64,000 bases of DNA, from assembly GCA_002049455.2 (NCBI GenBank), contig KV919014.1:1-64000 (forward strand), in the 5' to 3' direction. The position numbers were made by a program, and so were the translations under genes. Under the pieces are notes generated by a model. It had not been told where the DNA came from and did no database searches. It worked only from the letters and a program-made list of their open reading frames with translations. Positions 1 through 64,000 of this stretch are shown one piece after another (the stretch's first letter is position 1; the number at the start of each line of letters is the position of its first letter). This stretch comes from Porphyra umbilicalis. Its lineage: Eukaryota > Rhodophyta > Bangiophyceae > Bangiales > Bangiaceae.

Positions 1-2340
1 CTGGCCGTAGCAGCCGTGCCACGCCTCTAAGCCCTGCTCCCCATACAGCCCGATACTGCCAAAGGACTCCAGAAAAGCCGGAGCATGGCACATCAGGATG
101 TGCAACTTCGGTGAGATGGAGACCCAAGGAAAGCTTCCCTTCAGCAAGCGCACCATTGCAGCGGTGTCCGCCCTAAAGAGCGCGGCCTCAGCGCGGGGGA
201 TGATCGACGCACGGTTAAGGGTTTTGCGCACCCGATTCCACAGCGACCACGCCTGTTCGTAGGCATCAAGGTGGCTCTGTGAGACCTTTCCCTTGAGCGC
301 GTTACACACGAGCGCACTGCTGTCCCCAATAGTGTGACAGTCGCGGCCAATGAAGAGCCCGCCATGGTGCGGCGTAGGCCGCACGCGCACCTTCTCGTGC
401 AGCAGGCCAACAAGCTCGAGGGCAAAGCTGGCGCCCGCCTGTCGCCCAGCAGCAGCGCCGTCAGCTGAGCTCCGAAAGACCATCACCATCTCAACAGCAA
501 GCCGCAAATACCGATGGTTAATTCCTAGCGTGCAATGCAGTGGAATTGGTACAATTTGCCGCGGGTTGATGGCAAGTAGGGGGCTTCGCTCCACCGAGCA
601 GTGGTGCTCGGCTGTGCCGGGATCGCCCACCACCGCCGCAGCGCCTTCAGCAACCATCCGATCGGCAAAGTGCGTTGCCTCTCGCAGGTGCCTGCGGGTG
701 TCAACGTCTTGGAGGGTGCCATAGGCATCGTCGAGTACGGCCTGCGCGACACTCGGAAACCGCGTGCTCTTGCATCCCAGACAGGGCTGCGTCGCAGACG
801 CACCCTTGTGGCCCAGGACGTTGCACTGCGCTGCGTAGTCGCTGCCGAGCAGCAGCCGCACTGGGCGGTGCACACCGCGCACCAACACCCCATCCCGAAG
901 CAGAGCGTCGACCTGCGGGAGGTGCGTCTCGAGCATTGCCGCAAGCTCCTCGTACTTGTCGTCCTGGCAGGGGCAAACGGCCACCAGTATCGTGTTGGAT
1001 GGACTGTTGGGGTGGGCTTGGTTAAGAATTGTTGCCACAATTTTCACCGTCCCCGGGTCGCCTCCTTTGTCGAGGCCGAGGGTGATCTGCACGTCGAGTT
1101 CAGACGGAGAGGGAGACCCGGGAAGAACCGCGACCGCCGGGGCTCCGGCGGAGCCACTGGGCTCCCGTTGGGTGTCAGCCAGAGGTCTCTCGACGAAGGC
1201 GTCCGCGTCACACAGAGCCGAGACCCTCTCCTGGATGGCCGCAGTGAGGGATGCCAGATGGGCGCCCGAGCCCGTGACGATGACCTGCTTCCCCGGTAAA
1301 TCAGAGAGCTGCCGCCGCGCGGCCCGGAGCACAGACAAACTGGCTAAGCCACTGCGGCGCCCCCCCAGAGCCAAGCGCCACCGGTTGAACCCGATATGAC
1401 TCAGTCGCAGGGCCGCTGCCAGGCCCACCTGCTCGGCCACAGTGAGCCGCACGGGCTCACGGGCGGGTCGCGGGCTGTCGCGCCTCGTCCCCACCATCCC
1501 ACCGCGCGTGTCTTCCTGCAGCTGACGCGCGGCAGCGCGGCGCTTGTTAGCTTGACTGCTCTTGACCAGAGCCTTCCGCGGCGACATCTGCCGCGCGTAC
1601 ACGACCACGCGTCCATTCGTGTGCTTGAGCCGGATCTGGGGGCGCTTGCCACGCAGCAAAATTGCGTTGGCAATTGCCTCCAGCACCGACTTGTCCTCCT
1701 CCCCGCCGTAATTCCCATCCACAAGACAGTCAAGGAAATCCTTGCAGCTTGGAATTGCCGCAGGCTCGGCCGCCTGCGTCGGAGCGGGTAAAGGCTCCGC
1801 GCCACCCGTCGCAGCTGGCGCACCTTCGTGGGGGTCGGCCGGGGGACACAGCTGCGCGTCTGCGGCCTCGCCAGGCATGGGCGCCGCAGCACGGCCTCGC
1901 TCTTGCCGTGCCTGTAGATGACACGCGTCATCTGGCTCGTCCGTGACCCGAGCGTTCCCAACGGATGCAGAAGTATCTGTGCAGCCCCCTGAAGGCATCA
2001 GGCTGACCACCGGCGCGCTCGTAGCCATCGTGCTCGAAGCCAGACACGTAGAGGGTCCCCAAACGCGAGACTGCACGCCGGCAGAGGCGGGGGGGTGGGG
2101 GGTGGGAGTAGCAGGTGTAGCGGGCGCCGCGCGACGTGCCGCTCGTGTGCGCCTGGCATAGCACTTGCCGCAACGGCCGCGGGGAGTGCCAGACGCGTCC
2201 ATGCCAAGCACCTGGGCCCCTTGTTTGCACAATATGACTGGAAGGCTGGCAACGACGGCATGAGGTGAGCCAGGAGGGTGAGACTGAGCCCACTCCCGCC
2301 ACGCTTGCATCCCTTTTGTGGGTTTGAGGAGGAGCCGCAT
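1..2340 (-). CDS. Transposase-like protein, tnp2/KDZ-related, partial at left edge
   Basis: One minus-strand frame is open from about 2424 to the window edge, so at least 780 codons are present and the C-terminus is missing. Translation shows a DDE-transposase layout. 'LGLDKGGDPGTVK' near residue 418 supplies a first Asp. 'LLLGSDYAAQCNVLGHKG' near 495 supplies a second, followed by a CxxC knuckle in 'TQPCLGCK'. Then come 'VPIPLHCTLGINHRY' near 600 and 'SPKLHILMCHAPAF' with 'YGEQGLEAWH' at the edge, the likely Glu region. The same motif order is known from uncharacterised transposase-like proteins of cnidarians and arthropods. The first ATG is at 2340, but the open frame upstream contains 'YQCVDC' and a possible AACAG splice acceptor near 2407, so a 5' exon may exist. 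No lesion is seen. Exact family is uncertain. Confidence 0.5.
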   Translation of the reverse strand, partial: MRLLLKPTKGMQAWREWAQSHPPGSPHAVVASLPVILCKQGAQVLGMDASGTPRGRCGKCYARRTRAARRAAPATPATPTPHPPASAGVQSRVWGPSTCLASSTMATSAPVVSLMPSGGCTDTSASVGNARVTDEPDDACHLQARQERGRAAAPMPGEAADAQLCPPADPHEGAPAATGGAEPLPAPTQAAEPAAIPSCKDFLDCLVDGNYGGEEDKSVLEAIANAILLRGKRPQIRLKHTNGRVVVYARQMSPRKALVKSSQANKRRAAARQLQEDTRGGMVGTRRDSPRPAREPVRLTVAEQVGLAAALRLSHIGFNRWRLALGGRRSGLASLSVLRAARRQLSDLPGKQVIVTGSGAHLASLTAAIQERVSALCDADAFVERPLADTQREPSGSAGAPAVAVLPGSPSPSELDVQITLGLDKGGDPGTVKIVATILNQAHPNSPSNTILVAVCPCQDDKYEELAAMLETHLPQVDALLRDGVLVRGVHRPVRLLLGSDYAAQCNVLGHKGASATQPCLGCKSTRFPSVAQAVLDDAYGTLQDVDTRRHLREATHFADRMVAEGAAAVVGDPGTAEHHCSVERSPLLAINPRQIVPIPLHCTLGINHRYLRLAVEMVMVFRSSADGAAAGRQAGASFALELVGLLHEKVRVRPTPHHGGLFIGRDCHTIGDSSALVCNALKGKVSQSHLDAYEQAWSLWNRVRKTLNRASIIPRAEAALFRADTAAMVRLLKGSFPWVSISPKLHILMCHAPAFLESFGSIGLYGEQGLEAWHGCYGQ

Positions 2341-2424
2341 GCAGTCGACGCATTGATAGGCCCACACTGTGCCTTTGAACGCAACGCCAATGTCTGCTGC
2401 GGTTGCCCTGTTCACAGTGTAGTT

Positions 2425-3544
2425 TCAAGATGCAGCGAAAAGGACAGGTGGCACGCTGACATGCAATAGATTGAAGCCGTGGACAGGAGGAAAAGGTGAG
2501 CGTAAGTTCCTTTTGCGTGCCCAACGCGTCCGTCTTGCGCCCGTCCAGCCCAGGACGAATTTATCGAACCCCGTCAGCCCCGTTGACCCTCCGCTGGTGT
2601 GCTTGTCCTGTCAACACGAGCAAACGTTACACAACAACAGAACTTACGTCCGGTCTTCATCGTCGTCCGCCATTTTGGGAACCACCACAGGAAGACGGCA
2701 ACGGCACAGGGAGTACTAAGTGGCTTCTGAATCACCTGCAGGCGCAACGCGCAGCAGCGCGCGGGCAAGACTTGATCCGGCCGATCAAGTCACACGCCGT
2801 CCCCGGCTCATCCTCTGTTGCAGACCCCTCTCAAATCGGCCGGAAAGCCCGGTTCGGGTCGCGTCCCCTGTTCCGGCGACCCCTCTCACAGAGGCCGTAG
2901 AGGCATAATTGGCGACGCGTCGCCAATTCTGCCCCTACGGCCTCTGTGAGAGGGATCACGCTCTCTCGACCACTGAGATTTTAGCACGTTGAAGGAACTA
3001 TTTTCGAACGTCTCGTGTAAAGCTCAGACCCAGAAGAGCACGACAAACTAGGCGTGGCATGTAGCCGTAAACGGCGATTTCGCCCACAACAATTTGCGCA
3101 GCGGAACTGCATTTCGTCCGGACTGTTATCTTTACACCATCCGAAGCGCCTCGCCGCGCTGAGAACGGCCATAGCCTTCCCTCAGTCCTGACGCCGCTTG
3201 CCTGCGCTTCACAAAAAGTTGCGACGTCAGCATCTTACGGAGGGGCCCGAGCTACAGAATGACCATGTCGCGTACGCCGTAGGCATTGAAAATCTCCCCG
3301 CAGTCAGCAGCCCGTGCAGCTGGCCAACAACAGCCACACATGCGGTGATGCGGTCGATATTGATTGACGATTGGATCATGGAGACCCTTAACCGTCAAGG
3401 CGATTGGCTCCGTGTCGCTCTTGACAGCTGGGGATTTTCTTTGTACCAGCTTGTGGGTCACCCTGTAAAATGTAAGCCACCAACTCTTGCGGCCTGTCCC
3501 GCAGTTCTTCCACAGTTCTTCCACAAATCGACGCCCTTGCGGAG
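2425..3544. other. Intergenic stretch, no supported gene
   Basis: Only short ORFs without recognisable motifs are found here. The one clear structure is the long hairpin at 2881-2954. The stretch would hold the promoter and any 5' exon of the minus-strand transposase-like gene ending at 2340. Confidence 0.5.
2881..2954. repeat. Long near-perfect inverted repeat (hairpin)
   Basis: Two 37-base arms meet at a 14-base palindrome (GGCGACGCGTCGCC, 2911-2924). The left arm begins CCCTCTCACAGAGGCC and the right arm ends GGCCTCTGTGAGAGGG. The few mismatches are near AGAGGCAT versus CTGCCCCT. A further CCCTCTCA copy lies at 2826. It could be a small foldback element or a cruciform-forming site; function is unknown. 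Confidence 0.5.
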
Positions 3545-4591
3545 GGCCTCAGAGTAAAGCCAGCAATGTCGGTCTATCACAACGTGTCTCAATTATTGGT
3601 GAAACGTGTCTAAATTCGCTTAATAGGCCACGAACAGCTGTGTGTCAATGTGAACGTGCCCTATTGAACGTCGAACGACCTCCTCGAATTTAGATAAGTC
3701 CAACTCGGTTCGATAGTCCGAGTGTCACAATAGGTCGCGCATGGCCTATTCGAAGCCGAAATACGGTACGCGCACCCTATTCAGGACACTCGGACTATGC
3801 TACGGGCTCACTCATTGGCTGGAAACCAAATCGTTGCAACATAAAACGTGTCTGTTGACAAAAGACCACGCCAAACGACGGCGGCGAAACGATCGCCGCT
3901 TCACTCAAAGGCTGGGAACGACAGGTGACCCAAGAGTCGACACTTCCTGCCTCGACGGACGTAGACGCAATCGACGCGAGACGCCGTGACGTATCAAGGC
4001 GACACACACGAGTCGCTTGCGGCCACTTCGAGGGCCCCCGGGTCTTGTGCGAACCTTCTGAGCCTCTCACGCTGCCGTAGCGTGTACGTCAAGGGACAGA
4101 CGTAGAGCACCTCTCTGTGCTTTTTTGCCTCCTTTCTTGTGGTCGAGTATGAGTGGCTCAAGGGAGTGAGCCGAGGCTGTCAAAACTGGCATGGTGGCAG
4201 CCTGGGGTGCTGCCATGTGTCAGATGATTGTCCTTTATCGGCACGATCGGCCACTTCGCGTCGTGTATGTGCTTCGTGTCTGCGCCGTGGCAGACGATCG
4301 CCACCTTCTTCCAGCCTGAGCACAGAAATCTCGGGCGGATCACGGGGATCTCGCGGTGCTGGCGCCTCTCTGATTCCACTGAGATATAGTCCATTGGAAT
4401 AGATCACGAACGACCCACCGATGAACGTGACTATCGGCGAGAAAGTAGCCTACTCATGAGTAAGTCTATTGCGTATATCGTCCATTTCAGGCCTCGCCGT
4501 TAGGCGACCTCTGAGAGGGCGCCACGTCGCATGCCCAATTGAGAATTTAACAATATAGTCCCGACATTGCTGGCTTTGCTCTCACGGAGGG
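3545..4591. mobile_element. Non-autonomous DNA element with inverted ends (~1 kb)
   Basis: AAAGCCAGCAATGTCGG occurs at 3556-3572 and as its perfect reverse complement at 4561-4577. The similarity extends inward on both sides: CTAT, then TCTCAATT 13-14 bases later. It extends weakly outward (TCAGAGT versus TGAGAGC). No transposase lies inside. The layout is that of a MITE-like or deleted DNA transposon. No target-site duplication could be fixed, so the superfamily and exact ends are open. Confidence 0.5.
3713..3798. repeat. Hairpin inside the 1 kb element
   Basis: ATAGTCCGAGTGTC (3713-3726) is repeated as its exact complement GACACTCGGACTAT (3785-3798). The stem continues inward with gaps (AATAGG...CGCGC pairing with GCGC...CCTATT). 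The folded length of about 86 bases is in the range of small-RNA precursors, but nothing shows it is transcribed. Confidence 0.5.
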
Positions 4592-6709
4592 AGTTTCGGA
4601 GCTTTTTACAAGAAAAACGCGTTTGCGCGTGAACACACGATAAGCACCACTGCGCAGTGGCGACTTTGAGAACGACCATCGACGCATCGTCGACCCACCG
4701 GCCGCGGTTGGCCTCTCGCCTGCCGAGGAATTGTCCTTGCCCCTTGGGGATACCGCCACCACCACATCTGGAAGCGGTAGCCACCCCTACGTCGGCACGA
4801 CAGTGCCTCTGTGTGGCAAACACTCTCCTCCCGCTGCTGCTCGCGTTTTTTGACCGCCCCACCTTCGTTGTCTCCCTCTTCTCCCGTTCACCTTCCCCCT
4901 GCCATCCCGGCACCGGCTTGGGGCGACTGCTCTTTTCGCCCGCCATCCTTCCCGCCCTCCCTTGCTCTGGGCCTCCCACCCCCCACCGCGGTGGCGTCCA
5001 GGCAGCTCGGCACTGCCGTGGCTGTGGGTGCCCCCACCCCTGCCGCCACCGCCCCGACCCCTGCTGTCGCCGCCGCGGGTCGGCGTGCCAGCCCCCCCGT
5101 AGCCCTCCCGTCGTCTGCTCGGCCCGTTTTTTCCTCGATCGTCGCACCGCTTTGTGCCGCCGCTGCGGATGCCCCGATTCCACTGCGGCGACCCTCGGGC
5201 AGCGGCCAAACGGGAGCGAGGGAGACTGGCAGGGTCGACAGACGGCGGACAGTGGCGTTGTTCCAGCTCGCCCGCCGCCGTGGCCAAGGCTGCTCGGCGA
5301 GCAGCTGACGCCGGCAGCTATATGTTCATCGACCAAATTCGAATAGAATCAGGCCCGGGACGGAGAAGCGGTGGTCTGCCGACACAGCCGGCAGAGAGTT
5401 CGTCGTCTTCCAATTCATCGAGCCACGAGAAAATGGGTCACGAGCTCAAGCAAGCCTCGGCGACCGGACTCGGTGCCGGCCTATTCCACACCACACGACG
5501 CCTCTACCAACCGCCTATGCGGCCTCTATCAGAAACTTGCACTTGAGGCAGTGGGCATGCCGCAGCTGGTGTGGATCGTCGCCCCCCACCGCATGAGGTC
5601 ATGGTCATAGCGGCGGCCACTCTAGATTCGGCACCCACCGACCGTTTCACCTTCACCACTACATTAAGTGGTTTTTTGCTTGGGAGGAAAACGTGCCAGA
5701 GCGAGAGAACGTCAAGTTGATGGCGGCAGCGGTCGTGGCTGGTGGCGGCAGCGGTCACGCAGAGGCCCCGGTCCAGCGACATGAAAGGCCCTCCCGCCCG
5801 AAACGTCTGGGGATTCTCAAACTCTCTGCTGTTGCCATGTGTGATAAACCCCCACCTTCTGCAGGCCTACGTGCCTCGCCGCCAGCTAGACTGCCGCCAG
5901 CGTATACCGAGGCTGTCGGCAGCGGCGCTCAACCGGCTAGCCGGAACAGAAGCAACTCAGCGAGGCATAGCTACCTTCGAGATCCTAGACGGCAGGGTAT
6001 ATCCACAGGTTCCTCTCGATTGCGGACGTCCGCCAGTCCCTTGTTCATGGGGTGGTCGCGACCTTTCCGTGGGAGGTCACTTTCTTCGGATCAGGAAATG
6101 CCTCTGAAAGCACGGCATTCGGCTAACTGAAGAGGGCAGGGTCGTGCCACCTGCGAGAAAAGGCAAGTAGCGTCTGGCGACAAGCGTTTTAGCGGCGGAG
6201 AGGGGGCGCACCGGATGCACCGCGTCCAAGGGCCGACGGCTTACGCCGTCGGCCCTTCGGAGGACCAGTACTGGGACGTCAAAGTAGGAGATGTCCCTCA
6301 TGTGTAATTAGCATGATTGATCCGCGCAGTATGCACCGTTGGCCTCGAGACGGGCGCCTACATTCCCGCCAACCCAAGCAGCCTTCTCGACGGGGTGAGC
6401 CAACGAGTCAATTGGTGCCGGCCAAGACCGTCTGGAGTGGTTGAACCACACTCGCCACGCAAGCCGTTCGAGGTTCCCGTGTCCCACAACCAACCATTCC
6501 GGCCTAACAACTGTCAACGCTGTCAACGACCACCGCCGGGGGACCAGTTGGAGACACATCAAGGACAATCACTGTTGAATCCTGGTTTTGTCTGATCATA
6601 CAGAATGATCCTGTAACGCCATCCTATGGCCTTGTGACGATGTTGATTGGACCGTTCCACCACCTCTACAGTGGCAGCAGCGCCCGGCAACAAAACGGAC
6701 TGGCCAGCA
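4592..6709. other. Intergenic, GC-rich, no supported gene
   Basis: Overlapping open frames on both strands between 4657 and 5546 look like by-products of CG-rich, stop-poor sequence: they are rich in Pro, Arg and Ser and show no motif. A 13-base perfect stem lies at 6228-6257. Nothing else was recognised. Confidence 0.5.
6228..6257. repeat. Short perfect hairpin
   Basis: AAGGGCCGACGGC (6228-6240) pairs perfectly with GCCGTCGGCCCTT (6245-6257) across a 4-base loop. It resembles a terminator stem, but there is no T run and no clear upstream gene, so no role is assigned. Confidence 0.5.
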
Positions 6710-6840
6710 ATCGTCACTGCCCGCAGACAGGCCCATCCATCCCCATCCAAGCCCATCCCCCATCCAAACCCGATTCCGTTGGGCGTTTTTGACCCTTCTG
6801 GGAGACCCCGCATTTCCCATCCAAACTCGGTTTGGATGGG
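6710..6840 (+). repeat. Element A left terminal region
   Basis: The terminal inverted repeat at 6710-6740 is followed by five CCATCC boxes and then a 25-base foldback, CCCATCCAAAC/GTTTGGATGGG with a 3-base loop (6816-6840). CCATCC clusters recur at the other end and are plausible transposase binding sites. Confidence 0.5.
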
Positions 6841-7494
6841 CTTCCTCGACCGAGGGTCTGTCACAAGTCACTACCTAACTGTGCCGCACGTGCGTTTTGT
6901 GTTTGCCTCGCGCGGCACCGCGGAGGTGGCTCGTGTCCTAATTGGGCCAGCGTTGTCCACGAGACTCGGGTCAGGATGTGGACCGTTCTCTTGGCCCAGG
7001 CTTACAGCAGACTTCATGACTGTGACCGCCCCTCTGCTCTCGCCTTCACCCAGCGTTGTCCTCAACACAGATCGAGTAACACCTTCGCCTCGGTCAGCCA
7101 GGGTGTGGGGCTCCTCTCGCCTTCGTGACGGCCGAGAGCGGCGGGGCTCGCCGCGGTGCTTGAACAATGGGCCTAGGAGTGCTGGAACCCATGAGGGTTC
7201 GTTGCCCGCCAATGACGAGCGTGGCGCGGACGATTGTGAGGACCACTGGGGGGGGAAGGACGGTCGTACTGGTCATGGCATTTGCGGCGGTCATGGTGGC
7301 GAGTGTCGTCAATGCAAACAACACGTGGGTTGGGTTGCTGGTCATTGATGCGGCGGGCCTACTGCCGTCTGGGCGGGGGAGAGGGCGAGCAGGTGGGGGG
7401 GGGCATCTGGTGGGACATATGAGACGACCACTCGTTCTCAGAGAGCTCGGCGGCGGCGGCGCGGTGGCACCAAGTACAAGCACCACGACGCGTT

Positions 7495-10400
7495 TTACTT
7501 CGCATCCCACGAGAAAAAGACATTGAGAAAAAAGCGCATGTCGAGGCGCTCCTGGAGCGGGCTGTCCATTGACGGCAACGGTGCGTCGACTCCTCGGCGA
7601 GCGGCCAGGTCCGCGAAGTCAGGTACCACAAATGCTAACCGCTGGATATGTGCCACTGGCACCAACCTCAGCGTGATGTCCGACGCGTTCTCGGTTGTAC
7701 GCCACTTAAGACGCACACATCCGCGCGCCACGAATGGACACAGAGGCTCCGCCGCCACATGCTCCATCGCGGCCAAGACCACTGCATCGCCCTTCGGTCC
7801 CCGCACGATGGCTCGGAGCTCGCCGATACAGAGCTTGGACCGGTCGCCCCCCGGCTTGTACAAGACGGCATCGTACCAAGGTGCCCCGAGGTAGTTCTCG
7901 ACGGCACGCAAATACTGCTGCACGCGAGAACCGCAATCGAACTCGGCCTGTATTGGCGTGCGGGTCGCAACTCGTACATGGCGGTGCGCAGCCATTTTAA
8001 GTAGCGCCCCGACGTTGGCCAAGTCGGGGCGACCGGCCAACTGGCCAACCGACACTTCGGTCACGTTGTACATCCGCTTCTGCAGCCGCCGCCGCTCTGC
8101 ATCAGTCGTCCGGCCGACGACAGTCGCCCGAGCCGCCTCGGCAGCGTCCACGCCGGCCGCCGTCGACGCCGCACCCGGCCCTATTCTGCCCGCAGCCGCG
8201 ACAGTGCCCCGTGCCGCAGGCCTCGACCGATGCCGTCCCACTGCGCCGTCCGCTGAAGCCGCGCGCATAGCCAGTTCTGCGCTCCAGGCCGCGGCAGCGG
8301 CCTCGTCGGCCTTGGCGTGCCCAGCGACGATCGTCCGCGCGCCGTGGGCGTGGCACACAAGCTCACGGGTAAAGGTACCAAAGTTTCTTGTCGTTCGCTG
8401 ATAGAAGCACTTGTCGGTCTTGTGCTGGCTCTCATTGCTCGCCGTGTTACAATTTCTCATGTTGCCGTGCCACTTGATGGCGTCGGCCACATGACACAGC
8501 AGCTTGTGGATCTTGACCGAGGCAATGTGGCCAAGGATAGGGGTGACGAACTTGTTCACAAAGTTCTTCGCCTGCTCGTCAATGGCCAACCCCTCCGACA
8601 TTGTCATTGGGGGCGGCACCGCCGAGGTCGTTCGACCGGCAATACGGGCATAAAGAACGGCATACTCAGCGAACATGGAGGTAACTGCGACGTGGACGGG
8701 GGTATCCCCCCACACGCTGTGGTACGCTGTCCAGTCGAACACGAAGTTTCGGCCGACCCTGGCAGCGTCATCGTCTCCGTCAGCGTCGTATCCAGCTGCG
8801 TCGGCCGATGCAGCCGCTGCCTCGCGCTCCGCGTCGTGCTCCGCTGCAAAAGAACCGGCACCATCCTCATCGCCAACTGGGCCGAAAAGGCCCGCCACAA
8901 TAAAGGCCAGAATGGCGACGCCGTCGCGCTGCTGCTTTCCTGTGAACACCGCCTGCTTCTCATTGGCTCTCACGATATATCTGCACAGTCATATGGACAG
9001 ACAAGCGTGGATGCCATAGCCACATGTATGGGTCAGATGCACGAATTCGCCGTGATGTGGGAGCGAGAGTTTAAGAGAGCGTGGCGGTAGAAGGCAAACA
9101 GATGGTAGATACAGAACCGGAGACCATGATGCATGAGATGTGCCAACGTACCCGGGTGGTGTCCTGCAAGCTTTGCTCCGTCTGCTAAGGCGGAGCAGCC
9201 GCCGAAAAGCGATCCGCCGCGTTGCCGTTCCAGACCCCGCTGGCGGCTTCTTGCCCTTACATAAATAAGGAAAGACACGTACCAGGCGATGCACGAGCAT
9301 ACGAGTCACTCCCAGATCGAGCACCTGACAAAAAAAGGCAACATAAATGAGGAAGGTAGAACCGCAGGGTAGCATACTGTCAGTGGCTGATGCCAATGCA
9401 AAGCGGTGGGGAGGTCGGTACGGCCGTCAAGAGTGTATTCAAGCGCAGAAGCGAACGTGACAGAAAACGTACATGAAGCACATCGAACCCAATCATCTTG
9501 TAGAGCAGCATTGGCGCCGTACCTAGCCCGGCCATGCCGGCCAAGCCCGGCACGCCGCCTGACGTGGAATCCAGCGCGCCGAGAGCCACGCGCCGTTGGC
9601 GATGCCGTTGTCGCCGTGAGTGCTCGTACGCTTCCAATTGATTGGATAAGGTGTTGATCACATTGCGGTCCTCGGCGTCAACCGCTTGGGCCGCCCCGAT
9701 TGTGTCCACTTTGGCCATGCATGCTGTGCACGGGTGCGCGCATTGTCCGGCCTTCAAGCCCAGCACCGCCCTTTCTTCCGGTTGGTCACAGACGTACAAC
9801 AGCACGCGCGGGAACGCCAACGCCTTTTGCCCATTGACATTCACGCGGAAGCCAATGTGGCTCCGACCGATGACATGCGTGAATGCCGCGTAGATGACCC
9901 GCTGCAGGATCCCGCACCGACGAATTCTGGCTCTCTCGTCCGCCCCTGGCTCTTGGAGCTTCCGCACGATGGGGACATAGGCTACGGTGACCCATTCAAC
10001 TGACTCAGACACGTCGTTGACCAGACGGACGCGAACAGGATACAATTTGTGCGCTGAGAAAAGACGTCACACCAAGGGATTCGGGAAAGAACGGATGTCG
10101 AAAGAGACGCATGTCAGTGGCTGATGGACATAGCGCAAGGCACCACTAGTGGACGCAAGTCGCGCACCAAGCCGTCGCGACGCGGAGCGGCGCGAATGAA
10201 CCGATCCGCCAACGGGCGGCTTACGTACCTCCTGACCAAGACAGCTGGCTACTGTCAGAAAACACATGTAGACCGAGGACGCAGGCGAGCTCCTCCCGCT
10301 CCTTCATCACCAGCTCCTCGCACAACCTGAAGGCGTCACCGTCCATCGGCGTCTCCCGCTGGTCCGTTGGGGGCGCCGGGCCCGCCACTCCGCTCCATAG

Positions 10401-11336
10401 TTGAATGCGGTCCGCCTTCCTTTTCATCAGCTCCCGGATCACCTGCAGCATGTCGCGGAAGTACGCCTCATACGTGACGCCACCCTCAACCAGCTTGACC
10501 TTCTTCCATCCCGCTTCGAGTGCGGCGGCATCCAGGTCGTCCCGCAACGCGTTCTTGAATACAGTAACCGATGGGAACGTATACTTCAGCGTCGCGTGGT
10601 GTCCCGCGTCCTCAGCCATCCCCGCCTTGGTGCGGTCCCAAACGTCTAGGAACTCGTACATAAACTCCTGGTCCCTTTCGGAAAGACCTGCCCCGCCGAC
10701 CTGCAAAACAAACCGCTGGAGCGCGCGTAGGCGCACGGTGTTGAATTGACCGGTCTTGGCGCGCTTGCGGGGTTGGACGAGCGGCTCCGCCCGTCTGGCG
10801 TCGCCGAGAGACTCGTAAAGCGCGCGCACGTGCACGCCTACCGAGGAGTACAAGTACTCGGGAACGGCATCAGCAGCGGCGCCACCACCCTCAGTTGGGG
10901 GAACGAGGATTCGCGTCAGCTCCAAAATTGTACGCAGCTGAGACTCCACTGCACTTTGAGCAGTCGATGCCGAGTCTGACGAAGCCGGCGGCGTGGGCGC
11001 CGCGTCCAAAAATGAGGATGCTACGGAGGGGGGCTCCTCCGAATCGTCGTCTGCTTGGTTGCCGTCTGCATGTCTTTGTCCGCGCATCGCCGCGGCAGCA
11101 CGAACATCAGCCCGTGCAGTCGCCTCGAAACCCACGCCCCCACGTTCCCCATCTCGTGCATTGGAGCCAGCATCGGCTGTCGAAGATTGGCGGGGTGGAC
11201 GGCGCGGAAGCTGTGTGCCGTGGCCGATGAGGCCTCCATGGATTCCGTACTGGTGCCGCCGAATAGACGCAGGGACCTCCGCCTCAAAACCGCACGGGCA
11301 GACAAGAAATGGTCGCCTCGGTGGGATATCCGACAT
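7495..11336 (-). CDS. Plavaka/KDZ-like DDE transposase, four exons, intact (1115 aa)
   Basis: Proposed exons are 11336-10229, 10053-9473, 9324-9152 and 8980-7495. Every intron starts GTACG and ends in AG, and the phases join to one frame of 1115 codons. Residues 13-33 hold a C-x-C...H-x4-H zinc-finger-like motif. 'PVRVRLVNDVSES' (Asp ~383), 'LLYVCDQPEERAVLG' (Asp ~459), the Cys cluster 'QCAHPCTACM' (~474-481) and 'IHKLLCHVADAIKWHG...NESQHK' (Glu ~804) follow the D-D-Cys-E order of Plavaka-type KDZ transposases. Gene start is set by the zinc-finger Met, conserved in element B. The adjoining 'YIVRANEKQAVFTGKQQRDG' block straddles intron 3 and matches the family's wTGkq..a segment. It should act in the nucleus on element ends. 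No stop or frameshift was found. The family name is my recognition, not a database result. Confidence 0.5.
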
Positions 11337-13573
11337 GTTGATACTGCTAAGGGCGGGGCAGTGCCAGCAGATGAGTGGGAAGAGACCATAGACAGAAAAA
11401 AGGAGAAGGACAACCCTAGAGCTTCAGTAGATGAGCATCATTGCAACAAATCAATTCCTAGCGCACACCTAAGCAGTGTTCTCACAGTACAGGCATGCTC
11501 CACCCCTCCGTACGAGCATCAAAGAGCTTACGAATGCACTACCCGCAGGAACGTACCAATAGCGAGGCACAGGGAGCGTGCGCGTAGAGAGTGCGTTGGG
11601 GTGCAATGGTCGGGGTCTGGACGTCTGGTGCTCTCCTTTCTTGACGGACGCAAGTTGCACGGCGAGGCGTTAATCACGCGCCGCGATTCATAGACGGATG
11701 ATGCCAGGAGAGAACTGTGCTCAAATGGCAAGGGCCAGTGAACCCCGCCAAACACTTTGAGGGGCGGGATCCGCAAGACGACAACAGGCATCTGCGAGCT
11801 CCGGTAAAAAGCGGCGCACCAAGCCGCAGAGCGCACAGACACGGCTGAGAGACTGTCAGCCACTGTGAGCGGGCCCGTCAGCAGCAGAATGCTAACCGGA
11901 TACCGCACCTCTCATCTAGATAGGTCCCCACAGACGCGGCCGGGACGGCAGCGCTCGAACTCCTCCACCACCCACGTCCAGCGCGTCCACACGTACCTTG
12001 CCCAAGTAAGGGCGAACAGCTCGACGACAGTGGGCGGGCACCAGATGGCGGCGGGCAACAGAGGCCACACGTTGTGTGAGCCATTGCCGCCAGCAACCGG
12101 GTACTCTGTCGCGCAAGGTGCATGGCGTTAGCCTGCTGCAAGCGGGCGAGTCCATTGTCCCGCGCGGCCGGCGACCCCGGAGATGTGTGGCGAGCACAGC
12201 TGGCGGCGAATGGCAGGGTGCGTGTCGCGTCCGATATGCGCACACACGCCAGGGGGGGCCGTCAGCGGAGGTGGGGTTGCGCGCGGTTGCTGTGACGCGA
12301 CAGAAACAAGGCGTCCCTGCGATCGCTGGTGTGCGACGACGCAGCTCCCCATCCAGAAACCGGCGGATGGGAAAGACCGTGGTCCCCTCCTATCCAACAA
12401 ACGTCCGCCAAGGCCACAATCCGCAAAGAAGCCTCAACTTTGGATCGATCGTGTGCGTGTGGACTGCGTGAATGCAAAGAAACCAATCGTGAAATTAGAA
12501 CGTGGAGTTGTCAAATGCAATTGTGGTCCAGAAACTCCTTCGACTTTCAGCCAACCCCTCCGGTTGATGCATGCACGCCGTTGTTGGTTTTGGCATTATC
12601 AGACAGGTAGAAACTTAGTGGATGGGAGATGTGTTTGCAGATAAGTTAGTTGTCACCGCATTTGGTCGATCGCATTCGATCGACCGGAAATGGAAACGAT
12701 TTAGATGACTCACCGTGTCTGCGCTGCGCGGACGACTCGCGCGCCACCAACGACACGAACGACACAGACACGACGCGCACACGACAGCGGTTGACAGGCC
12801 CTCGCTTTGTCCCGTCGCCCTGGTGCGCGACGCCGCCGATCGCTGGACGGCGTTGTGCGCCCCCCACGTGCCGCGGGCCGCGCCGCCCGCGACCCCTGAC
12901 CCTGCAGTTGTTAAGGTGTTTGCGGCCACTTAGTGCCATTCTGCGTGCTCCCTTGGCTTTTTTCCGGTCGGCTTTGCACAGCGAGCTATCTGCGGGCCCG
13001 CCCGCCGGCTCCCTATCACCGCCCCCCTCCTCCATTTGGCCTGCCGTGTTGTGCGATTCGGCCTTTCCGGCCCTGGTTGATGAGGGTTGGATCTTATAAG
13101 ACCCAGACTGACACGGCCCCCTCTCCCTTTCGCGCCACACTTGGACGACGCGTATGCTTGCATTCTGGCCCTTTTCCCGCCTGGCCGTCGAACGCGCGCT
13201 TTCTGCCCACGCCCACACACGCCCGTGGCAACACCCCGTCCCTGTGCCCCGCACAGCGCCGTTTGCTTTGGCGATTTTCCCACCTTGTGGCGCTGGACCC
13301 GTTTTTTTCATCTCTCAGGGGGGCTCTTGCACGCCCCTTGCGACCCCCCTCTCATTGGCACGGTGCGAGCTGGCCTCTCACCGAAATGGTACTTGAAGGC
13401 GTGTCCAACGGGCTGAGACGTGAGCTGTCTGGTGTCCACCATCTCCCCCGTTCGCAACTGACTTGAGCGATCCGCGCGGCAACGTGCCCCTCTTGTCACC
13501 CCCCCTATCCTCGTTTCCACTGCATCCTGGCTGCTTCCCTCTATTGTGCACGCCGTCCCGCGCTGATTTTGTC
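11337..13573. promoter_or_regulatory. Shared divergent intergenic region of element A
   Basis: About 2.2 kb separates the start of the transposase (minus strand) from the start of the second gene (plus strand). Element B keeps the same gap, 42185-44454. No third gene is supported here. A perfect 9-base stem (GGTCGATCG-CATT-CGATCGACC) lies at 12664-12685. The region should hold both promoters. Confidence 0.5.
13382..13404 (+). promoter_or_regulatory. Candidate core promoter of second gene, element A
   Basis: CCGAAATGGTACTTGAAGGC lies about 190 bases before the proposed start codon at 13574. Element B has CCGAAATGGTACATAAGCG at 44255, about 200 bases before its start at 44455. The surrounding intergenic DNA shows no other alignment I could see. 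The shared box includes a TATA-like ACATAA in copy B. This is comparative evidence only; no transcription start is known. Confidence 0.5.
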
Positions 13574-16414
13574 ATGGTCGGCTACCGTCCCAGCGGGATC
13601 GCCCCGCGTATGTCCGCGGAGGCGACGACACCCGCGTCGCTGGCGGCTTGGGAGCGGGCGCAGCGTCGGCGTGAAGAGATTGAGGACGCAGCGTGGGAGC
13701 AGCGTCGGCTGGCGGACCGTGACGCTGCGGCGGCCGCCCAACTGCGTGCTGCGGCCGCCACCGCTAACTCTCCCCGCTCGACAACCGGGCAGCCGCCGCA
13801 GCTGCACTACCACTTGCCGGGATCGCAAGCTGCAGACGCGCCGGCCGACTTGTCAACACCCCGCCATTCCTTCTTCTGTCCGGCGCCGTCGCCGCCGGTG
13901 GACGCTCCGGGTGCTGCCAGCGCAGCCGTGGGGATCCCTGTCGCAAACCACGTCGACAACCGCGGGCAGCCGCCGTTTCAAGGCCCCGCTGCGCCGCTGC
14001 CTGCTGGCGAGGTCCAGCACGGATCCCAGACTGTCTGGAACCTCGTCGGTAGCCTGCGCCAGCCCGGAGACGGCGGCGTTCCGCACGCGCTACAGCCGAC
14101 CCCGCTCGGGCCCAACCGTTCCGTCCACTTCGGCACGCACGTCAACATCCCGTCGCTGCAGTCGTCGTCGGCCCCGCGAGCTGAGCCAATGAGTGCGCCA
14201 TGGGCCCCTGCCCTTCCATCTGCGTCGCCTGTGGCCGGAGGTGCGTCATCCACGCCCGTTGGTCCGCCGCTGGGACTCTCGTCCGCTGGTATTGTGCTCA
14301 ATTGGACTCCTCCGAGTGCTGCTGCCGCAGCAGTGGCGGAGCCGTGGTCGGCTGCTCAGGTTTCTGACGGACCGTGGACACCTGCCGTGCGGGCGGCGGC
14401 CCCATCTTCCACCGTTGCGTCGGAGACGGAGAAGGCAGCGGCTGAGGCCGCCGCAGCGGCCGTGGAGGCGGCAGCGACGCCGCCGACTGCGTCCCTCTCT
14501 GGGCCTTTCCCGCCTTGCCGCGCCCCCAGTCGTCCACGCGCTGCCGCACAAGCCCGTGGGGCAAACAAGCGGCGTCACGGCAAGACGCCGTCGGTGGTCT
14601 CCACCGCTCCTCCCACAAAAAAGACCAAGACGACAAAGGAAGCGGACGGTGCAACGTGCAACGAGGATGGGTCCGCTGCACCCGACTGCCCGGGCGCGCG
14701 CACGCCCGAGGCAGTGGCAGCTTGGGTCCTGGTGAAGGGGGAGGTGGCCAAGGTCGTGCGTGACAGTAACAAGGCGTTGTGGTCGGCGCTCAAGCAGTCG
14801 ACGGAGCAGATTGAGCACCTCAAAGCGAACACCAACCGCCTCGAGGCACGCGTTGACGCGCAGGGTCAAGGCCACGAGCGCACAGCCATGGCAGTGGCGT
14901 CCGTTCGCCTCGCCGTCAAGAACCTCGGCGCGACGGGAGGCAGCAAGAGAAGCGGTAGCGGAAGCGGTGGGGGGGGCGGCGACATCGAGAGCAAAGCGCC
15001 AGTCAAGGACGAGAAGCCGATGTTTGATCGTGTCTCGACGAAGGCTGCCGCCATGGCGCTGGCTCCCGAAAACGAGGTTAATGCTGCCAAGCTCCGGCGC
15101 CCCGTCCGCGAGGCAGTGAAGCGCCTGGTCGCTACCACCATTGTCTCGCGCGACGTCCTGATGGACACAGCCGTCGCGACGGCGCGCATCAGCGACGAGG
15201 CCATGAAGGTGTTTGGCATGACGCCCGGTGCCGCGCACAGTTACCTGATGGACTTTATCTACTTCCCGTCAGCTACGAAGAATGCGGCTCCCACGCTGAA
15301 GCGGCCGCACACCGTCGTTGTCGCGACCATCTCGCATGCTATGGCTCAACTGCGGGAGTTTGTCCTTAAGCCATACTTCAAGGTCCTCGGGTTCGAGTAC
15401 AACCCGATGTCCCGCAGCAAGGCGAAGAAGTGGTACAAGGACGACAGCTTCCTCACCTCCTACAAAGGCCAGAAGGCCGTTGTGGCCGCCGCCAAGAACC
15501 TGTTCACCAAAATCGGCGGCAGCTCCCGCATTATCAAGGACACGAGCGCGGGCGGCCGCTTTCACGTCGACATGACCGTTGGTCACTACTCGCTGATCGG
15601 AAGCTTCGTCCGAAACGAGTTCGAGATTGCGCTGGGCCACCGCCAGCGCCGCCGCAAGGGCAACGGCAGCGGTACCTACTGCTACTGGGTCGACGAATTC
15701 GCCCATTCCATCAAGCACCTGTCAAAGAATCACAAGGACAACAACATTCATGGCGGCTACCGCATCACGGACTCCATTGACCCCGACATCGTCGTCCGCA
15801 CCGCCACCGGCGGCTGGGTCTTCACCGCACCCGGGGCCTCGTCGCCGGTGCCGGCCGACAATGCGGTCACCGGCAATCTCGCGATGTCTGCTGACCGCCC
15901 CCGCGCGACCAATCGCACGGACGCGGCGTCGCGCCGCCCTTCCACCCTGTCTTCGTTGCCCCCTTCCGGCAGAGCTCGTCACACATCGGCGAGCGCCGGC
16001 GACGGCGTCACCCGCCGACCAGCAACCAAGAGTGCCTCGCCGGTGGCAACGAGAAACTGCCGCGACGACTACGGCGTCGGCGCCGACGATGACGGTCGCG
16101 CCTCCGACGGGATATCGAACCCACCGGCCACGGGTGTCGTGCTCGTACTTGACGACGATGAGGACCATTGTGCCGGGGCGGCGATCATTGGCCTGAAGGA
16201 GGATGGAGCGGGGAGTGACGTGGGGGGGAGTGACGTGGGGGGGAGTGACGGGGTGGGGAGCGACGGGGATGGGAGCGACGGGGACGGGAGCGAGAACGTC
16301 GGCGGCCGCACGTCCACTTCCGCGAGTGTCAACAGTGACACGGATGATGACGACGGGGGCAGCTCTGTCCTCGGCGACGAGGGTGACGCCGACGACGACG
16401 AGGAGGAGGGCTAG
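13574..16414 (+). CDS. Element A second protein, unknown function (946 aa)
   Basis: I do not recognise this family. Start 13574 is chosen because 'MVGYRPSGIAPRMSA' aligns with element B 'MYGNAPSGWAPRISA'. The first ~300 residues are Ala/Pro/Ser-rich. A basic patch with 'NKRRHGK' and 'TKKTKTTK' (possible nuclear signal) precedes a helical stretch, 'AAWVLVKGEVAKVVRDSNKA' to 'NRLEARVDAQGQGHERTAM', that looks coiled-coil. The best conserved part follows (roughly residues 490-740): 'QLREFVLKPYFKVLGF', 'KKWYKDDSFLTSYKGQKAVV', 'FVRNEFEIALG', 'WVDEFAHSIKHL' and 'GGYRITDSIDPDIVV'. The tail is acidic, with GSDVG/GSDGD repeats. A nuclear DNA- or chromatin-binding partner of the transposase is a guess from context. 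Confidence 0.5.
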   Translation: MVGYRPSGIAPRMSAEATTPASLAAWERAQRRREEIEDAAWEQRRLADRDAAAAAQLRAAAATANSPRSTTGQPPQLHYHLPGSQAADAPADLSTPRHSFFCPAPSPPVDAPGAASAAVGIPVANHVDNRGQPPFQGPAAPLPAGEVQHGSQTVWNLVGSLRQPGDGGVPHALQPTPLGPNRSVHFGTHVNIPSLQSSSAPRAEPMSAPWAPALPSASPVAGGASSTPVGPPLGLSSAGIVLNWTPPSAAAAAVAEPWSAAQVSDGPWTPAVRAAAPSSTVASETEKAAAEAAAAAVEAAATPPTASLSGPFPPCRAPSRPRAAAQARGANKRRHGKTPSVVSTAPPTKKTKTTKEADGATCNEDGSAAPDCPGARTPEAVAAWVLVKGEVAKVVRDSNKALWSALKQSTEQIEHLKANTNRLEARVDAQGQGHERTAMAVASVRLAVKNLGATGGSKRSGSGSGGGGGDIESKAPVKDEKPMFDRVSTKAAAMALAPENEVNAAKLRRPVREAVKRLVATTIVSRDVLMDTAVATARISDEAMKVFGMTPGAAHSYLMDFIYFPSATKNAAPTLKRPHTVVVATISHAMAQLREFVLKPYFKVLGFEYNPMSRSKAKKWYKDDSFLTSYKGQKAVVAAAKNLFTKIGGSSRIIKDTSAGGRFHVDMTVGHYSLIGSFVRNEFEIALGHRQRRRKGNGSGTYCYWVDEFAHSIKHLSKNHKDNNIHGGYRITDSIDPDIVVRTATGGWVFTAPGASSPVPADNAVTGNLAMSADRPRATNRTDAASRRPSTLSSLPPSGRARHTSASAGDGVTRRPATKSASPVATRNCRDDYGVGADDDGRASDGISNPPATGVVLVLDDDEDHCAGAAIIGLKEDGAGSDVGGSDVGGSDGVGSDGDGSDGDGSENVGGRTSTSASVNSDTDDDDGGSSVLGDEGDADDDEEEG
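16203..16293 (+). repeat. Short in-frame tandem repeats in second protein tail
   Basis: GGGAGTGACGTGGGG-type 15-base units repeat about six times with drift, encoding GSDVG then GSDGD. The region adds to the acidic tail of the element A second protein. Element B has a shorter equivalent (GSVVGGSVVGGS). Confidence 0.5.
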
Positions 16415-16879
16415 GTGTGTGGACATTGAGAGCGCGTGCGCTGTTGTGGGGGCGTGATGACAGCCGGTAGGGCTGCTTGTTCTTTGATGGTTGCTTGCTT
16501 TTGGGTGGCTGCTCCCGTCGCCCGTGCTGGTCATTGACATCACCGCTCGCATGCACTCCGTACAGACACAACCGAGTGTCCTGGCGTACCTGGTGCCGTA
16601 CAAAGCCTACCAACAGCAGCCGTGGAATAGCACGCGCAAATGTGCACGCACCTGGTCTCTTACTACCGGGCGAGCTGTCAGCATCTTGTTGTCTCTTCTG
16701 CACGCACGGCATTGGCTGAATCTGATGGCCAAGCGTCCAATGAGGCCAAACTTCTTCAACGGCCAGGCCCCTGTGCTTCTGAAACGGCCGCGCCTGCCGA
16801 GGATCACACGATGTCCCTCTCGCGGGCCTCGCGAGTCAGCACACTCAAGGGCGGAACTGGTGACTACGCCATCGGCTGG

Positions 16880-17029
16880 AAACGCCCATCCAAATCCCCA
16901 ACCATACCCCGTCCAAACCTGCGTTGGTTGGGAGGAAACGCCCATCCATCCCCATCCAAAAGCCCATCCATCCCCATCCAAAGCCCATCCAAAACGCGTT
17001 TGGATGGGCAGTCTGCGGGCCGTGACGAT
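16880..17029 (-). repeat. Element A right terminal region
   Basis: A cluster of CCATCC boxes ends in a foldback (GCCCATCCAAAACGCG then TTTGGATGGGC, 16983-17009), directly next to the terminal repeat GTCTGCGGGCCGTGACGAT ending at 17029. Reverse-complemented, it matches the left end over about 30 bases with a few changes. Confidence 0.5.
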
Positions 17030-19064
17030 GGACACCGTGAAGTTCGATGGAGGTCCTGTGCAGCTGTGCGGCCAAAAGAGGCGGCCATTGCTGCTCTGGA
17101 CGCGGGTGTGGGAATGTGCTCTCCAGGCGGAGCTGTCTGCTTCCTTGTGAGGGAGTCACCTCAAAACTTGCACCACCCAGCGCGCCGCTGAATGTGGACG
17201 CCTTGCCCGATCTGGGTGGGCCTCCCCGACTGCTACTTCCCGTGCACCCAAAGAGAACGTACAGTGGTGCGGAGGCCGCCACGCTCAGGGTGCGAGGACA
17301 GCCTGTCGCAGCGGGGGCTTGGGCCGCGCCACTGCAAACACCTCCCCGCTCCACACATCAACCCGTTTCTGGTCACCCATCACATGCGACGCAACTTTGG
17401 TTGCCAGCAGACCGCAGCCAATGCGTCAGACCCAGCGGGCCCCCGGTCGGTCGGAAGGTGCGGCTGTCATGCGCGGCACTGCCGTGCCGCCACCTGCCGC
17501 CTGTCCCAATCCCGCGATCCAGTCTGGGCGCCCGCCCGAGCCCGCCTGACGGCGCGTCACGCCCCTGACAGCGTCTCGCAAATGGGGTTCCACCGCCGGG
17601 CCCCCCAAACCTGCCACAACCAGACTGCCGACGCGCCTCGTCCACGGGACGTCTGCTCGCCCAACCGGGCAGCGTCAGCCGGGGTTTGTGAGCGCGTGCC
17701 AGGCGTGCACGCCGCGCGGCCCCGCTGGTCTCCTCCACTCCCCCCCCCCCCCCCCCACCATTGAATGCCATTGTCGCCGCCGCGGTTGCCAGGTGGAGCC
17801 CACGGCCGGCGTGGCAGCAGCAAATGGCCGCCGCCGCCGCCAGGGGGTGGCAGGCGCGCCGCCTGGCAAATGGGCGGTCCAAGCGGGGCGGGCAGACGGA
17901 CCGCCGCCCCGGACGTCACCTCGCCGCTGCCGGCCGGCAGCCCCCCCGCCGACTGGTGGGCCTCGTGGGGCGGGTCTGCCGACCGCCTGCGCCGGCGGCC
18001 ACGACCTGGGCGCTAGACCGCACACTGCGGGTGGTTCCGCCCCCCGACCACGAGGGGGCCCAGCATGCACGTCCGCGACCAGCGGGTCTCTGCGTATGGT
18101 GCTCGTCACGCGGGTGTAGCGCCCGCTCGTGTATGTGCATGCGTTTGAAAGCACGTGTGCACGAGAGGCGTGCGGCGCTGCACGGCCACCGCGGCAGCGC
18201 GCCGCGGCGGTCGCGCGTGTGTGCCCCGCGTTTGGCGTTGTGGGCCCGCCCACCGCTGCTGGCGGCACGCCGGTCGGGTGTGGCTGCTGCGGGGGGGGGG
18301 GTGTCAAGGCCCGCGCACCCGGCCGCCGCTCCACCCTCTTCCCCGGCGGCAGCCGGCGGCGCCGCTCTCCAGACCCACGCGGTGGCCTGCAGGCCCGTGT
18401 CCCCTGGTCTTGGTACCGCCGCGGGTGGGTCCGCGGCTCGACTCTTTTCTGGTTGTCGACGTTGCGCACGCAGGCGGCGGCGGCGCCGCGCCCCACAGTC
18501 TTGACGGCGGTCGCTTTGTCCGCCGCCCCACCCCGGCGGTCCCCCCCCCCCGCCCCCCTTGGCAGTCTCTCGGTACACCCGTCCCAACCGCTGACAGCCT
18601 CCGGCGTGGCGGCGGTGGAGCGTTGCGCTTGGGCGCACCCACCCCTCCACACCCATCCCTTTGTCCGCGGCTGACACACACAACACCGCGGTCGGGCGGG
18701 CGGGCAACGTCGCGCAGCGACGAGGTCGCGGTGGGCAGCGACAACCGTGGGGGCGCTTGCCAGGTCCCCCGGGCGAGTGCGTGGGGGAGGCGGTGGTGGC
18801 GGCCGGGTCCCGCCCCGGCTTTATTGCCCGCCGCTGCTGCCACCTTCTGCCAGTGGACAGTCGGTCGGCGCGACACGGCACCCGACGTGCCACCTGGCTG
18901 TCACATGCCACGACGACCACGGCGCGCCCCCCTCGATCTCCTACTTGTCACCGGCGCGCCTAGGACACGTACGCGTCCGGCTGACGAGGTTGACACTCAC
19001 CCTCGAACGGGACCCCCTCTGCTCGCGCGTTTCCGTCGCGCCTCCCCTCTCCCCCCCCCCCCCG
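17030..19064. other. GC-rich spacer upstream of the GT2 gene
   Basis: Long open frames on both strands here are explained by CG-rich sequence lacking stop codons; none carries a recognisable motif. Poly(C) runs occur at 17744-17757 and just before the GT2 start (19051-19063). The stretch presumably contains the GT2 promoter, but no element could be pinned down. Confidence 0.5.
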
Positions 19065-21568
19065 ATGGGGGATGTTGAGGGCACCCTGTTTGGGAGCGCC
19101 CTCCTACTCAACATCATCTACTGGATCATCACCGTCGCCCAGTATGCCACGTCTGGCGTTTTCATGCTCTTCCTCGCCCACAAGGCGCTGATGATCATCA
19201 CCTACCCCTTTATCACGCGCAAGGACCCTGTGCCCGGGGTGCTGCCAGAGGACCGCCCGTTTGTCAGCATCCAACTGCCGTGCTATAATGAAGCCGCCGT
19301 CATCCGGCGGGTCATTGACGCGGCGTGCAGCCAGGAGTGGCCACACGACCGCCTCGAGGTGCACGTGCTTGACGACTCGAACGATGAGACGGTACGTTGG
19401 TGGGGAGGGACAGAGGGGCTGAGGGGGGGGGTTCGAACGCTGCCGTGCCTGTGATTTGTGACCGCCTCGCTGATCTCGGTCGATTCGCTCACACCCCGAC
19501 CACTTCGATTGGCTCGTCCCGCTGCGCCACCCCTTCCTCACCTCCCGCCTGCCTGCAGACGAGCATTGCCCAAGATGCTGCCGCCTACTGGCGCTCGGTC
19601 GGCGTCGAATGCCGCGTCATCCGCCGCCCCATCCGCACCGGCTACAAGGCCGGCGCCTTGCAGTGGGACATTGACCATGAGGTGCACCCCGACTCGCGCT
19701 TCTTCCCCGTCTTTGACGCCGACTTTGCGCCGGCGCCCGACTGGCTGCCAACGGCCATGCCCTACTTTTTCGACGCGGCGGGCGTCGACCAAACCAACGT
19801 GTCGATGGTCCAAGGGCGCTGGATGCACCTCAACGCGCGGCGCAACCCGCTGACGCGGCTGCAGGAGCTCATCCTCAACGGCCACTTTTACATTGAGCAG
19901 GTGTTTCGCAGCCGCACGGACCGGCCGTGGAACTTTAACGGCACCGCCGGCGTCTGGCGGCGGGCGGTCATTGAGGCGGTCGGCGGGTGGGAGCACGACA
20001 CCATCGTGGAGGACAGTGACCTCAGCATCAAGTGCTTTGACGCCGGCTACCGGGGGGTGTACGTGCGGGACCTCGGCGCCCCGTCCGAGCTCCCCGTGTC
20101 CATTGGGGACTATCGCAGCCAGCAGACGCGGTGGGTCAAGGGCATGGGGCAGGTGTTTGCCAAGCGTTGGCGCACCGTTCTGACGTCGCGGGACACCAAC
20201 GCCAAGCAGAAGATTGAATTCCTCTTCCACAAGCTCCCCTCCCTCACCTACCTCGCGACAGTCGTCTTCCAGCTCTACTTCCCGCTCGCCATCTTTGTGG
20301 CCGTCCCCTTTTCCTACCCGTGGCTCGGCGTCAACCTCGGCGCGCTCGCTGTCTTTTGGCTCTTTTACACGCTGACGCTGTACCGCACGCTCGGCCTCCT
20401 CCGCGCGCTCGCCGCCCAGTGGCGGGTCCTTGGCGTCATGGTGCTGTCGTGGGGCATGGCGCCGCTGCTGTCGGCGGCCTTCCTCGAGGGCCTCTTCTCC
20501 CACGACGCCACCTTTACGCGGACGCCCAAGCGGGCGGCGACCGTCGACACCGAATCGGAGCGTACCTGGTCTATGAGCAGCGCGGGCGTGCGGCCGCCTT
20601 GCGCGGGCGCCCGCACGTACGGGCCCGACGAGGCGGGGCTGGCCGAATACGTCCACGGGGGGGACCTCGACACGCCCGGGGGGGTGCCGTCGCTCGGCGC
20701 CGGCGGGCGGGTGCTGCTGTCGCCCGCGTCGCTCGCCGCCGCCGCCGCCGCGTCGACCGTGGCGCGTCCCGGGGAGGTGGCTGCCGGCGGCGCACACCGC
20801 GCCGCCCGCATGCCCCGCTGCGTGACAGTCGCGTCTGGCGGCGTCGGCGAGGCGGCCGGCGACGTGGCCTTTGCCGGCACCCCCGTCGACGGCGACGCCT
20901 TTGACGAGGACTCGACGAGCTACACGGTGCGGACGGATACGGCCGAGACGGTCACGTCGCTCGCGTCGGGCGCCACCTCGTCGGACGAGTTGGGGCCGCC
21001 GACGACCGCCGCCACGCCGACCACGTCGGTGGCGGCGGGCTCACTGTCGTCGGGGGCGTCGGCCAAGGCCGCCGCCGCCGACGGGGGCGCGCGGGCGCGG
21101 TCGCGAGCGCGGGCGCCCATTTGGACGACCAAATTTTCCGTGTTGCCCCTCTTTGAGGCCGCCCTTGCGGCGTGGTCGGCGTTTGCGGCCGTCGCGGCCA
21201 TTTTCGGGCTCGCGAGCGCGCCGATCCTGGACCCGGTGGATGGGGCGGCCAACACGGACCGCGCGTGGCTCGTTGCGGTCGTCATTTTTGGGGTGGGGTC
21301 TGCGGTCGGCCTCGGGTGGAACGCGTCGTCGTCGCTCGGGCGGATGGGGTGGGGCTTCCTCTGCGACGCCGGGCGGGGGCTCGGGCGCGGCGCCGCCGCC
21401 ATTTCCGGGTGCTGTTGCTGCGGTCGCCGCCGCCGCCGCCGCAGCGTACACCCGTCCGCCGCGTCGGACAATGGCAGCGTGCCGGGGGAGGAGGTGAGCT
21501 GGGACGCTGCGCGGCCAGCCGCCGACGTGGGTGCGCCCGGCCCCGCCGCCGTACCGGCGGCGGTCTAG
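19065..21568 (+). CDS. GT2 membrane polysaccharide synthase, CSLA/mannan-synthase-like, two exons (778 aa)
   Basis: Exon 1 is 19065-19391 and exon 2 is 19559-21568; the 167-base intron runs GTACG...TGCAG and keeps frame (109 + 669 codons). Start is the first ATG before a transmembrane pair (residues ~12-46). Family 2 glycosyltransferase residues are all present: Asp in 'VHVLDDSND' (~103), DxD in 'FPVFDADFAP' (162/164), 'IVEDSDLS' (Glu260-Asp261) and Q-x-x-R-W in 'SQQTRWVKG' (297-301). Three more membrane helices follow (~336-418). A low-complexity Ala/Ser/Thr tail then leads to two further hydrophobic segments. Such enzymes build beta-linked glucan or mannan from UDP-glucose or GDP-mannose at Golgi or plasma membrane. 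The class is firm; the sugar is not known. CSLA-like mannan synthase is my best guess. Confidence 0.5.
19392..19558 (+). other. Intron of the GT2 gene
   Basis: The donor GTACGTTGG follows codon Thr109, and the acceptor CCTGCAG precedes ACGAGCATT. Splicing joins 'DDSNDET' to 'TSIAQDAAAYW' in one frame. The GTACG donor matches the donors inferred in the element A transposase. Confidence 0.5.
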
Positions 21569-23520
21569 GCGGCCGCGAGGGTGACGGTGCGCGCGGGCCG
21601 CTGCTTCCCCAACCCCCCGCCCCTACGGGCACACGCTGCATGTACACTTTTCGACAAGGCGCTCGCCGTCGAATGCACAGGGACACCGTCGACGGCAGCG
21701 GCAGCGGCAGCGGTGGGGGTTGTGGGGAGGGGGGGGGGGGCAGCGTACGTGGTGGGGGCGAGACCGAGACGCAAGCGGACGGGGGGGCGGGCGACGCGCC
21801 CCGTCACGGCGCGTGCGGTGCGCTCCCCCCTTTATAACTAGGTGACCGAGTTTGTTTTTGTGACCGGGGCGGGTCGGGCGCCGCTGGCGCCACCCGCCTC
21901 GCCAGCATTGACAGATACAAGCTAAAAGAGACGCTCTTTTCGGCAGCCGGCACACTGAAGGGGTCCGGCGGATGTGTCTGGGAGGGGCGGGATCCCCACT
22001 TACAAAAACAGGTGCTGGGTGCTTCTGCGCACGGGGTATTGCAGCCGGTGGGCACCGACGACGGCGCGCGCGGTGCCGCAGCGACGTATGCTCGGTGCCA
22101 CTGTGAGCGCGCACCAGAGAGAGCGCGGTCGACGCCCGAGCCTCGACGTGTCGGCGGCGAAACGGTGGCACTAGCGTCGCCGGGGTTGCCACCCGACCGC
22201 CCCCCACCGAGAGACGTCTGGTCGCTCGGTGGGGGCCTGCCCATTTGGTCGCGGGCGCGGCCGCCACGCGGCTGCGCCACCGCCCGACCGGTGGGCCATC
22301 CGTCCCGCCAGCGCCGGCGACGAGCGGCGGGCAACGCCACCGCCGCACCACCGTCGGCGGCGGCGGCGGCGGCGGCGGATCTGCCCCTCCCCGCGCGCGC
22401 CGCCGCCGACGAGCGCGGCGGGCGGGTGCGCCGCCGCGGGTCGGCCGCCCCCCGACCCCCGGCCGCAAGCCGACGCCACGGCCACGCGCGGGCCGCGGCC
22501 GCGGCGGCGGCGGCCGACCGCGGCACGCCACGGCCGCGCGCGGACCGCGGCCGCGGCGGCGGCGGCCGACCGCGGCCGACCGCCGCCGCCGTCGGCGGCG
22601 GCGGTGGGGGGTGGAAGCGGCCCCGCAGACGGGGCGCGCCGCCGCCGCCGCCTCCGCCGCCGAGTCAAAGCGGTCGCATGCCCGCGTGGCGAGGCCCCCC
22701 GCGCGCCAGTCGGGGTGGCCCCGCGCGGTGGCGCCGCACCGAGGGCGCGTGCGGGGGGGGTTTGGCCGCCGGAAGCGGGCGGCGGCCAAAGCGTGCGGGC
22801 TGGCGCATCGCCCCGGCCGCGGTTGACGAGGCCCCTCCCGCGCCGCGCGTCGCGACGCGAGGGCCCCGCTGCCACTCGCGTCCGCGGCCGTCGGCCGGCA
22901 CGTTGTGCGACCGGGCCGCGCGCGTCGGCACCCCTGCGTCGCGACCGTCGGCCGCGGCGGGCCGCCGGGCCGTCTGCCTGCCCCACAGCGATGTATCTTG
23001 TGAATCAGCCACACTTCTTTAGAGGCTGTTGGGTCCCGATGGTCACGGGCTACAGTATGCCAATCTGTCTCTGTGCGCGCCATGGATCTTGCGTGTGTGA
23101 GGTGGCGTTTGGTACCAAGAGTTCTGCACTCGTGCCGCGCACCGCGGCCGCGACCGGTCGCCGCAACAGCAATGCCGTGAGGCGGCGTGGTGGCCCCACA
23201 AAGGGGGGGGACGACGGCACAAATCGGTAGCAGCGGCGGCGGCCATGGCGCGGCAGAGGCGTCAAACGCTGCCCACACCGCTTCCCCGTACGGCAGCAAT
23301 AGTGCGACGCCGACGCCACGGTCGCGCCGCGCCGACCGCATGTGTGACCGCTCTGCTATGGCCACGTGCGGCACTGCTAGCGGCCGCCGCCGCCGCCGCC
23401 GCCCCCGCCGCCACCACTCGTTGCGACGGGGTCGCACGGTGCACCTGCGCGTGTCGCCGGCGGCGCCACCGGCACCGCTGTTGCAACCGCGACGCGGCGG
23501 CGGCGGCCACGCCGCCCGCT

Positions 23521-23553
<33 letters not shown>

Positions 23554-24720
23554 CCCGCCGCCGGATGCCAGCTGCGGGCGGTTGGGCGGACTGGCAGCGG
23601 CACCCGTGGCCGCCGCCAACGGCCGCGGCGGCGCCACGCACGCCGCCGGTCGGCGATACGGTCGGGCCCGTGGCGGTAGCCACAGAGGAACCACCGACGC
23701 CGCCCACCCGTTGCCACGCCGCCCGACCGGCGTAGCGTCCGCTCACTCTGCCGCCACCGGCGCAGCGCCGTGGCGGTGGCGGCCGCCACCGCGGCGGTAA
23801 CGACGGCGGCGGCAGAAGCGGGACCGCCGCCGGTGGACCAACGCTCTCGCAGCGGGCGGGGGGGGGTAGGGGACGGGGAGGGGACCGCCGCCACCCACGA
23901 CGACGGGGCGCCCAACTGCGTGCCGGCGCCGCGCCCCGCGCCGCCCATAGGTGCCAGCGGCACAACGGCCGAGCGCGCCGTGGCAGTGGCCTGTGGCCCT
24001 ACCGCCCCCGCCGTGTCACGCGCCGCCGCCGCCGCGTCCCGGCCACACACAGGAGGCGCTTTAGCCGCGGCGGCTCCGCGCCGCAGCGGCGGCAGCGGCG
24101 ACGGCGCCCACCCCCTCCCGCGTCGTCGCCGGCCTGCGGGCGACCGCCAGGGCGCAGGGCGGCGACAACCGCCCCCTACGGCCACGTGGCCGCGGCGTCC
24201 CCGCGCGGCTGCGCCTGCCATTGCCTCGCCGACACGGACAGCGGCACCGCTGCCGGCCAGCGCACGGGCGACATGCGACCACGCACCCCCCTCCTCCGTC
24301 CCCCCCCCCCCTGCCCACCCGCCGCGCGCTACCAACCGCCCTTTGGTCGGCAGCAACGCCAACGGCGAGCGCGAGCCGCGGACCCGCCGCCACCGCCGGC
24401 CATGGTGGCAGCCGCCGCCTAGGGCAGCCACCGCGGGCAACAACAGCAGCGTGCGGCGGCCAGAAACGCACGGGCCAACCCGCAACGGCGGTGGCACCCG
24501 CCGATAGGGGCGCCCGCCAGGGGCCGGGACGCCGGCCAGCATGGGGGGGGGCCACCAGCAGCGGGGGCGGTAGCCAGCAGCGACGGTGATACCCAGCAGG
24601 GGGGGCGGCGGCAAGCGGCAGAGGCGGCGGCCAGCGGCGGGGGCGGCCGGCGGCGGCGGGGGCGGCGGGCGGCGGCAAGGGCGGCGGGCAGAGGCGGCGC
24701 TGTGCTCTTCACCTGTAGCG
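21569..24720. other. GC-only low-complexity tract, no supported gene
   Basis: The tract is dominated by CCG/CGG and poly(G) or poly(C) runs, for example (GCC)n near 23520-23560 and mixed CGG repeats at 22350-22620. Six-frame ORFs up to 780 codons here are rich in Arg, Ala, Pro and Gly, have no motif and overlap each other on both strands. They are treated as artefacts of stop-poor sequence. The first ~250 bases would be the GT2 3' flank. Confidence 0.5.
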
Positions 24721-24897
24721 CTTTACTTATCAAGTCTCAATTTTTTTTGTGCAGTGCCGAACGGAGGTATCTATCGTCGCGAAACGGTACCACGTTACTT
24801 GGGGACTTACCGCGGCGGTTTTCAGATTGGTGCCAGTACGTCTGAAATGGCTGTACTGGGCCATATTCGACCCCGCTTTTCCACAGTGTCTACACTA

Positions 24898-25028
24898 CAG
24901 TGCGTTCTCGTTATAAGAGAATCGTTTACAAAAGAATATGGGTCGCGAGTCTTCCATTCCAGTCCGTGTGGGCCACTTTTTCTTCATATTGAGCCGAATC
25001 AGCTGTCTCTTGTAACGAGAACGCACTG
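24898..25028 (+). mobile_element. MITE copy 1, Tc1/mariner-type ends (131 bp)
   Basis: The element starts CAGTGCGTTCTCGTTATAAG and ends with the near-complement CTTGTAACGAGAACGCACTG, giving terminal inverted repeats of about 23 bases. TA flanks each side, as expected for Tc1/mariner-type insertion. It has no coding capacity. It lies in a relatively AT-rich island of this otherwise GC-rich region. Confidence 0.5.
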
Positions 25029-25047
25029 TATCAGTACAGTATCAGTA

Positions 25048-25178
25048 CAGTGCGTTCTCGTTACAAGAGACAGCTGATTCGGCTCAATACGAAGAAAAAG
25101 TGGCCCACACGGACTGGAAAGGAAGACTCGCGACCCATATTCTTTTGTAAACGATTCTCTTATAACGAGAACGCACTG
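25048..25178 (-). mobile_element. MITE copy 2, inverted relative to copy 1 (131 bp)
   Basis: This is the reverse complement of copy 1 with only about two differences over 131 bases, and it is also flanked by TA. The two copies are separated by 19 bases that include a doubled TATCAGTACAG. Together they form a 281-base near-perfect palindrome able to fold into one long hairpin. Confidence 0.5.
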
Positions 25179-25180
25179 TA

Positions 25181-26473
25181 TAGATGGCATATTCGCATTT
25201 TAGAGCAAGAGTACGCGGCCAGCACGGTTCTGACACTGTTCAGCGACATGTCCGGGAGCCGCCCCCCCCTCCCTCACAGCTCCAATTGGGGGCATCACCG
25301 CACCTGCTGAGACAAGTCATGTGGCCCCCCTTGGTGCCACGATTGCGAGCGTGCCTGGGCATGATTCGTATTCAATCAGCGGTCTGATACGTGATGCCAG
25401 CTAGAGAGCTGTCGTACGGGGCCGCACCAGCTGAATACGTTGAAGAAAACAGAAGCGTCTTTTATGGTTCTGTAGCGCCCTCTAGGTGGGGGTAGTACAC
25501 CCTCTTCCTACCTCCTCGCCCTCTTCCCCCGCCCCTCGCCACCCGACCCAAACCGCACCCAAAAAGCCAGAACGAAGCAAGGACAGGGAGATCAGCACAT
25601 GCAGCGCCCCACCCCCTCGCCGTCCGCATCTGCGACGTCCGCAACGACTATAGGGGTAGCAGGGGCCGTAGGAGCAAATGAGACTGTAGAAATACATGGT
25701 ACAGTAAGAGAACAATGGGCAGTAGGGCTAAAAGGGGAAGTATTGGGAAAGGAGGCAGCGGAGGGAAAAGAGCAGTGGGCAGGAAACAGGCAGTAGGAGA
25801 AGAGGGGCAGTAGGGGAAAAGGTGGCGGCAAAGGCCACATGGACAGAGAGAGAAGAAGCACATCACTGGACGGGTGCACATTTACGGAGGGAGAACGGCG
25901 GACCAAACGATACGCAGTGCACACATCATACCACTCTCCTTGTCCTACTAGTCCTCACGCCACTTAACGTACATGAGAACTAAAAATACAAGAAGGGCGA
26001 GGGGGGTGTCAACGACGCGCAGCTAGGGCGTGACGGGATCCGTACGCGGTAGAGGAAGCCTTGACACCGGCGTGACTTCCGGCCCCTTCTTCCTGCGCGA
26101 CGACGGCGGTAACCGTCAGCGGTAGCTGTACCGCGGCCGAACGCCTTTAAGGCGCAGGAGGTGCGGGGGAGCCGGGGTTCGCGAGGGCTGCCTGAGGTTG
26201 GGGCACGGCCAGGTGGTACCATTGAGGGCCAATGGCCCACTGGACGCCGTTCCCCGAGGAGCTTCCACGTCGGCTGACCCTCCGAAGAGCGACATACGCT
26301 GCACCAATCGATGATCGCCCGAAGCAACGGGTAGTCAGAACGTAGCCACTGAGGATCCGATCCCAGCCGATGTCTGTGAGAAAAGATTACCATTGACCGC
26401 CCAGTAAGGCTCACAGTGTCAACAAATGAGGGTCGAGATCCCCGCATAAGGCGTTCCGCCCTCCACACAACTG
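25181..26473. other. Intergenic, no supported gene
   Basis: Several short ORFs exist on both strands, none with a recognisable domain. The 25,600-25,860 stretch is A/G-rich on the plus strand and reads as repetitive simple sequence. The minus-strand frame 25980-26468 shows no motif and abuts the stray terminal repeat at 26474. Confidence 0.5.
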
Positions 26474-26620
26474 ATCGTCACGGCTACACCAATCGCCATC
26501 GGTCGACATCCAAAGCCCATCGGTATCCAACAGAGTTTTCGATGTGCGTTTTTACCCTCTGTGGAGGCCCTCCGATTTGACATCGAAAGCCATCGGCCGA
26601 TGGGCTTTTTGGGCCGGCGT
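26474..26620 (+). repeat. Stray terminal region related to element A
   Basis: ATCGTCACGGC at 26474 equals the first 11 bases of element A's right end. The next ~135 bases follow element A's left end in order: GCGTTTTTACCCTCTG versus GCGTTTTTGACCCTTCTG, then an inner foldback (GCCATCGGCCGATGGGC versus the CCATCCAAAC foldback). The subterminal box has changed from CCATCC to CCATCGG. This looks like the left end of a diverged relative. No matching right end was found in the window. Confidence 0.5.
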
Positions 26621-26999
26621 GACTGGAGACACGCGCCCAGGATGCGGGGCACGCCCGTTTCTTCCCCTCCTCGCTCAGGGCCGCGGAGCGCATTCGTTAT
26701 CTGAGTGGTCCAGCAGATGCGCGACGAGGCGGCGGTAAATCTCATCCTTGCTGTTGGCCGCGGCTTACTGTGGCCCCAAAAGCTGGTGGCCTTCTCCTCA
26801 GGACACCCCCGCGACGCCGACGCAGTCCACCCGCCCAGAGCATGCGACGCCGCAGAGTGGCACAGACGCGCCCGCCGCCGACCGATTGACCATCCCCTCG
26901 TACCCACCCCACCCGTGGATGGGCGGCTGCCCCGCCCCGCTCCGCCCACGCCCCACCACCGCTTTGGCGGCGCGCACCCCCCCCCCCCCCCCCCCCTGA

Positions 27000-29270
27000 A
27001 TACTTTTACATCGTCGACGTCGGTGCCGCCTGACGACGGGCGGCAACCACATGCGCCACGTCGCGTACGTCCACGAGCGGGACGACCGCCTTGACCTCCC
27101 ACCGGCCGCCGCCGCCGCCACGGATGCCGGTGACGAGGGCGGCGCGGGGACCTCTTACCCCGCTTCCGATCCACCTCCACGGTCGACGGCTGTGCGTCGG
27201 CCTCGCTGGCCGCCGCGGGGGGGCGGGCAGTGGCTGGCGGTCACGGCGGCGGCGGCGGCGGCGCGGCCGGGGGCGGCGCACCTGCCGCCACCGCCAGCGC
27301 AGTGGCCACGGGCGTGGCGGCGGGGCCACGCAGCGCCGAGGGTGGCCGCCCGGCGGGGGGGGGGCATCGCGCCACCGGTCGGCATCGCCACGGCGGATCC
27401 GTCGGGGGGAGGGGATGCGGAGGCCGACGGCGTGGCGGGCGTCGGCCGCGCGGCACCCTCGTTGGTGGCGGCCGCCGGTGTGGGGGTCGTCAACGGCAGC
27501 GCGCCGGCCTCTCTGGCCGCCGCGGGGGGGGGGGCAGCGGCTTGCGGTCACGGCGGCGGCGGCGGCGGCGGCGGCGCGGCCGGAGGCGACGCACCAGCCG
27601 CAATCGCCGGCGCAGCGGCCACGGGCGCGTCGGCGGGGTCACGCAGCGCCGAGGGTGGCCGTACGGCGGGGGGGGGGCATCGCGCCACCGGTCGGCATCG
27701 CCACGGCGGATCCGTCGGGAAGGGGGGGGGTGGGGGCGCCGACGGCGTGGCGGGCGTCGGCCGCGCGGCGCCCTCGTTGGTGGCGGCCGCCGATGGGGGG
27801 GTCGTCGACGGCAGCGCGTCCACCGGGTTGTCGAGGTCAAATACGGGGCCGCTGACGCGCGCGCCGAAGCGGCGGCGGCGCCGCCGCCGCCGAGCCGGGA
27901 CGCTGTGAATTCTTCGTGTCATAGCTCCTTACGCGATATGATTTGGCATGAGCACTGCTGATCTAGCTCAGAGGTTGGGCACGCATTTTGTTGTTTCACA
28001 CGCACCATCCCCCAATCGCTGGGCGTGGTCACGTCCACGCAGAGGCCGCCGGAGGCGGATAGGGCGCTGTCGCCGGCGGCAGGGGCGGCGACCTTGCGGG
28101 AGACATAGAGGGTGAACACGCCGGCGGCGGCGTCCCACGTCCAATCCGCGTCGGCCGAGAGGAGGAATTGCTTATCAAAGAGCACGGGCGGAAGGCGGGC
28201 GCCGCCCCGCCGACGCAGGTGGTCGGAAGGGGGGTGGCTCCGCCGGCGCTGCCAGTGCCGGCGCCGCCCGCGTCGGCTGCGGCGCCGACGTGGCCGCCCG
28301 CACGAACGGCCGCGCCCCCCTCTCCGCCACCGCCCCTGCTGCCGCCACCGCCGCTGCCGCGACGGCCGCCGCTGCCGACATCTGGGGCCACCGTCTCGGT
28401 CTACCTTGCCACGACCGGCGCGCCGTGGGGCCCGCTCATGCGGGCCTGCCTCGGCACCGTCGCCACCACGGTTACGCACTGGCGCGCCGCAAACGTGTCG
28501 AGGAGCGTCGACAGCGACTGGTTGCACGGCGCCGACGAGGTCGTAGCCGCGCTCCACGTCGAGGCACCCCACCACCGTCAGCCGGAGTGATCCGAGGGCC
28601 CTCGTTGGCCCGTCTGAAAACAATGCCGAGTCGTCAAAGCGCAGGCGGCCGCTAACGGCCGACAGCCCCGGCACGTCCCCGTCGGTTTCGAGGCGCACGG
28701 CTATCACAGTGGGCGCCGCATCGCCGTGGAGCTCGGGAGGCGACGCAGGCTGCCGGAAGACGGCGGACAGGCGCTCCGTCACGCGCCCGGCTTCAGAACG
28801 GAAGCGGAGATTGCAGGCCGTCGCCACGTCGCGCGTCGCGACGCCGGCCGCGTCCACGTCGATGGTGACGAGCGGCTGCGCCGACGCGGCGGTGGGGGAG
28901 GCGGCAGCGGCAGGCACGTTGGGGGGGCTGGGGAACAAATACGCGACCGCCACGCGCGCGCAGGCGGTGCGGCTGCCGCCCGCCGCAGGGCGCGCCCGCA
29001 CCGTGCCCGTAATGACTACGAAGGGGAGGAAGTAGGGGAGCACCCCGTCTACGGCGGGGGCGGGGAGTGTCTTGGTGAGGGCACCCCCCGCTGCGGCTGT
29101 CCGCCGGCGGGGCGCCGGGGGGGGCGGACGGCAGCCGCGGCCGCCACGGGCGTGTCGAAAAACGACGCTAGCCGCACGCTGCGGCCGGCGGCGGGCCGGG
29201 CAGCCGCGCCATCCGCCACCACGGCCGGCCGCCACCCACGGTCGCCGGTCGTGGCCGACGCGAGCACCAC
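27000..29270 (-). CDS. Hypothetical protein gene, probably spliced, frame uncertain
   Basis: I do not recognise the family. Two minus-strand frames look coding rather than random: 'VLASATTGDRGWRPAVVADG' to 'RSVRLASFFDTPVAAAAAV' (29270-29130), then 'VDGVLPYFLPFVVITGTVRA' through 'GRLRFDDSALFSDGP' to 'GYDLVGAVQPVAVDA' (~29060-28500). 'VLFDKQFLLSADADWTWDA' to 'LCVDVTTPSDWGM' follows near 28180-28015. A plausible intron (GTGCGTGTGAAAC...TTCACAG, about 28012-27902) would join this to 'VFDLDNPVDALPSTTPPSAA', which leads into the tandem duplication. The readable parts alternate hydrophobic and polar residues, suggesting beta structure. The frame changes at poly(G) runs, from sequence error, introns or decay. 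Start and end are approximate. Confidence 0.5.
27207..27805. repeat. Tandem duplication of a ~300-bp GC-rich unit
   Basis: Two adjacent copies (about 27207-27507 and 27508-27805) share long blocks such as CACGCAGCGCCGAGGGTGGC and CATCGCGCCACCGGTCGGCA, each differing mainly in G-run lengths. On the minus strand both copies encode 'AAATNEGAARPTPATPS', so the unit may be protein coding. Poly(G) tracts of 7-11 bases separate the readable parts. Confidence 0.5.
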
Positions 29271-29755
29271 GCGGCCACTCCCCGCCCCTCCTTCCCCCTC
29301 ACGGCCCTGATACGGGCTGCGCCGCCGACCGTCGGTCCCTCCCCCCCCCCCCGCCAGCTGCGCTACGAGCGCACCCCGTAGTCCCGAGCACGGCAGTGCT
29401 TGTGCGCACTTGCAGGTGCCTGTAGCTTTGCATAGCCGCGTATTTGCGTGCGGGCTTGACGAATCCTATTACCACCAGTCGCGCGGTCCACGTCCTGCGG
29501 CTGGGGGGTCGAACGCGGGGCCGATCTCGTCGACTGTGTCTCGTGAGGGAGAATCTTTTCGGGACGCCCCGGGTTGCCACCCATCAGATCGAGCACCTTC
29601 CAAGCGAGGAACAGTGGGCAGGAGCACGTCGGTCCCCGCCGTACCTCCCCGCCGACGCTTATTCACACTCTTGAGATTTCTTGGCCTGTCCTCCCGGCGC
29701 TTCCCACCCCTCCGCACTCTCCGACACACAGAGATGGACGCGTCCCCTTCGTCTC

Positions 29756-30154
29756 TGTTAAGGCAGCCCCCCAAGCCCGCGCAGGTAAATAGGAGTTACC
29801 GCGGACTGCCTGGCTAATTCCGGGAGTACTTGTATGGTCATCGACTTGTTTGGCTGTGCCATTTTCATGCATTGCTGTATGTGTGTGATGTAATTACTTT
29901 TACTTGTATATTGAGGGCAGCTCCTTTTGGAGCTGAGCTCGGGGAGATTCTCGTAGGGTCATCGAGGGGCGTCGCGATTTGTGGGGTGGTGAGAGCATGT
30001 ACCCTCCAAGGGAGGGAGCACTGCGCCGGCGGGGGAGTGCGCCGGCAGAACGTGGCGAGAGAGGCATACCGAGGGTTTAAGAGCCTGCTGGCCTCGCGCC
30101 TCAGACCGCTCTCGAGTAAAGCAACGCATCCACCCAACTACCGCTCACTTCACA
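29756..30154 (+). repeat. Copia 5' LTR
   Basis: This 399-base repeat starts TGTTAAGGCAGCC and ends CTCACTTCACA. It is paired with 35250-35647 at about 96 percent identity by eye. Confidence 0.5.
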
Positions 30155-30176
30155 GGTTATGGGCCCAGCTGTCGCT
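30155..30176 (+). other. Copia primer binding site, half-tRNA type
   Basis: GGTTATGGGCCCAGC directly follows the LTR. It is complementary to the anticodon arm of initiator tRNA-Met (GGGCCCATAACC), not to the tRNA 3' end. This matches the Drosophila copia mode, in which a 5' half of initiator tRNA primes reverse transcription. The match is seen in the sequence; the priming mode is known for the family. Confidence 0.5.
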
Positions 30177-30311
30177 GGTGGTTACCGTCGTTTTCCCTGC
30201 GGTCGCTGGTGAGACGACGTCGCTGGGATCGCGGTGTGTTCCGGCGTCGGGTGGGCGTGTTCTGCTCCCTACGTCGTTAGTGCCGCGCTGTGCGGCGCCG
30301 AGGTCGTCAAC

Positions 30312-31100
30312 ATGGCAGACCACGGCCGCTATGGCGGCCCGCGGGTTGCGCAGCTGGATGACGACTACAAGGTGTGGGCAGCGTACCAGTATGCGCAGCT
30401 CAAGAAGGAGAAGCTCTGGGCGGCGGTCGTGACGGACCGACCGGCATCTTCGTCCGACGACAAGAAGTCGGACCCGGTGGTCGACGCGTGGGACGTCATG
30501 AACGAGGCGGCGCTGTCGGTCAAGCCCGTGCACCTCAACACGGTCACGTCGGTGGACACGGCCAAAGAGGCGTGAGACGCGCTCAAGGTCATGTTCGAGG
30601 CGCGAGACAACGCGCAGCTGCTGCGGCTCATGGACGAGCTGAGCAGCCTCAAGAAGGGCGGCGACGAGAACATTATCGCGCCAAGATGCTCCGGGACGAG
30701 CTCGCCATGCTCGGAAACCCGGTGGACGACAACACGCTTGCGCTGCGTGTCCTGGCAGGGCTCCCGGCAGAGTACGGGATGCTCAGGACGGTGTTGGAGA
30801 ACAAGGAAACTAAGCTCGTCATGTCGGACGTGACGGCTAAGCTGCTTCAAGTCAAGCAGCGGAGCATTTCTGTCGGCACTTCCAAGCCTTCTGGCAGTGT
30901 CAAGTCACAAGCCTTTGCGGCAGCGGCGCCTAAGAGGCCGTTTGACAAGAAGTCGGTCGTGTGCTTCTACTGCAACAAGAAGGGACACGTGCAGCGCGAC
31001 TGCCACAAGAAGAAGGCGGAAGAGGCCAATGGCAAGGGCAAGCCCGGCGGTGGTGGCCGTGAAGGCGGCCACGGCGGCGGGCCCCACGCGGGTGCCGCTC
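30312..31100 (+). other. Copia gag region
   Basis: A copia-type gag-like beginning ('MADHGRYGGPRVAQLDDDYK') is followed by 'LAGLPAEYGMLRTVLENK' and a CCHC zinc knuckle, 'CFYCNKKGHVQRDC', near 30960. This is a part of the fossil copia element; the region is not claimed to encode a working protein. Confidence 0.5.
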
Positions 31101-31149
31101 TGGCCTACACTGCTTCTACTGGTAATATCGGGAGCAGCAAGGCTCGCGG

Positions 31150-32820
31150 CAGCTCCCTGTGTTCATCAACTTGGGTGCTCGACTCTGGCGCAACCAACCA
31201 CATGGCCGCCAGGGATAAGGGCTTCACCGTCCGGACGGCGGGAGGCGGGGCCGAGGTCACCTTGGCCAACGGCGAAAAGATACCCATCAAGGGGCACGGC
31301 CACGTCTCCTTGGACGTTGGGAAGGGAAAAACAAGACGCGCATGGTGCTCGGGGAGGCAATGCTCGTGCCGGACCTGATCAGCAACCTGCTCTCGGTTCG
31401 AGCGGTTAACCGCAATCGTGGTGCGGTAGTGTTCGTCGGAAATGCCTGTTACATCCTCAGCGACAGGGATGCTGTCCATTCGAGCGGAGTTCTCGACAAG
31501 GCGTCCGTTGTCGGCAAGTTCAACGACCTGGAGCAGTACGTGCTCAAGGTCACGCCGGTCAAGGCGTCGGCGTGCGCGGCATCGACGCGCATCGCTGGGG
31601 AGGCGGAGCTGTGGCATCGTCGGTTCAACCATTTGGGGTTGGAGAATCTCAAGCGGGCGGCCACAATGGTCGACGGCATGCCGTCGTCAGTGGCAGACGC
31701 CAAGCGCGTCATTGGCACGGTGTGTGTGCCGTGTGTGGACGGCAAGATGGTTCAGTCGCCCAGGCCCCGCTCGTCGACAGCGAAAACCAAGTGCGAAATG
31801 GTGCACACCGACATTGGTGGCCCACTCACTGAGTCGCTGGGTGGCTCCCTCTACTTTATGACGGCGCTGGAGGACTCGACGGGGTTCATCACAGCTACGC
31901 TTATCAAGACAAAGGGGATGGCGCCGGAGGTGCTCAAGACGCGCATCAAGCAGCTTGAGACGCTGACGGGCGTGAAAGTGAAGCGTGTCCGTCACGACGG
32001 TGCAAAGGAGTACGTCACGAACGATCTTAAGGCGTGGTACGAGGATAAGGGCATCACGTCTGAGATGACGGCGCCGTACAAGTCGCAGCAGAACGGCAAG
32101 GCAGAGCGGGTGAACCGCACGCTGATGGAGCGCGTGCGTGCTTCCCTGCTTGACGCCGGCGCGGAGGAAGAGCTTTGGGCCGAGGCGCTGGCCCTCGTTG
32201 TCCATGTGCTCAACCGATCTCCCAAGGCGGGGCTCGATGTGATGCCGCTAGAGGCGCTGACGGGTCGACGCCCCAACGTCGCGGGATTCCGCGTTTGGGG
32301 GAGTCGGGCGTGGGCGCTCAAGCCGAAGAAGCAGCAGCGCAAACTCGAGCCGAGGACCGACGTCGGCCGCTTTGTCGGCTACACTGTCGGTGGCAAGGCC
32401 CACCGCATCCTCGAGGACGGGACAAACCATGTCTTCGAGCGTCGGGACGTGCTGATGGAGGAGAATCCGGCGAAGGTCGAGACGTCAGCAGTCGGGCCAA
32501 GCGCTGGTCCCCGGCTGACTGTGGAATATGACGGCGACAAGGATGGCGCCACGGAAGGGGCAATGGACATGCTCGGCGCAGAAGGCGGGCGAGAGGACGA
32601 GTACTCCCCCGACGACACCTCTGACAGCGACAACGAAGTCGGTCCTCCTTCCATTGCATGCGATAGCCAGGAGGAGGACGAGGACGGCGTCGGTGGCTCG
32701 ACACCCGCAGCTGCTCAAGCACCTGCGGCCAGTGACAGCGTCTCACCGGGGCCTCGTCGCTCGAAGCGCAAGCCAGCTCCCAAGGTATCATGGTGGGAGA
32801 AGGAACCCAAGGCGTACTAG
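31150..32820 (+). other. Copia protease and integrase region
   Basis: The aspartic protease motif 'WVLDSGATNHM' lies near 31171. The GAG-pre-integrase His/Cys region ('LWHRRFNHLG', 'GTVCVPCVDGK') is at 31610-31740. The integrase core with 'HTDIGGPL' and 'SQQNGKAERVNRTLMERVR' runs to about 32130. A variable acidic linker follows. Part of the fossil element. Confidence 0.5.
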
Positions 32821-32859
32821 GCAAGCGGTAACGCTTCCACGGCTGAGGCGGGCTGGTAC

Positions 32860-34461
32860 TTGCACAAGCCATCTGCGAACGAGAAGAAGGCGCGCGCTCG
32901 TCCTGACTGGCCGCTATGGAAGCAGGCCATTAAGGAGGAGGTGGCGGCACACAAGCGCCTTGGCACCTGGTCCATGACCAAGGGGAACAACAAGAATCAC
33001 AAGGCCATCAAGACGCGATTCGTGTTCGACATCAAGCACGACGCGGAGGGCAAGCTCACGCGCTACAAGGCTCGACTCGTGGCTCAAGGGTTCAACCAGG
33101 TGCCCGGACGAGACTTTGACGAGACGTGGGCTCCGGTACCCAACGCGGCCACGACACGTGCTCTCTTTGCTGTGGCGGCAGCCATGGGCTGGGAGATTAG
33201 CCATGTCGACGTCAAGACAGCCTTCCTCAACTCCACGATGGACAAGGAGATGTACATCAGACTCCCCGACGGTGTCGAACCGGAGGGGCTGGAGGAGAGG
33301 TGTCGGCTTAACCTGGCGCTCTACGGGACAAAGCAGGCGGGGCGGCTGTGGAGCATCAAGCTCGACAAAGAGCTGAAAGAGATGGGGGCGGTCCGGTCCA
33401 AGGTGGACCCGTGCCTCTATGAGTGGCACCACCCCGTGCACGGGTGCATCTTCATCCTCGTGTACGTCGACGACCTTATCGTGGCAGGCGAGAAGCTGGC
33501 TGGGGTCCAGGCTGTCAAGCGCTCCGTGTCTGCCAAGTTTGAGGTGCGCAACATGGGGGAGGTCAAGGACTTTATCGACATGAAGGTCATGCGCAACCGG
33601 GCGGCCAAGACTCTGACGTTGAGCAACCCGGGGCACACCGCGACGCTGCTGGAGGCGTTCGGGATGGACAAGGCGACGCCAAACAAGACGCCGATGTCGT
33701 CGGGGGTCAAGCTGACCAAGACAGGGAAGGGCCTGCTGCCAGAGGGCAACCGTTACGCCGAGTTGGTCGGCTCCCTCTTCTACCTGTCTACCACGACGAG
33801 GCCAGACATCGCCTTTACCGTGGGGGTGCTCTCGCGCTTCATGTCCTGCCCTTAGGAGAACCACATGCGCGCGGCCAAGGAGGTTCTGCGCTACCTGCGC
33901 GGGACGACTCGCCTGGGTGTGGTCTACAGCGGCAGCGAGCCGCTGCAAGGGTTTGTCGACGCCGACTGGGCCGGCGACATCGACGGTCGTCGGTTGACAA
34001 CCGGTTTCGTCTTCACCTGCAATGGTGGGGCGATTGCGTGGGCAAGTAAGCGCCAGTCGACCTTGGCCACCTCGACGGCCGAGGCCGAGTACGTGGCCGC
34101 CGCAATGGCGACCAAGGAGGCGCTGTGGCTACGCAAGCTGCTGTCGGCTCTGGGCGTCGACGGTGGAGCCGTGGCGATGGGGGAGGACAACCAGTCCTGC
34201 CTCGCACTGGTCAACAAACCCGAGGCGACGGGGCGGACCAAGCATGTCGACGTCGCGTACCACATGGTTCGCGACTACAAGGCGCGCGGGGATGTGGCCT
34301 TCTACTTCCTCCCGAGCGCCGACATGCCGGCGGACGGGCTCACCAAGCCGCTGCCGTCGCCGGCGTTCACGGCTTTCCGGGCTGCCGTCGGGGTTGGTGA
34401 AGACCTGAGCGTGGCTAAGCGGGGCGCCGGGCCTGGCGACCCCCTGTTGGGGGAGTGCTGA
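32860..34461 (+). other. Copia reverse transcriptase and RNase H region
   Basis: The reverse transcriptase segment begins near 'WPLWKQAIKEEVAAHKRLGT' and has 'ARLVAQGFNQVPG', 'DVKTAFLNSTMDKEMYIRLP' and the catalytic 'YVDDLIV' near 33464. RNase H follows with 'DADWAGD' and 'STLATSTAEAEYVAAAMATK' near 34050. This order identifies Ty1/copia rather than gypsy. Part of the fossil element. Confidence 0.5.
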
Positions 34462-34737
34462 GGCGCCATGGCGCCACTGGAGGCGTCCAGTGGCGCGGCC
34501 CCGGATTTGCGGCAGCGACCTCCGTCGACCTTGGCGCGGGCCGGTGCCAGTCGTCGACGGTTGCGCTACCATCCACTTGTTTGGGGCCGGCAATGGGGCG
34601 CTGTTGCCTTGGGGGGACGGCCGGTTGGGACCGTCCTGGGGCGCTGTGGCGCCACTGGGGGCGACCAGTGGCGCAGCCGCGGTTTCCCGGCGATCGCCCG
34701 ACTCGATTTGGCCTAGTCGATTTTGGGCCGTTTGGCC

Positions 34738-34935
34738 GGGAGCAGTAGGCCTACTGCTCCCGACGGGCACGAGTCGATTTTGGTGTACGTCGATTTTGGT
34801 CGATTTCGGCCGGAAGTAGTAGGTCTGCTGCTCCGGACGGGCCCGAATCGATTTTGGTGCAAGTCGAATTTGGTCGATTTTGGCCGGAAGTAGTGGGCCC
34901 CGATTTTGGCCGGGAGCAGTAGGCCTACTGCTCCC
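34738..34935 (+). repeat. Palindromic repeats in copia 3' untranslated part
   Basis: A 24-base perfect palindrome centred on AGTAGGCCTACT occurs twice, at 34738-34761 and 34912-34935. Degenerate versions lie at 34811-34835 and ~35098-35117. Each sits among AGTCGATTTTGG-type repeats. The RNA would fold into a row of stem-loops before the 3' LTR. Confidence 0.5.
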
Positions 34936-35249
34936 AGCGAGCAGACTTTGACGGGCCGCCAATGCGGCGGATCGTCTCCGTTCGAGACGCACCCGGGCTG
35001 TACTCACCTCCACGTCTGCTTCACGTCGATTGTGATATTGGCGATTTCGGCGGAGGTCGAATTTACTTGGCCGAAATCGGCTCGACTCGCTTGGAGCTGT
35101 AGGCGTACTGCTCCCAGCAAGTCGAGCGGATTTCGGCCAAGTCGATGAGATCGACTTAGCCGTTTTCTGGATCGCGGATTTTGGCGGAAGATCTCGCACT
35201 GTGGCCGTGACGGAGCTTTCATGGCGCGGACTGTGGGGCGCTGGGGGAG

Positions 35250-35647
35250 TGTTGAGGCAGCCCCCCAAGCCCGCGCAGGTAAGTCGGAGTTACCGCGGAC
35301 TGCCTGGCTAATTCTGGGAGTACTTATGTGGTCATCGGCTTGTGTGGCTGTGCCATTTTCATGCATTGCTGTATGTGTGTGATGTAATTACTTTTACTTG
35401 AATATTGAGGGCAGCTCCTTTTGGAGCTGAGCTCGGGGAGATTTTCGTGGGGTCATCGAGGGGCGTCGCGATTTGTGGGGTGGTGAGAGCATGTACCCTG
35501 CAAGGGAGGAGCACCGCGCCGGCCGGGGAGTGCGCCGGCAGAACGTGGCGAGAGAGGCATACCGAGGGTTTAAGAGCCTGCTGGCCTCGCGCCTCAGACC
35601 GCTCTCGAGTAAAGCAACGCATCCACCCAACTACCGCTCACTTCACA
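35250..35647 (+). repeat. Copia 3' LTR
   Basis: This repeat starts TGTTGAGGCAGCC and ends CTCACTTCACA. It is preceded by a short purine run (GGGGGAG, 35243-35249) in the polypurine-tract position. The target duplication GTCTC follows. Confidence 0.5.
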
Positions 35648-35718
35648 GTCTCAGTCCTCGTGATGGCAGGCATAATGAGTGCGGTTCACCATTGCCGGCC
35701 CGTACCCAACCACGACCT

Positions 35719-37958
35719 ATGACGCCGGCGACGAGGCGCCGACGCGCTTCCGATTTGCCACCCGGCAAGCGCGTCCGGATGGACATTGGGCAAGAGGATG
35801 AGAGTAGCTGCGGCGAGCCCGCGGCGCTTCCGAGCAACCCCCTCCCGGGCTCATCGCCCACGATGGACTTGTCGCCTGTGCCGCCCTCGTCGTGCCTGGA
35901 CGGTTCCTTTTGGGATTGGTCAGCCGTTGCCAACGGGCTGCCTGCGGCCTGCCCCTCGCCGGCCTACTCCGCGGCTGCGGAAAAGACTTTGAAAACGACT
36001 TGGGCGGCGGTCACGTCGTCGGCGCCATTCCCCTCCTTGCAGGAGGTCGCGCCTGAAAAGGCGCCGATCCCGCACGGAGTGGCGATCGCTTCAACGACGC
36101 GGGCTCCGTCCCGTGTGGCGGCTACGCCGATGGCGCCAGCCGCACCACGACATTCCCGCACCACTCCTCAACCCTGCCCCCACCCCCTGCCCGCTTGCCA
36201 GAGAGCAGGTATTGCTACCAACGCCCCGTCGACGACGGTGCCGACGGAAGAACACACGACGACGGTCGCCACGGCCCTCATGTGGGCGCCGCCGATCGCG
36301 CCCCCGACCAAGACCGCCACCGACGCGGCGCCCGTGCCTACAACGCCCACCGCGCCCCCGCCCAAGACCGCCACCGAGATGGCGTCGGCATCCATGCCGC
36401 CCACCATGCCCCCGATCAAGAACGCCGTCGGATCGGTGTCCGCGTCGACGCCGCCCATCGCGCCCCCGACCATGGCGGCCGAATTTTGGGCGCCTCCGCC
36501 TGCGCCGACCAACGGGACCGCGACCAAGAACGTCGCCAACACGGCGCCCGCGTCGACGCCGTCTGCCGCGCCCCCGCCCGTCGCGGCTGACGATTCGGCG
36601 CCTGCGTCGGCACTGCCCGCCGCTCCCCCGACTATGCCCGCCGCCGACACGGCCCTCTCACCGACGCCGCCCACCTCGCCGCCAACCAAGACGACCACCG
36701 GCACGGCGGTCACGTCGACGCCGCCGACCGCGTCCCCGACCAAGACCACCACCAACGCGGCGGTTGCGTCGGCGCGACCCACCGCGACCCCGACCAAGAC
36801 ATCCGGCGACGCGGCGCCCGCGCCGACGCCGCCCACCGTGCTGCCGACCGTGGAGGCCGACAGTTCGGCGCCTGTTTCGGCGACGCTCGCGACGATCCCA
36901 ACCAAGACCGCCGGCGGCACGGCGTCGGCTTCGACGCCGCCGACCGCGTCCTCGAGCACGACCACCGCCGACGCGGCGGTTGCGTCGGCGCAACCCACCG
37001 TGTCACCGACCAAGACATCAGGCGACGCGGCGCCCACGCCGACGCCGCCACCCGCGCCGCCGACGAAGACGGCTCGTGATTGGGCGCCTGAATCTGTACC
37101 CACCACGGCGCACGCGACGAAGACGGCGGCAGATGCCGCGCCGGCTCCGACGTTGCGCAATCCGCCGCTGACTACATTGGCCGAATCGAGCGGGGCCACG
37201 TCGGGGACGGGGTCCGCCGCCTTGGCACCGCGTGGTGTCACGCCTTCTCTGGAACAGGATGAAGGCGTCGCCATTCCGTTACCGCTGGACCGCGGGGGGC
37301 GCGGCTGGGTGTTGACAGGCGACACAGTGCCTGGGGGCTGGCTGGACCCCTTGCACCGAGGCTGTCGACGCCCGTCGGCCTCGACTGCGGACCTCATCTT
37401 CAACTTTCAGCCTATTGAGGTTATGGAAGCTTCTGGAGCTGCCGGGGTCGACCGGGGGCGTCGACAAGTAGCGGTGGAGGGAAATGGATTTTTAGCGAGG
37501 GCGGTGCGGCACATTGCGTCTAGCCTCGGTGCGCTAGTTGGCGATGAACTGGGTGTCACGTATGATGGTGTGACGCCCAATCTCATCATTGCGATGCCGC
37601 GCGCTCTGGCCCAGTTGGCGCACGCCGATACAGGTCGTTATGTGGAGGTGGGGGGGTCCGGCGCCACACTGCTCACGGTGTACTTTTCTTTCGAGGAGGG
37701 CACGTGTGTCGACTTATGGTCCGGACCTATGGAGGGGCTCCTGTGGGGAGGCCGGCTGAGCCTCTACATCCCCCCAAGCGTGTCTTTATTCCAGTTGGGC
37801 GTTGTTTGATTGTTCGCTCTGACCTTATCCACCGCGGTGCGAACAAGCCGGATGGTCGTCGGCAGCAGCGGTGTGTGCATTTCTACTTGGCAGTCCACAC
37901 CGACGGTGTGCACATGCGGTATGCGGAGCACACTTCCTTGCCTTATGATTTCGTGTAG
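35719..37958 (+). CDS. 2OG-Fe(II) oxygenase-like protein with Thr/Pro repeat N-terminus, one frameshift
   Basis: ATG 35719 opens 'MTPATRRRRASDLPPGKRVR', a basic patch. Residues ~150-480 are degenerate ~20-residue Pro/Thr/Ala repeats. The C-terminal ~200 residues resemble a 2-oxoglutarate/Fe(II) dioxygenase barrel: H-x-D in 'LAQLAHADTGRY', then 'LLTVYFSFEEGTC', 'RVFIPVGRCLIVRSDLIHRG' (distal His) and 'QRCVHFYLAV' (Arg). The last part lies one frame over. The switch falls between about 37,715 and 37,750, and I see no intron signal there, so the copy is probably damaged or carries a sequence error. It runs tail to tail with the element B transposase, about 220 bases away. Oxygenase assignment rests on these motifs only; substrate is unknown. 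It could be host-derived or cargo. Confidence 0.5.
36280..37160 (+). repeat. Degenerate ~60-bp coding minisatellite
   Basis: Units read roughly GACGCCGCCCACCGCGCCCC-GACCAAGACC-ACC-ACGCGGCG and encode 'PTKT..DAAPAPTPP'-like repeats. About a dozen drifted copies keep the reading frame, which argues that the protein tract was maintained by selection. Confidence 0.5.
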
Positions 37959-38177
37959 GTATTCTGCCCTTGTGAACTCTCGTCGTGTTCTTTTTGTTGT
38001 TTCAGTGCGCTTTTGGATACGTAGTGCGGCGGGCCTGTGGTAGCGCGCTGCTGCGACAGTCCCCGCATGGACGCACCCACACATCCAAGCGCGGTTGCCC
38101 CGAGTGAGGCGAAAGAGGCGCCAGCCGAAGGAAAGAGCGACGCGTGGTCGCACTGCGGCAGTTGGACGGCGGCAACG

Positions 38178-41100
38178 TCACAAGCGCCACAATCCCGGAA
38201 CGCACGCGCTGTGTCGGCTGCCATTTTGGGGGGGGGGGCGGTGGTACGTTGCAGGGTAGTAGAATTGGGAGGCCGGGGTCGGCGTGGTCGTGAGGGTGGC
38301 ACTGGAAAGCGGCACCATCTTTTTCTTCAAATCCCAGGGAAAAAAGACGTTGAGAAAGAAGCGCATCCAGGCGCTCCGTGAGTGGGCTATCCATTGAGGG
38401 CAGGTCCGCGTCGACGCCTCGGCGGGCAGCCAGGTCAGCAAAATCAGGGACAACAAAGGCGAGCCGACGCACGTGCTCTACGGGCACAAATCGCAGCGTC
38501 AGGTCCGTCGCGTTGTTGACGGTGCGCCATTTAAGACGCACACAGTCCCGCGCGGCGAATGGGCAGAGCTCCTCGGCTGCCACTGCCTCCATCGGCACCA
38601 AGACGAAAGCATCCCCCTTGCGTCCCCTGACGATGGCTCGCAGCTCGCCAACGCACAGCCTTGCCTCATCGCCGCCGAAGTGGTACAACACGGCCTCGTG
38701 CCACGGGGCGCCGAGGTAGTCTTCAGCAGCGCGCAGCTGCTGCTGCACACGCGTGCCGCACTCGAAGCGCGCCAGTAAAGACGTGCGAGTAGCTACACGC
38801 ACGTTGCGGTTGGCGACCATGTTCAACAGCTGCCAGACATTTGCTAAGTCTGGGCGGCGTGCGAAGTCTCCGACAGACACCCGAGCGACGTTGTACACCC
38901 GCAGTTTCTGCTTCCGCGCCCGCTTTGAGGCAGCGGCCACGGCGGCCGCAGCAGCAGCAGAAGCCGCCGCCGACGTCACCGCCGCCACCACCCCGCCACC
39001 GGGTGCCGGCGCGGCACCAACTGCCGCACCGGCCGCTGCCGTTGCCCGGCCGCCAGCGGCTAATGCGTCTCTGGCTGCATCCCGCGTAGCTTCCGCTGCA
39101 GCTGCAGTGGCCGCCCGCGCAGCCAGCTTGGCCCGCCAAGCGGCGACAGCGGCCTTGTCGTCCTCCGTGTGGCGGGCAAGGATGCCCCACGCGCCGTGCG
39201 AGTGGCGCACCAGCTGCCGAGTGAACGTGCGTGCGTTTTTGTTTGTCCGCGCATAAAACGGCTTTTTAACCTTGTGCTCGCTTTCGTTGTCAGCGGTGTT
39301 ATCATTGCGGAAGTTGCCCTGCCACTTGATCGCATCAGCGACATGGCAGAGGAGCTTGTGAACCTTCACCGACGCAATGTGACCGGAAATAGGTGTCACG
39401 AACTTTTTGACAAAGTCTTTGGCCTGCGCGGCAATCTTGTGCCCCTCCGTCATTGTCATGGGCGGCGGCACAGCGGAGGTCGCCCGCCCGGCTATGCGGG
39501 CGTACAGCACGGCGTACTCTGCTGACAAAGAAGTGACGGAAACGTGCACGGGGGTGTCCCCCCACTCCTCCTTGTAAGCTGCCCAGTCGAAGACAAAGTT
39601 CTTGGACACCATAGCCGCTGCGTCGTCGTCACCATCCGCGTCGTAGGCGGCCACGTCTGTCGCCGCCTCCGCCACCGCACGCTCCGCCTCGTGGTCGGAT
39701 ACGAACACGTCGTCGGCATCGTCGTCTCCAAGCCGGCCAAAGAGGCCGGCTAAAATGAACGGCACAATAGCAACACCGTCCCTTTGTTGCTTGCCAGTGA
39801 AGACAACCTGCTTCTCGTTGGCGCGCACGATGTAGATGCAGATCCAGCATTGAAGAGAGGTAGGTGCAGGAGAGCGGGTGGACAGACGGGTCAGACACGG
39901 GAATCACTGCATAAAAGCGACGATGAGCAATTGGGAGTACCAGTGCAGGGTACAAGCCACGGGAAAAGAGGCCGCACACAAAGGATAATAGCGACGCGGC
40001 GCACACGCAACGTACCCTGGGGGAGTCGTGCATGCCTTACTTCTTCTGTGTAGACGGAGAAGGCGCTTGATGGAGATGCGTCGGGTCCTCGTAACCGAGC
40101 CAGCTGGAGGCTTTTTCCCTCTGCATAAGTAGGGAAAGACACGTACAAGCCGGTGCACGAGCAATCTGGTGACGCCCAGATCCGAAACCTAAGACAGAAT
40201 CAAGAAGCAAGAGAAAGAAGAGCTCGAGGGCGATGCACACGATTAGTCTCGGAACGCCAAGGCAATAGAGACATGGTGTTGGCTCAAGCACTCAAAAGAT
40301 GGAATGCAAACAAGAAGAAGGATGACGTACGTGCAGCACAAAAAATCCTATCATATTGTACAACAGCAAGGGTGCCGAGCCGAGGCCGGCCATGCCGGCA
40401 AGCCCCAAAACGACGCTTAACGTCGAGTCGAGGGCGCCGAGCGACATCCGCCGGTGGCGCTCCCGCTGGCGCCTCGAGTGCTCGTAGGCCTCAACTTGGT
40501 TGGTGAGGGTGTTGATGACATTGCGCTCCCCTGCATTGAGCGCCTGAGGCGCCCCGACCGACTCGATCTTGGCCATACAGGAAGTGCATGATACGCACAT
40601 TGGCCGCCCTTCAGGCCGAGCACCGCGCGCTCCTCCGGCTGGTCGCATATATACAGGAGGACGCGGGGAAAGGCTAGCGCCTCCTGGTGACCGACTGTGA
40701 CTCGGAAGCCAATATGAATACGGCCAATCACGTGCGTGAAGGCCGTGTAGAGCACCCGTTGCAAGATCCCGCACCGTCTAATCCTGGCTCTCTCGTCCGC
40801 CCCGGGCTCTTGAAGCTTCCGCACAATGGGGACATACGCGACAGCCACCCATTCGACGGTGCCCGAGACATCGTTGACGAGGCGCACACGTACAGGTACA
40901 GTTTGTGGGCTGCGCGGAGATTGGCAACGAGCGCAATACAATCAAGACAGAAGAAGGGAGTGCATCCGCCCAGTGAGACACAGGATCCCGACGGCGACTC
41001 CCTAACTCGCTAAGCAGAGACAGTGCGTCACGTCTCAAACCCTCCGCAAAACGAAACAACGTCCCACCAGACCAAGATAACTGGCTGCTGTCCGAAAAAG

Positions 41101-42184
41101 TGTGTAGGCCGAGCACGCAGGCCAGCTCCTCCCTGTTCTTCATGGCCAGGTCCTCGCATACTTTGAAGGCATTCCCGTCCATGGGTGTTTCCCGGCGGTC
41201 GCTGGGCGGCGCCGGCCCAGCCATGCCGCTCCAAAGCTGGATGGAGGCACCCTTCTTCTTTAAGAGCTCCCTGATCACCTGCTGCACGTCGCGGAAGTAC
41301 CCCTTGGAGGAGACGCCACCCTCCACCAACCGGACCTTCTTCCACCCCGCGCTCAACGCGGCGTCGTCCAGGTCGTCGCGCAGCGCCTGCTTAAAAGCAG
41401 ACACAGACGGGAAGTGGTGCCGCAGCGTCGTTTGGTGGCCCGCGTCCTCCGCCATTCCGACTTTGGTGCCGTCCCAGATGTCTAGGAACTCATACAGGAA
41501 CTCTTGGTCCTTGGTAGAGAGGCCCGCCCCGCCCACGCTCAAAACAAACCGCTGCAGCGCGCGAAGCCGCACAGTATGAAATTGTCGAAGCTTGAAGCGC
41601 TTGCACCACTTGACGACGGGCTGGGCGCGCCGCGCGTCGCCGAGCGTCTCATAGAGCACCCGCACGTGCAGGCCCACGGAGGAGTAACTGTACTCGGGGA
41701 CTGCGTCTGCAGCGGCGGCGGCGCCTTCCTTGTGGGGCACCAATATGCGCGTCAGCTCCAACAGCGTCTGGAGCTACGACTCCACGGCGCTGCAGGCGGT
41801 CGATGCCAACTCGGAGGACGCGTGCGAGGATGGAAACGGCGAGTGCGGCGACGTGGGCGGCGCGTCCGACTCGTCGTCGGCCTCGTTGCCGTCCTCCAAG
41901 CCAGCACCGGGGCGGTCTGTACCCGCACCGGCACCAACACGCCCCTGACGAGCCCTGCCTGCATGAGTCCCACCGGCCGCACCAGAACGGCTTCCGTCGC
42001 CCAACCCCTCCTCGCCATCGGATGGTTGGTCGTCCGACGCCGCCTCGCGGGGACGACGACCAGGGTGTTGCGTGTGGTGGCCGGTCAAGCCGTTGTTGAT
42101 GCCATACTGGTGCCGACGGAGCTCTACCAGGAACTGGGCCTCGAAGCCACAGTCACAAACCAGAAATGGGCGGTCCGGGGGCAC
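38178..42184 (-). pseudogene. Element B transposase, decayed
   Basis: It aligns with the element A transposase from the zinc-finger Met ('FLVCDCGFEAQFLVELRRHQ') to 'RFFLNVFFPWDLK'. Lesions seen: an in-frame TAG after 'STACSAVES' (~41774), a one-base loss at 'HKLYPVRV' (~40908), a frameshift at the Cys cluster 'GLKGGQC' (~40600), a frameshift at 'SPLTERLD' (~38390) and loss of the normal stop. The final zinc-finger His is Asn. 'VSKNFVFDWAAYKEEWGDTP' and 'KVHKLLCHVADAIKWQG' with 'DNESEHK' remain well kept. Exon junctions match element A (a GTACG donor after 'TPPG', then 'YIVRANEKQ'). Many third-base differences in 'KGKKPPAGS' show past selection on the protein. Confidence 0.5.
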
Positions 42185-44254
42185 GCCCGAAATGACGTGT
42201 GGCCTGGGGGTTCAATAGGAGGGACAGACGAGCGAAGATATGCGAGTGAGAGCAAGACGGGAGGGAGTCAGAATGAGAGCATCACAGGTTGAAGACAAAG
42301 AAGCACAAAAAACATCCTTCGGCTTCTCTCAACACGCATACAGTACGTGAGAGGGGCAACAGCAGCCGGCTCATAGGGGCACGTACGATGGAAAATGATG
42401 CGGCTGGCTCTGTGGAAGCTGTGACTTGAGGCCCGAGCGTGGGTCCACCGACACGCACCGTCTCCCCACGCCAATTGTACGCGGCTGGAGCGGTCCAGCG
42501 CCTGGCGAGGGACCCGGTTGCGGCGCAAACCCTGGAGCAAAGCGCACCCGGCTGACACAAAATGCCTATCCGGTACCATCCAGGAGGCAAGCGAAAGGCG
42601 GTCAGCGCCCATTATGCCGCAGCGCAGCACGAAACGCCGAGCCCCACAGCACGCAGCCAAAGACAAACGGCTGTCCACTGCCAGGGCCACGAGTAGCAGC
42701 CGGATAGATTCCTTCCTCTACAGCAATCGGGACAGGCCGGCGGTAACCCGTCAGCCGTGGCCAACCTTGCTGCCCCAGGAGGTACCCTTTGTCGGCAGAG
42801 AATACGTACATTGGTGAAAAAGGGAGGCGAATCAGACGAGGGTTTAAGAGACACTGCCAAGGCTGGGTGCGCCGGCGCCCAAGAGAGGGACCAATCAGCG
42901 TCCGTTCAGGCCAGCATCGTCGTCATCATGACATGATGGCTTACCAGGGATGCGGGACGCACTGGCCGCAGAGGGTCTCTCGTTGCGTAGTAGCTGAAAA
43001 TTGGACGTACGTACCCCGTATGCAGTGTGGAACAAGATGGTGGGGCGGGGGGGCACTCATTGATCAGAGGAGGGCCAGAGGTCTCCGCACGGCAGCGCCG
43101 CACAATGACGCGACACGTCACGGCGTGCACAACCAGCGGAGGTGAGGACGGCAGACACCATCCACAGACACTCGGATCAGAAGGGGCAGCGTCGAGTCCG
43201 ATCCAAAACGCGCCCAAATTCTTCGAAGAGAGCGACATTGAACCGATCGTTCGATTTTAGGATAGAATAGTCGCGGGCTTGCGTGTTAACTCCATTGACA
43301 CCTTGCCTTCGGGGAAGTTTTTGTGACCTCAAGCGGCCACTCATGCCCCTGGCATCCTGCTCCAAGTCGCCCTGTTTGCATTGCTGTAGACTGCGCTCTG
43401 CAATTGAGCGAATTCGGACACTTCCCGCCCTTCGATCGATCGAACTGTGTTCAGCAGACCCGCGCCGCCGCGCAAAGTCTTGCGATGACAGCGCAGCGTG
43501 ACGGCAGCGCGCCGGCTCATACGCGCCCGCGGCCAGACCCGCGGGCAAGTGGCTTTATCAACTTCCCCCCTCGCACACGGTCACCTAGTGGTCCGATCAG
43601 CTCCTCTCTGGCTACGGCCCTCGGAACGTGGTGTCCCCCCCCCACCTCAATTGGCCTGGCTTCCAAGCCGCGCACTCTTGCGTCGTCTTCGCGTGCTTCA
43701 GGGTTCTTGGTGCCCTCCTATATTCTCCCTTTCTCTGGTGGTTTTTCCGGTTACGCTGTGCGGGCAACTTATCTCACTTGCATTGACCAACCCGGTGTGA
43801 CCTCTCCTCCACCCCCCCGTGTCGGGTTGGTTTACTTCCGCGTTTTACGGCCGTCTTTGCACGGTAGACTCGGCCCCAGCAGCCCACGCCGCCGTTTGCA
43901 GTGCCTGGCTTGCCGCCAGTTGCGGCCGGGCACGCTTTCGACCCCCCCGGCCGCACAGGCGACCGCAGGGTATCCCCTCTCTGGGACCCTGGTGGCGGCC
44001 TTTGCCTGAGCTTTTTCGCGCCAAGTGTCCCTAGGAGCGTTCTCTCACTTCAACCACTTGCCCATTAGGGCGCTGCTTGCCCTTGCCTCTTGCGGATTCA
44101 CTTGGTTTGGACAATTCCCGCCCTCTGGGTCTGCGCGCGCTCTTTCACCCCCTCAGTGTCGTCCCCTGTCGCACCGCCTCGGAGTGCGCCTGCCGGTCGC
44201 ACCAACGGTAAGCGGGCGCAGATCGCGACCGGGCCGTCCGCTCCATCGATGCTT

Positions 44255-44274
44255 CCGAAATGGTACATAAGCGT
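44255..44274 (+). promoter_or_regulatory. Candidate core promoter of second gene, element B
   Basis: CCGAAATGGTACATAAGCG lies about 200 bases before the start at 44455 and matches 13382-13404 in element A at nearly the same distance. TACATAAG could serve as a TATA-like box. Confidence 0.5.
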
Positions 44275-44454
44275 GGGTCTGCGTGGATGAGAAGGGTTGT
44301 TTAGGTGGTCGACAACCCCCTAGAGGCGCCGCTCACTGAAGCACACCGCGCCGCGCTCTGCCTCTGTGCCAACTCTCTGACCCCCTGACCCCTGCACACT
44401 GTCCCATTCCCCCCCCCCTTGCCCTGGGCGTACTCCCATCCTGTGCTCTCCGAT

Positions 44455-47171
44455 ATGTACGGGAACGCTCCCAGCGGGTGGGCGCCTCGGATATCCGCGT
44501 CGGCATCGACGAATGAGTCGGTTGCTATCTGGGAAGCCCAGCAGCGCCGCCTGGGCCTGCTCGGCGGCGCCACCGTTGCCGCTGCTCACCCCGTCAACGG
44601 CGACGCTGCCGCTGTCGACGCTGCTCCCCGCGGCAGCGGTGAGGAGCCGCCGCAGCTGCACCAGGACATGCCGGGGTCGCAAGTGGTCGGCCATTCTGCC
44701 ACAACGTCGTCGCTCGCCCACACCGCCATCTTTGTGCCCCACTTCCAGCCGGTGAACGCTGCATTGGCAGCGACCGCAGCCAAGAGTGTGCTCGACCGGG
44801 ACTGCGTAGACCATCACGAGCTCGACGCGTTCCGCGGCCCACCTGTGCCCCCGCCCAACCGAATTGTGCCGTTTTGCAGCACACCTCTCAACGCCCCGCC
44901 GCTGCCGTCGTCGTCACAGCCGCGCCCTACGCCAATGACTCCGAGGCCGCCCGCTTCTGTGCATGCTGCTGCTGCAGCGGCATCCCCGCCTTCTCCCGTC
45001 AGGGCGTCTTCGTCTTTTGTGCCTGAAGCTCCGCAGGGTCGACATGCGGCCGAGCTGTCGGCAACCGGGTTGCCGTGGACCATATCGCCGGTGCTATCTA
45101 CCGCTCGGGTCGATGTGCCGTAAACGCCTCTGCCTCTGACACCTTCAGAGCTGGTATCCGACGCGGCGGCGGCAGAGGCGGCGGCAGTGGCCGTTTCGGT
45201 GCCCCCCTCACCTGCGGTAGCGTCTTTCGCTGGGCCATTTCCGTGCCCTCCCGTCCCCCGTCGTCGTGGCCAAGTTTCCGGTCGCGTCAAGCGGGCCCCG
45301 GCCAAGGCGCCGGCCGCTCAGTCGGCCGCCCCGCCCAACAAGAAAAAGAAGACGGCCGCTTCGGCGGGTGCCGTCAAAACCGCCGCTGACGCTGCTCCCA
45401 GCAGTGACCCTGTGACCTCCGCTGCAGCCGCCACCTCGCCTGAGCTCGCGCGCGCGGCGGTGGCGGCCTGGGGCCTGGTGCGTGGAAAGGTGGAGCACGT
45501 CGTGCACGAGCGGAACAAGGTTCTCGGGGCGGCCATCAAGGAGTCCGCCGCAATGCTTGAGCACCTACGTGCCAACGCCGTCCGCCTTGAAACGCGGGTG
45601 GCCGCGCATGGTCAAGGCCATGAGCGCACGGTCATGGCCGTCGCGTCCATGCGGGTGGCCGCCGAGCACGGCGGCAATGCTGGCAGATCCCACAAAGAGG
45701 GCCGTGAGGCACGCGGCAGTGGCCGCAGCGGCGGCGGCAGCGGCAGCAGTGGCGGAGGTAGCGGCAGCAGCGGCGGCGACGGTAGCGGGCGCGTCAACAA
45801 TTTCATGCCGGTGGTGAAACGTGAAGACGTCAAAGCGGCTGCCATGGCGCTCGCACCCGAGAACGAGGAGAAGGCCGGCCAGCTGCAGCGCCCGATCCGC
45901 GCTGTGGTCAAGAAGCTCCTCACCAACGCCACCGTATCCCGTGACATCCTGATGGATGCGGACGCCCAGTCGGCCGTCAGGTTGTCAAGGCGTTCTCAGT
46001 GCCGGCTGACGCCGCCCACACCTACCTCATGGGCCCCATTTGGTTTTCCGCCGATGGAGGCCAGCGGAAGAAGAAGCAGCCCATTGCAAAGATCACCACG
46101 ACCATACCGCACACGGTCGCGCAGATCAGAGAGTTTGTGCTCAAGCCATTTTTCGATGTGCTCGGCTTCAGTTGCAACCCGATGCCCGTGGCGAAGGCGA
46201 AGAAGTGGGAGAAGAAAGACGCGTTCCTCACCTCCCATGAGGGCGACAAGGCCATCGTGGCGGCTGCTAAGAAGGTTTTTACGAAGATCGGCGGCGGCGC
46301 CCGTGTCGTGCAGGACCGCGCGGGCAGCCACCGCTTCCACGTCAACATGCAGGGCGGCCACCATGCGCTGTTTGCGTCTTTTGTGCGGAACGAATTTGAG
46401 ATTGCCCTCGGCCGTCGCAATCGTCGCCGCGGCGGAAGCGGCGGCGGCGGGTACCAACACTGGGTGGACGAGTTCACCACCTCCATCAAGCACCTGCGCA
46501 AGAACCATGCGGACAAGAAGGTCCACGCAGGCTACCGCATCACGGACGCCATCGACCCCGACGTTGTCGTGCCCGCGGGTGGCGGTCTCTGGGCCTTCGC
46601 AGCGCCTGACAAGGAGCCAGAGAACTTGTCGTCGGACGGCAACACGCCAATCTCGTCGCTCACGACGGCACTCCGCCCTTCCCGCTCGACCAAAAGCACG
46701 GCCAGAGACCCCGATGGCCCGGCAGCACATGGCGCCGCGGCGGAAGCGTCCCCGCTGGTTGATGACAGCGGTATTGACGAAGAGGGCGGCCAGGCGCCGC
46801 CGCGTACCGCGGTCGTCATTGTGGGCGACAATGACTCGGACTTTCGCACGGGAGCGGCGTTGATTGGAATCAGAGGGGAGGGGGCATGCGAAGACGGAGA
46901 CGGAAGCGTAGTGGGGGGCAGCGTTGTAGGGGGGAGCGTCGCTGCGGGGAACGACGAGGATGAGAGCAAGGAAGTGGGCGCGCGCACGTCGTCCAGCGAC
47001 TCCGATGACTCGGATTGCAGCCTGGACGGCTCTGTCGGCGATGACGAACAGGAGGGGCGCTACCGATGTTGCTGTGCAGTGCACGCGTGCCGTATCAACA
47101 GCCGCTGGTGCTGCTGTTTTGCTGATTTGTTTGCTTTGGTTTGCTTCGTGTTTGGCGGCGTCGTGACGTGA
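44455..47171 (+). pseudogene. Element B second protein, decayed
   Basis: Homologous to the element A 946-aa protein: 'MYGNAPSGWAPRISA' at the start, 'VAAWGLVRGKVEHVVHERNK' in the helical part, and 'QIREFVLKPFFDVLGF', 'FVRNEFEIALG', 'WVDEFTTSIKHL' and 'AGYRITDAIDPDVVV' in the conserved domain. There is one in-frame TAA at 45121-45123 and one frameshift between about 45,960 and 45,990. The acidic tail follows in the new frame. A Gly/Ser linker (~45,715-45,790) replaces a shorter one in copy A. The conserved C-terminal domain is much better kept than the N-terminus, so it is probably the functional core. Confidence 0.5.
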
Positions 47172-50098
47172 GCGTATCCGAGAGTTCTAGGAATATCTCG
47201 CACACGAACACACATGCAGAGGCCGCCAGGTGATCCTATTTTGGTTTTCAGATCCGGGTCGACTGTCAGAAAGCAAAGCTCAAGCGTGACTGAACGCGGT
47301 ACGTGGCACCACGAAACTTGGGCACAGATGGACGATTGTCGCTGGTTGGGCGCTTCTAGCCACGGCTCTCGCCTGGCTGACATCAATCGAGATCGCGTGG
47401 CTAGCGTCCATCTATCCCTTTCGCACCCGTTTTACTAACATTTCGCTTGCGCCGTCAAGACCACCCCTGTCCCAGCTCTACGAAAACAAGGACTTATTGC
47501 TGACCTTCAAAAAAAGGCTGTTGCAGAGTGGTTGCAATCGATCAACAGCGTACATTAACCAATGGAAAGGTTAGGAATCATGTGAGTTCCTTACACAGTC
47601 TCCTCATGCATTTCTGCGCACTGGAAACGCACATCAGGATCTCAAAAATCTGAAGAAACTTGTTGATCTCATGGCAATTCACAGGTCTGGCCCAGAACCC
47701 TCTCCATGCCCTCTCCAGGCCTAAGCAAGTGGCCCAAAAGTCTCAGAAAATCTCATTGTGGGTTGCAATGGCTCTGCGTGACTCCTGTTGATTGGCTTGA
47801 AAGATTACTGGCGGTAACTTCCAGTCAATAGTTTGATCGTGGCTTGTCGAACAGCAAATCCGATATCACTTCTATGCTGTGTCGTCGGCTCTGCCTCCCT
47901 TCTCTCTGCAACCGCCATTTTTTGGAGGTTAGCAATTCCAGGCACATGCGTGCAATACCCTGGCCTTCAGGGCGGTGGCGCGCTCGGCGACGCATTGACA
48001 CAGGGCACGCCAGCCGGATTTATGGCCGCGAGCGCGCACGGGGGCACGGACAGCCACGTTGCCGTCGGGGAAGTGGCATCGGGTGGGGAAAGGGGTGCCG
48101 CCTTCGCCACCGCAGCGGCGGCGGCCCGCCGGCGTCGTGCGGCGCCCACGGGCGATGATGTCACTCCGCCACGCCGCACACCGGTGCAAAGCTGGCAGGG
48201 CGGTCGACACGGCGCACGGGCGGGCGGTTGGGCCTGATCGCCGCGCGATGAGGCGTCTGTAACCGCGCCGCTAGATGGCGTCAGCAACCGCCGACGCGCC
48301 GCCGCAGCAGAAGACGGCGCGCGGGCACGATCACCCGCGGGTCATCGTATGGGCAATCCCAGCAACGTCGGCCCCATCTTCCATTTAACTCCATCTGGAG
48401 GTGCAACGTGTGGGTCCCTGAATGGAAAGACCATCCTGGGGGCCCCATATCCTAAACGTTACGATGGACTTTGCTACATGGACCATCGAATGCTCTCTGG
48501 CCGATTGAACGATAGGGTCTACGTTGGTGGGTCCGACGAGGCCCCAATCTGACCTCGCCTCGTATTGCAGGGGACTAGCCGAACGACGCTGGCTGATGCG
48601 TCCTAAACCGATGGCAGATCGTGCAGAGATAGTCACTAGATTCATTCGAAAATGGGCTCGGGCATGCCACGCGACAAAGAATTGATGCACAGTATGCGAA
48701 TGAAGCCCAAACCGACAGGAATCAGGCTCAAGACGCAACAACATGGGGTGAATGCGACGACACCTGGCAGTGCCACGGCACCACGCGCAAGAATATTCGA
48801 TGTCAACGCCTGACACAGGCGAGGACCTGCGTTGCACGAGGCGCCACACCAGCGATCTGGGCCAGTCTGGTGGACACTCACCTGCCCGAAAGGACCACGG
48901 CACTGTCCGCACCGCGGAGTGGTCCTCCCAAATAGCTCGCAACACCCATGGACCATCTCTTGGGAGTGCAAGACTTTAGAATCGATTGTTCTGCGACGCT
49001 CTCGGGCCAGGCTCTTCGGTCAGCGGACGGAAGAGGTGCTCTTTGACTGGCTGTAAATGCAAAATTTCTAAGCCGTGCCCCGGCCTCGAAGTGTCATTCG
49101 TGCAGTCCAGGTATTTTCAAAATGTTCTGTCTCGATCTTGCGGCAATCTGGTGCGGCTGGGCTCCGCCCTCAGTTCTCCTGTGGAAGTGATTGGACGCCG
49201 CTTGTCTCGAACGGACGATGTGGCGGCCAGCTGTGGCACTGGGTGGGAGATTCGAGACCGTTGCGCAGAAATGAGTGGTTACGCTATCCCGTCGCGTGAT
49301 CGCGATTAGGGCCTCACACACACGTTTGTCGACTGATTGCGTTGCGTGGGCGGACAGCGATGATGGCCGCCACTGCCCTGTCGTCAGTCCGCGCATCGTG
49401 TGCGGTCCATTTAACAGGCATTATGGGATCGGGGGTGCCTGCGCGGGTGCACCCCGCTTCCCCAGGCAGCGCATTGGAGGACCTCGACCAGTTTCCCTGC
49501 GCGGGTCCGGCGAGTGCCGCCTTCTTTGTGCCGCGAGCGGGCCAGAGCGTGCCTCGACACGCGCGCTCGCCACGCACACGTGGGTCCTTCGAGACACGCC
49601 TCCCGGCGTGAGCATTCCGAGGGGACCGACAGGCGGTCGCCTGCCACGCGAGACAGTGATTGGGGGGACCTGTCGCGTTGTTCCCGCGCGTGGGTTTGGG
49701 GGCGTGGGACCTGTCGCGTTGTCCCCTGGCACGAGCCCGACGCTCGACCTCTTTTGGCCTCTTGCCGGCCACTTCAGGTGGGGCCCAAGCTGCGTCCTCC
49801 CACCCAGGCACGCATAGAGAGCATGCGGTGGTGTGCCGTGGGCGGGTCAACCACGACTCCTTTTCGCTCTTCGTGGACGGACGCGGGCGCGGGTGGGCAG
49901 CCAACGGTCTCGCACCGTCGCAGGCACGCAGTGTGAGGGCCCTGTGGTGTCTCCCGCACGCGGCTCCTCCGCGTGCCGCTTGTTTGCGCGCAACTCGCCA
50001 GCGGCGCCGCGGCGCCCGCCTCCGTACGCCACTCTCACAGCGTCTTTAGCCCGCGCACACCGTCTCCCCTGGTTTTGACGACTCGTCCACTCCCGAGC
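47172..50098. other. Intergenic, no supported gene
   Basis: The first ~800 bases are less GC-rich and contain no long ORF; frames further on are short and without motifs. A 41-base direct repeat of GGGACCTGTCGCGTTGT lies at 49667 and 49708. No RNA gene or terminal repeat was recognised. Confidence 0.5.
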
Positions 50099-50935
50099 AT
50101 GACGCGCGCGAAGGGCGCCAACGACTCACGGCGGCGGCGCACGCAGCGCAATCTTAACGGCACCCGGTGGCCGCCTCCCCCTCCTAGTCCCTGCGCGAAC
50201 GCCTACGAGCACGCCGACATGCTCCCCCCCCCGCCTGCACCCCCTCCTCCTCCCATTCCGCGCGCGGTGCCTGGTGGTCGTCGCCCGCCCCCCGGCTTTT
50301 GTTTTCCGGCAGAGGGCGGGCGGCCCCGACCATTTAAGCGGCCGTACTCCCCTCTCGGACGCGGCCGCCGACATGGAGACCGCGACGACTGTGACCAACA
50401 ACGGCGGAAAGTGCGACACCGCGGCGATTGGGACGGCCCCGGTTTTCACGGCGGCCCTCCAGGCCCTGAGCGTGCGCATCCGCGCGGCGGTGGCAACAAC
50501 GACGGCGGGCGACCGCCGAGCCGCCCGCGGGTGCCCTTTGGCGCCTTTCCCTGTCCTACGAGAAGCCTGCCATTCGCCCCCAACCACTGTGGTCGAAGCG
50601 CTCGGCGTCTGCCGGCTGGTCGCCCCCCCGGCCCGCCGCGAATTCCGCAGCATCCACCTTCTGGCGGTCGCGGGTACCGCTCGTGCAGTGCTTCACGCCT
50701 GCCGCGGCGTCTGCCACCAGGCCCTTCCCCAAGCCCGCCAAGACGTCCGCCCCATTTCAGGGGCGGCACCGACGACTACCGCCCATGCAATCGGCCGCGA
50801 CAGCCGCGGGGCCCACCGCCTGGCCCACCAACGGCCGACTGGGTCTCGCAAAGGGGCGGCGACTGGGACCGGCCGTGGGACCCGCCGCGCCACCCCCCGG
50901 GCCCTCCTCCCGGCTGTCGGTGGGTCCCCCCCTGA
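50099..50935 (+). CDS. Hypothetical Pro/Arg/Gly-rich protein
   Basis: ATG 50099 opens 'MTRAKGANDSRRRRTQRNLN', then a 278-residue protein made of Pro runs and Arg/Gly/Asp segments ('DWDGPGFHGGPPGPERAHPR', 'DWDRPWDPPRHPPGPPPG'). Periodic 'GGDWD'-type blocks argue for a real protein rather than random frame; such composition is typical of disordered RNA-binding proteins. It lies 382 bases upstream of the Harbinger Myb-like gene on the same strand and could be an accessory or upstream exon of that element. No domain was recognised. Confidence 0.5.
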   Translation: MTRAKGANDSRRRRTQRNLNGTRWPPPPPSPCANAYEHADMLPPPPAPPPPPIPRAVPGGRRPPPGFCFPAEGGRPRPFKRPYSPLGRGRRHGDRDDCDQQRRKVRHRGDWDGPGFHGGPPGPERAHPRGGGNNDGGRPPSRPRVPFGAFPCPTRSLPFAPNHCGRSARRLPAGRPPGPPRIPQHPPSGGRGYRSCSASRLPRRLPPGPSPSPPRRPPHFRGGTDDYRPCNRPRQPRGPPPGPPTADWVSQRGGDWDRPWDPPRHPPGPPPGCRWVPP

Positions 50936-51316
50936 GAGGCGTGAGGCGACGACCAACCCCCCGTCTGGGAGTGTTCACGACCGGCGATTCTGTGGCGCTC
51001 GCCTGACGCGCGCTCGCTCTGGCGGGTCGACCAGTGCGGAGGTCTGGCAGGCACGCAGGACTTCCAGTGGGTGCTGACGCGGACGCCCGCACGGAACACG
51101 TCCGCGCCGTGGACTTTGTGGTACGCGCCGTTGCTGCCGTTGCGGCAGCCGACGCCATCCGAGCCTCAGAGCTGTCCGGTTCTACATGGTGCAGGGCACT
51201 CAGCCCTCTCTCTAACCGACGTACGAGCTAGTCCCTGTGCCTCGGCGCCCTCCCCAGCTGTCTCCTGCACACTCTCCGCCTCCGTACCGGCTGTAGTCTA
51301 CGCGCTATCCAAGAAG

Positions 51317-52168
51317 ATGGGGTCTGCTCTGGGATGGACGGACGCCGACTGTGTGCTACTCTTTGAGGCCTACCTGGAGGTGACGAGTGACCCGGTGAGG
51401 GCGACTGCCCGCACCCAGGAGAACTTGTGGGGGACTGCTCACAAGCTTTGGGCTGAAAAAATGCTTGAGAAGGGGCCGATGAGAGTGAACCGCCGACCAA
51501 GCGCGCAGAAGAAGCAGTTCAAGGGCATCCGAACGGGGTTGAACACCTTCACGTCGCACTACCTCGCTATGAAGGGCATGCCGACCACTGGCAACCTGTC
51601 TGAGGAGGATATCATCAGCGGCGCTGTGGTGCGCTACTGCTCGCTGGACGTGTACGATGCCATCCATGCCGACCGAGACCAAGACAAGCGCAACGACAAA
51701 ACGCGCAAACGCAAGGACAATGTCGCACAATGCAAGCGGGTGGCGTGGTGGCGCGTATTGCGGCAGAGTGACAAGTTCAGCGGCGCCGCCAACGGCGGCG
51801 ACGCAGGTTAGGCGAGCTCTTCAACTATTGAATTGGGGGAACGTGAGTGCACTGACGACTCTGCCGATGGTGTGGGGAACGGCGTTGCTGGTCTGGGTGT
51901 TGGCGGCACGACGGAGACGCCGCGGACTGCTGCTGGCCCTGCCGCCGGAGCGCGGGCGCCGCCGGCGCCGGGAGCGCTGGCGGCGCCGTCAAGTGCGGAT
52001 GGGACATCTGCATCTGCTCTGGCGGCGGCGTCGGCGGCCAACTCCGCGGTGGCGCGCGTGCGCCAGCAACTAAAGACTGCCGCCGGCCGCCGCTGGATGG
52101 AGACTAAGCGGCAGGCAGCCGTGGCTCAGCTCGCGCGCGCCCCGGCCACGACTCGCCTCCTGAACTAA
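51317..52168 (+). pseudogene. Harbinger Myb/trihelix-like DNA-binding protein, one stop
   Basis: 'LGWTDADCVLLFEAYLEVTS' begins a trihelix/SANT-like domain. It continues 'QENLWGTAHKLWAEKM', 'QFKGIRTGLNTFTSHYLAMK' and 'CKRVAWWRVLRQSDKF', the arrangement of PIF/Harbinger ORF1 proteins that carry the transposase to the nucleus and DNA ends. A TAG at 51809-51811 interrupts the frame; the same frame then continues through an Ala-rich linker to 'RVRQQLKTAAGRRWMETKRQ'. ATG 51317 is chosen because it directly precedes the domain. Function is known for the family and inferred here. Confidence 0.5.
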
Positions 52169-52309
52169 GAGAACGAGTCGACGGGGGACGACGATGACTC
52201 TGAGTAGCGATACCTGTAGTTTGTTGCCTTTGTGTAGGACATGATGTGTTTTCATGATGAGTATGACAAAACTTTTTTTGCCCCGTTGGGCCGGGGTCTT
52301 TTTCCATAA

Positions 52310-54430
52310 CAAGTGCCTTTCCCCGGCCCTCGCCGCCGGCAGCCCCCCCGCTGCCGGCCGCCCCCCCCGCCGCCGGCCGCCCCCCCCGCCGCCGACCGCC
52401 GCCCCCGCCGACCGCCGCCCCCCCGCCGACGACCGCCGCACCCGCCGACCGCCCCCCCCGCAGACGGCCGCTGCCCCCGCCGCCGGTCGCCGACTCCGCC
52501 GCCCGCCGCCCCCCCGCCACCGGCAGCCGCCCCCGCCGCCGAATGCCCCCCCAGCCGCCATCTGCAGCCCCCGCCGACCGCCACCGCCTCAGCTGCCGGC
52601 CGCCCCCCCCGCCGCCGCTCTCCGCCTACGCTGCCGGCCGCCCCAACCGCCTGCGGTCGCCGCCCCCGCCGCCGGCCGCCCTCCCGGCCGCCGGCCGGCC
52701 TCCCCGCCGCCGACCGCCGCCCCCGCCGACCGCCCTTCCCCCGCCGACGACCGCCGCACCCGCCGACCGCCCCCTCCGCCGCCGGCCGCCGCCCCCGCTG
52801 CCAGTCGCCGCCGCCGCCGCCCGCCGCCCCCCCTGCCGCCGGCCGCCGCCTCCGCCGCCGAGCGCCCCCCTAGCCACCATCTGCCGCCCCTGCCGACCGC
52901 CGCCGCCTCCGCCGCCGGCCGCCCCCCCCGCAGCCGCCCTTCGCCTCCGCCGCCGGCCGCCCCAACCGCCGGCGGTCGCCAACACCGCCGCCGGCCGCCC
53001 TCCCCGCCGTCGGCCGCCGCCCCCGCCGCCGACCGCCGCCTCCGCCGCCGGCCGCCCCAACCGACGGCGGTCGCCGACCCCGCCGCCGGCCGCCCCCCCC
53101 GCCGTCATCCGCCGCCTCCATTGCCGACCGCCGCCGGCGCCGCCGGTCGCCTCCCCCGCTGCCGGCCGCCGAATCCGCAAATTTGGCGCCCCCCTTGCCG
53201 CCGGCCGCCGCCCCCTGCGCCGCCCTCCGCCTTCGCCGCAGGCCGCCCACACCGCTGGCGGTCGCCGCCTCCGCCGCCGACCGCCCCCCCCGCCGCCGGC
53301 CGCCGCCCCCGCCGCCGGTCGCCGCCTCCGCCGCCCGCCGACCCCTTCGCCGCCCGCCTCCGCCGCCGCCGCCGAACGCCCCCCAAGCCGCCATCTGCAG
53401 CCCCCGCCGACCGCCGCCGCCTCCGCCGCCGGCCGCCCTTCCCGCCGCCGCCCTCCGCCTGGGCTGCCGGCCGCCCCAACCGCCGGCGGTCGCCGACACC
53501 GCCGCCGGCCGCCCTGCCCGCCGTCGACCGCCGCCTCCATCGCCGACCGCCGCCCCCGCCACCGGCCGCCTCCCGCGCTGCCGGTCGCCGCCTTCGCCGC
53601 CGACTGCCCCCCCCGCCGCCGGCCGCCGCCACCGCCGCCGCCCCCCGCCTCCGCCGCCAGCCGCCCCAACCGCCGGCGGTCGCCGCCTCCGCCGCCGACC
53701 GCCCCCCCCGCCGCCGGCCGCCGCCCCCGCCGCCGCCCTCCGCGTCCGCCGCCGGCCGCTCCAACTGCCGGCGGTCGCCGACACCGCCGCCGGCCGCCCC
53801 CCCTGCCGTCGGCCGCCGCCCCCGTGGCCGACCGCCGACTCCTCCGCCGGCCGCCTCAACCGGCGGCGGTCGCCGAATCCGCCTCCGGCCGCCCCCCCCG
53901 CCGTCGACCGCCGCCCGCGCCGCCGACCGCCCCAACCGACGGCGGTCGCCGACCCCGCCGCCGGCCGCCCGCCCCGCCGCTGGCCGCCACCCCCGCCGCC
54001 TACCGCCCCCCCGGCCGCCGAGCGCCGCCCTCGCCGACCGCCGCCGCCTCCGCCGTCGGCTGCCCCTAGCGCCGTCGGCTACCGCCCCCGCCGCCGGTCT
54101 CCGCCTCCGCCGTTACCCGCCTCGCAAGCCGCCGGCCACCGCCACCGCCGCAACTTGTCGCCTCCGCCGCCGGCCGCCCCCCCCGCCGCCGGCCGCCGCC
54201 CCCGCCGCCGCCCTCCGCCTCCGCCGCCGGCCGCCCCAACCGCTGCCGGCCGCCGCCTCCGCCACCGGCCGCCCCCCCCGCCGTCGGTCGCCGCCCCCGC
54301 CGCCGGTCGCCGCCTCCGCCGCCGACCGCCGCCCTCGCCGACTGCCGCTTCCGCCAACCGCCGTTGCTCCCGCCGCCGCCGCCACCACCGCCTCCGCCGC
54401 CGCCGCTGCCGCATCCGCGGCGGGCGCCGC
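52310..54430. repeat. CG-only composite satellite inside the Harbinger element
   Basis: About 2.1 kb consists almost wholly of CCGCCGGCCGCC-type blocks. A higher-order marker CCCCAACCG.CGGCGGTCGCC recurs around ten times (near 52645, 52961, 53058, 53473, 53680, 53767, 53931 and 54233) at irregular spacing, so the array grew by unequal copying of composite units. The plus strand is C-rich and the minus strand G-rich, favouring G-quadruplex or R-loop structure. The 901-codon open frame across it is a by-product of missing stop codons. Confidence 0.5.
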
Positions 54431-54689
54431 CCGGCCAGGGAGTGGGCGCGGGTGGACCGACGGGGAGGTGGAGGCCGCGAGCCGTGCGATTAGAAGGAGG
54501 CGGGGGCGCAGGGGTGGGCGGGCTGGGGGAAGGGACGGCGGAGAGGCAGGGAACCCCGCAAAAGCGCCAGCTGAGGTGGTGGGGATCTCAACTAGAACGG
54601 ATCTGGTGGTACACACTATGGACAACGATGTTAAGGAAATAAAAACCCTGCCCAACGGGGAAAAAAAACTCTTGTGTAACCTTGCGTCT

Positions 54690-56231
54690 CTACACAACAT
54701 ACGGGGACAGCAATTCGCCGCGGTCGCTCCATACGTGCGCCGTCTGGTCGGCACGGAGCTGCTCGTGCTCGGCGAGATTGCGCGTCTCACCCCATGCATC
54801 AAAGACAGCAACCATACCGCCCGCGGGGGGCTGCTCCACAGCGTTCAGTGCCGAGGGCGGGTCAGCGACAGCGTCAGCGGCGGCCGAAAGGCCGCCGCCG
54901 TTGACGATGCCGCCGCCAGGTTCAGCTCCCCCGGCGGCAGCAGTGCTGCCATCACCTGACCCACCATCTTGGGCACCATGACCCCCCGCTGCAGCGGCAG
55001 CCTCACCTGCAGGACCCTCACCCTCACCACCCGCACTCCCACCCCCGTTAGTCCCTCGTGCATGTCTGCGGCGGCTCAAAAACGTGTCACGACGGGCCTC
55101 TACACACATGTTGTGTAGAATGCACACCGCCTTGTAAGTCATAATCAGCTGCTTCACGGAACGGCACCGTCCTGGGTGCAAGGCAATGTGAAACCGCTTA
55201 GTCAGGACGCCAAACAGCCGCTCAACATCCTTGCGAATCGCCTCCTGCAGACTGTTGAAGGTCTTTGCCTCGTCAGTCGATGGCATGGGGTGGGGCGACA
55301 CTAGGAAGGCATATCGAGGGTAGATACCATCGACAAGGTTGTATGGTAGCGTGCAAGTTGTCTCACTGATGGGACAGAGCACATCCCGCGGCGGCCACCG
55401 GCCGGCGGTGACGTCGAGGTAGAGGGGCGATTGGTTCATATCGTTAATGTCGTTCAAGCTCCCGGGGGCACCGACAAACAGGTGCCAAATCCACAGGTCC
55501 TCATCGCAGACGGCCTCGACAACAACGCCGCGCGAGCCTTTCCGGCTCTGATACGCGCCCGCCATGCCCGTCGGGCACTGATGTCACTCCCAGTGCGTGC
55601 AGTCCAGCGAGCCCATGCATCCAGGAAAGCCACGCACCGCATTGCGTTCCATCATCTTCTTCAGCTCAAAATTGTTAGGACGGCGCAGGTAGGTTGGTCC
55701 CCACCGCCGCACAATGAGCTCCAGCAGTAGCTTTGTCGCTTGCGCCACAGTAGAACGAGAGAGTTGCACGTACTCGTCCGCACGGTTGGCCGCCTCGCCG
55801 TACGCGATGACGCGGAAGGCGGCAACGACCTTTCGAAGAGGGTGGGCCTGCAGGCGACCCGTCGCGTTGATCCGCTGCTGGAAGAACGGCTCGTCCTTCA
55901 CCGCCTGGTAGACGCGTCGAAACACACTGCGCGGCACGCGAAACCGCGTCTCAAAGTCACGGTCGTCGTAGATGGGAGCCTCCGCATTGACCCTAAAGTA
56001 GTCACACTGGATGTTGAAGAGCCCAGCGGCAACGTCACGCCGCTTGTTTGACCGACGCCCAGCAACGGAGCCACGGTAGCGACGACGGCTGCTGGCACGG
56101 CCGGAGCGCGACCTTCGTCGAAGCAGGAACAGCACGCCCATGTGGGCGCGCACAGCGACACAAACGACGCCACCATCGTCGTCTGCGAGCAAAGATGCAG
56201 TGCTCGACAGCCCCGCTTCGTCAGCGTCCAT
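54690..56231 (-). pseudogene. PIF/Harbinger DDE transposase (DDE_Tnp_4 type), one stop
   Basis: The single frame of ~513 codons is interrupted by one TGA at 55584-55586, where the family has Trp ('SLDCTHWE*HQCP' for the usual DCTHWxW). N-terminal 'FRVPRSVFRRVYQAVKDEP' and 'VVAAFRVIAYGEAANRADEY' form the usual helical DNA-binding part. Catalytic residues are present: Asp in 'CMGSLDCTHW', Asp in 'GAPGSLNDINDMNQS', Glu in 'RKDVERLFGVLTKRF'. 'ILHNMCVEARRD' closes the core. An unusual Gly/Ala-rich tail of ~120 residues follows. It should cut and paste the element together with the Myb-like partner. Confidence 0.5.
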
Positions 56232-56739
56232 GAGTGCACAGCAGAGGGTCGCTAAGGCGGGTGGTCAGCGCAGGAGGTGGGGGACGAGTGGAACCGCCCG
56301 CTGCAGCGAGTAGCGGCAGCCGCCGCGGTCGGTGGCGCCGAACACGGCCAAACGTGCCGTGGGCGCCAATGCCACTCAATTACGGGTCGGCAGCGCAGGG
56401 GGGGGGGTACGGACCAATGCGCGCAGGTCGTAGTGGAGCTCGGAACACAAGGCTGGGGATGAAACAACGTAGAGGGGTAGCACACAAGTTGGGGTGGGTG
56501 CGCGGATCGTGCGTCTCAAACCGAGGACAGGGCAGGTGCCGCCGCAGCGAGTACGTCGTGGAGGAGGAACAGGGCGATAGAATAGAGCGAGGGTAAGGAT
56601 GGGTGTGGTGGCCTGGGACGATGGCGGTGGTGGCGGTGCGCGTCACAGTGCTGGGCGCGACGTCGATCGGTCGGGCAGTGAACGGTCGGGCGACGCATGG
56701 CGCATTCCACAGCGACGGACCGAGTTCCCCCGCCACTCA

Positions 56740-57200
56740 ATAGGAATTGTGCGCAGTGGTGGACCACCACCTGCCCCGCAAACAGTGGGAGGGAGCCATC
56801 CAGGTACCGCCTGGTCCTGGATCGACCCCCGCACCCCCTGTGCGGGGGCGCGGTGGGCGGTGGCGGACCACCAGCCCCCCCGAATGCGGCGGGCGGGCGC
56901 CGGGAGACGACCGAGGCCGCCGCCCCCCCCCCCCCCTCCTCTGAAACCGTTCTGTGTGCGGTGGCGGACCGCCTATAGCCTGCAAATCGCTGTGTGCGTG
57001 TCGGGCCGGGCGCAACGCGCGATCCAGTCCGACCCCCCCCCCCCCTTCCAGTGGCTGTGAAGCAGTGTCGGGCGGCCCGCCACCTGCAAATATCAGTGTG
57101 CGTGTGGGGCCAGGCCGCCCACACGATCTCGCTCAGCCCCCCTCCCCCCCCGCCCTCTGAGGCTGTGCAACAGTGTTGGCCGCCCTGTCGCATCCAAGCG
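56740..57200. repeat. Tandem ~100-bp minisatellite with poly(C) spacers
   Basis: Four to five drifted units each contain a 'CTGTGTGCGGTGGCGGACC'-like core and 'CCTGCAAATCGCTGTGTGCG', separated by C runs of 7-14 bases (56928-56938, 57030-57045 and 57137-57153). The array lies 5' of the Harbinger transposase. Six-frame ORFs here are shadows. Confidence 0.5.
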
Positions 57201-58106
57201 ACCACAGGGAGGTGATGGCACCACCTGAACCATCCATCGTCCCGCCACCAACAGGCACTCCAGAGGCCAGATCGGGGGTCACGAGGCGAGCGAGAGCCTC
57301 ACTGTACGCTTTTCTGAGGGACATGTCCGATCCCATCCCACGCGGCACGCACTGCACCCCGCGATAGAATCCGATCACACGACACCAACCGACTGCTCCG
57401 TCACCCAGCTGCAATCGACTAAAACTGTTGGTCCGCTGTCGAATGCCGAGGGCGGTCCTCATCGTAATAAAGTGGAGATCCGCGCCATTATATTTCAAAA
57501 CTGATGAAGATCCTTCCAACACACGTTGCGCCCTAAACCGATATATGTCGATATACATTTAGTTTGACTCTACCAATGAGAACGCAGAACACATTGGGGC
57601 CGGCACCGGACCAGCCTCATTTCGCTTCACCAATGGGGCAGGTCCACACTGTGTGTTGGAATGAAGTTCCAGAAACTTTCTCGTGAAAGATATTCCAACA
57701 TAAATATGGCAGTATCTTCTGAATTGGACGGAGGACAGCCCTCCAGAAAATCCCGAAACAAGACTGGCACATGATTTGGACGATTTTCTGTATGGGCGCG
57801 GCCAGAAAATTCTAGGAACTGGCCTTGTAATTATCCTTGCCGACCTCCAGCATCAACCCTGTAGTCTTTTCCCGGGATGGTCTCGGGAACTGGTCAGGAA
57901 CAGTTCCCAGGATTGTTCCTAAGATTGTCTCGCAGCATATCCAACAGTACGTTCGAAGGAAGATTCTTCGAAACACATGCAGAAACTGATGTCAACGAGC
58001 ACAGCAAGCTAGGAACAGGATGTTGCTGCAAACTCCTCCCTGAAAAATGTGCGGCAAGGAACGAGCTTCCTGGCCCAATCCTTGCCTTGAAACAGAAGGA
58101 GACACC
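57201..58106. other. Spacer and probable left end of element C
   Basis: GC content drops clearly from about 57.4 kb. The stretch has no ORF with recognisable motifs. Repeated TTCCAGAAA/GAACTGG/CAGGAACAG-like pieces occur between 57660 and 57920 and may be subterminal repeats of element C, but no terminal inverted repeat partner is visible in the window. Confidence 0.5.
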
Positions 58107-58257
58107 ATGCCCGAAGAAGGGCGCGCGCGCGTTCAAAGGATAGTCGTGCGAGGAGTTCGTCGCTGTTCGTGTGGAACGTACCACAGCGAGACGGATGCTT
58201 GTCCTTATTCAATCCTAGCCGCAAAATCGAGAAATCCACGGGATATGACTGAGGATC
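58107..58257 (+). CDS. Probable first exon of element C transposase, zinc-binding
   Basis: ATG 58107 opens 'MPEEGRARVQRIVVRGVRRC' and then 'SCGTYHSETDACPYSI', a Cys/His knuckle typical of transposase N-termini. A possible donor GGTATTTAA near 58257 and the acceptor CTCTTACAG near 59030 would join it to 'RTSYSAVYDHGTKEDMKRRR' in the main frame. The splice is a proposal; the Cys/His motif is seen directly. Confidence 0.5.
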
Positions 58258-59071
58258 GGTATTTAATAGAGCCACATCGATTCTCGAGGTTGGTTCGACG
58301 CGTTTCTAAGATCGTACTGTATTCATCCACAGATTGGCTCAGGACCGTCTGTCAGTTATTCCGAAGGATCGTCCTGAGGCGATCCCAAACCCGATGTGGG
58401 GCGAGACATGGAGTTAATCAGCACTTTCTCCTGCGAGCTCTTCCAGTGCTCCCGTCTAGTCTATCCTCAAGATCATCGTGCGGATCATCTGCGGAATCTT
58501 CAGGAACAGTCCCCCAGATAGTCGTCAGGATCAAACTGAGAACCAGGCAACGGACTAGCCCATGGCAGGAGCAGTTGCACAAGTGGACACGTCGCTTTGT
58601 CGCCCAAGTGCGGTTGATCTTGGAGGGTCTTGCAACCGGGAACGACGCAAAACGTACAGATCTGACTACCGGAACGTCGCTCGTCTCTGGCGCACGCGCC
58701 GGAGTTTCGGGAGAGCCTCGGCGTGGTGCATTGCCTCTGCACCGCCCTCCTCCAACGTTTCTCCTGCAACCTTGTCCTTGTACGCTGCTGTTATCGTACT
58801 GCCCCCGCTCCGTGCATATGCCCAGCTCGTGGTGTCACCTCTCCTCGCGTCGCACTGTGTACCGTCTCTATATGAGGATCTCTTTGTTCTGCTTTCCCTC
58901 TATGGTTGCGTTCTTGAGTTTGACCGTCTTATGCTTGACTATCCGTGTACACAAAAGGCCTCTTCCTGGACTGACGTCAAGTGTGTGTCACTACCACTAA
59001 ACTTGGGTGACTGCCCGTGCTCTTACAGAACGTCTTATTCCGCAGTGTACGACCACGGCACAAAAGAAGAC

Positions 59072-62059
59072 ATGAAGCGTCGCCGGCGCGGCCCGCGAGG
59101 TGCTGCCTTCTTTCATCTCAATGATGGGAACCTATTGCACATGGAAGAGCAGCAAGCGTCATCAGGCACGGCTGCCCGTACTGGCGGCTTGGAGGATCCT
59201 GACAGCAGCGTCGCAAACAAAACCCCAGATGATTCAGGCACCAGGAAGGCACTAGCGCATTCTGTGGGAGACTATGAGGACGTTGCTCTATCCTCCGACT
59301 CTGGGCGTGACGGGTGTCCCTCAGATGACTCGGAATTCTCCTTCGAGGGGGACCGCGATCGTGGGGGCTTTGTATCACGTCGCGAGTTCGTGTGCTTCGG
59401 TTACCTGTACGGCAGAGCGCGCGTCACGCTGAGGCAGTACGACATTATGCGAGAGGCAGAAAACTCCTTTGATCCGACAGAAAAATGGCCGTCGCGGTGA
59501 CGCTTGCGAAAACTGCGCGAGCACATGTTGAAGTCTGCAATACCCCTACGACGGGAGACGACAACACGCCAGCTACCTGTTGGTAAAGGGAATGCCATGC
59601 GTAAACTGCCGAACGTGGAAGTGTCGTACATCACGTTTTCTGAGCACATGAAGAGGGACTTTGCGGATCCTGTAACAGCAGCACTGTTCCACAACAAAGG
59701 GGACTCTCGAATGGGCACTGTCGAGCGACCGGCCGAGTTCTTTCAAACAGTGGCGGCCAGGGACCCCGCCAGGTTTAATGTGAACAGGGTCTTCTTCCGT
59801 GACGAACACAGCTTTGACATTGGATGCACCGCTAAGATCTCTTTTGATGAAGCGACCGTGTTCGAGGCCCGCTTGTTAAGCACCTCCATGGCGCCTGACG
59901 GATGCGTAACCATATCGGCGTCCACGTATGCTCCTGAACGCACATTGCGGGTAGGTGACTCACTTGCGCTGTTTGAGGCGCTCCCCGGGTTTATGCCGCC
60001 AGAGCGCTCGGCGTCCTGTCTCTCGGATGAGCGCCGTGTTACGCTACGCTTCACGCGGTCCGGTGGCGTGTTTGTTATCGCCGTACGGGAGTCCACCGTG
60101 CATGAAAAGAATTCATGGTCAGCTTTGACTGCCACCAGCCCCTTAGAGCTGTCACATGTGCCTCAGCCCTGCGAAGACAACGTTTCCGAGAAGGACCCAT
60201 ATGTGCTGTACGTGTCGCTGTACGGCGACCAGTCCAATGTGCATAAGCGTCGCCGCGGAAGCCTGGAGGGCTACTACGGGGGTTACACATCGCTGTGCTT
60301 GCAGGATCGTGCGTATTCTGTCCGTCCTCTCTTTTACCTCCCCCCAGGAGCAAGCCCGGATGCCCTGCTCAAAAAAATCGTCGACGACTTGATAATAGCA
60401 GGTAAGGAGGGCTTGGCTGTCTATGACGCCTTCAAAAAGGAGAGTGTTGTTATTCGGGTGTACCTGTGCTTCGGTGTATTTGATTTCCCCATGGCCGCCA
60501 AGTTCTCCAACTCAATAGGCGCCCCAGGCACAGAGCACTGCACAAGCTGCGACATTGTGCAAACAAAAACACACACAGAAAGGAAGGAGAGAGCGATGAG
60601 CAGCACGGTATCTTTCAACGTGAAGGACTCACGGTACTCAAGAACGCAAGAGCAAACTTCCCTCATCATGTCTGTCATAAAGAACAAACCGGGACTATCG
60701 ACAGACGCAGTGAAGGACGCACTCCTCTTGAATGGCATTACGGACAAGACAGGCAGTCTAATGATGCGCCTGGCCGAGGCCCGGGGACCTGGGACGTTTG
60801 ACATACACGAGCACGTCATAGTTGCTCCTTCACATCTACTATACTACAACATCGGCTCACATCTCCTGATGGAAGCGTACGAGGCGCTCTCAGTTGAGCT
60901 GCGAGACAAGTTCATGGGGGAAATGCGCCGAAGTGCGAAGCGTGTTCCGACACACACGATCCTGTCCTCATTCGAGCCAGAAAAAATGGGTGCCACAACT
61001 CTGTCAATGTCAGATTATGCAGTGGTGATCACAGTAGGTCCCACTGTCATACAGTACCTTGTGCACAGGACGGCCACGTCACCTCACGCACGTGCTGCTC
61101 TCAGAGGTCTCAAGGCCCTGCGACGGTTTTCCACGGCACTGTTCTATGTGCCAACACTCTTTTCGGACGGGGAGAAGGCCATGAGAGAGCGGCCGACCGT
61201 CGCTGAGCTCCAAGTTATGGGCGAGAGCCTCATTATTGAGCTGCGTAGACTATTACCCTTTAACGGAAGTTGGGAGAGACCGTCCGTACATCATGTACTG
61301 GAACTGTTATATCGCACCCTCCCACTTGCGCAGCTGGGGTCAGCGATATGTGAGCTCATTTTCGAGAAGCTCCACCAACATTCGAAGCGGGAGGTGAGCC
61401 AGAGTAACAGTCGGAACCCCGCTGAGTACTCCATGCAAAGGGGGAGAGACACAGAGCAGTCCTCACGGGTTCTTTCCATGCCCGGCGCACATGGGATTCC
61501 TGCTTCGTGGGTTCTTGGTCAAGAAGGCCAGCCACTGAAGTTTGTCTCTTTTCATAGCCTCGGTCCTCACAAACGACAATCACTGTCCACCAACATGCGC
61601 TGGCGTCCACGAACAGCCGCGCGCACGGTTCTGGGATCCACGGAGGAGTTCTGGCGAAGTCGTGCGCCCAACGCAACTCTGGCATTCTGGCGTCAAGCCA
61701 CGCAAGCGCATCGACCGTCTGTCCTCCGACAAGGGTCCACAGTGTCTCTGCATGAGAACGGAGCCACCCCCGAACACGAGTCCGGCTCCGATCTGTTGGA
61801 TAGCAGAGAATTGCGCTTTGTCCGTGTGCAGTCCATTGGAACAATCGATGGCGAGCTCCATGTCGCCTGTGAGACCTGGAAGATACCAGCCATGGCATTC
61901 AGCGTCTTTGGACAGCCCGCTGAAGTCACAATCGACACTGAAGCTGGATTGTCTTTGATACCAGCTGACCATGTGAGACAACTTGCCTTCGTTCTGCCCT
62001 GCGGGCAGCACAACGTGATGTTCACCAAGAGATCTGGCTTCCACTTCAAGAGTGGATGA
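59072..62059 (+). CDS. tnp2-like DDE transposase of element C, one in-frame TGA
   Basis: One frame runs from 'MKRRRRGPRGAAFFHLNDGN' to the end, broken only by TGA at 59498-59500 between 'DPTEKWPSR' and 'LRKLREHMLKSA'; coding character continues directly after it. The stop could be nonsense decay, a tiny intron or readthrough. Motifs follow the tnp2/KDZ plan: 'SYITFSEHMKRDFADP', 'VLYVSLYGDQSNVHKRRRGS' (first Asp), 'VYLCFGVFDFPMAAKFSN' (second Asp), Cys knuckle 'TEHCTSCDIVQTKT', 'APSHLLYYNIGSHL', and 'VHHVLELLYRTLPLAQLGS' with 'ICELIFEKLHQHSKR' (Glu). About 996 codons including the stop. It should be a nuclear cut-and-paste transposase; not close to the element A enzyme. Confidence 0.5.
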
Positions 62060-62300
62060 CTGGGGGCGTTTTTGCCAATGCGGCTGCGCTAGGATGGGGC
62101 TGAGTGAAAGAGCATATTGTGTTCTCTGGATGTATCACCTCACCGAGCAAAACGAGCAATATTGTCAAGGCAGTATCACACGAAAAGGTAGATGAAAAAA
62201 GCACACAAACCTCCACGCCCCACCGGGAACGTCGGAAGTAAGAGCTCAGGACCCGGAGACTATCAAACAAAAGAAAATCAGTGGTAACAAGAAACATGTC

Positions 62301-63908
62301 TTACTCAAGAGGCACCCTTCCGCCCCCCCCCCCGAGCACCTTCAGCTTGTCCACCAACAGGTACACGCTGCTGTTGGACAGCCTCTGCACCAGCACAGGA
62401 GCATGGCATCCGGCCAGGTCCTTAGAAGTCGGAAGACCCTGGCGGAGCCGATCGTGCTCTGCATCGAACATGACAGGTGCACACCGCCAGCAGCACAGTG
62501 GCGCGTCAGGAACCGCATCATCACCGAGCTGCTCAATGCACGCCGGGCAGACAACGGCAGAAATCCATGTGACCACACCACAGTGAGGGTATGAAGCGCC
62601 GTCAACAGAGTAGTATGTAGCAGTTCCCTCCATCTCGTTCGGGAGCACTAAGGGCTCACCCTCCCGCTGGATCGCATTTTCGACGATACACCGCTGAACA
62701 GCTCGTGATGTGCTTCCAAGGGCCACAGCAGTGGGCTTTTTGCCTCCCCAGCCTGGCTGAGAGTCCACTTCCATGAAGGTAACAACACTGTTGAGGTACT
62801 CTTCTAAGTACGACACCATCACGGCGACATCTCGTCGGAACTCTGCTGGCTCCCACGCTTCATAGTTCTTTGCATCGCCGCACCACCACTCCCCGTCGGC
62901 TAGCTTCCGAGCGGCAAGCACCAGCGACTTTTCTAAAGGGATGTGGATTGTGAGCTTCGTACGCCAGTGTGCGGCATGTTCTATCGCATAGGAGAGCCAA
63001 CCCGTGCATGCCAGGTTCACCGCAGAGGCTATGCTTGGTCCCCCGTTGAAACTACTGTGCAGTACGCCGTACCCCGTTACAACAAAGTCCCCAGTCTCCA
63101 TCGTGTGGAACCCCACGCGAACGCCATGCGCTAGAAACAGAGTCGCAGGCCAAAGGCACGCTTTCACGGCGAGTACCTCCCATACATCCCCTCCAGCCGC
63201 TGCCAGTACAGCGGGGTCCATGTGTTCTCGCATGACGCGCTCGGTTCGCGGACGTTCGGGGGCAGGAATAAGAAACCAAAACTTATTTGAGCCCTTCTGC
63301 AAGTACGATGAGGACTGCAGCAGACTGTTTTCCACGTGCCAGCTGAAGTGGGACCCTCTGGTCCCAGCGTAAAGCAGGTTGTTGTTGATCCCTTCGTACG
63401 TAGACGCGGCACCGAGCATGGTGTGGTGGTTTAGAGTGCGTGGATTCTCAAAGCGCTCACAAGGAGGAACAGGAGCCGCTATGGCGGTACAGGAAGGGTC
63501 GCCAAGGCTCCTGCTGCACCCATCCTCGTTTCGAGGTGACATATCTGAAAGATAGTACACATCGATTGGTCTTGGCCCACCGCCCACCACCATCTTCTCG
63601 TTCCGAGCAGCGGTCACCTGTTGCACCCATGTGACGCTCGGATCATTCACACTGCTGAGGAAGCGTTTCACACCAAAGTCTTTGTACTTGGCTCGAAGGG
63701 AAGCTGCGCTCTCGCTGACCTTTCGGTTGAGTTCCGTAGCAGACAACCGCTTTTCCCGTTCTGACGTCAGCTGAGCCCTCAACTCTTTGCGTTTCACACT
63801 AGAGTCGGCCGCAGGCCTGCCAAAGAATGCGTCACTCACGATGGTCGGGTAATGTGGGAAGGTCCGGACGCGCGCCCTGAGCTTATCCCCGGTATGTCGC
63901 TTGGGCAT
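62301..63908 (-). CDS. JmjC-domain dioxygenase-like protein (535 aa)
   Basis: Intact frame from ATG 63908. The JmjC core lies at residues ~165-305. H-x-E iron ligands are in 'FSWHVENS' (His191, Glu193), 'KGSNKFWFLIP' supplies the 2-oxoglutarate Lys (~209), and 'GDFVVTGYGVLHSSFNGG' supplies the distal His (~284). 'LLYAGTRGSHFSW' matches the strand before the ligands in KDM4/JARID-type histone demethylases. A Cys-rich cluster, 'VVCPACIEQ...LCCWRCAPV' (454-476), resembles a C5HC2-like zinc site after the core. Iron and cosubstrate residues are all kept, so activity is plausible; the substrate (histone lysine or other) is unknown. No JmjN was recognised in the basic N-terminus. It is convergent with the element C transposase. 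Confidence 0.5.
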   Translation of the reverse strand: MPKRHTGDKLRARVRTFPHYPTIVSDAFFGRPAADSSVKRKELRAQLTSEREKRLSATELNRKVSESAASLRAKYKDFGVKRFLSSVNDPSVTWVQQVTAARNEKMVVGGGPRPIDVYYLSDMSPRNEDGCSRSLGDPSCTAIAAPVPPCERFENPRTLNHHTMLGAASTYEGINNNLLYAGTRGSHFSWHVENSLLQSSSYLQKGSNKFWFLIPAPERPRTERVMREHMDPAVLAAAGGDVWEVLAVKACLWPATLFLAHGVRVGFHTMETGDFVVTGYGVLHSSFNGGPSIASAVNLACTGWLSYAIEHAAHWRTKLTIHIPLEKSLVLAARKLADGEWWCGDAKNYEAWEPAEFRRDVAVMVSYLEEYLNSVVTFMEVDSQPGWGGKKPTAVALGSTSRAVQRCIVENAIQREGEPLVLPNEMEGTATYYSVDGASYPHCGVVTWISAVVCPACIEQLGDDAVPDAPLCCWRCAPVMFDAEHDRLRQGLPTSKDLAGCHAPVLVQRLSNSSVYLLVDKLKVLGGGGGRVPLE

Positions 63909-64000
63909 GCGACTGGACGGAGGACGCCTCTCGGGGGTTACTACTCGGAAAACGTGAGCACCAAATGTCCGAATCGACGCAATCTTTGATCGAATCAGAC

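Follow-up and report, generated by a model that had tools for sequence, protein, structure and literature searches.

In the genome of the red alga Porphyra umbilicalis, a transposase gene and a second, divergently transcribed gene lie between matching ends in the first 64,000 nucleotides of contig KV919014.1 (the whole stretch analysed here, referred to as the window). This locus, element A, raises the question of whether the second gene is part of the transposon and what its product, the partner protein, does there. We consider it reasonably probable (roughly 60%) that element A is a Plavaka-type two-gene transposon in which an oligomer of the partner would bind the end repeats, pair the ends and work like TnpA of maize En/Spm.

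Element A is apparently a complete two-gene cut-and-paste transposon and a member of a large P. umbilicalis family (Table 1). Its matching ends, already recognised in the initial annotation, are 24-nt inverted repeats with 88% identity (6710-6733 and 17006-17029, AT included). Since the empty sites hold a single AT, abutting elements share one (both members of two pairs, beside the C300 and C331 copies) and an AG/AG copy exists, the AT was excluded from the inverted repeat. On either side, the outermost AT belongs to the target duplication, and the bounds of the element were therefore corrected to 6712-17027. The termini CGTCA..TGACG are common to element A and its relatives, and ends of the A type were found again at other copies in the genome. 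The target duplication is 2 bp long, usually AT and once AG; AG/AG was found at C100, as predicted beforehand, and AT/AT at C149. Duplications of 8 bp or 3 bp were also sought in the flanks and were ruled out by the 2-bp duplications. Three copies have a restored empty site: C224, which carries the whole two-gene unit, and two smaller ones. An Rfam scan of the window gave no match over the gathering scores.

Table 1 Features of element A and of the related element B in the window.
Feature	Position	Strand	Remarks
Element A	6712-17027		10,316 bp; Porphyra umbilicalis DNA transposon, AT/AT at flanks
Target duplication, left copy (AT)	6710..6711	.	single AT in empty sites of related copies; AG/AG copy
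Terminal inverted repeat, left (CGTCAC..)	6712..6733	+	
Left terminal stretch with CCATCCAAA array	6712..6872	+	kept in gene-less copies C1 and C395; motif counts
Transposase exon 4	7495..8980	-	H(4)H, last E, stop codon
Transposase exon 3	9152..9324	-	frame consistent with homologue consensus
Transposase exon 2	9473..10053	-	second D, C(2)C; Pfam Plavaka covers exons 1-2
Transposase exon 1	10229..11336	-	N-terminal stretch up to first catalytic-type D
Intergenic region between the divergent genes	11337..13573	.	from gene models; presumed site of both promoters
Partner gene	13574..16414	+	946 aa, divergent from transposase; relatives found
Predicted long helix of partner	14714..14923	+	conserved, coiled-coil-like; about residues 385-445
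Partner core	15071..15796	+	residues ~500-741, basic
Acidic tail of partner	15854..16411	+	~190 residues, net charge -24
Right terminal stretch with CCATCCAAA array and palindrome (16985-17007)	16780..17027	+	kept in gene-less copies
Terminal inverted repeat, right (..GTGACG)	17006..17027	-	
Target duplication, right copy (AT)	17028..17029	.	same basis as left copy
Element B, transposase remains	38341..42193	-	about
Element B, partner remains, frame broken	44455..46988	+	about

The intact four-exon transposase and the divergent 946-aa gene described initially were both recovered. The transposase model comprises 1115 aa without an internal stop, and all three introns read GTACGT..CAG. The spliced product matches Pfam Plavaka (PF18759) over residues 263-505 (37.0 bits versus a cut-off of 26.3, E 3.1e-9), which was the sole Pfam family at E≤1; KDZ (PF18758) gave no match. 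KDZ matches occur at 28 places elsewhere in the genome and at none on this contig. Zisupton elements produce an 8-bp target duplication. On the gene model, the motifs SDSSQ (360), CDQPEE (458), CTAC (478), HKLLCH (779) and NESQH (803) were assigned by eye, and the predicted transposase carries C(2)C and H(3-4)H between the second D and the last E, as in the definition of Plavaka (PMC12730594). Of the initial Plavaka/KDZ label only the first part holds: KDZ membership is excluded by the absent PF18758 match together with a duplication of 2 bp instead of 8 bp, and Plavaka itself has been moved out of KDZ into the CACTA/EnSpm-Mirage-Chapaev-Transib clade (Kojima 2025, PMC12730594). Judged by its predicted transposase, element A belongs to Plavaka, not KDZ.

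PlavakaA and PlavakaB are transposons of Agaricomycete fungi (Kojima 2025, PMC12730594), whereas element A resides in a red alga. The likeness to Plavaka comprises the Pfam match over the cut-off and the order D, D, C(2)C, H(3-4)H, E. The PlavakaB termini, CATCA..TGATG, are one base apart from those of element A, and the PlavakaB duplication is 2 or 3 bp, compared to 2 bp in the element A family; the PlavakaA termini TGT..ACA are absent in element A and its relatives (PMC12730594). If the assignment is true, it adds to Plavaka, so far described in fungi, a red-algal form with two genes. Among the titles and abstracts found in open-licence literature, which is one part of the whole literature, none describes a Plavaka element with a second gene of this kind; within that scope, the initial statement that no such element was known agrees with our survey.

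That the two genes belong together is evident from their distribution in the P. umbilicalis genome. A transposase match (exon 1, within 12 kb) adjoins 65 of the 85 partner-core matches, and the two are divergent in every one of these 65 cases. The 20 partner matches without a neighbouring exon-1 match include many short fragments, and two of them lie near contig starts (C277 and C69). Seen from the transposase, a 15-kb range around the 113 exon-1 matches holds no partner match in 43 cases, and among 123 Plavaka hits no partner was detected for 68. C489, which is closely related to A, lacks a partner in the 6 kb that were read. Identity matrices of partner and transposase correlate with r 0.96 over 23 pairs (reached in 0 of 9999 permutations). 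Transposase and partner form one mobile unit, the partner has been retained through deep divergence, and both genes have moved and changed together, sharing descent. The initial annotation had proposed such a unit; it had named as refuting that homologues lie mostly away from transposases or that A-type ends are lacking elsewhere, and the genome shows neither.

Element B had been put forward as a second such pair. It does have the same pair of genes in the same orientation with strong divergence from A (exon 1 is 64-67% identical, the partner core 46-56%), but it is a relic: a stop interrupts exon 1, and the partner has both a stop and a change of frame. The ATCGTCAC/GTGACGAT motif does not occur around it at 35001-41000 or 46501-50000. 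Among the 25 longest of 114 inverted repeats around B, one spans the pair (36662-36689 and 47136-47163, 28 nt, 79%); it is without the CGTCA end, and its left arm lies inside a G+C-rich tandem array. Because it is a relic, element B by itself is weak evidence and was dropped as the main evidence, and the case for pairing rests on the genome-wide copies.

The divergent two-gene layout recurs in a second Plavaka lineage of P. umbilicalis, and the divergently placed gene there shows remote homology to the partner (hhalign 94%, E 1.3e-7). The elements of that lineage have the termini CGTCGG..CCGACG and the end word GTACTG in place of CCATC; 24 of the 67 partner loci of this lineage lack the other gene.

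Along the partner protein, the conserved, predicted long helix is followed by the core and then by the acidic tail. A C-terminal domain of about 250 residues had been named as the conserved core; the core lies upstream of the tail. dN/dS is 0.16-0.37 across nine diverged partner pairs, 0.16-0.29 where the comparison includes the core, and 0.28-1.7 in four pairs that are close or frame-shifted. By sequence comparison, purifying selection acts on both genes, the partner and the transposase. No Pfam family and no enzyme domain scored over the cut-off in the partner, and neither a TET/JBP dioxygenase nor Myb/SANT was matched in Pfam. The former is the only Plavaka partner protein mentioned in the available part of PMC12730594. 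A sequence search of the PDB with the partner gave a best E of 0.34. AlphaFold models reached a mean pLDDT of 57 and 62 without a confident fold, and structure searches with these models yielded no match above noise, an absence to which we give no weight as evidence.

The ends of the elements carry short repeats that differ between clades. The window contains 17 instances of CCCATCCA compared to 2.0 expected (17 was reached in 0 of 100 shuffles); 14 of the 17 lie within element A, 12 of these near its two ends. In 21 of 21 copies counted, CCATC words are denser at the right end than in the interior, and both ends carry clustered short repeats in A and C234. The letters that follow CCATC vary by clade; together with the GTACTG of the second lineage, the end words are CCATCCAAA, CCATCGAAA, CCATCAG.. 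and GTACTG. The groups C52/C73 and C365 are without one dominant end word, and L033, a C159-like copy, has a CCATC count of only 2. Gene-less copies of about 1.1 kb retain the element ends including the clade-specific end words; in C1 and C395, the left terminal 161 bp of element A are 96-98% and the right terminal ~250 bp 93% identical.

These features suggest how the two proteins may cooperate. Transposase and second gene travel as one unit between the CGTCA..TGACG inverted repeats, with insertion giving a 2-bp target duplication, AT as a rule. The partner protein probably holds on to the terminal short repeats of the element that encodes it: most likely it, and not the transposase, would bind the numerous short and in part palindromic repeats found in the terminal ~160-250 bp on either side, would oligomerise via its long helix and, once bound, would pair the element ends for the transposase. 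It may additionally keep the ends open.

A similar make-up is known from maize En/Spm and plant CACTA elements, which encode a second protein besides the transposase (TnpA and TnpD), bear subfamily-specific arrays of short repeats in their terminal few hundred bases and keep these ends in gene-less derivatives (PMC2613891). The partner is likened to TnpA by layout and proposed role; TNPA and TNP1 have little similarity to each other (PMC2613891). In contrast to the two divergent genes of element A, TnpA and TnpD are alternatively spliced from one transcription unit, and CACTA elements differ in transposase family, termini (CACTA versus CGTCA) and duplication (3 bp versus 2 bp) (PMC2613891). 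Harbinger/Nuwa elements likewise combine a transposase with a separate DNA-binding protein, there of the Myb/SANT type (PMC12730594); their transposase is unrelated, and the partner, whose DNA binding is putative, lacks a Myb/SANT match.

Alternatively, the partner might be a sequence-specific anti-silencing factor which binds the arrays and strips repressive marks, outside the transposition machinery. The model for this is VANC of the VANDAL elements, whose transposase is Mutator-like, unlike Plavaka. For VANC of Arabidopsis, anti-silencing has been demonstrated; it binds short motifs forming tandem repeats, and protein and motifs change together (PMC5735166). The Porphyra elements share with VANDAL a diverging second protein and short words that differ among related elements (PMC5735166), and a separate transposon in the window bears a JmjC gene, which makes it plausible that transposons of this genome carry anti-silencing genes. 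However, VANC motifs occur in introns and upstream regions too (PMC5735166), whereas the Porphyra arrays are found only at both ends and are kept by gene-less copies, and the partner has no enzyme domain over the Pfam cut-off. We therefore regard this explanation as unlikely.

Less likely still, recognition of the end repeats would fall to the transposase alone and the partner would have a different job, such as expression control or target guidance. The transposase diverges by clade as well, and as the identities of both genes correlate, the end code tracks either protein equally well. The only other candidate reader that we noticed is a finger-like Cys/His stretch at the transposase N-terminus (exon 1), which has no Pfam match; moreover, selection on the partner and its retention in two lineages would be left without a simple reason. 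A host origin of the second gene, by capture or as a neighbour, which would make it a passenger in accidental proximity, is very improbable despite the 20 unpaired partner matches, given the invariably divergent arrangement, the correlated divergence, the purifying selection on the partner, the empty site of the whole unit and the remote homologue in the second lineage.

Returning to the partner as a TnpA-like end-binding protein, a wider and more tentative version appears possible to us. Red-algal Plavaka would be a branch that works with two proteins, the transposase having depended on an undescribed DNA-binding family since before the two Porphyra lineages separated; this family would be matched clade by clade to the CCATCCAAA/CCATCGAAA/CCATCAG../GTACTG codes, as an independent counterpart of TnpA and possibly of VANC too. 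In that case, the recent, old and gene-less copies of one genome would suffice to read the joint change of a protein and its sites. In P. umbilicalis, several clades of a single protein family differ in their end words, and recent, relic and gene-less copies occur next to each other; the question is therefore directly testable in this species. The named records among the partner matches, for which part of the candidates were scored, are from P. umbilicalis only, which does not imply absence from Pyropia. A set of Porphyra 'hypothetical proteins' is explained as parts of transposons.

Our searches covered 83.8 Mb of the Porphyra umbilicalis genome in 665 contigs, the window included. Element A, a transposon encoding a transposase and a divergent second protein (the partner), is laid out below with its neighbours. 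All three transposase introns read GTACGT..CAG. At E ≤ 1 the spliced transposase matched a single Pfam family, Plavaka (37.0 bits, cut-off 26.3), which rules out the KDZ half of the "Plavaka/KDZ" label in the initial annotation. The 28 KDZ-domain (PF18758) places in the genome are a transposon group apart. Readable in the transposase model is the order D, D, C(2)C, H(3-4)H, E, attributed to the CACTA/EnSpm-Mirage-Chapaev-Transib group, Plavaka included, in the sections of Kojima (PMC12730594) that treat it. The termini of element A fit neither of the two published Plavaka classes exactly.

Element A and other features of the window
Feature	Position	Strand	Remarks
Element A	6712-17027		AT dinucleotide outside each end
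Transposase, exons 1-4	11336-10229, 10053-9473, 9324-9152, 8980-7495	-	1115 residues
Partner gene	13574-16414	+	946 residues; points away from transposase
Glycosyltransferase frame	19397-21568	+	family 2, 61 bits; probably a host gene adjoining element A
Copia-type retroelement pieces	30374-32820	+	gag, gag-pre-integrase, integrase core and SH3-like domains; two adjoining frames
Tandem repeat	52326-54410		about 110 copies of a 19-bp G+C-rich unit within a 901-aa open frame
CACTA-type transposase gene	59504-62059	+	Transposase_21, 29.4 bits (cut-off 28.6)
JmjC-domain gene	62301-63908	-	51 bits (cut-off 24); convergent with the CACTA-type gene

Querying the genome with the conserved partner core (231 aa) and with transposase exon 1 gave at least 85 and at least 113 matches, respectively; both counts are lower bounds, and not all matches are independent. 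An exon-1 match lay within 12 kb of 65 of the 85 partner matches, divergent in all 65, with 20 lacking one; density alone would give about 3 of 85 in any orientation (113 x 24 kb / 83.8 Mb x 85). The divergent pair described in the initial annotation recurs as a unit across this genome. Adding Pfam Plavaka hits and widening the range to 15 kb left 18 of the 85 unpaired and added one convergent and one tandem pair. From the transposase side, 70 of the 113 exon-1 matches had a partner match within 15 kb, as did 43 of the best 50. Among the best 14, three had none (C489, C195 and C111); in the 6 kb read beside the match, no partner was found on C489, and C195 retained a remnant (residues 306-501). 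Some loci have probably been assembled twice, since C93 and C575 agree at 99.9%, flank included, and C550 and C7 also have a flank in common.

The two genes also descend together. Identity matrices of exon 1 and the partner core correlated with r = 0.96 over 23 pairs (A-like group of 10, 0.70; remaining 13, 0.98), values reached by none of 9999 permutations each. Most groupings were common to both trees, with differences within the A-like group. Nei-Gojobori dN/dS of the partner from the helix to the C-terminus was 0.16-0.37 in nine diverged pairs and 0.28, 0.89, 0.90 and 1.72 in four close or frame-shifted ones; for the core-containing region alone it was 0.16-0.29 in all seven pairs. For exon 1, six diverged pairs gave 0.12-0.19 and a single very close one gave 0.34. 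Both genes are thus kept.

Genome-wide, Pfam Plavaka marked 123 places, and 27 of these had an A-family exon-1 match no more than 3 kb away. Of the 123, 15 have the A-type partner, 40 the partner of a second lineage in divergent position, and 68 have neither. In one copy of this second lineage, C234, the transposase is 34% identical to that of element A over residues 214-569, and a 466-aa open frame lies divergently on the opposite strand. The encoded protein gave 106 genome matches, merged into 67 loci, of which 40 were divergent, 2 tandem and 1 convergent to a Plavaka hit no more than 12 kb away, and 24 had no such neighbour. When the two partner families were compared as profiles, the probability was 94.1% (E 1.3e-7, 188 columns), or 83.7% (E 8.1e-6) with one side a single sequence; two control comparisons against the transposase alignment gave 0.3% and 0.6%. 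The C234 element spans 10,352 bp with termini CGTCGG..CCGACG and AT on either side; its relative on C230 has identical ends in other flanks. The two-gene layout predates the family of element A. Related transposases are also encoded in the Pyropia genome (4 of 18 hits so named).

Ends like those of element A, which the initial annotation expected at other copies, were indeed found again in unrelated flanks. To look for empty sites, joined flanks were searched, with 40 of 186 candidates scored; within these, a 2.8-kb copy on C177 matched at least 17 places (91-96%), a small copy on C300 at least one (98%) and a small copy on C224 at least 22 (100%). Six of the 40 empty-site places were read and had no gap over the junction, AC replacing AT in one of the two C177-type sites. 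The repeat seen in three of the six is also the empty site of a full two-gene copy on C224, which is flanked by ..AGCAAGC and CATTCC.. where the uninterrupted repeat reads AGCAAGC AT CATTCC. The single AT implies that the unit entering this site included the partner and duplicated 2 bp of target; today this copy has a stop within the partner core. An 88-bp repeat (L010) beside it, identical (100%) at at least 22 places, is the insertion target of the C224 copies. In ends found by pattern search, AT is partly built in because the pattern contained it. A cleaner test of the duplication is C100, whose right end, set by where homology to its sister C149 stops, is followed by AG, and whose left end, retrieved later, has AG before it; C149 has AT/AT, and identity between the sisters is 98.9% in each of the two compared stretches. 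C93 and C235 differ in their flanks, with 99% identity across the partner region. This is a family with recent activity. Several small copies adjoin other copies: one on C224 (L055, C224:82300-83540) lies 30 bp from the full element's right end, one on C395 (L053, C395:28340-29590) 8 bp from the end of another element, and those on C300 (L056) and C331 (L058) abut another copy with one AT in common, which suggests a taste for AT next to existing elements.

The right end is rich in CCATC: its final 250 bp contain 2-10 occurrences, versus 0.4-1.0 by interior density, in all 21 copies counted (from 30 partner loci, the others being duplicates or without a placed end). The following four letters vary by group: CAAA in the A-like group (28 of 58 sites), GAAA in the C550 group (8 of 16), GGAA in C103/C238 (5 of 16), GAAG in C262 (3 of 5) and words starting AG in the C149 group (17 of 21), with no winning word in C52/C73 and C365. 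Palindromes among the end repeats include CCATCCAAACTCGGTTTGGATGG (element A, 6817) and CCATCGAAAGCAAGCTTCGATGG (C262). In the one second-lineage copy counted, CCATC is absent from the terminal 250 bp on both sides, and GTACTG occurs seven times in the terminal 500 bp (both ends) versus 0.49 per 250 bp inside. The ends thus carry a clade-dependent code. Seven small gene-less copies (976-1149 bp) match element A almost exclusively at its two ends (134-188 bp on the left, 115-262 bp on the right; identity 93-98% in the two closest, 69-90% in the others), and their middles are of two unrelated kinds, one common to five copies and the other to the remaining two. Judging from these alignments, the element probably requires no more than these terminal stretches in cis.

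In the partner protein a long helix is predicted, the core is basic and the tail acidic. The partner matched no Pfam family over cut-off (best E 0.18 for element A's own protein; a coiled-coil-type family below cut-off at E 0.008 in 3 of 21 relatives) and no solved structure, and structure prediction followed by structure searches gave models too weak to name a fold. In maize En/Spm, subterminal repeats are recognised by TNPA, and TNPA and TNPD are both required (PMC2613891). Both Porphyra genes are probably read from the shared 2.2-kb divergent region. By analogy with En/Spm, the partner would coat the repeats at both element ends and pair them, and the transposase would cut at CGTCA; insertion is at a 2-bp target, usually AT. 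The partner might instead relieve silencing, as VANC of VANDAL elements does (PMC5735166), and such a role would leave many of these sequence patterns too. We consider it less likely. That the arrays are restricted to the ends and persist in copies without genes speaks for a role in transposition, albeit without proving it.

Elsewhere in the window, the 901-aa frame with the 19-bp repeats had no Pfam match. The convergent pair at its end looks, from its domains, like a CACTA transposon with its own JmjC oxygenase. Our limited literature search found no description of such an element. Across the genome, a JmjC locus lies no more than 6 kb from 50 of the 53 merged tnp2 loci, convergent in all 50 with a median gap of 270 bp. 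Such a putative element would be comparable to fungal transposons with TET/JBP cargo.
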